NCBI GenBank assembly: GCA_025981645.1
Contig: JAICXH010000009.1
Span: 1-45,992 of the forward strand
From: Burkholderiales bacterium
GTDB taxonomy: Bacteria > Pseudomonadota > Gammaproteobacteria > Burkholderiales > Casimicrobiaceae
Length of the DNA stretch: 45,992 bases
Direction of reading: 5' to 3'
Positions 1 through 45,992 of this stretch are shown here, in pieces. The position numbers were made by a program, and so were the translations under genes. How positions within the stretch are numbered: position 1 is the first letter of the stretch; each line of letters opens with the position of its first letter. The notes under the pieces are model-generated. The model searched no databases. It worked only from the letters and a program-made list of their open reading frames with translations, and was not told where the DNA came from.

Positions 1-1185
<1,185 letters not shown>

Positions 1186-1250
1186 TTTGGGGTTCTCCGT
1201 ACCGCGAAATCGATGGAATGCGTCGAAAATGGGGGCTCGAACGGGCGGAA

Positions 1251-1850
1251 TCAACGCTCCGGTGGGGCGCGAGCGGCATCGCTCCCGTCGGCCACGCGCC
1301 CGTCGGGCTTCGATACCGTGACCAGCGCCGGTCGCAGTACGCGATCGTTGATCAGGTACCCTTTCTGATAGACGGTGACGACGCTGTTCGCCGGAAGCGG
1401 CGACTCGACCACTTGCATCGCCTGGTGCCGATGCGGGTCGAACTTCTGCCCCGCGGGGTCGATCTCGACGATGCCTGCCTTCGCGAACGCCGCGGCGAGC
1501 GCCTTCAGCGTCAGCTCGGTTCCGGCGCGCAGCGTCTCGGACGATGCGCCGGCGCCCGTCACCAGTGCCTGCTCGAGCGCGTCCTTCACCGGCAAGAGGT
1601 CACCGGCGAATTTCTCGACGGCGAACTTGTAGGCTTTGGCGACATCGGCCTGCGCCTGGCGGCGGACGTTCTCGGTCTCGGCGCGCGCGCGCAGCCACGC
1701 ATCCTTCATCTGCTCGACGTCGGCGAGCGCTTTGCGAAACGGCTCGTCCGCCGCCGCCGCGTCGGCCGCCCCCGCGGCACCGCCGGCGCCGGGCGGCGCG
1801 GGACCCGGTGCCGGGGCGGGACCGGGGGGGTCGGGGCCGGGGCGGGTCAT
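1251..1850 (-). CDS. grpE: Nucleotide exchange factor GrpE
   Basis: This 199-residue protein is the nucleotide exchange factor that releases ADP from DnaK. The central coiled-coil section includes [16 protein letters not shown] at about residues 51-66, and the C-terminal beta domain has the typical FDPHRHQAM and [18 protein letters not shown] stretches. The first 35 residues are a Gly/Pro/Ala-rich tail unlike the usual acidic GrpE N-terminus. No clear Shine-Dalgarno sequence precedes the ATG. The gene lies between hemH (117 bases upstream) and dnaK (65 bases downstream) and carries its own heat-shock promoter. Family assignment is secure; the exact start is a little less so because of the odd N-terminal composition. 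Confidence 0.95.
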
Positions 1851-1920
1851 CGTCGGCGTTCGGGTTGGTTGGGCTCGGCTTGGCCAGTCCGGGTCGTTGG
1901 ACGTGCGTGGCCCGGCACCG

Positions 1921-1948
1921 AGATGGGGCCGCCGAAACCGATTTCAAG
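1921..1948 (-). promoter_or_regulatory. Sigma-32 heat-shock promoter of grpE-dnaK
   Basis: Reading the minus strand, CTTGAAA lies at 1948-1942, then a 13-base spacer, then CCCCATCT at 1928-1921. This matches the E. coli sigma-32 consensus (CTTGAAA, 11-16 bases, CCCCATNT) at every defined position. Transcription should begin near 1914, leaving a leader of about 60 bases before the grpE ATG at 1850. The promoter lies between the hemH stop and grpE, so grpE-dnaK can be induced separately from hrcA-hemH. Confidence 0.9.
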
Positions 1949-1967
1949 CTTCCCGAGCTTGTTGGGG

Positions 1968-3080
1968 TCAGGCCTTCGCGCCGAGCGCGACTGCGCGGAG
2001 CCGCGTCGCCTCGCGGGCATCGGCGCCGGGTGGCGGGAAGAGCCAGCCCTGGAGGTTCGCGACAGCCAGCTCAGCGAGCGCCGCGATGAAGCGCGGATGC
2101 TCGTTGAGACAGGGGACGAGCTCGAAGTCGCCGCCGCCGGCCCGCGTGAACGTTGCGCGCCCCTCGATGCCGATCTCCTCGAGCGTTTCGAGACAGTCGG
2201 CGACGAATCCTGGACAGAACACGTCGACATGGCGCAGCTTGCGGCGCCCCAGGTCGGTGAGCACGTCGCTCGTGTATGGACCCACCCAGCGGGCGCGCCC
2301 GAAGCGCGACTGGAACGCGATCGTCCACTGCTTCGGCTCGAGGCCGAGCTCGCGCGCGAGGAGCCTCGCTGTCTTCTGGCAGAAGCAGAAGTAGGGATCG
2401 CCCCGCTCGAGCGTCGCCCGCGGCACGCCGTGAAACGAAAGCACGATGTGCTCGGGGCGCCCGTGGCGCGTCCAGTGGTCGTTGACGGCCTGCGCGAGTG
2501 CCGCGATGTAGCCGCGGTCGTCGTGGAAACTGTCAACGAAGCGCAGACCCGGCACGCGGCGCAGCGCCGCGCACGCTGCGGCCACGCCGTCGAACGCCGA
2601 GCCGGTGGTGCTCGCCGCATATTGCGGATACATCGGGACGACGAGCACCTGCGCGCAGCCTGCCGCCGAGAGCCGCGCGAGTGCGCCGGCGATCGACGGC
2701 TCGCCGTAGCGCATCGCGTGCTCGACCACGACGTGATCGGCAGGCAGGCCGAGCGTCTTCATCTTCTCGCCAAGGTAGCCGGCGACGAGTGTCCGTTGTT
2801 TCGCGGCGTGGACGGCGAGCGGTGAGCCGTCGCGGGTCCAGACCGCCCGATAGCGCGCGGCCGATTTCGCGGGCCGCGTGCGCAGCACGATACCGTGCAG
2901 CAGCGGCCGCCAGAGCACGGCCGGAATCTCCACCACGCGCGGGTCGGCGAGGAACTCGGCGAGGTAGCTGCGCACCGCGGCGGCGGTCGGCGCCGAAGGC
3001 GTACCGAGATTGACGAGAAGCACGCCGGGATGCGGCGCGCGGTCGTGAGCGAACGGCGGATCGGTTGGTGCGCGATTCAC
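1968..3080 (-). CDS. hemH: Ferrochelatase HemH
   Basis: This enzyme inserts ferrous iron into protoporphyrin IX, the last step of haem synthesis, at the membrane surface. The 370-residue product has the N-terminal [14 protein letters not shown], the central VLSFHGVP with the metal-site histidine, and [16 protein letters not shown] chose the GTG at 3080 because its GTGA overlaps the hrcA stop (TGA at 3079-3077), which suggests translational coupling. A longer in-frame start at 3239 would lie inside hrcA and adds 53 residues of arginine-rich sequence with no family counterpart. The length fits bacterial ferrochelatases. The hrcA-hemH linkage is common in betaproteobacteria. Confidence 0.96.
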
Positions 3081-4123
3081 TCTTCGGCGAGCTCGCGCGA
3101 CAGCGCATTCGACAGCAGCCGGGCCGTCACGTCGACGATCGGGATCACCCGCTCGTAGGCCATTCGCGTCGGGCCGATGACCCCGAGCGTGCCGATAACC
3201 TGTCCGCCGACCTCGTAGCTTGCCGTGACGACGCTGCATTCATCGAGTGGCACCAGCCCCGATTCCTCGCCGATGTAGATCTGCACCCCTTCGCCGCGCT
3301 GCGACGCGTCGAGCAGGTGCAACAGCGAAGTCCTCTGCTCGAACAGCTCGAAGAGCTGGCGCAGCCGCTGCATGTTCGACGCGAGATCGTCGGCCTTGAG
3401 CAGATTGCGCTCCCCGGTGACGACGAGTGCCTCGCTGTCGGGTCGCTCCTCGCCGCCGGCATCGACGGCAGCCTTCATGAGCTGCGCGATGTCGTCTCGG
3501 AGCGCCCGCAGGTCGTCGGCGAGCCGCGCGCGGATCGTCGGCAGCGACTGGCCGGCGAAGTGCTCGTTGAAGAAGCGCGTCGCCTCGGCGAGCTGACCGG
3601 GATCATAGCCGCGGTCGGTGTGCAGGATACGGTTCTGTACGTCGCCCTCCGGGGTGACGACGATCAGCAATACGCGCCGCTCCGAGAGCCGCAGGAATTC
3701 CAGGTGGCGGATCGACGCCTCGCGCCGGCGCGGCGTCGCAATGATGCCTGCGAACTGGGTGAGCTGCGACAGGAGCGCCGCCGCCGCACTGACGATCTGC
3801 TGCGGGCGGTCGACGGCGAGCTCGCCTTCGAGGCGGTGGATCTCGACGTCGGCGAGAGGCTTCACCACCATCAGGCTGTCAACGAAGAAGCGATAGCCGC
3901 GCGGCGTCGGCACGCGCCCGGCCGACGTGTGAGGGCTCGCGATGAAGCCCAGCTCCTCGAGGTCGGCCATCACGTTACGTACAGTCGCCGCCGAAAGCTC
4001 GAGGCCCGAGTGCCGCGACAGCGAGCGCGAGCCGACCGGCTGGCCTTCCGCGATGTAGCGTTCGACCAGAGTCTTCAGCAGGTGCTGTGCGCGTGAGTCG
4101 AGCCTGTCCACCAGCGTGTCCAC
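3077..4123 (-). CDS. hrcA: Heat-inducible transcription repressor HrcA
   Basis: HrcA represses chaperone operons by binding CIRCE elements. With the GTG at 4123 the product is 348 residues, the usual size. The N-terminal winged helix contains [20 protein letters not shown] and [16 protein letters not shown], followed by the [19 protein letters not shown] signature at about residues 65-83. The C-terminal half holds the GAF-like dimerisation fold ([28 protein letters not shown]). The reading frame continues upstream past nadK's start on the opposite strand, but that part is arginine-rich and not HrcA-like. A second GTG five codons in is also possible. The 3' end overlaps hemH by four bases. I found no CIRCE element in the window. 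Confidence 0.95.
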
Positions 4124-4241
4124 CGTTGTGCCGCGCACCCGATCGGCCGGCGCGGCATGGCCTAGTTTACCTGCGCCGCATCCCCGGGGTCGGCCGCCCG
4201 GACGAGGCCGGCGGCGCGCCTGCCTGTGGTTTAATCGTCGC

Positions 4242-5150
4242 ATGCCGACCGCACCCGCTCGCTTCCCCCGCATTGCGCTGATCGGCAGGCACGGTGAGCC
4301 GGGCATCGCGCTTCCGCTCGCGCGGCTCACACGCTTCCTCGCCGGGCGCGGGCACTCGGTGGCGCTCGACGCGAAGACCGCGAAGACGGCCGCCACCGAA
4401 GGCGCCGCGGTGCTAGGCGACGACGCCCTCGCCGCGGGAACCGATCTTGCGATCGTACTCGGAGGCGACGGCACGATGCTGTCGGTCGCGCGGATGCTCG
4501 CCCCGCGGGGCGTGCCGCTGATCGGCGTCAACCTGGGGCGCCTCGGCTTTCTTACCGACATCCCGCTCGCCGAGCTCGAGTCGACGCTGGAACGCATGCT
4601 CGACGGCCACTTCGTCGAGGAGCGCCGCGCGCTTCTGGCAGCGACGGTGCTGCGCCGCGACGGAACGCGCTCCGACGCGCTTGCGCTGAACGAAGTCGTG
4701 GTGAACCGCGGCGGCCTCGGCTCGATGATCGAATGCGTCATCGAGATCGACGGGCGTTTCGTTTACGCGATGCGTGCCGACGGTGTGATCGTCGCGACGC
4801 CCACCGGCTCGACCGCGTACGCGCTTTCCGCGGGTGGGCCGATCATCGCCCCCGAAGTGCCGGCCCTGGCGCTGGTTCCGGTCGCGCCGCACGCGCTGAC
4901 GCACCGGCCGATCGCCATCCCCGACAGCGCGACCATTGCGATCGGCGTTGCAAGCGGGCGCGACGCCGCCGTGCACTGTGACGGTCATGCGCACTTCGCG
5001 CTCTCCGAAGGGGATCGCGTGTCGCTGGCGCGCGCGCCGTACGCTGCGCGTTTCCTGCACCCCGAGCACCACGACTACTTCGCGATGCTGCGCCTGAAGC
5101 TGCACTGGAGCGAAACGCCGGAGCGGCTCAACCCGGGCATCGCGGACTGA
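4242..5150 (+). CDS. nadK: NAD kinase
   Basis: This enzyme phosphorylates NAD to NADP using ATP. The 302-residue product shows the GGDGTM motif at residues 74-79, [10 protein letters not shown], the conserved LNEVVVNRG stretch, and the NAD-site region [21 protein letters not shown]. The ATG at 4242 is preferred because it gives the normal family length. The upstream extension would run into the divergent hrcA gene. No strong ribosome-binding site is visible. It is followed by recN after 15 bases, so the two are probably co-transcribed. The hrcA / nadK-recN arrangement is widespread in proteobacteria. Confidence 0.97.
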
Positions 5151-5165
5151 GCGGCGTTCGCGGCC

Positions 5166-6860
5166 GTGCTGCGCGCGCTCTCGGTCCGCAACTTCGCCGT
5201 CGTCGAGTCGATCGACGTCGAGTTCGAGCCCGGATTCACCGTGCTCACCGGCGAGACGGGCGCCGGCAAGTCGATTCTCGTCGACGCGCTTGCGCTGCTC
5301 CTGGGCGGGCGCTTCGACGCGCTCCAGCTCCGGGGTGCAGACGCACGTGCCGAGCTCTCGGCGGTATTCGACGTTGCCGACTGCGCCGCGGCGCGCGCAT
5401 GGCTCGAAGCCGAAGGACTCGCCGCCGACGCGGAAGATCGCGCCGGCGAGCTCGTGCTGCGCCGGCAACAGGACCCTCAGGGGCGAAGCCGCGCGTGGAT
5501 CAACGGCCAGCCGGTCACGATCGCGCAGCTCGCCGGCCTCGGCGCATTGCTGGTCGACCTGCACGGCCAGCACGCGCACCAGGCGCTCGCCCACGCCGGC
5601 GCCCAGCGCATGCTGCTCGACGCCTACGGCGGCACGCCGTCGCTCGCCGATGACACCGCGCGAGCGTGGCGCGAGCATCGCGACGCTGAGGCGCGGCGCA
5701 CCGCGGCAGCATCCGCGGCGCGGGCGTCGGCGGCCGAGCGCGACGTGCTCTCGGCGCGGCTGCGCGAGCTCGAGGCGCTCGCCGCGCAGCCCGGCGAATG
5801 GGACGAGCTTTCGGCACGCCAGCGCCGGCTCGCACATTCGAGGGCGCTGCAGCAGACGGCGGGCGAAGCGAGCGACGCCCTCACGGAGGGTGACGATGCG
5901 CTCGTCTCGCGCGTCGCGCGGATCGGCCAGCGGCTCCTTCAGGCGGCATCGATCGACCCCGCGCTCGGGCGCGCCGCCGAGCTCATCGCACCGGCGTCGA
6001 TCCAGCTCGACGAGGCCGCGCGCGCGCTGCGCGATTACCTGCGCAGCCAGGAGCTCGACCCCGGCGAGCTCGACCGGGCCGAGGCGAGGATCGCCGCGAT
6101 GCACGAGACTGCGCGACGCCATCGCGTGCGGCCGGAGGAGCTCCCCGAATTCGAAGCGGCGACGCGCGCGCGGCTCGACGAGATCGCGCAGGAGAGCGAT
6201 CTCGCAGCGCTCACCGCGGCGGTCGACGCCGCGTCACGCCGTTACGAGACGCTCGCCACCGAGCTTTCGGCCGAGCGTCAGGCTGCGGCGGCGAAGCTCG
6301 CGCGCCGCGTGACCGCGGCGATGCAGACGCTCGCGATGAAGGGTGGACGTTTCGACGTGCGGCTCGAACCGTTGCGCGAAGCCGCGAGCTACGGACGCGA
6401 AGAGGTCGAGTTCGCGATCGCGACGCATCCGAAGCAGGCGCCGGGGCCGCTCGCCCGCGTCGCATCGGGCGGCGAGCTCGCGCGCGTCGCGCTCGCGATC
6501 CAGGTCTCGTCGAGCGAGGTTGCCGCCATTCCGACGTTGGTGTTCGACGAGGTCGATGCGGGCATCGGCGGCGCGGTGGCGGCGACGGTCGGCAAGCTGC
6601 TACAGGCGCTCGCCGAGGGAAGGCAGGTGCTCTGCGTCACCCATCTCGCGCAGGTCGCCGCGCATGCCGATCACCACTTCCGGGTCGTGAAGCTGAGCGC
6701 CCGCGACGGCGTCTCGAGCTCGCTCGACGCGCTCGCGGGCTCGGCGCGCGTCGGCGAACTCGCGCGGATGATCGCCGGCAGCGAAGTGACGCCGAAGACC
6801 ATTGCGCATGCCGACGAGCTCTACCGCCAGCACCGGCGCGCCGGGGTCCGGTCCAGCTAG
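5166..6860 (+). CDS. recN: DNA repair protein RecN
   Basis: RecN is an SMC-like ATPase that holds broken DNA ends together during recombinational repair. The GTG start gives 564 residues, the normal length. Walker A is GETGAGKS at residues 29-36. A long Ala/Arg/Glu-rich coiled coil fills the middle. The C-terminal ATPase half carries the SGGELARVALAIQ signature and the Walker B region LVFDEVDAGIGG, followed by VLCVTHLAQVAAHAD. It lies 15 bases after nadK. Its TAG stop overlaps the stop of the converging pbpG gene within the palindrome CTAG. Confidence 0.97.
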   Translation: MLRALSVRNFAVVESIDVEFEPGFTVLTGETGAGKSILVDALALLLGGRFDALQLRGADARAELSAVFDVADCAAARAWLEAEGLAADAEDRAGELVLRRQQDPQGRSRAWINGQPVTIAQLAGLGALLVDLHGQHAHQALAHAGAQRMLLDAYGGTPSLADDTARAWREHRDAEARRTAAASAARASAAERDVLSARLRELEALAAQPGEWDELSARQRRLAHSRALQQTAGEASDALTEGDDALVSRVARIGQRLLQAASIDPALGRAAELIAPASIQLDEAARALRDYLRSQELDPGELDRAEARIAAMHETARRHRVRPEELPEFEAATRARLDEIAQESDLAALTAAVDAASRRYETLATELSAERQAAAAKLARRVTAAMQTLAMKGGRFDVRLEPLREAASYGREEVEFAIATHPKQAPGPLARVASGGELARVALAIQVSSSEVAAIPTLVFDEVDAGIGGAVAATVGKLLQALAEGRQVLCVTHLAQVAAHADHHFRVVKLSARDGVSSSLDALAGSARVGELARMIAGSEVTPKTIAHADELYRQHRRAGVRSS

Positions 6861-7786
6861 CGATTGGCCGTCTTGACGGAAGGCCCGCGCCTGGCGCGAT
6901 GCCCGCGGGTCGTGACGCGCGCCTTGACTGCGCGCGCATGCGGCGCACGCGCGAAGACGAGCGTATCTCCGGTTTCGAGCCAGTATCTGACGCGCTGCGC
7001 GTCGGCGAAGCGCGTGTAGCGACCCATCGAATCGAGGAGCACGATCACGATCGGCCGGCTTGCGATGTTCACCAGCATCACGACGCAGCGTCCGGCCTCG
7101 CGAATATAGCCGGTCTTCTGCATCAGGATGTCCCACGACTGCCCGCGCACCAGCGCGTTGGTGTTGACGAATCCAACGGTCCTTCCGGTGGGTTCGATGT
7201 CGACCGAGAGCCTGGGCGTAGTCGTGAACTCGCGAATCAGCGGGTACTCCGCCGCCGACTGAACCAGCTTCGCGAGATCGTGCGCAGTCGACACGTTCTC
7301 CGGCGAAAGACCGGTCGGGTCGGCGTAGTGCGTGTGAGCGAGGCCAAGCAGCGTCGCCTTGGCATTCATCGCCTCAATGGCTGCAGCCTTGCCGCCGGGG
7401 TAGTAGCGCGCGAGCGCCGAGGCGGCGCGATTTTCGGACGCCATCAGCGCAAGCCTTAGCATCTCGCGGCGCGACAGCGTCGCTCCCATCCGCAGGCGCG
7501 AGCCACTGTTCTTCAGCGTGTCGATGTCGTCGGTGTCGATCGTGATCGGATCGTCCATCGGCTGCTTCGCATCGAGCACCACCATTGCCGTCATCAGCTT
7601 GGTGAGCGACGCGATGGGCGTCACTTCGTTGGCCGCCTTGGCGTAAATCTGACGATCCGTGTCAGCGTCGACGACGACGACGTTGGCGGATTTGAGCTTC
7701 AGGCGGGCCGGATCGGGCGTGCTTGGGCTCGCCCAGACGGGCGCGCTGACTATGGTCGCAAAAACAATGAGTAGCAGGCGGTTCAT
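6857..7786 (-). CDS. pbpG: D-alanyl-D-alanine endopeptidase (PBP7 family)
   Basis: This is a periplasmic low-molecular-weight penicillin-binding protein that cuts D-Ala cross-links in peptidoglycan. From the ATG at 7786 the protein has a hydrophobic signal peptide ending near VWAS (residue 20), then SLTK (S60, K63), SEN (117-119) and KTG, the three motifs of this serine peptidase family. GSRLRMG and TGLSPENVS also fit the PBP7 group. The tail after WLETGDT is unusually basic. An alternative ATG at 7804 adds six residues. The neighbour upstream on the same strand is the ABC exporter. The 3' end overlaps recN tail-to-tail by three to four bases. Confidence 0.92.
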   Translation of the reverse strand: MNRLLLIVFATIVSAPVWASPSTPDPARLKLKSANVVVVDADTDRQIYAKAANEVTPIASLTKLMTAMVVLDAKQPMDDPITIDTDDIDTLKNSGSRLRMGATLSRREMLRLALMASENRAASALARYYPGGKAAAIEAMNAKATLLGLAHTHYADPTGLSPENVSTAHDLAKLVQSAAEYPLIREFTTTPRLSVDIEPTGRTVGFVNTNALVRGQSWDILMQKTGYIREAGRCVVMLVNIASRPIVIVLLDSMGRYTRFADAQRVRYWLETGDTLVFARAPHARAVKARVTTRGHRARRGPSVKTANR

Positions 7787-7866
7787 CAGCGAAAATCTCA
7801 ACATTTTCCAGCCGGCTTATCGCACGGAATCGAAGGCCGCGTCAACCTTCCTTGTAAATCAATGGC

Positions 7867-9795
7867 CTACAGAGCGCCCCGTACCCCTGCTGCCGCTGCT
7901 GCCGCTGCTGCGGCGCTCGGCTCGGCCAGCTCGGCGGCCTGCCGATCGTCGGTCTCCGCGTGGTCCGGGTGCCGCGATTTCCCGTCATCCGCGTCCAAAC
8001 CGCGCTCATCCTGCTGCAGCTCCCACATCCGCGCATACACGCCCCTCGCCGCGAGCAACGCAACATGCGTGCCGCGCTCGACGATCCGGCCGTGCTCGAG
8101 CACGAGGATGAGGTCCGAATCGACGATCGTCGACAGGCGATGCGCGATGGTGAGGGTCGTGCGGTTTTTTGCGATCGCCTGCAGTTCGGCCTGGATGGCT
8201 TTCTCCGAGCGCGAATCGAGCGCCGACGTCGCTTCGTCGAAGATCAGGATCGCCGGGTCCTTGAGGATTGCACGCGCAATCGCGACGCGCTGCTTCTCGC
8301 CGCCGGAGAGCTTGAGTCCCCGTTCGCCGACCGCAGTGCGATAGCCGTCGGGCAATCGCGAGACGAAGTCGTGGAGTTGCGCGAGGCGTGCAGCCTCGAC
8401 GATCGCGGCGTACGTCGCACCCGGATTGCCGTAGCCAATGTTGTACTCGATCGTGTCGTTGAACAGAACGGTGTCCTGGGGAACGATGCCGATCGCCGCG
8501 CGAAGCGTCGCCTGCTGCACGTCGCGCAGGTCTTGCCCGTCGATGGTGATTCGGCCGGAGTCTACGTCGTAGAACCGATAGAGCAGGCGGGCGAGCGTCG
8601 ATTTGCCCGAACCCGAGGGGCCGACGACCGCGACGTTGTGTCCGGCGGGGATCACGAAGCTGACGTCGTGAAGTATCCGGCGGTTCGCCTCGTAGCCGAA
8701 ATCGACGTGCTCGAAGCGCACTTCGGCACCCCGTGTCACCAGCGGCTGCGCGCCCGGCCGGTCGACGATCTCCGCGTGCTCGGCGGTCAGGCGGAACAGC
8801 CGCTCCATATCGGCGAGCGCCTGCCTGATTTCGCGATAGAGGACGCCGAGGAAGTTGAGCGGGATGTAGAGCTGGATCATGAACGCGTTCACCAGCACGA
8901 GATCGCCGATCGAGAGCCGGCCGGCGACGACGCCAACGGTTGCCCGCCACATGATCAGCGACACGGCGATCGCGATGATCGCGCTCTGGCCGACGTTGAG
9001 CGCGGAGAGCGAAGTCTGGCTTTTCACCGCCGCCCGCTCCCAGCGCTGCAGGCTCTCGTCGTAGCGGCGCGCCTCCCACTCCTCGTTGCCGAAGTACTTG
9101 ACCGTCTCGTAGTTGATCAGGCTGTCGATCGCGCGCGTGTTGGCCCTCGAATCGAGCTCGTTCATCTCGCGGCGAAAGTGCGTGCGCCATTCGGTCACCG
9201 ACACGGTGAAACCGATGTACAGCGCGAGCGCGGCGGCGGTGATCGCGATGAACGTCCAGTCGTAGCGTGCGATCAGGATTGCCGAGACGAGCGTGATCTC
9301 GACCAGCGTCGGGAGGATCGAGAACAGCGTGTAGCTCACCAGCGACGAGATGCCGCGCTGCCCCCGCTCGACGTCGCGGGTGAGCCCGCCGGTCTGCCGC
9401 GCGAGGTGATAGCGCAGCGACAGCATGTGCAGGTGCCGGAACACGTCGAGCCCGATCTTGCGCACCGCGCGCTGCGTCACCTTGGCGAACAGGAATTCGC
9501 GCAGCTCGGTGAACAGCGTCGTCGACAGCCGTAGCAGCCCGTAGGCGACGAGGAGCACCAGCGGCACCGCGAGCATCGCCTGGCGCGGATCGAGACTGTC
9601 GACGATGCGCTTCATCAGCACCGGTACGCCGACGTTCGCGAGCTTCGCGATCACGAGGCAGGCGATCGCCGCGAGCACCCGCCCGCGGTACTCCCACAGG
9701 TAGGGCCACAGCGTGCGCAGCGCGTGCCAGTCGCCATGCACGGTGCGGGCGACGCCGGCTTCGACCGGCAGCGGCATCGAGCTCGGGCGGCGCAT
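7867..9795 (-). CDS. ABC exporter, ATM1/HMT1 type (permease-ATPase half transporter)
   Basis: This is a 642-residue half transporter that probably works as a homodimer in the inner membrane. About six membrane segments lie between residues 35 and 320, and EYRGRVLAAIACLVIAKLAN begins the first. The region DSLINYETVKYFGNE is the hallmark of the ATM1/HMT1 branch, whose members export glutathione- or metal-linked compounds. The ATPase domain has Walker A GPSGSGKST near residue 390, the signature LSGGEKQR near 492, Walker B ILIFDEATSALD and IAHRLSTIVDSD. The C-terminal tail ends in a run of nine alanines coded by a GCC/GCA/GCG-type triplet repeat. The substrate cannot be read from the sequence. 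The clsB gene ends 66 bases upstream. Confidence 0.92.
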   Translation of the reverse strand: MRRPSSMPLPVEAGVARTVHGDWHALRTLWPYLWEYRGRVLAAIACLVIAKLANVGVPVLMKRIVDSLDPRQAMLAVPLVLLVAYGLLRLSTTLFTELREFLFAKVTQRAVRKIGLDVFRHLHMLSLRYHLARQTGGLTRDVERGQRGISSLVSYTLFSILPTLVEITLVSAILIARYDWTFIAITAAALALYIGFTVSVTEWRTHFRREMNELDSRANTRAIDSLINYETVKYFGNEEWEARRYDESLQRWERAAVKSQTSLSALNVGQSAIIAIAVSLIMWRATVGVVAGRLSIGDLVLVNAFMIQLYIPLNFLGVLYREIRQALADMERLFRLTAEHAEIVDRPGAQPLVTRGAEVRFEHVDFGYEANRRILHDVSFVIPAGHNVAVVGPSGSGKSTLARLLYRFYDVDSGRITIDGQDLRDVQQATLRAAIGIVPQDTVLFNDTIEYNIGYGNPGATYAAIVEAARLAQLHDFVSRLPDGYRTAVGERGLKLSGGEKQRVAIARAILKDPAILIFDEATSALDSRSEKAIQAELQAIAKNRTTLTIAHRLSTIVDSDLILVLEHGRIVERGTHVALLAARGVYARMWELQQDERGLDADDGKSRHPDHAETDDRQAAELAEPSAAAAAAAAAGVRGAL

Positions 9796-9861
9796 GATTC
9801 GGGTCGGTGCGGAAAGGCCGGGAACGGGAGGACCTGCGGTGCGGCAATGGTACGCCGCGCC

Positions 9862-11094
9862 TCACCCTTCCTCGTCGAACTGCACCGGGCCGGCCGGGCC
9901 CGGGCCGCGCCACCATTCGTCGCCGCCGTAGCGCAGCGCGCCGAGTGCGATGCGCACGATGCCGTAGGCGATCCACGAAAGCGCCGTCGCGGCGCGCGAC
10001 CGCTGCGCCCATCCCTCGGCAGCCACCGGCGCGGCACCTTCGGCGATCATCGCGCGCAGCTCGCTCCCGAGCTGCTGCGCGAACACCGCGTCGCGGACGA
10101 ACACGTTCGCCTCACGCGCCATCAGGAGCGAGTACGGATCGATGTTCGACGAGCCGACCGTCGCCCAGCGCGAATCGACGACAGCGACCTTCGCGTGCAG
10201 GAACGAGCGGTAGTACTCCTGGATCACGACGCCCGCCTCGAGGAGCTGGCCGTACAGCGCCCGCGATGCCCAGTGCAGCAGCCGGTATTCGACGCGCGCC
10301 TGCAGGAGCAGCGTGACCCGCACGCCGCGCGAAGCCGCCCTGATCAGTGCCTGGCGGAAGCGCATGCCCGGAAAAAAGTACGCGTTCGCGATCGTGATCT
10401 CGTCGCGCGCCGTGCGCAGTCCGGCGAGGTAGGCGCGCTCGATGTCGCGCCGATGGCGCAGGTTGTCGCGAATGGTGAACTTCGCCGTCTGCGTCCCAGC
10501 AGCGGCCGTCGGCGGCTCGTCGGCGAACAGCGGCACGTCGGAGCCGTGTAGCTGCGTCACCGCGGCGATTGCCCAGACGCGTTGCATCGTCTGCACGATC
10601 GGACCGACGATGCGTCCGCGCGCGCACACCGCGAAGTCCACCCGTGGCGGCGTGTGCCCCGGCGTGTTGCGATCGTCGATGACGTTGATCCCCCCGACGA
10701 AAGCGATCCGCCGGTCGACATGGCAGAGCTTCCGGTGCAGGCGGCGCAGCCGGTGCGAGCGGAACTGCCACGGCGCGACCTCGGGCCGGTACTTGCGAAG
10801 CTCGACTCCTCCGGCGACGAGCCGGCGCTCGAGCCGCGGCGTCAGATAGTGACGCGCGCCCCAGCCGTCGACGAGCACGCGAACGGCGACTCCGCGCGCT
10901 GCCGCAGCGACCAGCGCGGAGGCGATGCGCCGCCCTGCCGCGTCGTCCGCGAAGATGTAGGTCTCGAGCCAGATCTCACGCTCCGCCGCCGCGAACGCCT
11001 CGACGAGGGCCGGGAAGAACTCGGCGCCATTGCGAAGCAGCGTCACGGCGTTGCCGGATGTGTACCGGTTGCCGGCGGAACGCACCCCGCGCAC
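9862..11094 (-). CDS. clsB: Cardiolipin synthase B-type phospholipase D protein
   Basis: This is a phospholipase D superfamily enzyme that likely makes cardiolipin at the inner membrane. It has two HKD motifs, HRKLCHVDRRIAFVGG and HAKVAVVDSRWATVGSSNID, both intact. The N-terminal LLRNGAEFFPALVEAFAAAE is typical of ClsB. From the GTG at 11094 the product is 410 residues. That start lies two bases after the stop of the upstream nuclease gene, and a second in-frame GTG three codons later is equally possible. The longer frame upstream runs through the nuclease gene in another frame and was discarded. The ybhP-clsB order is the same as in E. coli. Confidence 0.92.
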   Translation of the reverse strand: MRGVRSAGNRYTSGNAVTLLRNGAEFFPALVEAFAAAEREIWLETYIFADDAAGRRIASALVAAAARGVAVRVLVDGWGARHYLTPRLERRLVAGGVELRKYRPEVAPWQFRSHRLRRLHRKLCHVDRRIAFVGGINVIDDRNTPGHTPPRVDFAVCARGRIVGPIVQTMQRVWAIAAVTQLHGSDVPLFADEPPTAAAGTQTAKFTIRDNLRHRRDIERAYLAGLRTARDEITIANAYFFPGMRFRQALIRAASRGVRVTLLLQARVEYRLLHWASRALYGQLLEAGVVIQEYYRSFLHAKVAVVDSRWATVGSSNIDPYSLLMAREANVFVRDAVFAQQLGSELRAMIAEGAAPVAAEGWAQRSRAATALSWIAYGIVRIALGALRYGGDEWWRGPGPAGPVQFDEEG

Positions 11095-11096
11095 GC

Positions 11097-11876
11097 TCAG
11101 TGGCGCGTCTTCGCAGTGAGCTCGAAAGTTGCCGCGAGCGCCGCGTGATCGGACATCCGCGGACCGGCCCTCACGTAATGCACGTGGGCGTCGACGACCG
11201 CGAGGCCGCGCGCATAGATGCGATCGAGGCGGAATACCGGTAGCAGCGACGGAAAGGTTCGCGCCGGCCGTCCGGTGCGCTCCTCGAACACCTCGACCAA
11301 GTTCAACGCGTCGGTCAGCGTGCGATCGCCCTTGCTGCGCCAGTCGTTGAAGTCGCCGGCGATGATCAGCGGCGCCGCGCGCGGCACGCTGCTTACGATG
11401 CGATCGACGAGGGCGCGAATCTGCATCTGCCGCCCGCGCTCGAAGAGGCCGAGGTGCACGTTCATGCAGTGGAGCCGCGGAAGGCGATCGCCGAGCGAGA
11501 TCTCGCAGTGCAGCAGCCCGCGGCTCTCGAACACGTGCGCCGAAATGTCGAGGTTCTCCTGCGCGAGCATCGGAAAGCGCGACAGCAGCGCGTTGCCGTG
11601 GTTGCCGTGCCGATAGACCGCGTTCCTGCCGTAGGCGACGTCGTGCCAGTACGCGTCGGCGATGTACTCGTGCTGCGGCCGCAGCGGCCACTCGTCGTAG
11701 CGATCCGCGTGGCGATCGTGCGTGTGCAGAACCTCCTGCAGGAACACGATGTCGGGGTCGAGGCCGCGCAGGCGCTCGCGCAACTCGTGCACGACGACGC
11801 GGCGCCGCAGCCGCGAAATGCCCTTGTGGATGTTGTAGGTCGCGACCGAGAAGCGAACTCGCGAAGCAGTGCTCAT
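11097..11876 (-). CDS. Endonuclease/exonuclease/phosphatase family protein (YbhP-like)
   Basis: This 259-residue protein belongs to the metal-dependent EEP fold shared by exonuclease III and sphingomyelinases. The motifs seen are VATYNIHKG near the start, DIVFLQEV with the metal-binding glutamate, HGNALLSRFP, NVHLGLFERGRQ, IIAGDFNDW and the C-terminal MSDHAALAATFEL with the catalytic Asp-His pair. I chose the ATG at 11876 because the extra 20 residues upstream are not family-like. It is followed at once by clsB, as ybhP is in E. coli, which suggests a membrane-lipid role. The substrate is not known from the sequence. Confidence 0.88.
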   Translation of the reverse strand: MSTASRVRFSVATYNIHKGISRLRRRVVVHELRERLRGLDPDIVFLQEVLHTHDRHADRYDEWPLRPQHEYIADAYWHDVAYGRNAVYRHGNHGNALLSRFPMLAQENLDISAHVFESRGLLHCEISLGDRLPRLHCMNVHLGLFERGRQMQIRALVDRIVSSVPRAAPLIIAGDFNDWRSKGDRTLTDALNLVEVFEERTGRPARTFPSLLPVFRLDRIYARGLAVVDAHVHYVRAGPRMSDHAALAATFELTAKTRH

Positions 11877-11949
11877 GAACCGATGGTAGCGCGCCGACGG
11901 CGGATCGTCGCGCCGCAGACCCGACGGGACGTGCAATCGTGCGAGAGGA

Positions 11950-12025
11950 TGGGGTGGCGGATGGGAATCGAACCCACAACAGCCGGAATCACAATCCGGG
12001 ACTCTACCGTTGAGCTACCGCCACC
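11950..12025 (-). tRNA. tRNA-His (GTG)
   Basis: Reading the minus strand, the sequence folds as a cloverleaf with acceptor GGTGGCGG pairing CCGCCACC, where the extra 5' G pairs with the discriminator C as in all tRNA-His. The anticodon loop is TTGTGAT with anticodon GTG, and the T loop is GTTCGATTC. CCA is encoded at 11952-11950. It lies 43 bases from a tRNA-Arg on the same strand. Confidence 0.97.
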
Positions 12026-12068
12026 GCTGGGAACGCTCTGCAGGGCCGCGACGCCATCCCGCGCGTCG

Positions 12069-12145
12069 TGGCACGCCCGACAGGACTCGAACCTGCAACC
12101 GCCGGCTTAGAAGGCCGGTGCTCTATCCGGTTGAGCTACGGGCGC
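12069..12145 (-). tRNA. tRNA-Arg (TCT)
   Basis: The minus strand gives a 77-base cloverleaf starting GCGCCCG and ending CGGGCGTGCCA. The anticodon stem is CCGGC/GCCGG, the anticodon is TCT and the T arm has GGTTCGAGTCC. The 3' CCA is encoded. No integrase or direct repeat of its 3' end was seen nearby, so there is no sign that it serves as an integration site here. Confidence 0.97.
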
Positions 12146-12234
12146 GAAGCCTTGCCTGCGGGATGCCCTATGGTAGCAGAACGACGCTCGGCTGCCGTAC
12201 AGTTGCAGCTTTGATCGTCGCCGCAGGAGCGGGC

Positions 12235-14874
12235 GTGCCGAATCCGTCGTCAATCACCACCTTCCTCTTCACCGACATCGAGGGAAGCACGCGGCTGTGG
12301 GAGACCGAGCCGCAGGCCATGCGATCGGCCCTCGCGCGCCACGACGCGATCGCGCGGGCGGCGGTGGAATCGCACGGTGGACGCGTGGTGAAGATGACCG
12401 GCGATGGAACGCACGCGGCGTTCGACGACCCGCACGATGCGGTGCGGGCGGCGCTGCAGATGCAGTTCGCATTGGGCGAGCCGAATTCGACCAATGGAGT
12501 CGCGCTGAAGCTTCGCTGCGGCGTCCACGCCGGGCCGAGCGAGCGCCGCGACAACGACTACTTCGGCACCGCCGTGAATCGCGCCGCACGGATCATGAGT
12601 GCGGCCCACGGTGGCCAGGTTCTTCTCTCGGAGGCCGTCGTCGCGCTCATCGGGGACCACCCGGCGGGAAGCGGCCTGCGCGACCTCGGCCGCGTCCGCC
12701 TGCGCGACCTCGCGAGTCCCGAGCGCGTGTACCAGGTTCTGCACCCGCGGCTGCGCGCCGACTTCCCTCCGCTGCGCTCGCTCGAAGCGACGCCGAACAA
12801 CCTGCCGCAGCAGCTCACGTCTTTTGTCGGACGCGACGCGGAGCTCGCGCAGGCGCGTGGGCTCCTTGCGCGCACCCGATTGCTCACGCTGTTCGGTGTC
12901 GGCGGTCTCGGCAAATCGCGTCTCGCACTGCAGATTGCGGCCGAGACGCTCGACCGCCACCCCGACGGCGTGTGGCTGGTCGAGCTCGCCGCGATCGCCG
13001 ACGAGCGGCTCGTGCCGCTCGCGGTCGCATCGGTGCTCGGAGTCCGCGAGACCGCAGGCGAACCGCTCGAGGTTGCGCTCGCAAAGCACGTCGCCGACCG
13101 GCAGATTCTCATCATCCTCGACAATTGCGAGCACCTGATCCTCGCGTGCGCGCAGATTGCCAAGCTGCTGCTGCAGTCGGGCGCCGAGGTCCGGGTGCTC
13201 GCGACCAGCCGCGAAGCGCTCCGCATCGCCGGTGAGACGACGCTGCCGATGCCGACACTGTCGCTCCCCGACGCGACCACCGGGCTCGCGACCCTGCGCA
13301 GCTTCGATGCGGTATGCCTGTTCGTCGACCGCGCGCAGGCGGCGAATCCGGCCTTCGAACTCGACGAAAGCAATGCACGCGCGGTCGCGGAGATCTGCCG
13401 CAATCTCGACGGCATTCCGCTTGCATTGGAGCTCGCCGCCGCACGCGTCCGCGTGCTCGACGTCGAGCGGATTGCCGCGAGGCTCGACGATCGCTTCCGG
13501 CTGTTGACCGGCGGCGACCGCACCGCCCTCAAGCGCCAGCAGACGCTGCGCGCGCTGATCGACTGGAGTCACGACCTGCTGACCGCCGAAGAGCGCGTGC
13601 TGTTCCGCCGCCTGGCGGTGTTCGCCGGCGGCTGGACGCTCGACGCCGCCGGGAAGATCGGCGCGGAAGGCGACATTTCGGCGGACGACGTGCCGGATCT
13701 GACGACGCGTCTCGTCGAGAAGTCGCTGATCGCCACCGACGCCAGCGCCGAGCGCTTCCGCTACCTCGAATCGATCCGCCAGTACGCCGCCGATCAATTG
13801 AAAGCCTCCGGTGAAGCCGAGGCGACGCAGGCGCGGCACGTGTCGCACTTCGTCGACCTGGCGCAATCGGTGCAGCCGCATGTCGCGGGCGCGCATCCCG
13901 GCGACTGGCTGCCGAGACTCGACGTGGAGCGCGAGAACCTGCTCGCGGCGCATCGTTATTGCGACCGACTGCCGCATGGCGGCGAGCAGGGCCTGCACCT
14001 CACCAACGCATTGCGTCGCTACTGGTTCGAGCGCGGGGCGCTCGGCCTCGGCTACCAGATGACGGATGAGGCGCTGTCGCGACCCGATGCGAAGGCGCCG
14101 TCGGAGCTTCGCGCCGCGACGCTGAACGTCGTCGGGCAGTTCGCAGTGTTCATGGGACGATACGCCGATGCGCGAAGACAACTGACGGAGTGCGTGACCA
14201 TCGCCCGCATGCTCGGCGATCGTAAGCGCATCGCGATCGCGCTACAGCCTCTCGGCTTCGCGTGCACGGGAATGGGTGACCTCGCTGCCGCACGCGCATA
14301 TCTCACCGAGGGACTGGATCTCGCCCGCGAGTTCGGCGATCCGCACGAGATCGCGGCCGCGCTCAACTCGGTGGCGCAGGTCGCACGCCTCGACGGCGAC
14401 CTGGCGACGGCCGAGTCGCTCTACCGCGGCGTGCTCGCATTGAATTGCGAGCGGCCGGATGTCCCGGCGTTCGCCCGGCTCAACCTTGCGATGGTGACAA
14501 TCGCGCGCGGCGATCTTGTGCTCGCGCGCGACACGCTGGGGGAGGTCCTGACCGCGTACGACGCCTCACCTTCGGAGCCGATCGCGCAGAGTGCGCTCGA
14601 AGTTGCCGCCGGTCTCGCAGCCGCGTGCGGTGCGTGGCGGGAAGCGACACGCCTGTTCGGAGCCGCCGAAGCTCATTCCGCGATCACCGGCTGGCATCGC
14701 GACCCCACCGACGAGGCCTTTCTGCAGCCGCTGATCGCAACGGCGCGTGCGGCGCTGCCCGTCGAGACCTACGCCGCGCTCGAAGCCCAGGGCCGTGCAC
14801 TCACGTGCGCATCGGCGCTCGCCGAGGCGAAGCAGTGGCTCGCACGGGACGGCGCCGGCGCCGCTTCGCCATAA
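12235..14874 (+). CDS. Class III cyclase domain / STAND ATPase / TPR regulator
   Basis: This 879-residue cytoplasmic signalling protein begins with one class III nucleotide cyclase domain (residues 1-170). The metal aspartates are D14 in FTDIEGST and D57 in KMTGDG, and N115 and R119 sit in AVNRAARIM, so a homodimer could be active. An AP-ATPase/STAND module follows, with Walker A GVGGLGKS at 221-228 and Walker B ILIILDNCEH, then a winged-helix section (LRALIDWSHDLLTAEERVLF). TPR-like helices fill the last 300 residues. I chose the GTG at 12235, which has CAGGAG five bases upstream; the longer frame would translate antisense tRNA sequence. The likely product is cAMP, but the sequence alone does not prove it. 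The triggering ligand is unknown. Confidence 0.88.
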   Translation: MPNPSSITTFLFTDIEGSTRLWETEPQAMRSALARHDAIARAAVESHGGRVVKMTGDGTHAAFDDPHDAVRAALQMQFALGEPNSTNGVALKLRCGVHAGPSERRDNDYFGTAVNRAARIMSAAHGGQVLLSEAVVALIGDHPAGSGLRDLGRVRLRDLASPERVYQVLHPRLRADFPPLRSLEATPNNLPQQLTSFVGRDAELAQARGLLARTRLLTLFGVGGLGKSRLALQIAAETLDRHPDGVWLVELAAIADERLVPLAVASVLGVRETAGEPLEVALAKHVADRQILIILDNCEHLILACAQIAKLLLQSGAEVRVLATSREALRIAGETTLPMPTLSLPDATTGLATLRSFDAVCLFVDRAQAANPAFELDESNARAVAEICRNLDGIPLALELAAARVRVLDVERIAARLDDRFRLLTGGDRTALKRQQTLRALIDWSHDLLTAEERVLFRRLAVFAGGWTLDAAGKIGAEGDISADDVPDLTTRLVEKSLIATDASAERFRYLESIRQYAADQLKASGEAEATQARHVSHFVDLAQSVQPHVAGAHPGDWLPRLDVERENLLAAHRYCDRLPHGGEQGLHLTNALRRYWFERGALGLGYQMTDEALSRPDAKAPSELRAATLNVVGQFAVFMGRYADARRQLTECVTIARMLGDRKRIAIALQPLGFACTGMGDLAAARAYLTEGLDLAREFGDPHEIAAALNSVAQVARLDGDLATAESLYRGVLALNCERPDVPAFARLNLAMVTIARGDLVLARDTLGEVLTAYDASPSEPIAQSALEVAAGLAAACGAWREATRLFGAAEAHSAITGWHRDPTDEAFLQPLIATARAALPVETYAALEAQGRALTCASALAEAKQWLARDGAGAASP

Positions 14875-14890
14875 CCGCGCGTTCTCCGGA

Positions 14891-15388
14891 TCAGTTGTTG
14901 TTCCAGATGTAGGGGTCGAGCGTGAGCCAGTCGCCGGTCTTGCGGTTGTAGACTTTGATCTGGTAACCGTAGCCGTGGGTGTCGGTATTGCGGTCGGTGA
15001 AATGAAACTCCTCGCCGCGTCCTCCGACACTCGGGCCGCTGAACTGCCCGGCCGAGCTCGCCTCGTAGAATGCGATGCCGTCGTCCTTGAAGGTGTAATC
15101 CGGATTGGTGATGTGCCAATGGATCGTGACGCCGTGATTGCCCTTGGCGATCTTGGCATCCGGTGCGACGATCGTCGTCCGCGCAACACCGTTGCCGATC
15201 ATCGTGACGACATCGACGCGAATGTCGCACGGCCCGTTGGCGTTGCACTCGACCTGTGCAGATGGCTGCGGCGGCCGATAACCGCCGTAGCGACCGTGGT
15301 CGCCGCTCGGACCGCTCGGCGGGAGATACGCGCATCCGGCGGACAGAAGCCCGACCAGGGTCGAGATCCACAGTGTGCGCCCGTTCAT
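14891..15388 (-). CDS. Putative lipoprotein of unknown function
   Basis: This 165-residue protein has a signal peptide ending in the lipobox LSAGC (cysteine 19), so it should be a lipoprotein of the outer or inner membrane. A Gly/Pro/Tyr-rich linker follows to about residue 44. The mature domain looks beta-rich, with CNANGPCDIRVDVV, HGVTIHWHITNPDYTFKDDG and GEEFHFTDRN, and ends in an Asn run. Two cysteines (CNANGPC) could form a disulphide. I do not recognise the family. It lies between a converging cyclase gene and a GntR regulator 119 bases upstream on the same strand, with no clear functional link to either. Confidence 0.7.
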   Translation of the reverse strand: MNGRTLWISTLVGLLSAGCAYLPPSGPSGDHGRYGGYRPPQPSAQVECNANGPCDIRVDVVTMIGNGVARTTIVAPDAKIAKGNHGVTIHWHITNPDYTFKDDGIAFYEASSAGQFSGPSVGGRGEEFHFTDRNTDTHGYGYQIKVYNRKTGDWLTLDPYIWNNN

Positions 15389-15507
15389 GGGTGTCGCCCT
15401 CCTTCGTTCGCCGCCGATCGCCCGCACCCTGCGGGTCAGTCGCCCGATCGTGCAGGCCGGCTCATTGTCCGCGCGCCGCCGCGGCGCGCAACAGGAATAA
15501 TCCGCAA

Positions 15508-16254
15508 TCAGCCGGTGACGTACCCCGCGTAACGCCTTCGGATCGTGCCAACATGGGCGAGCGTGCCCGACAGGTGGCGGCGAACGCTCGCTTCGGCCCG
15601 GCCGGGATCGGCGCCGAAGATCGCGTCGACGATCGCCGCGTGGTCGCGCACGATCGCCTGCGCCTTGCCTTCTGCCGGCACGTGCAGGCGGCGCAGCCGG
15701 TCGAGATGCCCGCTGTTGCGGCGGACGAGATCCCACAGATCGGGAACGCCAGCGGCCTCGTACATCTGGCGGTGCAACGACTGGTCGACCCGGGTGAACT
15801 CCTGGTAGTCGCCGCCGCCGAGCAGTGCGGTCTGCAGCACGATGGTGGCGCGCAGCCGCCGCTCGAGGTCGCGGTCGGGTGCCTTCGCGAGTCCGCGCAC
15901 GATCTCGATCTCGATGCAGCGCCGGAGGAAATGCGCCTGCTGCGCCGCGCGGATGTCGATCCGGCTCACGACGGTCTGGTGCTGCGCGAAGATCTCGACC
16001 AGGCCCTCCTCCTCGAGCTTCATCAGCGCGTCGCGGATCGGCGTCTGGCTGAGGCCGAATTGCGCCGCGAGTTCGGAGCGCGACAGCACCGTTCCAGGAA
16101 TCAGGTCGAGCCCGACGATGCGCTCGCGCAGGTATTCGACGACCTGGGGTGCCGCGTGGCGTGAGCGGTCGAGCGGCGGGGGCTCGCGGGCGGGCGCCGC
16201 CGTTTCGGCCGGCGTGGCGCGCGAGGATCGTCGCAGCGGAGGTGAAGCGGGCAT
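15508..16254 (-). CDS. GntR/FCD-family transcriptional regulator
   Basis: This is a 248-residue DNA-binding regulator of the FadR subfamily. After a 30-residue Pro/Ala-rich leader, the winged helix-turn-helix spans residues 36-100 (VVEYLRERIVGLDLIPGTVL, SRSELAAQFGLSQTPIRDAL, LEEEGLVEI). The all-helical FCD ligand domain follows, with RVDQSLHRQMYEAAG and the metal-site histidines in VRDHAAIVDAI and VRRHLSG. It is transcribed away from the permease remnant/dehydratase operon and probably represses it. A perfect palindrome at 16306-16319 is a likely operator. By family analogy the ligand is a sugar acid or other carboxylate, but that is inference. Confidence 0.9.
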   Translation of the reverse strand: MPASPPLRRSSRATPAETAAPAREPPPLDRSRHAAPQVVEYLRERIVGLDLIPGTVLSRSELAAQFGLSQTPIRDALMKLEEEGLVEIFAQHQTVVSRIDIRAAQQAHFLRRCIEIEIVRGLAKAPDRDLERRLRATIVLQTALLGGGDYQEFTRVDQSLHRQMYEAAGVPDLWDLVRRNSGHLDRLRRLHVPAEGKAQAIVRDHAAIVDAIFGADPGRAEASVRRHLSGTLAHVGTIRRRYAGYVTG

Positions 16255-16298
16255 GCGGAACGGACGTCGGTGACAACGATACTAACAGAAGTTCGTCA

Positions 16299-16327
16299 TT
16301 GACGTACTAATATATTAGTGTTCCAAT
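16299..16327 (+). promoter_or_regulatory. Candidate promoter with palindromic operator in the spacer
   Basis: TTGACG at 16299-16304 is followed after 17 bases by TCCAAT at 16322-16327, a plausible sigma-70 promoter for the plus-strand permease-remnant/dehydratase operon. The perfect 14-base palindrome ACTAATATATTAGT (16306-16319) fills the spacer, where a bound repressor would block polymerase. A further ACTAA half-site is at 16281-16285. AT-rich palindromes of this type suit GntR/FCD proteins, and the divergent GntR gene starts 51 bases away. The promoter call is weaker than the palindrome. Confidence 0.6.
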
Positions 16328-16412
16328 TTCGTCCAGCGCACCATACAAGATCGACGATCGCGACCCCCGCAGCGGCGCCGCGGCCCGGATCCGGATACCC
16401 GAGGAAATACCC

Positions 16413-16556
16413 ATGCATCGCCTGAACCCGTCGCTCGACATCCCGTCGGTGTTCGCCGGGCTCCTCACGGTCATCCTAAGCGGGCTCCTGGTCGAGAACC
16501 TCATCATCGGCACCATCGAGCGCAGGACCGTGCGCCGCTGCGGCCTGCACGGCTGA
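16413..16556 (+). pseudogene. C-terminal remnant of a NitT/TauT-type ABC permease (47 codons)
   Basis: This short frame starts with ATG nine bases after GAGG (16401-16404) and encodes 47 residues. It has one hydrophobic segment (VFAGLLTVILSGLLVENLII) followed by GTIERRTVRR. The ending resembles the last membrane helix and cytoplasmic tail of SsuC/TauC-type permeases, whose C-termini carry an ERR-like motif. The rest of the permease is absent. The stop is only three bases before the dehydratase ATG, so the fragment may now serve as a translated leader for that gene. It could instead be a true small membrane protein. The resemblance is from memory of the family. Confidence 0.5.
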
Positions 16557-16559
16557 CCC

Positions 16560-18293
16560 ATGGCGAGACGCACTCCTCGAGATCTGCGCAGCGCCCGCTG
16601 GCTCGAAGGCGACACGCTGCGCTCGTTCGGGCACCGCTCGCGCATGATGCAGATGGGGTTTGCGCGGCACGATTGGGCTGGGCGGCCGGTCATCGCGATC
16701 GTCAACACGTGGTCCGACATGAATCCCTGTCATGGCCACTTCCGGGCGCGCGCCGAGGACGTGAAGCGCGGCGTGCTGCAGGCTGGCGGCTTCCCGGTCG
16801 AGCTCCCCGCGCTGTCGTTGTCGGAGACCTTCGCCAAGCCGACGACGATGCTGTACCGCAACCTGCTGGCAATGGAGACCGAGGAGCTCCTGCGCAGCCA
16901 CCCGGTCGACGGTGCGGTGCTGATGGGAGGCTGCGACAAGACGACCCCCGCGCTCATCATGGGCGCGATCAGCGCCGGCTACCCGGCGATCTACCTGCCG
17001 GCGGGGCCGATGCTGCGCGGCAACTGGAAAGGCAAGGTGCTGGGCTCGGGCTCGGACGCGTGGAAATTCTGGGACGAGCGGCGCGCCGGCAAAATCTCCG
17101 ATCAGGACTGGAACGACATCGAGTGCGGCATCGCGAGGAGCTACGGCACCTGCATGACGATGGGCACCGCAAGCACGATGACCGCGATCGCCGAGGCGAT
17201 CGGCATGACGCTGCCGGGCGCGTCGTCCATTCCTGCCGCTGATTCGAACCACATCCGCATGAGCGCCGAGTGCGGCCGTCGCGCCGTCGAGATGGTGTGG
17301 GAAGACCTGACGCCGGAAGCGATCCTGACGCGCGAGTCGCTCGAGAACGCGATTACCGTGGCGATGGCGTTGGGCTGCTCGACCAACGCGATCATTCACC
17401 TGATCGCGATCGCGGGGCGCGCCGGTGCAGGCATCGGCCTCGACGACTTCGAGCGGGCGAGCCGCAAGGTTCCTGTGCTTGCCAACATCCGCCCGAGCGG
17501 TGACGAGTACCTGATGGAGGACTTCTTCTACGCCGGCGGCATCCGCGGGCTGATGGAGCGCATCCGCAGCCACCTTAACCTCGGCGCGATGACCGCCAAC
17601 GGCCGCTCGATCGGCGACAACATCGCCGGCGCCGAAGTCTGGAACGACGACGTCATCCGCCGCCCCGACAACCCGGTGTACCGCGAAGGTGCGCTCGCGG
17701 TCCTGCGCGGCAATCTCGCCCCGGACGGCTGCGTCATCAAGCCGAGCGCGTGCGAGCCACGACTTCTTCGCCACACCGGACCGGCGCTGGTATTCGACGA
17801 CTACCCGTCGATGAAGGCGGCGACCGACGACGAGAACCTCGACGTCGGCGCCGATCACGTGCTGGTGCTGAGAAACGCCGGGCCGCTCGGCGGCCCCGGC
17901 ATGCCCGAATGGGGCATGCTGCCGCTGCCGAAGAAGCTCGTGAAAGAGGGCGTGCGCGACATGCTGCGCATCTCCGATGCGCGGATGAGCGGTACGAGCT
18001 ACGGTGGATGCATCCTGCACGTCGCGCCCGAATCGTACGTCGGCGGCCCGCTCGCGCTGCTGCAAAGCGGCGATCTCGTCACCGTCGACGTCCCCGCGCG
18101 GAGCATTCGAATGGAAGTCACGGACGAAGAGCTCGCGCGCCGCAGGGCGGCGTGGGCGCGGCCATCTGCGCGTTACGAGCGGGGCTACGGCTGGATGTTC
18201 TCGCGCCACGTGAAGCAGGCCAACGAGGGCTGCGACTTCGATTTTCTCGAAACCTCGTTCGGTGCGGCGGTACGCGAGCCGGACATCCACTGA
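16560..18293 (+). CDS. IlvD/Edd dehydratase, L-arabinonate dehydratase type
   Basis: This 577-residue enzyme belongs to the iron-sulphur IlvD/Edd dehydratases. Three cysteines at C57 (NPCHGH), C125 (GGCDK) and C198 (GTCMTMGTAS) are spaced exactly as the [2Fe-2S] ligands of Rhizobium L-arabinonate dehydratase (59, 127, 200). The active-site serine region ARMSGTSYGG is also present, and the C-terminal QANEGCDFDFL is typical of the sugar-acid branch rather than of dihydroxyacid dehydratase. It probably converts an aldonic acid to its 2-keto-3-deoxy form. It follows the permease remnant by three bases and is probably controlled by the divergent GntR protein. The exact sugar acid is inferred. Confidence 0.88.
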   Translation: MARRTPRDLRSARWLEGDTLRSFGHRSRMMQMGFARHDWAGRPVIAIVNTWSDMNPCHGHFRARAEDVKRGVLQAGGFPVELPALSLSETFAKPTTMLYRNLLAMETEELLRSHPVDGAVLMGGCDKTTPALIMGAISAGYPAIYLPAGPMLRGNWKGKVLGSGSDAWKFWDERRAGKISDQDWNDIECGIARSYGTCMTMGTASTMTAIAEAIGMTLPGASSIPAADSNHIRMSAECGRRAVEMVWEDLTPEAILTRESLENAITVAMALGCSTNAIIHLIAIAGRAGAGIGLDDFERASRKVPVLANIRPSGDEYLMEDFFYAGGIRGLMERIRSHLNLGAMTANGRSIGDNIAGAEVWNDDVIRRPDNPVYREGALAVLRGNLAPDGCVIKPSACEPRLLRHTGPALVFDDYPSMKAATDDENLDVGADHVLVLRNAGPLGGPGMPEWGMLPLPKKLVKEGVRDMLRISDARMSGTSYGGCILHVAPESYVGGPLALLQSGDLVTVDVPARSIRMEVTDEELARRRAAWARPSARYERGYGWMFSRHVKQANEGCDFDFLETSFGAAVREPDIH

Positions 18294-18332
18294 TCGATGG
18301 GGTGAAGAGGAGCGACCTCAGACGCGCGACAA

Positions 18333-18384
18333 GCTGAGGGGCGCCTCAGCCGCCACGCCGATGAAGCCGGCGGCGTCGCCGGCT
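18333..18384. terminator. Two hairpins between converging genes
   Basis: GCTGAGG-GGCG-CCTCAGC (18333-18350) and AGCCGGCG-GCGT-CGCCGGCT (18365-18384) are perfect inverted repeats with four-base loops. They lie between the 3' ends of the dehydratase gene (+) and the alpha/beta hydrolase gene (-), where a two-way terminator is expected. Neither has a T run on either strand, so intrinsic termination is uncertain. Confidence 0.45.
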
Positions 18385-19402
18385 ATCGGGGCTTCAAGGA
18401 CTGATCGAAGAAGCGTATCACCTCGTCGTTCATGGTCGTGTGGAAGGTCCTGCGGTCGAACCCTTCTGGATCGTGGCAAAGCGCCGCCGGTCGCAGCAGA
18501 CCGCAGGGCGCGAGGAACGAGGCATGGCCCGCGCCCGGAACCAAATGGAATTCGACCTTCGATCCTAGCCCCTCGCGGATCGGCTTCGCGTTGGTGGCGT
18601 AGGGAACCTGCTCGTCCTTCTCGCCGCTCCAGAGCTGGACGGGAATGGTTACGCCTGCGAGTCCGGCCGGAGTGAGCGTAAAACCGAGGCCGGGGGCGGC
18701 GACGACTGCAGCCTTCAATCCGGTCGTCGGTTGCATCGACGGGGGCGTGGGCGCGCCGGCGTCGACCAGCGGAGACTTGAAGTGGCGCAGCACGTCGCAG
18801 ACGAATTCGGGCGCCTGCGCGCAATGGCTGGCGATGAGCCGAAGGTCCGGCCGCGCTCCCGCGGCGGCCAGAACGGTGATGCCCCCCGCCGAAAAGCCGA
18901 AGGCGCCGACAAGATCCGGGTCGATCCGATCGTGCCCATGCCATCTGGTGACCATGTGCTCGACGGTTGCGCGGAATTGCCGCGTGCGGTCGCTGTACAG
19001 GGTCGCCGCCCCCGACGCGCTCGAGTCGGTGAAATTATCGCCGGCATGCATCGGCGCGGCGACGACATAACCCGCGCTCGCCAGCGCCAGCGCGAGGTCG
19101 GCGTGACTCTGCGGACCGCCGCCGTTTCCATGCGAGATGACAATCAATGGAAGGTCGCGGCCCGCGATTGGCGCATCGCGGGCGACATCCATCAACGTGG
19201 TGCCGATCAACGTCGTCGGCCACGGACGAGCCTCGGTCGGATACCAGACGCCGATCGCGAAAGGCGTGCCGTCGACATCGGTTGCGCCGGAGACCTCGAA
19301 GCCCACCGGCCGATCAAAGCGAAGTGCGGTCAGGTACGCGGCCACTGCCAGCGCGCAGACGAGCACCCCGACGACCGCGAGAGCTCGATAGACCCATTTC
19401 AC
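18383..19402 (-). CDS. Alpha/beta hydrolase, predicted dienelactone-hydrolase-like, membrane-anchored
   Basis: This 339-residue hydrolase starts with a signal anchor (WVYRALAVVGVLVCALAVAA), so it acts in or facing the periplasm. The serine nucleophile elbow is GFSAGG, preceded by the oxyanion segment VISHGNGGG, and the acid and histidine are likely in WSGEKDEQVP and GAGHASFLAP. Four extra cysteines lie in the C-terminal half. The layout fits the COG4188 group. The GTG start at 19402 has AGGAT six bases upstream. It follows the N-acetyltransferase gene after 24 bases on the same strand and is probably the last gene of the homogentisate operon. It may hydrolyse an aromatic ester or lactone; this is inference. 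Confidence 0.82.
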   Translation of the reverse strand: MKWVYRALAVVGVLVCALAVAAYLTALRFDRPVGFEVSGATDVDGTPFAIGVWYPTEARPWPTTLIGTTLMDVARDAPIAGRDLPLIVISHGNGGGPQSHADLALALASAGYVVAAPMHAGDNFTDSSASGAATLYSDRTRQFRATVEHMVTRWHGHDRIDPDLVGAFGFSAGGITVLAAAGARPDLRLIASHCAQAPEFVCDVLRHFKSPLVDAGAPTPPSMQPTTGLKAAVVAAPGLGFTLTPAGLAGVTIPVQLWSGEKDEQVPYATNAKPIREGLGSKVEFHLVPGAGHASFLAPCGLLRPAALCHDPEGFDRRTFHTTMNDEVIRFFDQSLKPR

Positions 19403-19426
19403 GATGCTATCCTGAAGAGGGCGCGG

Positions 19427-20230
19427 TCAGTTCCAGCCTTCGACCGACGGCACGCGCAGCGTCTCGATCTCGCGCAGGTCGAAGCCGAAGTGCTCGGCGA
19501 GAAGCGCGCGCAGAGCGCTGCGGTCGGCGAGCTGGAAGGTTCGCGCCGCGCCTGCGCTCCTTACCGTCACCTCGCGATTCATCGCGCTGACACGCCCGTC
19601 GGCGATGAGCGCGCGCAGCATCAGCCGGTTGACGAACGCCGACTGCGGATGGGTCGACGTGTAGTGGTTGCCGACCTCGAAATCGACGACATTGTCGACG
19701 CCGACCTCGGACACCCAGCAATCGACGGCTTTCTCGGGCGTCCGGCTGCGCAGGATCCACAGGTCACCGTCGCGCGCCATCCAGTGCGTCTCGTCACCAG
19801 CGCGCACCGCGCGCCCGTCTTCGAGCGGGACCGGAACACGCGGCGCCAGCGATCCGAAGCCGGGATCGACGACGTAGCGCCCCTCCGGGAGCGGTACCGT
19901 CAGGAACATGTGGGTGCGCGGCGACTCGGTGCGCGGTGCGGCGACGACGACTCGCGCCGTGTGCCGCTGCAGCGTGAAGCCGATCCGCTCGAGCACTGCC
20001 GCGAAAAGCGTCGCGTGCTCGAAGCAGTAGCCCCCGCGGCGGTCACCCACGAGCTTGCGCTGCAGCGAATCGAGGTCGAGACGCACGCCCCGCCCCAGCA
20101 GCACGTCGAGGTTCTCGAACGGAATGTGACGCATGTGGGCGTCGAGGAGGCCCGCGAGCGTCGCAAGGTCGGAGCGCAGATCGCCGCGCCAGCCGACGCG
20201 GGCGAGGTAGGCCTCGAGGTCGAAACTCAT
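19427..20230 (-). CDS. nat: Arylamine N-acetyltransferase
   Basis: This 267-residue enzyme transfers an acyl group from CoA to arylamines or hydrazines. The catalytic triad is complete and sits at the canonical numbers: C69 in GGYCFEH, H107 in THMFLTV and D122 in VDPGFGS, identical to the Salmonella enzyme. IPFENLDVLLGR in the N-terminal domain is also diagnostic. The ATG overlaps the stop of the MFS gene (ATGA), so translation is probably coupled. Its place inside a homogentisate operon is unusual. It might acylate or deacylate an aromatic amine intermediate, or use another acyl-CoA. Confidence 0.95.
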   Translation of the reverse strand: MSFDLEAYLARVGWRGDLRSDLATLAGLLDAHMRHIPFENLDVLLGRGVRLDLDSLQRKLVGDRRGGYCFEHATLFAAVLERIGFTLQRHTARVVVAAPRTESPRTHMFLTVPLPEGRYVVDPGFGSLAPRVPVPLEDGRAVRAGDETHWMARDGDLWILRSRTPEKAVDCWVSEVGVDNVVDFEVGNHYTSTHPQSAFVNRLMLRALIADGRVSAMNREVTVRSAGAARTFQLADRSALRALLAEHFGFDLREIETLRVPSVEGWN

Positions 20231-21483
20231 CTGGCGTTCTCCGTCGCGCGAACCCGAATTCCGATCCGCGCGGCGAAGCCCCACGCGAGAATCGGCAATG
20301 CCACCGCCGCCGCGGCGAACACCGCGCGCGCCGACAGGTGATCGACGACCCACGACGCGGCGACGACGCCGATCGACTGCCCGAAGAAGAGCGCGCACGA
20401 GAAGAGCGAGACTGCCGTGCCGCGCACCGTTGGCGCCATCTGCGTCGCGTGCGTCTGCAGCGTATTGTGGAGCATGTAGAAGCCGAGGCCGCCCGCGAAG
20501 CAGGCGGGAAGCGCCCAGCCCCAGTGCGGCATCGCCGCGAGGACCGCGAAGATCACGCCCAGAACGATGCCCCCGCGCCGCGCGAGCCCCGACTCGCCCC
20601 AGCGTGCCAGCATGAACGGAGCGATCCGGCTGTAGCAGAAACCGCCGACGCCGTAGAGCGCGAGCACCGCTCCCGCCCACGCCATCGACAGGCCGAAGCG
20701 CTGATGCAGGTACGACGGCACGAACGCGAACGCGCTGTACGCGACCGCGCCCTCGACGATGCTGACCGCGAGCACCTCGCGCGCCCACGGCTCGTCGATC
20801 ACCTTGCGCAGCCGTTGCGCGAAGCCTGCCTGCGCGGGAACGCCCGTCGGCGCGTCTGCGTGCGCCTGCCGCCTCGCCTGCGGTTCTCGCGGCGAAGCCG
20901 CGTGCGTGCGTCTCATTTCGAGCCGCATCATGATGCCCGAGACCGCGAACAGCAGCGCCAGCGCGATGAATACGCTTCGCCAGCCGAGCGTATCGGCGAA
21001 CACGCCTCCCGCCCACTGGCCGACGATCATGCCGACGACCGTCGCCGACAGCAGCCTCGCCAGCACCTCCTGCCTGCGCTCGTAACCGACCGAATCGCCG
21101 ATCCATGCCATCGTGAGCGGAATGATCGCAGCCGCGGTGCCACCGGTGGCCGCACGAAACGCGACCAGCCACCCGAGCGAAGGCGCGAAGCCCGCGGCGA
21201 GGTTGCTCGCCGCGCAACCGAGCACCGCGACGGAGACGACGCGAAACTTGCCGTAACGATCGGCGAGCGGCCCGTAAACGAGTTGCAGCAGCCCGTAGGC
21301 GATCGCGAAGGCCGAAATGACCTGTGCGGCGACGCCGGTCGTGACCGAGAACTCATTCGCGAGGGCGGGCAAGAGCGGGTCGCAGACGCGCATCGTCGTC
21401 ATGCTCGCGAAGGCCGCAAGCGAGAGCAGGAGGAGTTGCCGGTCGGACGCGACGACCGGCACGCGGTGCCGAGTTGCGGTCAC
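20227..21483 (-). CDS. MFS transporter (12 membrane segments)
   Basis: This 418-residue major facilitator protein has about twelve membrane segments split by a basic loop (RRTHAASPREPQARRQAHAD) near residues 195-215. GPLADRYGKFRVV between segments 2 and 3 is the family's loop motif. The GTG at 21483 overlaps the fahA stop (GTGA). The 3' end overlaps the N-acetyltransferase start. Its place in the operon suggests uptake of hydroxyphenylacetate or a related aromatic, as with the permease linked to the mha genes of Pseudomonas putida, but drug-efflux-type MFS proteins look similar and export cannot be ruled out. Confidence 0.88.
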   Translation of the reverse strand: MTATRHRVPVVASDRQLLLLSLAAFASMTTMRVCDPLLPALANEFSVTTGVAAQVISAFAIAYGLLQLVYGPLADRYGKFRVVSVAVLGCAASNLAAGFAPSLGWLVAFRAATGGTAAAIIPLTMAWIGDSVGYERRQEVLARLLSATVVGMIVGQWAGGVFADTLGWRSVFIALALLFAVSGIMMRLEMRRTHAASPREPQARRQAHADAPTGVPAQAGFAQRLRKVIDEPWAREVLAVSIVEGAVAYSAFAFVPSYLHQRFGLSMAWAGAVLALYGVGGFCYSRIAPFMLARWGESGLARRGGIVLGVIFAVLAAMPHWGWALPACFAGGLGFYMLHNTLQTHATQMAPTVRGTAVSLFSCALFFGQSIGVVAASWVVDHLSARAVFAAAAVALPILAWGFAARIGIRVRATENAR

Positions 21484-22793
21484 GCGGCGGGAAGCAGCGT
21501 TCCGCGAACCTCGCCGAAGCCGATGCGCACCGCACCCGGTCGTTCGCACCAGCCGCGCATGATCACCGTATCGCCGTCTTCGAGGAACGTCCGCGACTCG
21601 CCGTCCGGAAGGATGACCGGATTCGCGCCCCCGGCCGTCAGCTCGATCAATGCGCCGGCCTCGTCGGCCGCGGGGCCCGACAGCGTGCCGGTCCCGAGCA
21701 GGTCGCCGGGCCTCAGGTTGCAGCCGTTGACCGTGTGGTGCGTCACCATCTGCGCGACCGTCCACCACGCGTGACGGTAGGAGGTCGCTGCGAGCCGGGC
21801 GGGAAGCTCGCGACCGGCGCGCATGCGCGGTGTCTCGAGCAGAACTTCGAGGCGGATGTCGAACGCGCCTCCGTTCGCGACCGCAGCCGAGTCGAGGTAG
21901 GCGAGCGGCCTCGGATCGTCGCCGGGTCGGCTCAACGCGACGCGGTACGGCGCCAGAGCTTCGAGCGTGACGACCCACGGCGAGATCGTCGTTGCGAAGC
22001 TCTTGCCGAGGAAGGGCCCGAGCGGCTGGTACTCCCACGCCTGAATGTCGCGCGCCGACCAGTCGTTCAGGAGCGAGAGGCCGAACACGTGGGATTCCGC
22101 CTGGTCGATCGGGATCGGTGTGCCGAGCGCGTTGCCGGCGCCGATGTAGACGCCGAGCTCGAGCTCGTAATCCATCCGCGCACTCGGAGCAAGCGCGGGC
22201 GTCGATGCGCCTTTCGCGAGCACCTGGCCGTGCGGCCGCGCGAATTCCTGGCCCGAGATGCCGATCGACGATGCGCGTCCGTGATAACCGATCGGCACCC
22301 ACTTGTAGTTCGGCATCAGCGGATGGTCGGGACGGAACAGCCTGCCGACGTTGGTCGCGTGGTGGATCGACGTGTAGAAGTCGGTGTAGTCGCCGATCTC
22401 CGCGGGAACGGCGTAGTCGGCGCGCGCCTGCGGAACGAGGCAGCCGCGCAGACGACCTTCGAGCGGCGAGTCACGGCGCAGCGCGCGCGACAACGCGAGC
22501 CGCAATGCCGACGATGCCGCGTGACCCATCGCCATCAGCGCATTGAGCGCTGCGCCGGTCGCCGCCTGGGCCGCTTTTGCGGCCGCGCCCTCGAATACCC
22601 CCGCCGCCTGCGCGGCGGCGAGATCGACGATTTCCGCGCCGACCGCGACGCCGCCTCGAAACGGCTCGCCCGAACCCGCGCGCCTGAACACGGCGAACGG
22701 CAGGTTCTGCAGTGGAAAATCGGTTTCCGGCGTACGCGCCGATTCGACCCAGCACTCGAGTGCGGGGTCGTGCGTCTCATTCAGTTCGGTCAT
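21480..22793 (-). CDS. fahA: Fumarylacetoacetase
   Basis: This is the final enzyme of the homogentisate pathway, which splits fumarylacetoacetate into fumarate and acetoacetate. The 437-residue product has the N-terminal SH3-like part and the metal-site residues in [28 protein letters not shown] and [15 protein letters not shown], followed by [11 protein letters not shown] and [22 protein letters not shown]. The length is as usual for the family. The ATG overlaps the hmgA stop by ATGA, and the 3' end overlaps the MFS gene. Maleylacetoacetate isomerase, which supplies the substrate, is not in this window. Confidence 0.97.
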
Positions 22794-24142
22794 CGCCTCG
22801 CCGGGTCGAAGTGCCGTTCCAGGTCCAGCCAGCAGCGATAGTACTCGGCCTGCAATTGCGAAGTCTCGAGCGCAAAGCGCGTCGGCCGGATCACGCAGCG
22901 CGTTTCGAACATGATCGCCATCGTGTCACGGATGTAATCGGGGTGGCTGATGTCGGCGCGGCTCGCCTTCTCGAACGTCTGCGCATCAGGACCGTGCGCG
23001 GTCATGCAGTTGTGCAGGCTCGCGCCGCCCGGCACGAACCCTTCCGCCTTGGCATCGTAGACGCCGCGAACGAGTCCCATGAACTCGCTCGCGACATTGC
23101 GATGGAACCACGGCGGGCGGAACGTGTGCTCCATCGCGAGGATCCGCGGCGGGAAGATCGCGAAGTCGACCGTGTCGACGCCCGGCGTGTCGGACTGCGA
23201 CTGCAGAACCAGGAAAATCGACGGATCGGGGTGGTCGTAGCTGATCGATCCGATCGCGTTGAAACGGCGCAGGTCGTACTTGTACGGTGCGCCGTTGCCG
23301 TGCCACGCGACGACGTCGAGCGGTGAGTGATCCATCTCGGCGACCCAGAGGTTGCCCATGAAGCGCGCAACGAGCTCGGACTTTGCGTCGCGGTCCTCGT
23401 ACCACGCGGCCGGCGTCAGGAAATCGCGTGAATGCGCGAGGCCGTTGGAGCCGATCGGGCCCATCTCGGGGAGGCGGAACGCTGCGCCGAAGTTCTCGCA
23501 GATGTAGCCGCGCGCTGTCACATCGACGAGCTCGACGCGGAAGCGCACGCCGCGCGGGATCACGACGACCTCCTGCGGTGCCGCTTCGACGATGCCCAGC
23601 TCGGTGACGAAGCGCTGGCGCCCTTCGTGGGGAACGATCAGCATCTCGCCGTCGGCGCTGTAGAAGTAGCGATCGGTCATCGACCGGTTCGCAGCATAGA
23701 GGTGGATGCCGCAGCCGGTCTGCTGGTGCGGATCGCCGTTGCCGGCGATCGTGACGATGCCTTCCACGAAATCGGTCGGCGCCGCGGGAACGGGAAGCGG
23801 ATCCCAGCGGAGCTGGTTGGGCGGCGCCGCGACGGCGCCGAAGTCGCCGTCGTAGCGTCCGTTGTCGATGCGCCGGAACGGCCGATGCACCGCCGCCGGG
23901 CGGATCCGATACAGCCATGTCCGCCGGTTGGCTCCGCGCGGTGCGGTGAACGCGGTTCCCGAGAGCTGCTCGGCGTAGAGCCCATACGGACACCGCTGCG
24001 GTGAATTCTGCCCGATTGGCAATGCGCCGGGCAGCGCCTCGGTCGCGATTTCGTTGCCGAATCCAGAGTGGTAGCGAAGCTCCGGGTGCCCGCCCGCAGC
24101 GGCCGCGTTCTCGCGCAATGCGTGGCTAGAGGATGTGGCCAT
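22790..24142 (-). CDS. hmgA: Homogentisate 1,2-dioxygenase
   Basis: This non-haem iron enzyme opens the ring of homogentisate to give maleylacetoacetate. The 450-residue protein has [20 protein letters not shown] at the N-terminus, WLYRIRPA, and the C-terminal iron-binding section [20 protein letters not shown] with further histidines in [14 protein letters not shown] lies six bases before the ATG. It starts 12 bases after the DUF2783 gene and overlaps fahA, so it is embedded in the operon. Identification is secure. Confidence 0.98.
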
Positions 24143-24154
24143 CTTCGCCTCCGT

Positions 24155-24370
24155 TCAATGATTGGCGTCGGCGCCGACGCCGTCGCGTGCGCGCGCCATC
24201 GCGTCGCGCAGCACGGCACGATCGCCGATGTGATTGGCGAGGAGCAGGATCAGCTTCGCGTTGACGAGGCGGCTTTCGGCCGGAGTCAAGTCGCGGTGCA
24301 GGTCGATCAGCGCCTCGTAGAAACCGTCGGCGTCGGCGATGTTGGGCTGGATGTCGAGCGTCGCGGGCAT
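24155..24370 (-). CDS. DUF2783 protein, possible MhaB-like coupling subunit
   Basis: This 71-residue acidic/helical protein (ADADGFYEALIDLHRDLTPA, LVNAKLILLLANHIGD) matches what I know of DUF2783. GAGGAG lies seven bases before its ATG. It follows the flavin hydroxylase by 10 bases and precedes hmgA by 12. In Pseudomonas putida U, 3-hydroxyphenylacetate hydroxylase has a large flavoprotein (MhaA, about 63 kDa) and a very small essential coupling protein (MhaB, about 6 kDa) that feed homogentisate to HmgA. Size, partner and context here fit that pair closely. That this gene is MhaB is inference, since I cannot align the sequences. Confidence 0.75.
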   Translation of the reverse strand: MPATLDIQPNIADADGFYEALIDLHRDLTPAESRLVNAKLILLLANHIGDRAVLRDAMARARDGVGADANH

Positions 24371-24380
24371 CGGTCACTCC

Positions 24381-26093
24381 TCAGGCATTACAGGTCGCGC
24401 GGGCGACGGCTGCACGGATTGATGCGGGATCGAAACTGCGCCAGCGTGCGCAGACGTGCTGGTCGGGCCGGATCAGGTAGGTCGTGCCGTCGTGCGCGTC
24501 GAAGCGATCCGCGAGGAGCCCCTCGGCATCCTCGAGCACGGTGACCCCAGCGCCGGTACCGGCATCCGCCGACGGCGCGCCCGGCCACTCGACGCGCCGA
24601 TCGGCACCCTGCTGCACGACCACGACAGCAGCGACCGGGATCGCCGCACCGGCGAGCGAGGAAAGGCCGGCAACGACCTCGGGCGCCGGCACACCGCCTG
24701 CACTGAAATGCACGGTGGTGAAGCGGTCGACGGTGTACCCGAGGAACCAGTCCTCGCGGCGGCCGACGCGGACCGGCGCGTCGGCGATCGGCGCGCCCGG
24801 GATCATCGGACCGGCGAATGAATCGCGGTCCGGCGTGTTGAGCGGCGACGCCACAAGCATCGCCGGCACCGAGAGCCTGCCGCTGTTGACGAGCCTGCGC
24901 GCGAATGGATGCTCCTTTGCGAGCTTCAGCACCGCATCGCGGAAGCTGCGGCTCATCTCGCTCTTAGGAGTGATGAAGTCGGTCGAGCGCGTCGAGTGCA
25001 CGATGTTCTCGTCGGCGGCGGCTTCGCGCTCGGCGGCGTAGCTGGCGAGGAGCGTCGCCGGCGCCTTGCCTTCGATCACCAGGGCGAGCTTCCAGCCGAG
25101 GTTGTCGGCGTCCTGTATACCGGAGTTGGCGCCGCGCGCGCCGAAGGGCGACACACCGTGCGCGGAGTCGCCGGCGAAGATCACCCGGTCGTGAAGGAAG
25201 CGATCCATGCGCTGGCACGCGAACGTATAGACACTGATCCACTCGAACTCGAACTGCGCGTCCTCGCCCAGCAGCGCCTTCACGCGCGGAACGACGCGCT
25301 CGGGCTTCTTCTCCTCGTCTGGATCGGCATCCCAGCCGAGCTGGAAATCGATTCGCCAGACGTTGTCGGGCTGCATGTGCAGAAGGACCGATTGATTGCG
25401 ATGGAACGGTGGATCGAACCAGAACCAGCGCTCGGCGGGGAAGTCGGCCTTCATCCGCACGTCGGCGATCAGGAAGCGGTCGCGGAACACCTGCCCCCTG
25501 ATCTCCCGACCCAGCGCCGCGCGCACCGATGACTTCGAGCCGTCGCAAGCGACCACGTAGTCGGCCTCGATCGGGTACGGTCCGTCAGGGGTCTCGACGG
25601 TAAGCGCAACGCCGTCCTCGTGCGGCTCGACGGCCACGACGCGGTTCTTCCAGCGCAGCTCGAGTCCGGGCAGCGCCGCCGCGCGCTCGTACAGGTAGCC
25701 CTCGAAGTAATACTGCTGCAGGTTGATGAACGCCGGGCGGCGGTGGCCGCCGTCCGGGAGCAGGTCGAATGCGTAGACGAGCTCGTCCTGGAAGTACACC
25801 TTGCCGACTTTCCACGAGACGCCTTTCGCGACGAGCCGGTCGCCGACGCCCAGGCGGTCGCAGATCTCCAGCGTGCGCTTCGCGAAGCAGATCGCGCGCG
25901 AGCCCGCCGAAAGCTTGTCGTCGTCGTCGAGCACCAGCGCGCGCACGCCGCGCTGGGCGAGATCGATCGCCAGCGCGAGTCCGACTGGACCCGCGCCGAC
26001 GATGACCACCGGATGGCGCGCCGGCGTCGCCGCGCTCTGGTCGGCCGACCGTACGTAGGCGAGCCTCAGTGTCCGGAAATCGGCGTCGGCCAC
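24381..26093 (-). CDS. FAD-dependent aromatic hydroxylase, MhaA/MhpA-like
   Basis: This 570-residue group A flavoprotein monooxygenase probably adds a hydroxyl to a phenolic acid using NAD(P)H and oxygen. It has the FAD dinucleotide fold GAGPVGLALAIDLAQRG at about residues 33-49, the second motif YVVACDGSKSSVRAALG, and the third RVIFAGDSAHGVSPFGARGANSGIQDADNLGWKL split across the FAD ribityl site. A thioredoxin-like C-terminal domain follows. The GTG start is seven bases after the MBL gene. Together with the downstream DUF2783 gene and hmgA it fits 3-hydroxyphenylacetate 6-hydroxylase (MhaA, about 63 kDa). 3-hydroxyphenylpropionate or resorcinol hydroxylase activity is an alternative. Confidence 0.82.
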   Translation of the reverse strand: MADADFRTLRLAYVRSADQSAATPARHPVVIVGAGPVGLALAIDLAQRGVRALVLDDDDKLSAGSRAICFAKRTLEICDRLGVGDRLVAKGVSWKVGKVYFQDELVYAFDLLPDGGHRRPAFINLQQYYFEGYLYERAAALPGLELRWKNRVVAVEPHEDGVALTVETPDGPYPIEADYVVACDGSKSSVRAALGREIRGQVFRDRFLIADVRMKADFPAERWFWFDPPFHRNQSVLLHMQPDNVWRIDFQLGWDADPDEEKKPERVVPRVKALLGEDAQFEFEWISVYTFACQRMDRFLHDRVIFAGDSAHGVSPFGARGANSGIQDADNLGWKLALVIEGKAPATLLASYAAEREAAADENIVHSTRSTDFITPKSEMSRSFRDAVLKLAKEHPFARRLVNSGRLSVPAMLVASPLNTPDRDSFAGPMIPGAPIADAPVRVGRREDWFLGYTVDRFTTVHFSAGGVPAPEVVAGLSSLAGAAIPVAAVVVVQQGADRRVEWPGAPSADAGTGAGVTVLEDAEGLLADRFDAHDGTTYLIRPDQHVCARWRSFDPASIRAAVARATCNA

Positions 26094-26100
26094 GACTGCG

Positions 26101-27084
26101 TCATGCCCGCGGCGGCGACGCCGCGGCGGCGCCGCTGCCCTCCAGCGCCTGCCACATCTCCTGATCGCGCTGCGCGGTCCAGATGCGCGGATCCGGATAC
26201 TTCGTCGCGAGGTCGTAGGCGCGCGTCACGTCGAACGGCATGCAGTGGTCGAAGATCACCCACTTCCCGTACTTCGGCTTCAGCGCATCGTAGGTCTCGC
26301 GATAGACGCTGCGCAGGTCCCTGCCCGCCTGCGCTCCGCGCTTTACCAGCGCATAGAGATCGCTCGTGAACGCGCGCGTCTGCGCGAGGCCCGCCTGCAC
26401 TTCCTGCGGCGTCTTCAGCGCCGCGCCGCGGCCGGGAACGAGCTTCGCCGGACCGAGCGCCGCGATCGCGTCGAGCGTCGCGGGCCAGTCGTCGAAATAG
26501 GCGTCACCGGCATAAGGTGTCGTCTCGTACTCGACGAGATCACCGGAAAACAACACACCGTCCTGCGGCAGCCAGACGACGGTGTCACCCTTCGTGTGCC
26601 CGCGGCCGAGCTGCATGATCCTGACCTCGAGCGCGCCGAGCCACAGCGTCATCTCGCCCTGGAACACGAGGTTCGGCCAGGTGAGGCCCGGAACCGACTC
26701 GACCGCGCGAAAGAGGCGCGGAAACCGCTCGATTTCGCTCTTCATGTCCTGCGCGCCGCGCTCGACGATGAGGTCGCGCGTGTCCTGACTCGCGATGACG
26801 TGGGCGACACCATAGGCCGATGCGCCCAACACGCGCACGGCGTGATAGTGCGAGAGCACGACGTAGCGGATTGGCTTGTCGGTGACCTCGCGGATGCGCC
26901 GGATCACGTCCTGCGCCATTACTGGAGTCGCCTGGGTATCGATGACCATCACCGCGTCGTCGCCGACGACGATGCCGGTGTTCGGGTCACCTTCGGCGGT
27001 GTACGCAAAGGCATGCGGTGAGAGACGATCGAAGCTGACCTTCTTCTCGGCCAGGTCGGCGTGCGACGCGAACTGCTTCTCCAT
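26101..27084 (-). CDS. MBL-fold protein with altered metal motif
   Basis: This 327-residue protein has the metallo-beta-lactamase fold: VMVIDTQATP, VLSHYHAVRVLGA, GRGHTKGDTVVWLP, VLFSGDLVEYETTPYAGD and a late FDHCMPFD. The first motif should read HxHxDH. Here it is H79-Y-H81-A-V83-R84, so the Asp and His that bind the second metal are missing, while H163, D182 and the last His remain. It may bind one metal only or have lost hydrolysis. GGAGGAG lies five bases before the ATG. It is the first gene of the homogentisate operon, facing iclR across 131 bases. A role in opening or removing a thioester or lactone is possible. Confidence 0.85.
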   Translation of the reverse strand: MEKQFASHADLAEKKVSFDRLSPHAFAYTAEGDPNTGIVVGDDAVMVIDTQATPVMAQDVIRRIREVTDKPIRYVVLSHYHAVRVLGASAYGVAHVIASQDTRDLIVERGAQDMKSEIERFPRLFRAVESVPGLTWPNLVFQGEMTLWLGALEVRIMQLGRGHTKGDTVVWLPQDGVLFSGDLVEYETTPYAGDAYFDDWPATLDAIAALGPAKLVPGRGAALKTPQEVQAGLAQTRAFTSDLYALVKRGAQAGRDLRSVYRETYDALKPKYGKWVIFDHCMPFDVTRAYDLATKYPDPRIWTAQRDQEMWQALEGSGAAAASPPRA

Positions 27085-27119
27085 GGGCGCTCCTCCGGTA
27101 ACGATCGGCGATGGCGGCG

Positions 27120-27148
27120 ATCGTAGGGCCGATTTAGTCTTACGTCAA
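27120..27148 (-). promoter_or_regulatory. Promoter of the homogentisate operon
   Basis: Reading the minus strand, TTGACG (27148-27143), a 17-base spacer and TACGAT (27125-27120) form a good sigma-70 promoter. Transcription would start near 27113, about 30 bases before the MBL gene ATG. A second TTGACT lies 15 bases further upstream, giving a TTGAC direct repeat that an IclR-type regulator could use. The region is AT-rich compared with its surroundings. Confidence 0.65.
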
Positions 27149-27178
27149 CAGCTTAGCAGTCAACTAATAACTATGCTT

Positions 27179-27206
27179 TTGACAGGTCGATTCGCACAGG
27201 TACAAT
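27179..27206 (+). promoter_or_regulatory. Promoter of iclR, probably giving a near-leaderless mRNA
   Basis: TTGACA (27179-27184) is the perfect -35 consensus. A 16-base spacer leads to TACAAT (27201-27206), one base from the -10 consensus. The expected start of transcription is about 27212-27214, only two to four bases before the iclR ATG at 27216, and no ribosome-binding site is seen. The promoter lies back-to-back with that of the homogentisate operon. Confidence 0.7.
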
Positions 27207-27215
27207 CCGAAAACC

Positions 27216-28100
27216 ATGCGCCGGCCGGCGACCGAGGCTGCACCCGAGGCGACGTCTGCTCGCGGCACTCGTGCTGCGCAGGGGCCGGCGCACCCGCTCG
27301 CGAACCGAGCGACGGGCGCGCCGAAGACGAAGAAGCGCCGCGGCATCCAGTCGGTCGAGACGGGCGGCGAGCTGCTGCGCTCGCTCGCGCGGCACGCGTC
27401 GTCGATGATGCTGAAGGATCTCGCGCGCGACGCCGGCATGGCCCCGGCGAAAGCGCATCCCTATCTGGTGAGCTTCGCCAAGCTCGGGTTGGTCGAGCAG
27501 GACGCGTCGACCGGGCGCTACGAACTCGGACCGTTCGCACTCGAGCTCGGCCTCGTCGGCCTGCGCCGGCTCGAGCCGGTGCGCGTCGCGTCGCGCGAAG
27601 TCGCGGCGCTCGCCGATCGAACCGGCCAGTCGGTGGCGCTGGCGGTCTGGGGGACCCATGGCCCGACGGTGATCCGCCTCGACGAATCGGCTCACCCCAT
27701 CCACGTCAACCTGCGACCGGGCACGGTGATGTCGCTCGTTCACACGGCGACCGGCCGCGTGTTCGCCGCGTACCTGCCGCACAAGGTCACCGAGCGCCTC
27801 GTCGACGCGGAACTCGATCGTGCCATCACGTCACCGCCCGAGCGGCGCACGTCGGCGAAGGAGTTCGCAGCGACGCTCGCCGCCGTCCGCGAGCGCGGCA
27901 TCGCGCGCGCGACCGGGCATCCGATCCCGGGCATCAACGCGTTCTGCGCACCCGCTTTCGATCATACGCGCAGTCTCGTGCTGGCGATCACGCTGCTCGG
28001 CCCGGCCGGTACGTTCGATGCGAGCTGGCAAAGCCCGCTCGCGCGCGAGCTCGCCGCGACCGCCGAGGCGGTATCGCTGCGGCTCGGTTACCGGCCGTGA
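27216..28100 (+). CDS. IclR-family transcriptional regulator
   Basis: This 294-residue regulator has an Ala/Arg-rich leader of about 42 residues, a winged helix (GGELLRSLARHASSMMLKDL, MAPAKAHPYLVSFAKLGLVE, GRYELGPFALELG) and the C-terminal IclR effector domain (LADRTGQSVALAVWGTHGP, SLVHTATGRVFAAYLP, ITLLGPAG). It is divergent from the homogentisate operon. HmgR of Pseudomonas putida, the repressor of hmgABC, is also IclR-type, so a homogentisate-responsive repressor is the natural guess. It is followed after four bases by a sulfatase-family gene, so it probably leads the plus-strand operon and may control both sides. Confidence 0.9.
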   Translation: MRRPATEAAPEATSARGTRAAQGPAHPLANRATGAPKTKKRRGIQSVETGGELLRSLARHASSMMLKDLARDAGMAPAKAHPYLVSFAKLGLVEQDASTGRYELGPFALELGLVGLRRLEPVRVASREVAALADRTGQSVALAVWGTHGPTVIRLDESAHPIHVNLRPGTVMSLVHTATGRVFAAYLPHKVTERLVDAELDRAITSPPERRTSAKEFAATLAAVRERGIARATGHPIPGINAFCAPAFDHTRSLVLAITLLGPAGTFDASWQSPLARELAATAEAVSLRLGYRP

Positions 28101-28104
28101 TCCG

Positions 28105-29667
28105 ATGACGATCCGCAACTTCCTCTTCGTGATGTGCGACCAGCTTCGCGCCGATCACCTCGGCTGCTACGGCCACCCACACCTCGCGACGCGCAACATC
28201 GACGCGCTCGCCGCGCGCGGCGTCCGCTTCGATCGCGCGTTCGTCACGTCGGGCGTCTGCGGGCCGTCGAGGATGTCGTTCTATACCGGCCGCACGATGA
28301 CCTCGCACGGCGCGACGTGGAACCGCGTGCCGCTGTCGATCGACGAGGTGACGCTCGGCGAATACCTGCGCTGGAACGGACGCAGCCTGGCCCTCGTCGG
28401 CAAGACGCACATGACGCCCGACACCGCGGGCATGCGACGCCTCGGCATCGATGCGGCGAGCGCGCTCGGGAGGAGCCTCGTCGCAGGATCGTTCGTCGAG
28501 GTCGAGCGCTACGACGGCCACCAGGAACCGGGCGACGAGTCCGGCTACCCGGCCTTCCTGCGCCGCCACGGCTACGCCGGCGACCGCCCCTGGAACAACT
28601 ACGTCGTCAGCGTGACCGACGGCGCCGGCAACGCGCACTCCGGCTGGAAGATGCGCAACGTCCGCTGGCCGTCGCGAGTCGCCGAGCCGCACTCGGAGAC
28701 CGCGTGGACGACCGACGTGGCGATCCGCTGGATCGAGGCGCAGCGCGACACCCCCTGGGCGCTGCATCTGTCCTACGTCAAGCCACACTGGCCCTACGTG
28801 GCGCCGCGCCCGTACCAAGCGATGTACGGGCTCGACCGCTGCCTGCCGCTCGTCCGAAGCGACGCCGAGCTCGACGATCCACACCCGGTGCTCGCCGCCT
28901 ACCGGACGCAGGACGAGTGTGTGAACTTCATGCGCCGCGAAGTTTCCGACACCGTGCGGCCGGTCTACCAGGGCCTTGTCGCGCAGGTCGACGACCATCT
29001 CGGCCGCGTGTGGGAGACGCTCGGCCGCCTCGGGCGCTGGAACGACACGCTCGTCGTGTTCACCTCCGATCATGGCGACTATCTCGGTGATCACTGGCTC
29101 GGCGAAAAGGAGCAGTTCCACGACACCGCGCAGCGCGTGCCGCTGATCGTGTTCGACCCGACCCCTGCGGCCGACGCGACGCGCGGAACAGCCGATGCGC
29201 ACTTCGTCTCCGCGATCGACATCGTTCCGACGGCGCTCGAAGCGCTCGGCCTGCCGCCCTATGCGCACCGCGTCGAGGGAACGTCGCTCTTGCCGCTGAC
29301 GCAGGGGGCACCGATGCCCACGTGGCGCGATTGCGTGGTCTCCGAGCTTGACTATGGCTATCGGGCTGCACGGAGGGTGCTCGGCCGCAAGCCGGGTGAA
29401 TGCCGCGCGTGGATGCTGCGCACCGCTCGCTGGAAATACGTGCACTGGCAGGGGTTCCGCCCCCAGCTCTTCGATCTCGAAGCCGACCCCGCCGAGCTCG
29501 TCGACCTCGGCCGCGATCCCGCCTGTGCGGGCGTGCGCGACCAACTGCACGGCAGGCTCGCCGACTGGCACGGTTCGCTGAAGCAGCGCGTCACCGTGTC
29601 CGACGAAGACGTCGAGCGCGGAACCGATCGCCACCGCGAGGCGGGAATTTTCTTTGGAGAATGGTGA
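28105..29667 (+). CDS. Sulfatase / phosphonate monoester hydrolase family enzyme
   Basis: This 520-residue member of the alkaline phosphatase superfamily cleaves sulfate or phosphonate esters. Cysteine 52 lies in the CGPSR motif that is converted to formylglycine. Metal ligands are D12 (MCDQLRADHLG) and the pair in FTSDHGDYLGDH. The length and the SDHGDYLGDH spacing are closest to phosphonate monoester hydrolases, which are promiscuous toward aryl sulfates. No signal peptide is seen, so it should act in the cytoplasm. It lies four bases after iclR and ends 25 bases before the reductase gene. In this setting it may release a phenol from an aryl sulfate; that is inference. Confidence 0.85.
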   Translation: MTIRNFLFVMCDQLRADHLGCYGHPHLATRNIDALAARGVRFDRAFVTSGVCGPSRMSFYTGRTMTSHGATWNRVPLSIDEVTLGEYLRWNGRSLALVGKTHMTPDTAGMRRLGIDAASALGRSLVAGSFVEVERYDGHQEPGDESGYPAFLRRHGYAGDRPWNNYVVSVTDGAGNAHSGWKMRNVRWPSRVAEPHSETAWTTDVAIRWIEAQRDTPWALHLSYVKPHWPYVAPRPYQAMYGLDRCLPLVRSDAELDDPHPVLAAYRTQDECVNFMRREVSDTVRPVYQGLVAQVDDHLGRVWETLGRLGRWNDTLVVFTSDHGDYLGDHWLGEKEQFHDTAQRVPLIVFDPTPAADATRGTADAHFVSAIDIVPTALEALGLPPYAHRVEGTSLLPLTQGAPMPTWRDCVVSELDYGYRAARRVLGRKPGECRAWMLRTARWKYVHWQGFRPQLFDLEADPAELVDLGRDPACAGVRDQLHGRLADWHGSLKQRVTVSDEDVERGTDRHREAGIFFGEW

Positions 29668-29692
29668 TGAGCGTCGACTGCAGGCCCGGCGC

Positions 29693-30757
29693 ATGAAGAT
29701 CGGCATCGTCGGCGCAGGCGCGATCGGCGGATTGTTCGGCTTCAGGCTCGCCAGCGCCGGCCACGACATGTCGCTGCTCGCGCGCGGTGCGACGCTCGCG
29801 GCGCTCACCCGTGACGGACTGCGGCTGCGCGACGGCGATACGCTGCACAGCCTACCGGTGCGCGCCGCCGATTCGCCTGAAGCCCTCGGCCGGCAGGATC
29901 TCGTCGTCGTCGCGGTGAAGGCACCCGCACTGCCGGAGCTCGCGCCGACGCTCTCGCCGATGATCGGCCCGGAGTCGCTCGTGCTCTCCGCGATGAATGG
30001 CATCCCGTGGTGGTTCTTCGACGGGCTCGGCTGGCCGCCGGGGAACGGGGTACCCGGCGATGGCGCTCCGAGGAACGTCGCGCAGGGGAGCGCAGAACCC
30101 GTGATCGACTCGATCGATCCTGGAGGAGTGCTTCGCGCGAGCTTCCCGCGCGAGCGGACGCTGGGCTGCGTCGTGCACCTGAGCGCCGCCGCAACCGGGC
30201 CGGGAATCGTCGAGCCGCGAATGGGCAATGCACTCATCGTCGGCGAGCCCTACGGCACCTCCACGCAGCGTCTCGCGAAGCTCGCCGCCGTCCTTCGCGA
30301 CGCCGGCTTCGAAGTCGAGACGAGCCCGCGCATCCAGCGCGACGTCTGGTACAAGCTCTGGGGCAACATGACGATGAACCCGCTGTCGGCGATCACCAAT
30401 GCCACGGCCGACCGCATTCTCGACGACCCGCTGGTGCGCGCCTTCGCGAGCCACTGCATGCGCGAAGCCGCCGCGGTCGGCGCGGCGATCGGGCTGCCGA
30501 TCGATGCCGACCCCGACGAGCGCCACGCGGTGACGCGCAAGCTCGGACGATTGCGCACGTCGATGCAGAACGACGTCGAGGCGCGCCGCCCGGTCGAGCT
30601 CGACGCCTTGGTCGGTGCCGTGCGCGACATCGCGCGTCTCGCCGGCGTCGCGACCCCCGAGATCGACACGCTGTTCGGCCTCGCGCGGCTGCACGCGCGG
30701 GTACTCGGCGTCTACCCCGAGGCTGCAGCGACGCGGAAGGAGTCAAGCCATGCCTGA
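29693..30757 (+). CDS. Ketopantoate-reductase-family oxidoreductase
   Basis: This 354-residue NAD(P)-dependent reductase begins [20 protein letters not shown], the Rossmann fold of the PanE/ApbA family. The catalytic lysine is in [20 protein letters not shown], and the C-terminal helical domain contains [18 protein letters not shown]. Near residues 112-135 it carries a Gly/Pro-rich stretch ([19 protein letters not shown]) longer than I expect at that point. The ATG at 29693 matches the normal N-terminus. It overlaps hppD by eight bases. Its place between a sulfatase and HPPD suggests reduction of an aromatic 2-keto acid rather than vitamin synthesis, but this is not shown by sequence. Confidence 0.87.
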
Positions 30758-31826
30758 CCTGTTCGACAACCCGATGGGCCTGACCGGTTTCGAGTTCGTC
30801 GAGTTCGCGTCACCGACTCCGGGGCTCCTCGAGCCGCTGTTCGAGCGGATGGGCTTCGCGCATGTCGCGAATCATCGCTCGAAGGATGTATCGCTCTATC
30901 GGCAGGGCGACATCAACTTCATCGTCAACCGCGAGCCGAAGAGCGCGGCAGCGTACTTCGCCGCCGAGCACGGACCGTCGCCGTGCGGGATGGCGTTTCG
31001 CGTCCGCGATTCGCATCGCGCCTATGCGCGTGCGCTCGAGCTCGGCGCGCAGCCCGCCGATTCGCCCCCGGGCCCGATGGAGCTGCGGCTGCCGGCGATC
31101 CGCGGGATCGGCGGTGCGCCGCTCTACCTGATCGACCGCTTCGAGGAGGGCCGCGCAATCTACGACATCGACTTCGAGTTCCTGCCCGGAGTCGATCGTC
31201 GTCCCGCAGGTCACGGCCTCGGGGTGATCGATCACCTGACCCACAACGTCTACCGCGGCCGGATGGGTTACTGGGCCGAGTTCTACCAGCGCATCTTCAA
31301 CTTCCGCGACATCCGCTACTTCGACATCAAGGGCGAGTACACGGGCCTCACCTCGCGCGCGATGACCGCGCCCGACGGCAGGATCCGCATTCCGTTGAAC
31401 GAGGAGGCTTCGAAGGAGACCGGGCAGATCGAGGAATTCCTGATGAAGTTCAATGGCGAGGGCATCCAGCACATCGCGCTCCTTGCCGACGACCTTCCGG
31501 CAACCCTCGACCGGCTGCGCGCAGCCGGTGTACCGATGATGGCGCCCCCTCCCGCGACGTATTACGAGATGCTCGACGAGCGCCTTCCCGACCACGGCCT
31601 CGACGTCGCCAGGCTCGCCGCGCGCGGCATCCTGCTCGACGGCACCACCGAAGGTGGCTCGAAGCGGCTCCTGCTGCAGATCTTCTCGGCGACGATGATC
31701 GGCCCGGTGTTCTTCGAGTTCATCGAGCGCCGCGGCGACGACGGCTTCGGCGAAGGCAACTTCAAGGCGCTGTTCGAGTCGATCGAACGCGACCAGCTTC
31801 GCCGCGGGGTGATCGGCGCACGCTAG
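30750..31826 (+). CDS. hppD: 4-hydroxyphenylpyruvate dioxygenase
   Basis: This iron enzyme converts 4-hydroxyphenylpyruvate, from tyrosine, to homogentisate. The 358-residue protein has two vicinal-oxygen-chelate domains. Iron ligands are seen in [23 protein letters not shown] and [24 protein letters not shown] and [20 protein letters not shown] are signature stretches. GGAAGGAG lies ahead of the ATG at 30750. It is the last gene of the plus-strand operon and supplies the substrate for HmgA in the opposite operon. Its TAG stop overlaps the stop of the converging cyclase gene in the palindrome CTAG. Confidence 0.97.
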
Positions 31827-34255
31827 CGCCCGCGCTCAAGCGCCAGCGATTCGCCGAGATAGCGCGCAGCGTCCTCGAGCGCGCCGCGCTCGCGTGCGAC
31901 TTCGGCTGCGCGCTCGAAGCATTCGGCCGCACGCGCGGGCTCGTCGGCAGCGCGCCAGTGCGCGGCGAGCGTCGCGTGGTGCGACGACAGGTCGGCGCAT
32001 TCGCGCTCGTACCACTGCGCGATGTCGCGGTGGAGCTGGCGCCGCTGCGCAAACGGCATCCGCGCATACGCGGCGTCGCGCAGCGCCGGCTGCGTGAAGC
32101 GGTAGCGCGTCGACGCGAAGGTTCCGCCGCCGTCGCCGGGTCGCGGCACACGCTCGACGAGCCGCTGTGCGACAAGCGCGTCGAGATGCGAGGCGACCCC
32201 CGCCCCGGCGGTACCCTGCGGATGCACGGCGGAGAGTGCTCCGAGCGTGAATTCGCTGCCGATCGCGCTCGCCGTCTTGACGAGCGCCTGATCGATCGGA
32301 TCGAGAAGGTCGAGCATGCGCGCTGCGCCCGCGGCGTCGGCGACGGTCTCGCCACGGGGACGGTAAACGCGGACCGGCTCGGCGAAGCCCTTGACGCGGA
32401 TCGGCGCCAGCGCTTCGAAGTCGATTTCCTCGTGCGCTGCGGCATGGATCGCCTCGCCGCAGAGGGTCGTTCCGGGCTCGGCCGCCATCATCAGCCGGGC
32501 GGCGAGGTTCGCCCGATCGCCGAACACCGTGTAGGCGCGCTGCGCCGCACTGCCGAACGCTCCGGTGCGAAGCGGACCCCATGCGAGCCCGACGGCAACG
32601 TCGCGGATGCCATCCTGCTCGGGTGGCGGGCTTTGCAGCGCGAGCGCCCCGCGCACCGCGCGCAGCGCATCGTCACGGTGGGCGACCGGAACGCCGAACA
32701 CGATATGGAAGTACGCGCCCTTGTCGTCGTGGACGAGCTGCAGCAGGGTCCCGTCGAAGCGCATGGTCACCGCCTGCACCCAGCGCACGAACGAGTCGAG
32801 CTTCACCCCTGCCGCGGAATCGCGCTCATAGTCGAGCCCGGCGAAGCGCAGGAACAGCGTCGCCGCGGGCCGGAGCTCGGCGAGCGCAGCGCTCTGGCGC
32901 GCGTGCACACGCGCATAGACCGCAGGCGCGAGCCACGGCCGTACGCGCTCGTCGTCGAGCACTCCTGCGGCGAGCGCCGGCCAGGGTGAGGGCTCGACCG
33001 TCTGGCGCAATGCGGCAACGGTCATCGACGCGCCGCGACCGTCGTCGCGCCATTCGCCGACCGCGATCGCCTGAGCGAGCGCCTCGGAGAGCCGGCGATT
33101 GACAATCACCTCGCCACGTTGCGCGTGACGGAGTGCCGCGCTGAGTTCGTGCATCACCGTTCCGCCAAGCGTCTCGACGACCTGCGTCGCCGGGTCGCCG
33201 GCGAGCAGACGTCTCCCGGGCCCGAGCGCGACCGCGACCTTGACGCCGAGCGAGACCTCGACGCCTCCGGGCGCAGTCACCGCTTCGAGCGTCTGCAACC
33301 TGCGCTGCATCGCGAACGCGCAGGCGACCGCGCGTGCTGCGGCGTCCCCGTCGAACCAGCAGGTGATCGCGTCGCCGCCAAAGCCCACGACGCTGCCGCG
33401 GTAGCGGTGGACCTCGTCGGTGAGGAGCGCCAGCACGCGGTTGACCTCGCGCGTCAGCTCCTCCGCCCCTCGCTCGACGCCGAGCGCCTGCGTGAACGCT
33501 TCGGCGAGCGGGGTGAAGCCCGCGATGTCGGCGAGGAGCGCGCAACCCTCGACGTCCTCCGGAAGATCGCGCCCTTCGACGAGGGCGGCGCGGCGATCCA
33601 TCGGCACCCACGCCGCAGCAGATTCGGCAGCGGCGGCGTTGCGCTCATCGAGGTCCTGCTGCAACTGCCTGAGCTGCTGCTTCAGCCGCTGCTCGCGGGC
33701 GGCAACCTCGCGCACCATGCCGCCGAACATCCGCGCAAGATTGCCGAGCGCGTCGTCGCGCGCGGTGACCGCAGCAATCGCTGCCTCGTCGTAAGTCGCC
33801 TCCTGCACCGCCTTCGCCGCCCCGGTAAGAACCTCCACGGCGCGCAGGTACTCGATCTCGCGATCGCGGCGAAGCTTGCGCTCGAGGCCTGCGCCGATCC
33901 GCGCGTGCAGCAGCACTGGCTCGAACGGCTTCGGCAGGTAATCGTCGGCGCCGAGCGCGATCCCGCGGACGATGCTCGCGAGATCGCTCATCGCCGAGAT
34001 GACGACCACCGGAATGTCGTGTGTCGACGGATCGACCTTCAGGCGCTCGAGCACCGCGAAACCATCCATCACCGGCATCATGATGTCGAGCAGGATGAGA
34101 TCGGGCGCCTCGCTGCGAACGGCGTCGAGCGCGGCAGCGCCGTCGCCCGCCGACACGGTGTCGTAGCCGAGATCCTCGAGCTCCTGCTCGAGATAGTCGA
34201 CATTGAAGGGCTCGTCGTCGACGATCAGGATCTTCGCGCGCGGAGCGACCGCCAT
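31823..34255 (-). CDS. Receiver-linked tandem class III cyclase, soluble-adenylyl-cyclase-like
   Basis: This 810-residue protein starts with a receiver domain (phospho-acceptor D57), then a coiled coil (residues 185-215), then two unequal cyclase domains. C1 (about 235-400) has both metal aspartates, D243 in LLADIAGFT and D295 in GFGGDAIT, but lacks the Asn/Arg pair. C2 (about 460-630) has R470 in place of the first Asp but keeps K512 in DDKGAYF, N583 and R587. This split matches mammalian soluble adenylyl cyclase, so the pair should form one active site. The last 160 residues resemble the helical/TPR part that usually follows a P-loop ATPase, yet no Walker motif exists. It starts three bases after the stand-alone receiver gene. 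Confidence 0.88.
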
Positions 34256-34258
34256 TGG

Positions 34259-34615
34259 TCAGGACTTCAAATACTGATCGAGCTTGCGGAACAGGAGCGC
34301 GTCGTCGACCGGCTTCGTCATGTAATCGCTGCACCCAGCCGCGAGCGCGCGCTCGGCATCTCCCGCCATCGCGTGCGCCGAGAGCCCGATGATCGGCAGC
34401 TTTGCTCCGCTCGCGCGAATGCGCCGCGTCGCCTCGTAGCCGTCGCAGATCGGCAGCGACATGTCCATCAGGATCAGGTCGGGGCTCGCACTCGCAGCGA
34501 GCGCCACGCCCTGCTCGCCGTCCTTTGCGATCGCGAGCTCGTAGTCGTCCTCGAGCAACTGGGTGAGGAGCTCGATGTTGAGATCGACGTCCTCGACGAT
34601 CAGGATCTTCTTCAT
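34259..34615 (-). CDS. Stand-alone CheY-like response regulator
   Basis: This 118-residue protein is a single receiver domain with no output domain. The acidic pocket is E8-D9, the phospho-acceptor is D51 (ILMDMSLP), and the signalling residues are S79 in GLSAHA and K101 in TKPV. It resembles receivers such as DivK that pass phosphate on. It ends three bases before the receiver-cyclase gene and begins 21 bases after a low-GC gene of unknown function. It probably carries phosphate between the large hybrid kinase and the cyclase, since no HPt domain was found in the operon. Confidence 0.92.
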   Translation of the reverse strand: MKKILIVEDVDLNIELLTQLLEDDYELAIAKDGEQGVALAASASPDLILMDMSLPICDGYEATRRIRASGAKLPIIGLSAHAMAGDAERALAAGCSDYMTKPVDDALLFRKLDQYLKS

Positions 34616-34636
34616 AGGGTGACGGCTATCCTATTG

Positions 34637-35353
34637 CTATTCATTTCCGAAAAGGTATGGGAAGAAGGCACCTGGGTCGACGTTAATCTTAAGCGGAAAC
34701 CTCGGATTGCCCTCCAAATAACCATCCGCAAATACGACAATTCGCCACTCGTCCTGATCGACGAACGGAAACATTGGTTGCTTACGGAGCACGTCTACAT
34801 TTAGCGGTCGAATGTAACTGGCAGGGTTACGCGATAAGCAGAGTGGACTCCCACCGATCGAGTGAAGCGAATGCGTCAGAGCTGTTCGTTGGTATGACAC
34901 CGGACCGTATCGATATCCGTTACAGCGAACCAACTGCGAGCATCGGTAGAGCACTTCAGCGCTTAGCCTACTTATGCTTCGGATTCCAAACGTGTGCCCA
35001 CCAAATGCACGCACTTGCGCCAACCGGATTCCCGACCCATGCATCGAAAGTATGTAATGAGGGTCGAATCTCTGCGAAATCTCCCCGTCTCCAAAGATAT
35101 GGACAGAAGGTCCGTTTTGAGGTGCAACCTTTATCGGTATTACGGTTGATGTCCCGTTTGTCCCCTCAGAGCGGTCACGCCGCACAGTATCCTCGATCTC
35201 GCGGAAATATTGATCAGAGCGTAGCCAAAGTGACCCAGTCGCCAGAGTCGCTGTGTATACGTCGCGAGACGATGTACGGAACAAGATTGGTTCATCGATC
35301 TCAGTCGCAATTGCTCCAACTGGCTCGTTCGGCATATCAACTTCCATGAGCAC
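34637..35353 (-). CDS. Hypothetical protein, low GC, possible accessory or defence gene
   Basis: I do not recognise this 238-residue protein. The GTG start at 35353 is chosen because AAGGGAG lies five bases upstream; an ATG two codons later is also possible. No signal peptide or membrane segment is seen. Notable stretches are ILFRTSSRDVYTATLATGSL, SDQYFREIEDTVRRDRSEGT, a central FGDGEISQRFDPHYILSMHG and a C-terminal VDQDEWRIVVFADGY. The pattern of an aromatic/acidic N-terminal motif, an EG turn and a late Q/D-E-W-R motif recalls uncharacterised proteins of the DUF2971 kind often found in accessory islands, but I cannot assign it. It follows the TPR-like gene by 81 bases. Confidence 0.65.
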   Translation of the reverse strand: MLMEVDMPNEPVGAIATEIDEPILFRTSSRDVYTATLATGSLWLRSDQYFREIEDTVRRDRSEGTNGTSTVIPIKVAPQNGPSVHIFGDGEISQRFDPHYILSMHGSGIRLAQVRAFGGHTFGIRSISRLSAEVLYRCSQLVRCNGYRYGPVSYQRTALTHSLHSIGGSPLCLSRNPASYIRPLNVDVLRKQPMFPFVDQDEWRIVVFADGYLEGNPRFPLKINVDPGAFFPYLFGNE

Positions 35354-35434
35354 GAATACTCCCTTTGATCGTCGGTCGCGCGCCGAATGGACCGCGGGAG
35401 TTTTGAGCATCCACGTGCCGGGACGCCTGAGTGG

Positions 35435-35887
35435 TCAGGTCGGCTTGGCCGCCGCGAGCAGTGCTCTTGCTGCCGCGACTCGGTTTTGGAAGATATTCTT
35501 CTGCGCTGTCAGTATCACTGTTTCGCGTGCATCGGCACCGCCTCCCATATAGAGATGCTTGATCGCTTCCAAATAGAGCTCACAGTATTCGATTTCCTGT
35601 GCGTAGTTCTTTTGCTTCCTGGAGAGTATTGCGACTCGTTCGAAGTAGTACGGCGCCGGTGCTAGGCCAGCAATTCGCATGGTGTTGAGTTGGGCCGTGC
35701 AACACCGCTTCATACAATCGATATTGTGCTTCTCCGATTGAGCGAGCTCCCACGCGTGCTTGCCGTCGACGAGGTTAGCACCACGAGTAACCTCGGTAAT
35801 CAGTTCACCGGAGGTCTTGAAAGTGTCATCTGGCTTTGTTAAATCTGGGTTCGCTTCACTGAGCAGATGCTGCAATTTGGTCGCCAC
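35435..35887 (-). CDS. Hypothetical helical/TPR-like protein, low GC
   Basis: This frame gives a 150-residue protein from the GTG at 35887, which has GAGGAA five bases upstream. A TTG at 35947 would add 20 residues with no ribosome-binding site. The middle holds a helical hairpin PAPYYFERVAILSRKQKNYA followed by QEIEYCELYLEAIKHLY, a TPR-like pattern seen in many small uncharacterised proteins. Three cysteines cluster in DCMKRCC. It starts 67 bases after the kinase stop, on the same strand. It may act with the downstream 238-residue protein, as the two share the same unusual base composition. Confidence 0.65.
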   Translation of the reverse strand: MATKLQHLLSEANPDLTKPDDTFKTSGELITEVTRGANLVDGKHAWELAQSEKHNIDCMKRCCTAQLNTMRIAGLAPAPYYFERVAILSRKQKNYAQEIEYCELYLEAIKHLYMGGGADARETVILTAQKNIFQNRVAAARALLAAAKPT

Positions 35888-35954
35888 TCGGTTTCCTCGC
35901 CGAAAGAGGTGATCAGGGCCTTCGTAATCTATTCGGCCGTGATCCAACCTGGAT

Positions 35955-38900
35955 CTATTTCAGAACTCCTTCGATTTCGCGGATCAGCGCCTCGCCCGCG
36001 AGCCCCTGCTTCTGGATGATCCGGGCGACGCTCGCATTGAGCCCCTCAGATTCCTCGGCCGAGAGGCTCTTCGCAGTCAGCACGACGACCGGGATCGAGC
36101 GCAGTGCCGGGTCGCTCCGCAGCCGGCCGATCACGCCGAAGCCGTCGAGCCCGGGCATCATCAGGTCGAGCAGGATCGCATCCGGGCGACGCCTCGCCAA
36201 AGCCTCCATCGCCGCCTCGCCGTCTGCGACCGCTTCGATCTCGTAATGCTCGCCGAGGAGCTGCGTCACGAGGTCGATCACGTCGGGATCGTCGTCGGCA
36301 ACGAGAATCCGCTTCGGCGCGGTGCCGCCGTTTCGCTGCGCGACGCGCTTCAACGCAGCGATCACCGCCTCGGCGTCGAACGGCTTCATCAGATAGTCGG
36401 CGGCGCCGAGCGCGAAGCCGAGCGCCTTCTTGTCAACGATCGTCAGCATCACGACCGGTATCTCGCGCGTCGCTGGATCGGCCTTGAGGTCGTACAGAAC
36501 CTCCCAGCCGTCCTTCTGCGGCATCATGACGTCGAGCGTGATCGCCTTCGGGTGCAGCGCCTTCGCGCGCGCGATCCCTTCCTCGCCTCCCTGCGCCCCG
36601 ACGACGCGGAAGCCGGCTTCGGCGAGGTTCTCTTTCAGGATCTCGATGTCGTTCGGGTTATCGTCGATCGCGAGGACGAGTGGCGCTGCCGCTCGGTCAT
36701 CTGCAGTAATGGCCGCCGGTTCGCTTGCGCCGGCGTCGACTCTCGGTGCAGGTGCTTCCACGGTGGTAGTAACGGCAGCCGCCGCGGCCACGCTCGCCGC
36801 CACCACTTCCGCACGCTCGCTGTAGCGCAACGGCACCGTCAGCGTGAACGTCGATCCGCGGTCGACTTCGCTCGTCACCGTGATGTCGCCGCCGAGCAGT
36901 CGCGCGAGGCTGCGGCTGATCGAAAGGCCGAGCCCGGTGCCGCCGTACTTGCGTGTCGTGCTGGTGTCTGCCTGCTGGAACTCCTCGAAGATCCGGCCGA
37001 TCGCTTCCGGCGTCATTCCGATGCCGGTATCGGTCACGGTGACCGTCAACCGGTCGCCGGCGGTCGCGGCACCCACGGTGATCGTTCCGCGGTGCGTGAA
37101 CTTCGCCGCGTTGCCGAGGAGGTTCAGGATGATCTGCTTGATCTTCTCCTGGTCGGAATGCACGCGCGCGAGACCGCTCGCGTAGGCTTTCGCGAGCGTC
37201 ACTCCGGGCTTCAGGAGCGGCGCCGCCGTCGTCACGCACTGGTCGGCAAGCTGGACCGGATCGAAGTCCGACGCGGTGACATCCATCCGGCCGGCCTCGA
37301 TCTTCGCGATGTCGAGCACGGTGTTGATCAGCGAAAGGAGGTGCTCGGCGCTCGTCAACACCTTGTCGAGGTTATCGGTCTGCTTCTCCGGGAGCGCACC
37401 CTCGGCCTTGCGGCGGACGATCCGCGTGAAGCCGATGATCGCGTTCAACGGCGTGCGGAGCTCGTGGCTCATGTTGGCGAGGAAGGTGCTTTTCGCCCGG
37501 TTTGCGTGCTCGGCGACCGTGCGCGCCTCCTGCGTCTCGGCGAAGAGGCGCGCGCTTTCGAGCGCGACGCTCATTCCGCTCGCGAGCGTCGTCACGAGCC
37601 GCACGTCCGACTCGCTGAACGCGTTCTCGCGGTCGACGTTCTCGAGGCCGATCACGCCACGCACCTCGCCGCCGACAATGATCGGCACCCGCAGCATGCA
37701 CTTCGTCGGCGCTGTGCCAGGGACGAGCTCGACCTCGATCCCGAGCTCGGCCATTCGCTCGTCGAACTTCTCGTTGATCGCGAGCGTTTGCCGGGTCCGG
37801 ATCAGGTGGTGGCTGAGCGCCGCGATCGTCTCGTCGGGAAGCTCGTGGCGCTTCCCGTGCTCCATGAAGTAGTGGTAGTGCCGAAGGTTGCGCGCGAGGT
37901 CGAACGACGCGAGGCTGATGCCCTGCGTATCGTGGAAGAGCTCGCAGAGCTTCTCGCCGACGAGGTCGTAGATTGCATGCTCGTCGAGCTTGGATGCGAG
38001 CGCCACCTGTACGCTGTTGATGATCGCGAGCTCGGCTTTCCCCTGCTCGGTCTCCTTCAGCAGGCGTTGCGTCTCGTCGAAGAGCCGCGCGCTCTCGAGC
38101 GCCACCGTCATCGTGCTGGCGAGCGTTTGCAGGAGGCGTACGTCGCTCTCGCCGAACGCATCCTCGCGCTGCATGTTGCTGAGGGTCACCAGGCCGCGGA
38201 CTTCCCCGGCGACGATCAGTGGAACGTGGACCGACGATTTCGCCATCTCGGTTCCCGGAAGCACCGAAGACCCGTAGCGAACGAGCGCACCCTCCATGTC
38301 ACGGTTGATCACCAGCGGCTCGCGCGTCCTGATCACGTGGCCGGTAATGCCTCCGTCGCGAAGCGGGTGGGCCGCGATCGAGAGGGCCTTGCCGTTCTCG
38401 TAGGTATACGGATAGTGGACGAGCCCCGTGCGCGGATCGAGAACGCGGATCGACATGTCGGTGTGGTGGAACACTTCGCGCACCTTGTCGCCGACCGCGT
38501 CGTAGATGCCCTGCACGTTGAGTTCGGAGGCGAGCGCTGCCTGCACACTGTTGATGATCGCGAGTTCGGCGTTGCGTTGCTCGGTCTCCTTCAGGAGGCG
38601 CTGCGTCTCGTTGAAGAGCCGCGCATTCTCGAGCGCGACGCTCATACTGTTGGCGAGGGTCTGCAGCAGGCGGACGTCGGATTCGGAGAATGCGTGCTCC
38701 GACTCGACGTCGGCGAGCGCGATCACACCGCGCGCCTGGTCGCCGGCGACCATCGGCACGAACACCGCCGACTTGTCCTCGGTAGTACCCGGCAGAATGT
38801 ACGAGCCGTACTCCTCCAGCATCAGGCGCATGTTCTCGTTGATGACGAGCGTCTCGCGCGTGCGCAGCACGTACGCCGCGAACCCGGTACCCCCGAGCGG

Positions 38901-41900
38901 CCCCGACGGGATCACCAGCCGCTTCCCGTTCTCGTAGGCGTAGGGGTAGTGGATGAGGTCGGTCGCAGGATCGTAGACGCGGATGCTTATGTCGCGGTTG
39001 CCGAAGATCTCGCGGATCTTATCGCCGACGGCGTCGTAGATGCCCTGGATGTTCAGCTCGGCCGCGAGCGCCGCCTGCACACTGTTGATGATCGCGAGCT
39101 CGGCGTTTCGCTGCTCGGTCTCCTTCAGTAGCCGCTGCGTCTCGTTGAAGAGGCGCGCGTTCTCGAGCGCAACGCTCATGCTGTTGGCAAGCGTCTGCAA
39201 GAGGCGCACGTCCGACTCGGAGAACGCGTGCTCGCGCTCCATGTCCATCAGGCAGATCGCACCGCGCGCCTGGTCGCCCGCGATCAGCGGAACGTGGACC
39301 GCGGATTTCTCCATCCCGGTGCCCGGCACCGTCGACGATCCATAGCGCCGCACCGTCTCCGCCATACCCTCGTTGACGACCAGCGTTTCGCGCGTGCGCA
39401 GCACGTGTGAAGTAAAGCCCTTGTGGAGCGGCTCCGAATCGATCGCGATCCGCTTCCCGTTTTCGTAGGTGTACGGGTAGTGGACGAGGTTCGTTGCCGG
39501 GTCGTAGACGCGAATGCCGACGTCGCGTTTGCCGAAGATCTCGCGGATCTTGTCGCCGACCGCGTCGTAGATCCCCTGGATATTGAGCTCGGCGGCGAGC
39601 GCCGCCTGCACGCTGTTGATGATCGCGAGCTCGGCGTTGCGCTGCTCGGTTTCCTTCAGAAGCCGTTGCGTCTCGTCGAAGAGCCGCGCGTTCTCGAGCG
39701 CGTTGCCGAGCGACGCGGCGATCGTCGTCATGAGACGCACATCGGAATCCGAGAACGCGTTCTCGCGCTCGTAGTTTTCGATTGAGATCGTTCCGAGGAC
39801 GCGATCGGCACTGACGATCGGCACGCGCATCATCGATTTGCTGTTGTCGGTCCCTGGAACCACGGTGATACTCAGCGCCTGGGCTTCCGCCCATGTGTTG
39901 ATCACCAGCGGCTGCTTCGTGCGGCGCATCGTCTCGAACGGGCCGTCGGGTGCCGGGGCGGTCGGCGCGATCGAGAGCCGCTTGCCGTGTTCGTAGACGT
40001 ACAGGTAGTGACTGCGGTTCGCCTTCTCGTCGTACCAGGCGATGACGAGATCGGGGGTCGCAAAGACTTCGCGAAGCTTGTCGCCGACGAGGTCGACGAT
40101 CCCCTGGAAGTGCAGCTCGGAGGCAAGCCCCTGCTGGATCGAGTTGATGATCGCGAGCTCGGCGTTTCGCTGCTCGGTCTCCTTCAGGAGGCGCTGGGTC
40201 TCGTCGAAAAGCCGCGCGTTCTCGAGCGCGACGCTCATGCTGTTCGCGAGCGTCTGCAGGAGCCGGACGTCCGACTCCGAGAACGCGTGCTCGCGCTCGA
40301 GGTCGCTCATCTGGATGAGCCCGCGTGCCTGATCACCGCTGACGAGGGGTACGTAGACGGCGGACTTCTCGGACTCGGTGCCGGCCATCGTGAAGCTGCC
40401 GTACTTCGCCGACACCTCGTCCATCTTCTCGTTGACCAGCAGCGTTTCGCGCGTGCGCAGCACGTGTGCGCCGAAGCCCTTCTCCGACAGGGAATGAGTC
40501 TCGATCGCGATGCGCTTTCCGCTCTCGTAGGTGTACGGGTAGTGGACGAGATTCGTTTTCGGGTCGTAGATGCGGATGCCGATGTCCCGATCGTCGAAAA
40601 TCTCGCGAATCTTGTCGCCGACCGCGTCGTAGATACCCTGGATGTTGAGCTCCGCCGCGAGCGCCGCCTGCACGCTGTTGATGATCGCGAGCTCGGCGTT
40701 CCGTTGCTCGGTTTCCTTCAGCAAACGCTGCGTTTCGTCGAACAGCCGCGCGTTCTCGAGCGCCACCCCCATGCTCGATGCGACGGTCGTCAACAATCGG
40801 ACGTCGGATTCGCTGTACGCGTACTCGCGCTCGAAGCTCTCGACGGTGATGGCACCGAGAACGCGGTCGCTGCCGATGATCGGAACGCTGACGACCGACT
40901 TCGAAACATCGGTTCCCGGAACCACACCGTGCGCTGCAGACTCGGCGACGGTATTGAAGACGAGCGGATCGCGTCGCGCGATCAGCTCGCCCCACCCCTT
41001 CTTCGGCGGCGCCGAAGGAATCGTAAGACGCTCCCCATGCTCGTAGTCGTAGAGGTAGTGGACGATCTTCCGGTCGTGATCGAACCAGCGAATCCCGATG
41101 TCCTCGGTCTTCAGCACCTCGCGGAGCTTGTCGCCGGTGAGGTCGACGATCTTCTGAAAGTCGAGCTCGGCGGCGACCCCTTGCTGGATGCTGTTGATGA
41201 CCGCGAGCTCGGCCGCACGCTGCTCGGTTTCTTTCAGGAGCCGCTGCGTCTCGTCGAAAAGCCTGGCATTTTCGAGTGCCGTTCCGAGCGACGCGGCGAC
41301 GGTCGTCAGCAGCCGGATCTCGGATTCGCCGAACGCGTTCTCGCGCTCGTGATTCTCGATCGAGACATCGCCGAGGAAGCGCTCGCCGCTGACGATCGGA
41401 ACGGAGATCATCGACTTCGCGGTATCCGTGCCCGAAATGGTTCCGGACGCGAGACGCTTGAAATCGGCACGATCGTTGAATACCGCCGGGGTGCGGGTGT
41501 TCATCAGGATCCCGTAAAGGCCCCCAGGTCGAGGTGCCATCGGCGGAAGCGTTAGGCGTTTGCCGTGCTCGCAGGCATACATGAAATGCGCGAGATTCGC
41601 TTTCTCGTCGTACCACGAGATGCCAAGATCGCGCGTTGCGAACACCTCGCGCAGCTTGTCCCCGACAAGATCGACGATCGCCTGGAAGTGAAGCTCCGCG
41701 GCGAGCCCCCGCTGGATCGAATTGATGATCGCGAGCTCGGCGTTGCGTTGCTCCAAACCGGCGTTCGACGCCGCGAGCTCCGTGGTGCGCTTCGCGACCT
41801 TCGCTTCGAGTCCTTCGGCCCACTCGGCGTTGTCGAGTGCGACCGCAGCCTGGTTCGCGAGCGTGCCGAGGAGATCGCGATCGACTTCGGTGAAGCGGCC

Positions 41901-43706
41901 GTAGGCGCCGTCGATGTCGGCATAGAGATAACCGGCGATCCGGTTGCCGGAAACCAATGGCGCGACGATCGTCGAGCGCTGCGCGGGCGCGGGCCCTTTC
42001 TCCGGGGCGAACGCAAGCTGCGCAAGGCCAGCGGTGCGCGCGATATCGAGCTCCGCCTCGACCTCGCGCAGCAGAGCGGCGGTATCCTCGCCGTGAGGGA
42101 CGAGCGAATCGGCGATGATTCGCCGACCGCCGTCTTCGAGGATCAGAAGGACGCGCTCACCGCCGGTGAGCTCGGTCGCCTCCTCGACGATGAAGGTTCG
42201 AATCTCCTCGGGAGTCCGCAGCGCGTTCAGCCGCAACCCGGTCTCTGCAAGACGCTCGAACGGCTCGCGGACATCCGACTCGGAGGCAAGATGCGCGTAG
42301 CGCTTCGCGCGGGGAAGGCGCCGGTTCGCGGGGTCCGCGAGCCACGCCAAGACAATCTCGCGGTTGGCTGCGACTTTATTGAGAACGTTGCGGCGAAGAC
42401 CCTCGTCGCGCTGGTGCGCGATGCTCTTGATGAGGAACCCGTAGGCTCGCGCGAGTGCCGCGTGCGCCTCGCGGCCGCGCCCGTTGGCGGCGAGCGCCTG
42501 CGCGTGGCGCCACCAGATACCCTGCCTGCCGGAGTCATGAATATGCGGATAGCCGAGCCGGCGATGCAATTCCGTCGCGCGGCTCGTCGTGGCCAGCGCC
42601 GCCTTCGTGTCGCCGAGGGTGAGCAGCGCGTTCGCCTGCGAGGTCAGTGCGTCGAGTTCGTCGGGGGCCATCCGGCGCTCGTGCGCGATCGCGGCCGACC
42701 GCCCGAATTCGCGGACGGCCCTGACGGCGTCGCCCTCCCAAAGAGCGAGACTGCCGTACGGTCCGACAAGGAGGAAATCACGATCCGGTTCGTCGAGGCC
42801 CTCCGCCATTTCCTCGAGGTGACACAGATGCCCTCGCGCCGCGGCGGAATCGCCGCTCCGGCAACACACCTCGACGAGGTTGGCGACGACGACGGCCTCG
42901 TTCCGGGAGTTCCCGATGCGGCGCTCGATGGCAGCCGATTCCTCTTGCAGGCGAATCGCGTGCCGGTAGAGACCCAGTTCGAGGTAGCGGATACCGAGGT
43001 TGTTCAGCGCACCGCTGCGCCGCGCGAGCGCCTCCCCGTGCTCGAACGCGGCAATCGCCTGCCTCAGATGCCGCATGCCGTCCGCCGTGTCCGCGTCCGC
43101 GGTGCCGATCGCCATCAGCGCGCCGCCGACCCCGACGGCGTCCCCGGCGGCGCGGCAGAGCTCGAGCGCCTTGCGAGCGCTTCGTTGCAGCCCGGCGTGC
43201 CGGCCCCGACGCCACTCGACGATCGCGACGACCCGGTGCGCGCGTCCCTCTCCGGCGAGGTCCGTCAGGTCGTGAAAGAGCGACGACGCCGCACTCGCAT
43301 CCCGCAGGGCGCGCTCGTGCGCCTCCGCGCGCAGCGCGACTTCGGCGCTTCCGAGGAGCGCCTTCGCGACCAGTCGCCGGTCGCGGCTCCTGCGCGCGTA
43401 CGCGAGTGCGCGCTTCGCGACCTCGACCGCTTCCTCGACGTGTCCACGGCGAGCTTCGACCTGGGCGGAGACATCGAGCGCCTGCGCGTGTGCGGCCGAT
43501 GAGCCGTCCTTCGCGGCGATGCGACCCATCGCGAAGACGTTTTTCGACGCGGCCTCGAAATCACCGCGATCGAGCGCTGCCAGCGCCCGCTCGCCCAGTT
43601 TCGCAAGGTTCTTCTCGCCGGATCGCGCCGACGATGCGGATCGCGGCGCCACGCGCGATCGTGGCGCGCGCGCGGCAAGCCGTGATGACGACGAAATCGA
43701 GGCCAT
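35955..43706 (-). CDS. Giant TPR / nine-GAF / hybrid histidine kinase with two receivers
   Basis: This 2583-residue cytoplasmic sensor has no membrane segment. Order: Ser/Arg-rich leader, TPR helices (about 25-450), one divergent GAF (about 485-650), eight homologous GAF domains in tandem (about 662-2070), HisKA with H2081 in MSHELRTPLNAIIGF, HATPase (KQIILNLLGNAAKFTHRG, TGIGM, GGTGLGLSI), then two receivers with D2392 and D2514. Each tandem GAF ends in a near-identical linker helix (ALENARLFDETQRLLKETEQ). GGAGG lies six bases before the ATG at 43706; a longer frame to 43823 was not used. It leads an operon with two receivers and a cyclase downstream. The GAF ligands are unknown. Confidence 0.93.
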   Translation of the reverse strand: MASISSSSRLAARAPRSRVAPRSASSARSGEKNLAKLGERALAALDRGDFEAASKNVFAMGRIAAKDGSSAAHAQALDVSAQVEARRGHVEEAVEVAKRALAYARRSRDRRLVAKALLGSAEVALRAEAHERALRDASAASSLFHDLTDLAGEGRAHRVVAIVEWRRGRHAGLQRSARKALELCRAAGDAVGVGGALMAIGTADADTADGMRHLRQAIAAFEHGEALARRSGALNNLGIRYLELGLYRHAIRLQEESAAIERRIGNSRNEAVVVANLVEVCCRSGDSAAARGHLCHLEEMAEGLDEPDRDFLLVGPYGSLALWEGDAVRAVREFGRSAAIAHERRMAPDELDALTSQANALLTLGDTKAALATTSRATELHRRLGYPHIHDSGRQGIWWRHAQALAANGRGREAHAALARAYGFLIKSIAHQRDEGLRRNVLNKVAANREIVLAWLADPANRRLPRAKRYAHLASESDVREPFERLAETGLRLNALRTPEEIRTFIVEEATELTGGERVLLILEDGGRRIIADSLVPHGEDTAALLREVEAELDIARTAGLAQLAFAPEKGPAPAQRSTIVAPLVSGNRIAGYLYADIDGAYGRFTEVDRDLLGTLANQAAVALDNAEWAEGLEAKVAKRTTELAASNAGLEQRNAELAIINSIQRGLAAELHFQAIVDLVGDKLREVFATRDLGISWYDEKANLAHFMYACEHGKRLTLPPMAPRPGGLYGILMNTRTPAVFNDRADFKRLASGTISGTDTAKSMISVPIVSGERFLGDVSIENHERENAFGESEIRLLTTVAASLGTALENARLFDETQRLLKETEQRAAELAVINSIQQGVAAELDFQKIVDLTGDKLREVLKTEDIGIRWFDHDRKIVHYLYDYEHGERLTIPSAPPKKGWGELIARRDPLVFNTVAESAAHGVVPGTDVSKSVVSVPIIGSDRVLGAITVESFEREYAYSESDVRLLTTVASSMGVALENARLFDETQRLLKETEQRNAELAIINSVQAALAAELNIQGIYDAVGDKIREIFDDRDIGIRIYDPKTNLVHYPYTYESGKRIAIETHSLSEKGFGAHVLRTRETLLVNEKMDEVSAKYGSFTMAGTESEKSAVYVPLVSGDQARGLIQMSDLEREHAFSESDVRLLQTLANSMSVALENARLFDETQRLLKETEQRNAELAIINSIQQGLASELHFQGIVDLVGDKLREVFATPDLVIAWYDEKANRSHYLYVYEHGKRLSIAPTAPAPDGPFETMRRTKQPLVINTWAEAQALSITVVPGTDNSKSMMRVPIVSADRVLGTISIENYERENAFSDSDVRLMTTIAASLGNALENARLFDETQRLLKETEQRNAELAIINSVQAALAAELNIQGIYDAVGDKIREIFGKRDVGIRVYDPATNLVHYPYTYENGKRIAIDSEPLHKGFTSHVLRTRETLVVNEGMAETVRRYGSSTVPGTGMEKSAVHVPLIAGDQARGAICLMDMEREHAFSESDVRLLQTLANSMSVALENARLFNETQRLLKETEQRNAELAIINSVQAALAAELNIQGIYDAVGDKIREIFGNRDISIRVYDPATDLIHYPYAYENGKRLVIPSGPLGGTGFAAYVLRTRETLVINENMRLMLEEYGSYILPGTTEDKSAVFVPMVAGDQARGVIALADVESEHAFSESDVRLLQTLANSMSVALENARLFNETQRLLKETEQRNAELAIINSVQAALASELNVQGIYDAVGDKVREVFHHTDMSIRVLDPRTGLVHYPYTYENGKALSIAAHPLRDGGITGHVIRTREPLVINRDMEGALVRYGSSVLPGTEMAKSSVHVPLIVAGEVRGLVTLSNMQREDAFGESDVRLLQTLASTMTVALESARLFDETQRLLKETEQGKAELAIINSVQVALASKLDEHAIYDLVGEKLCELFHDTQGISLASFDLARNLRHYHYFMEHGKRHELPDETIAALSHHLIRTRQTLAINEKFDERMAELGIEVELVPGTAPTKCMLRVPIIVGGEVRGVIGLENVDRENAFSESDVRLVTTLASGMSVALESARLFAETQEARTVAEHANRAKSTFLANMSHELRTPLNAIIGFTRIVRRKAEGALPEKQTDNLDKVLTSAEHLLSLINTVLDIAKIEAGRMDVTASDFDPVQLADQCVTTAAPLLKPGVTLAKAYASGLARVHSDQEKIKQIILNLLGNAAKFTHRGTITVGAATAGDRLTVTVTDTGIGMTPEAIGRIFEEFQQADTSTTRKYGGTGLGLSISRSLARLLGGDITVTSEVDRGSTFTLTVPLRYSERAEVVAASVAAAAAVTTTVEAPAPRVDAGASEPAAITADDRAAAPLVLAIDDNPNDIEILKENLAEAGFRVVGAQGGEEGIARAKALHPKAITLDVMMPQKDGWEVLYDLKADPATREIPVVMLTIVDKKALGFALGAADYLMKPFDAEAVIAALKRVAQRNGGTAPKRILVADDDPDVIDLVTQLLGEHYEIEAVADGEAAMEALARRRPDAILLDLMMPGLDGFGVIGRLRSDPALRSIPVVVLTAKSLSAEESEGLNASVARIIQKQGLAGEALIREIEGVLK
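37530..41735 (-). repeat. Eight tandem GAF-coding units of 516-536 bases
   Basis: The antisense image of the linker coding AELAIINS recurs near 41721, 41191, 40675, 40141, 39612, 39081, 38548 and 38012, a period of 516-536 bases. Units fall into two types at the protein level: one with IVDLVGDKLREVF (units 1, 4 and, more loosely, 2) and one with IYDAVGDKIREIF (units 3, 5, 6, 7). The last unit is most divergent. The linkers are the most conserved parts. Confidence 0.9.
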
Positions 43707-43831
43707 GCGTTCCCTCCGGCACACCGGAACTCGGAAACGCGGTGGCGCCGCCTCCTCTCCGGGACGCCCGATGTTGCGGCGGCGGCCGCGACCGGTCAAG
43801 CGGCCCAATCGGCCGCGGGCCAATGAACCGC

Positions 43832-44956
43832 TCAGCGGCTCGCGGCGAGCGCGACGATCACGTTGATCTCCTTGCCGTCGCGCAGCACGCCGAGGCGCAC
43901 GCGCGCGCCCGGGTTGAAGTCGTCGAGGCGCGCCTGCAGCCGCGACGGGCTCGTTACCGGCTTGCCGTCGATCGACACGATGACGTCTCCCGGGATGATC
44001 GATCCCCGTTCGAGCTTCGCCCCACGCAAGCCCGCTGCGGCGGCAGGGCCGCGCGGAGTCACTTTCAGCACGAACACACCCTCGACACCGAGCCGCGAGC
44101 TCAGCAGGTCGTTGAGATCGGGGTCGATCTCGATGCCGAGCGTCGGACGCGTGTAATGGCCGTGCTCGATCAGCGCGGTGACGACGCGGTTGATCGTGTC
44201 CGCGGGAATTGCGAAGCCAATCCCGGCCGATGCCCCGCTCGGGCTGAAGATCGCCGTGTCCATGCCGATGAGACGCCCCGCACTGTCGAGAAGCGGGCCG
44301 CCGGAGTTGCCCGGGTTGATCGCGGCGTCGGTCTGGATCAGGTGCTCGATCGTGTTGCCATTGTCGTCGTCGATCGAGCGGTCGATCGCCGAGACGATGC
44401 CGGTGGTCAGCGTCCAGTCGAGGCCGAACGGATTGCCGATCGCGTAGACCTGCTGACCGACCCGGAGATCGTGGCTGGTGCCGAGCGGCAACGCAGGCGG
44501 CGGGTTGGATGGCACGCGAATCCGCAACACCGCAATATCGTGGAACTGGCTCGCGCCGACGAGCGTCGCCGCGTAGTCACGGCCGTCGTTCAGACGCACG
44601 CTGGCGGCCGACGCGCCGGCAATCACGTGGTAATTGGTGATGACGTGGCCGGCATCGTCCCATATGATGCCCGAACCCGTGCCGCGCGGTATGGTGCGAA
44701 CGTTGCGCGACCACAGGTCGCGCACGCGCTCCGACGTCGAGATGTAGACGACCGAGCGCTTCGATTTCTCGAAGACGTCGATCGTGCGCTGTTCGTCGGC
44801 GGCGAGCGGACCGCGCGGCGTGACCGGGCGCGCGTGAGCGACGGAAGGCGTCACGGCCGCGGCGACGAAAGAGAAGAGCAACGCGCCGGCGAGCGTGCCG
44901 GTGAGCGCGCCGCCGGCGACGCGGCGCGAATGCGCAGGTTCAATGCGGGGACGCAT
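43832..44956 (-). CDS. HtrA/DegQ-type serine protease with PDZ domain
   Basis: This periplasmic quality-control protease has an N-terminal hydrophobic signal or anchor (residues 14-41 from the ATG at 44956), then a trypsin-like domain with H110 (TNYHVIA), D140 (FHDIAVL) and S218 (NPGNSGGP), then one PDZ domain (VFVLKVTPRGPAAAAGL, SIIPGDVIVSIDGKPV). One PDZ and a possible anchor make it closer to DegS than to two-PDZ DegP. An upstream ATG at 44989 would add 11 residues. Either start lies inside or against the divergent nnrS start. The kinase gene begins 125 bases downstream on the same strand. Confidence 0.92.
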   Translation of the reverse strand: MRPRIEPAHSRRVAGGALTGTLAGALLFSFVAAAVTPSVAHARPVTPRGPLAADEQRTIDVFEKSKRSVVYISTSERVRDLWSRNVRTIPRGTGSGIIWDDAGHVITNYHVIAGASAASVRLNDGRDYAATLVGASQFHDIAVLRIRVPSNPPPALPLGTSHDLRVGQQVYAIGNPFGLDWTLTTGIVSAIDRSIDDDNGNTIEHLIQTDAAINPGNSGGPLLDSAGRLIGMDTAIFSPSGASAGIGFAIPADTINRVVTALIEHGHYTRPTLGIEIDPDLNDLLSSRLGVEGVFVLKVTPRGPAAAAGLRGAKLERGSIIPGDVIVSIDGKPVTSPSRLQARLDDFNPGARVRLGVLRDGKEINVIVALAASR

Positions 44957-45992
44957 GGGCAGGCTGATTCGCACGATCAACGCATTCATTCTACCGGCGG
45001 CGGGATTGTCGCCGAAAATTCCGCACCGCTGGTTCTTCCCCGCGGCCGCGGTCTACGCGGCTCTGGCGCTCCCGGTGTCGGTGCTCGCGATGCAGGGCTC
45101 GATTCCCGGCCCAGCGGCGCTCGCGAACCCGCTCGGGCATGCGCACGAGATGCTGGTCGGCTTCGCGCTGGGCGTCGTCGCGGGCTACCAGCTTCCGCTG
45201 ATGGCGCGCAGCCGCCTCATCGCCATGTTCGGGCTCTGGCTCGCCGGCCGCGCGCTGTTCCTCGCGTTTCCCGCAAGTCTCGCCACATCGGCGGCCGATA
45301 TCGCGTTCGCGCTGATCCTCGCCGCACACATCGCCCCGCGTCTTTTCGTCGCCGCGAAGAAGCTGCGCAACCTCGCACTGCCGCTCGTGCTGTCGGGGCT
45401 CTGCGTCGCCGCTGCGCTGTTCGACGCGTTCCTGTATGTAGCGCTCGTCGTCCCGCTGCAGGCGGTGGTGCTCGCGTTCGTGCTGCTCCTCTGCGCATTG
45501 ATGCTCTTCATGGGCGGGCGCATCCTCGCTCCCGCCGTCGCCGGCCAGTTCTATCGCCAGGGACAGAACCTCGCGGCGCGAGTCCAGCCGCGTATCGAAG
45601 CGGCGCTGCTGATCCTGGTCGGCATCGCCATTGTTGCCACGGGGCTTCCCGCAGCGGGTGTGATCGCCCGCGCCGCCTGCATCGCGGCGGGCATCGTCGC
45701 CGTCGTCCGCCTCGCGCGCTGGCGCATCTGGGAATGCCGGGGACGGCCCGATCTCGCATGCCTCGGCGTTGGCTACGCATGGCTCGCGCTCGGTCTCGTT
45801 GCGCTCGGCGCGAGCGAGACCGGGCCGCTTCGCACCGCCGCGATCCACTGCATCACCGTCGGTGCGCTCGGCACGCTGACCTTCAACGTGATGGCGGGGA
45901 CGGTCATGCTGCGCGCCCGCCTCGAGCGCGCCAGCGAGCCGCGACTCGTCTGGGGAACGGCGCTGATCGCTGCGGCGGCCGTGCTTCGCATC
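44955..45992 (+). CDS. nnrS: NnrS family membrane protein, 3' end outside window
   Basis: The plus strand stays open to the window edge and encodes at least 346 residues of a multi-pass membrane protein. HRWFFPAAAVYAALALP, NPLGHAHEMLVGFALGVVAG and IHCITVGALGTLTFNVMAG are NnrS hallmarks, with conserved histidines inside membrane helices. NnrS is a haem- and copper-containing protein that helps cells resist nitric oxide stress. The start is uncertain: ATG at 44943 or 44955, or TTG at 45006. The ATG at 44955 overlaps the complementary ATG of the protease gene (CATG), so the two genes begin head-to-head with no gap. Confidence 0.88.
   Translation, partial: MGRLIRTINAFILPAAGLSPKIPHRWFFPAAAVYAALALPVSVLAMQGSIPGPAALANPLGHAHEMLVGFALGVVAGYQLPLMARSRLIAMFGLWLAGRALFLAFPASLATSAADIAFALILAAHIAPRLFVAAKKLRNLALPLVLSGLCVAAALFDAFLYVALVVPLQAVVLAFVLLLCALMLFMGGRILAPAVAGQFYRQGQNLAARVQPRIEAALLILVGIAIVATGLPAAGVIARAACIAAGIVAVVRLARWRIWECRGRPDLACLGVGYAWLALGLVALGASETGPLRTAAIHCITVGALGTLTFNVMAGTVMLRARLERASEPRLVWGTALIAAAAVLRI

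Follow-up and report, generated by a model that had tools for sequence, protein, structure and literature searches.

On the minus strand of the window (by which we mean the whole 45,992-nt stretch of DNA analysed), five genes lie in series: a giant hybrid histidine kinase with nine GAF domains (35955..43706), two low-GC genes (P0004, 35435..35947, and P0003, 34637..35410), a single-domain receiver (34259..34615) and a receiver fused to tandem cyclase domains (31823..34255), here called the receiver-cyclase. The intergenic gaps are 7 nt between the kinase and P0004, 24 nt between P0004 and P0003, 21 nt between P0003 and the single receiver and 3 nt between the single receiver and the receiver-cyclase. 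No terminator-like site was found on the operon strand and, judging from this and from the spacing, the genes are presumably co-transcribed. These parts and their order, as set out in the original prediction, were borne out by Pfam, phmmer, fold comparison and coordinates.

The hybrid kinase

Pfam analysis of the kinase open reading frame (35955-43823) identified nine GAF stretches (GAF_2, E 7e-130), HisKA, HATPase_c and two Response_reg domains, while a TPR_12 match fell just below the Pfam cut-off. The domain order is a TPR-like N-terminal region, the nine GAF domains, HisKA (H2120), HATPase_c, REC1 (D2431) and REC2 (D2553), with residues counted from the TTG that opens the frame at position 43823. 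The ATG at 43706, which is preceded by GGAGGGA, is the likelier start codon, as had been proposed. Phosphorylation sites are kept in HisKA and in every receiver of the operon, including D51 of the single receiver, which Pfam recognizes as Response_reg; by Pfam and site positions, the operon contains a HisKA domain with its phospho-His, HATPase_c and receivers with their phospho-Asp.

Of the nine GAF domains, eight belong to about three repeated types, and the length of the array varies among related kinases (the GAF model misses or barely detects the divergent first GAF, such that two congeneric kinases, G018 and G013, may have one more, and the count for the L039 kinase, which runs past the start of its contig, is a minimum). 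Both observations weaken the earlier suggestion that many small-molecule inputs feed into the kinase.

The receiver-cyclase

The receiver-cyclase consists of a receiver (REC, D57), a helical linker, the cyclase domains C1 (D243, D295) and C2 (K512, T576, N583, R587) and a winged-helix/TPR-like tail. Pfam matched Response_reg and Guanylate_cyc, the best stretch of the latter (residues 513-625) corresponding to C2. C1 gave no Pfam match, even up to E 5, and was identified by phmmer against human ADCY10, the soluble adenylyl cyclase (sAC; two stretches, chain E 4.4e-24), and by its fold. The best 24 Foldseek matches of the receiver-cyclase model were all human sAC (top E 2.2e-24, TM 0.77 on target). 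Because the pLDDT of REC is low (38-69 per block of ten), the arrangement of REC relative to the cyclase domains lies outside what the model predicts.

In an alignment of 15 cyclases, D243, D295, N583 and R587 are identical in all 15 and K512 in 14, and the position of T576 is variable among relatives (T, S, G or D). The phospho-accepting D57 is kept in 5/5 receiver-fused members. The protein thus has the makeup of the sAC group, namely two class III domains per chain that form one composite ATP site, with two metal-binding Asp in C1 and Lys, Asn and Arg in C2. We take these three C2 residues to have their usual roles in the ATP site of the receiver-cyclase, and in part we assume the same for the Thr. 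Its product should be cAMP, to judge from the residues and the modelled fold.

A report on human sAC (PMC12250328) names the residues Asp47, Asp99 and Thr405 and places the bicarbonate site at Lys95 and Arg176. In the receiver-cyclase, the two bicarbonate-site positions are G291 and S372; across the 15 aligned cyclases, Lys occupies the first in one and Arg the second in none. The bicarbonate site is perhaps a trait of mammalian sAC, not necessarily of the whole sAC group. According to the same alignment, the AAA/NTPase region that follows C2 is absent from the five receiver-fused proteins and from a further relative, L040, and present in seven others (L041, L042, L044, L045, L046, L124 and L126); the sequences of L043 and L123 are truncated. 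The cyclases that lack this region fall into a single clade (100/97), which includes L040, a protein with a membrane/HAMP-like input region.

Conservation of the kinase-receiver-cyclase linkage

A search with the cyclase part found matches in 7 of 64 genomes of the family at E 1e-40: the window and the congeners G018, G013 and G017 carry the receiver-fused form, G031 and G034 are of the AAA type by alignment, and the seventh is G656. When 398 genomes of the phylum were searched at E 1e-20, the window was the only match among those first-look candidates that were scored. An extra cyclase tail fragment was seen at a contig start in G018 (C90). The same genome has a putative second kinase/receiver locus (C101).

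The kinase, the single receiver and the receiver-cyclase are adjacent in G018 and G017 and in an Anaerolineales MAG of the Chloroflexota (L039); in G013 the kinase and the receiver-cyclase are adjacent, separated by 177 nt, with no single receiver. The linkage therefore holds in one Chloroflexota locus and in 3/3 of the congeneric loci whose receiver-cyclase is complete, so that the lack of conservation that was to count against the original prediction did not materialize. In the window, as in all four of these loci, kinase and cyclase are products of separate genes. As a control, loci with a receiver-less cyclase of the sAC group were inspected, and a kinase/receiver pair of this type lay beside the cyclase in 0/15 (8 + 7; several on short contigs). 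At one of the receiver-less loci, L045, a kinase frame was seen on the opposite strand.

The low-GC pair

P0004 (up to 170 aa, opening with TTG, true start unsure) and P0003 (257 aa) have GC contents of 0.53 and 0.52, respectively, compared with 0.68 for the window. They are located between the kinase stop and the start of the single receiver, and are absent from the four related loci, in three of which the kinase and single receiver are spaced by 30 nt (G018), 26 nt (G017) and 12 nt (L039). On account of this absence, they were rejected as pathway parts and are not counted in the conserved set. P0004 relatives were found in 36 of 72,556 plasmid records, next to other genes; among the 20 records listed, they are 39-58% identical and hypothetical or unannotated. 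No significant P0003 relative was detected near P0004 relatives in three plasmid stretches examined, and none in viral contigs, plasmids or 249 other genomes of the order. P0003 had no match in Pfam, NCBIfam or PADLOC and two weak matches in PHROGs, both of unknown function (E 0.0025 and 0.21), and its single-sequence AlphaFold model was unusable (pLDDT 30). The insertion was also considered as an element with terminal repeats, a candidate that was rejected as its ends carry no convincing repeat.

Alternatively, the two genes might function within the pathway, for example as a modulator pair, having been acquired in the lineage of the window. They lie on the operon strand with short gaps of 7, 24 and 21 nt, as functional members would; however, the four related loci do without them, P0004 relatives are plasmid-borne beside other genes and P0003 has no counterpart in the order, and we regard this reading as very improbable. 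On sequence grounds, the low-GC pair is a passenger insertion outside the conserved set, one that may have changed expression of the operon.

Related loci with other outputs

Using the single receiver alone as query, at least 44 stand-alone receiver loci were found (55 minus 11, of which ten have the receiver fused to a kinase and one, L190, is ambiguous). Among these at least 44 loci, a second receiver protein comes next on the same strand in 25/44 and bears a class III cyclase in 15/44 (14/43 without the window); no adjoining second receiver protein was recognized in 19/44 and no upstream kinase in 23/44. Both an upstream kinase and a downstream cyclase were recognized in 6 of at least 43 loci, the window excluded. 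Of the 15 loci with a cyclase, six (L167-L172) are alike, lack a recognized upstream kinase and are probably close kin. Sets made up of a kinase, a single receiver and an effector receiver occur in Chloroflexota, Verrucomicrobiota (L049), Armatimonadota (L048) and the window's own phylum, and across such loci the output is a tandem sAC-like cyclase, a single class III cyclase, SpoIIE, GGDEF or a kinase.

Pairwise distances of the kinase, the single receiver and the effector receiver correlate across 22 loci (r 0.76, 0.71 and 0.64; 0/2000 permutations for each), a correlation from which shared ancestry is not removed and which covers complete trios only, G013 being among the loci left out. In a tree of these loci, from which L048 was omitted owing to its short kinase match, two REC-SpoIIE loci, L047 and L153, group with the window in one clade (100/99). 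The kinases of both end after the ATPase domain and have no receivers of their own.

Considering that the operon proteins contain no HPt domain by Pfam (cut at E 0.01) and that these two kinases end after the ATPase domain, direct His-to-Asp transfer would be the simplest route from the kinase to the cyclase; in that case REC1, REC2 and the single receiver would act as sinks, intermediates or allosteric partners. Alternatively, the operon could be one part of a larger circuit, in which phosphate passes from H2120 through REC1/REC2 to an HPt encoded elsewhere, which would hand it on to both the single receiver and the receiver of the cyclase. Two C-terminal receivers on a kinase are usual in relays, four HPt matches are found in the genome on other contigs, and the effectors of L049, L162, L181, L183 and L193 have a HisKA domain without ATPase ahead of the receiver, a possible phosphotransfer domain. 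We nevertheless consider such a phosphorelay unlikely, since the open frames that contain the four HPt matches are each 683 to 1135 codons long, which makes these matches look like segments of large proteins, and since the kinases of L047 and L153 manage without receivers of their own.

It is also conceivable that the cyclase is not controlled by kinase phosphate at all, adjacency reflecting co-expression and REC serving mainly in dimerization or localization. Kinase control is deduced here from sequence and gene order, and in L040 the same type of cyclase is paired with a quite different N-terminal part. Yet D57 is conserved throughout the receiver-fused members, the linkage recurs in two phyla, and the divergence of the kinase tracks that of the receivers (a correlation not freed of shared ancestry), all of which makes mere co-expression very unlikely when set against control through phosphorylation.

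Discussion

Since the set of kinase, relay and cyclase recurs in another phylum, cAMP production in the window probably answers to a two-component sensor, and we consider it likely that the operon works as a two-component cassette whose output is cyclic AMP. Its kinase would sense through the TPR/GAF array and autophosphorylate at H2120, after which the phosphoryl group would pass both to the receiver of the cyclase and to the single receiver. Phosphorylation of D57 may alter the helical linker that joins REC to C1 and thereby, in either direction, the predicted activity of the C1/C2 pair. With a single complete ATP site like that of human soluble adenylyl cyclase, this pair would make cAMP. 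The receiver would replace two inputs of other enzymes in the sAC group, the AAA ATPase and bicarbonate, and the cAMP could be read by at least one of the seven proteins in the genome that have a cNMP-binding match. The receiver-cyclase itself has 32 matches in the genome, almost all of which are receivers, so cross-talk is possible.

A broader proposal, on which we are evenly divided, is that the three genes for kinase, single receiver and effector receiver constitute a portable cassette, in which input and relay are kept and the output domain is exchanged, and that in the branch of the window a receiver took control of an sAC-like cyclase lacking the ATPase and the bicarbonate site. L039, with a cyclase, and L047, with SpoIIE, have closely related kinases and receivers and offer a direct case for studying output swaps in response regulators. 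Receiver control of a tandem sAC-type cyclase, if true, would show another, bacterial wiring of an enzyme group that answers bicarbonate in mammals.

Comparison with known systems

After the congeners and L039, the nearest trios found are the REC-SpoIIE loci L047 and L153, which share with the window 67-71% identity in the kinase core, 64% in the single receiver and 64-67% in the effector receiver, but whose output is SpoIIE instead of a cyclase and whose kinases lack receivers. Six loci (L049, L162, L181, L183, L188 and L192) match in gene order and have a class III cyclase output, but with one cyclase domain per chain; all except L192 have a HisKA-like domain before the receiver, and the L192 kinase shows no receivers.

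Human sAC (ADCY10) is the best match of the cyclase part by both sequence and fold and has the same tandem C1/C2 core; the receiver-cyclase has retained the two metal-binding aspartates and, in C2, the lysine, threonine, asparagine and arginine. It differs from human sAC in that it lacks the AAA ATPase, has an N-terminal receiver and carries glycine and serine in place of the bicarbonate-site Lys95 and Arg176.

In the open-licence PMC literature searched, a body of text that excludes most subscription journals, no operon of kinase, receiver and receiver-sAC is described. The original statement that no described pathway has exactly this set of parts stands to that extent, but in kind it does not: Kasahara and Ohmori are said to have described in 1999 a kinase-activated adenylyl cyclase, CyaC of cyanobacteria. 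In CyaC, kinase, receiver and cyclase form one polypeptide. The window operon resembles it in that histidine kinase chemistry would activate a class III adenylyl cyclase, but its parts are separate proteins, a stand-alone receiver lies between kinase and cyclase, and a tandem sAC-type C1/C2 pair takes the place of the single, homodimeric cyclase domain of CyaC. Phosphotransfer from kinase to cyclase within a single protein has thus been described, and the present locus would represent a variant of it built from separate proteins with an sAC-type cyclase.

Gene order and domain content

The window is the entire contig C136 of its genome (2.76 Mb, 154 contigs, 87% complete). The minus-strand transcription order is an HtrA-like protease (43832–44989, directly 5′ of the kinase), the giant kinase (35955–43706), the low-GC pair P0004 (35435–35947) and P0003 (34637–35410), the single receiver (34259–34615) and the receiver-cyclase (31823–34255). 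The domain content originally proposed for the kinase, receiver and receiver-cyclase genes was borne out; the phospho-sites are H2120, D2431 and D2553 in the kinase (numbered from a TTG at 43823), D51 in the single receiver and D57 in the receiver-cyclase. A plus-strand gene for 4-hydroxyphenylpyruvate dioxygenase (30615–31826) shares four bases at its 3′ end with the receiver-cyclase end, and homogentisate 1,2-dioxygenase is encoded nearby (22790–24142, minus strand). An HtrA-type protease gene also lies 5′ of the kinase in the congener G018 (86% identity). The contig carries another class III cyclase gene (12010–14874, plus strand; 954 aa, Guanylate_cyc plus TPR repeats), and contig C101 of the same genome has a second kinase/receiver neighbourhood (L207, 7715–14401), whose receiver (10992–11342) is 55% like the operon's single receiver.

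Conservation of the linkage

When the same gene order was sought in relatives, the kinase-to-receiver-cyclase linkage was found to be kept in three congeners (G018, G017 and G013) and in L039, a locus of an Anaerolineales (Chloroflexota) MAG. The order kinase, single receiver (91% identical), receiver-cyclase of G018 recurs in G017, whose kinase has fewer GAFs, while in G013 the receiver-cyclase immediately follows the kinase. L039 encodes a kinase truncated at the contig edge, in which Pfam recognises six or more GAFs, a single receiver (68%) and a receiver-cyclase (48–50%). As a control, a kinase/receiver pair of this kind was found beside the cyclase in none of 15 loci with receiver-less cyclases of the sAC-like group, several of which sit on short contigs. 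Receiver-fused cyclases are rare: within the family, 4 of 64 genomes encode one, and at E 1e-20 the window was the sole match among the candidates scored from 398 genomes across its phylum. In the receiver of the receiver-cyclase (74% identical) and the kinase core (72%), L039 is about as close to the window as is G017 (73% and 76%, respectively), a hint of either horizontal transfer or an ancient split.

The original prediction had listed the low-GC genes within the operon's gene order; they are inserted between the kinase and the single receiver, 1339 bases (GC 0.53) separating the kinase stop from the receiver ATG in the window versus 30 in G018. Similarity to G018 stops at the kinase stop codon and restarts at the receiver ATG, and no notable terminal repeats were found at the insert ends. 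Relatives of P0004 occur on 36 of 72,556 plasmid records (best identity 58% among the records listed), and P0003 had no relative in the collections searched. We take the pair for a passenger. The P0004 relatives L132, L133 and L134 are unnamed proteins of ∼140–150 aa, encoded by plasmids from Methylibium, Pseudoalteromonas and enterobacteria.

Input and cyclase domains

The nine kinase GAFs comprise one divergent domain and eight repeats spaced 171–178 residues apart. Mutual identity is 63–80% among repeats 3, 5, 6 and 7 and 58–66% among repeats 1, 2 and 4; repeat 8 is 45–50% identical to the others. The same model counts eight GAFs in G018, five in G013, three (two strong) in G017 and seven (five strong) in the incomplete L039 kinase. 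Judged from these sequences, the array expands and contracts among relatives, so nine different ligands are unlikely, and the idea of many small-molecule inputs is weakened accordingly.

In the receiver-cyclase, Pfam reported C2 but not C1; phmmer matched both halves in human ADCY10. An AlphaFold model built with eight sequences (mean pLDDT 78.9, REC part poor) gave human sAC as its best 24 Foldseek matches. D243 and D295 (C1) and N583 and R587 (C2) are identical in all 15 aligned proteins and K512 in 14 of 15; the T576 position holds T, S, G or D. Human sAC has Lys95 and Arg176 at its bicarbonate site, according to a published account (PMC12250328), whereas the receiver-cyclase has G291 and S372 there; among the 15, Lys occurs once at the former position and Arg never at the latter.

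In alignment A1, from which the names of the tail domains derive, AAA-type relatives have an ATPase after C2; receiver-fused proteins pass directly from C2 into the winged-helix/TPR-like tail, without ATPase. In a midpoint-rooted C1/C2 tree, the receiver-fused proteins (window, G018, G013, G017, L039) form a clade with L040 (100/97), which fits a single ATPase loss with inputs swapped within that branch. L040 (4428–7865, Anaerolineae) joins this type of AAA-less cyclase, with its tail, to a membrane/HAMP-like input; the gene 5′ of it looks, by eye, like an extracellular solute-binding protein.

Related front ends with other outputs

Queried with the single receiver alone, the phylum of L039 yielded at least 28 loci in at least 26 of 301 genomes and that of the window at least 27 in at least 25 of 398. 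The receiver stands alone in 44 of the 55 loci found. Among these 44, a second receiver protein comes next on the same strand in 25, a class III cyclase is part of the following receiver protein in 15, window included (9/26 in L039's phylum, 6/18 in the window's), and a recognised kinase lies just 5′ in 21; kinase and cyclase flank the receiver in 6 of 43, window excluded. Six of these cyclase cases, L167–L172, resemble one another and are probably closely related. Outputs named by Pfam C-terminal to the receiver in 19 effector proteins, some with frames incomplete in the stretch examined, were class III cyclase, SpoIIE, GGDEF, kinase or none. In the cyclase effectors of L049, L162, L181, L183 and L193, the receiver is preceded by one or two HisKA-like domains that lack an ATPase partner and may act as built-in phosphotransfer or dimerisation domains.

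In a joined front-end tree, the cyclase loci (window, G018, G017, L039) and two SpoIIE loci (L047, L153) form one clade (100/99). L039 pairs with L047 (98/92): different outputs sit on closely related front ends. The L047 and L153 kinases have no receivers of their own; thus REC1 and REC2, the kinase's C-terminal receivers, cannot be essential to the design. Pairwise distances of kinase, single receiver and effector receiver correlate across 22 loci, as would also be expected from shared descent alone.

Proposed mechanism and relation to known systems

We infer that H2120 of the kinase would pass phosphate to D57 of the receiver-cyclase and D51 of the single receiver. Four HPt matches lie elsewhere in the genome, each within a large open frame. 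Cyclase control may act via the helical linker between REC and C1, where the AlphaFold model places helices 109–151 and 169–209; in L157, a related effector, Pfam gives a sub-threshold HAMP match. The product would be cAMP, with the genome's cNMP-binding proteins (seven matches) as its putative readers.

A survey of thermophilic cyanobacteria tabulates response regulators with cyclase output. The separate-protein form with a tandem sAC-type cyclase was not found in the open-licence literature searched, and to that extent the original statement that no such pathway had been described stands for the exact set of parts. It does not hold for phosphotransfer-activated cyclases as such, of which CyaC is one, reportedly activated by autophosphorylation and phosphotransfer. 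The likeness to CyaC would lie in kinase phosphotransfer to a cyclase, whereas in the operon here the parts are distinct proteins and the cyclase is of the tandem sAC type.
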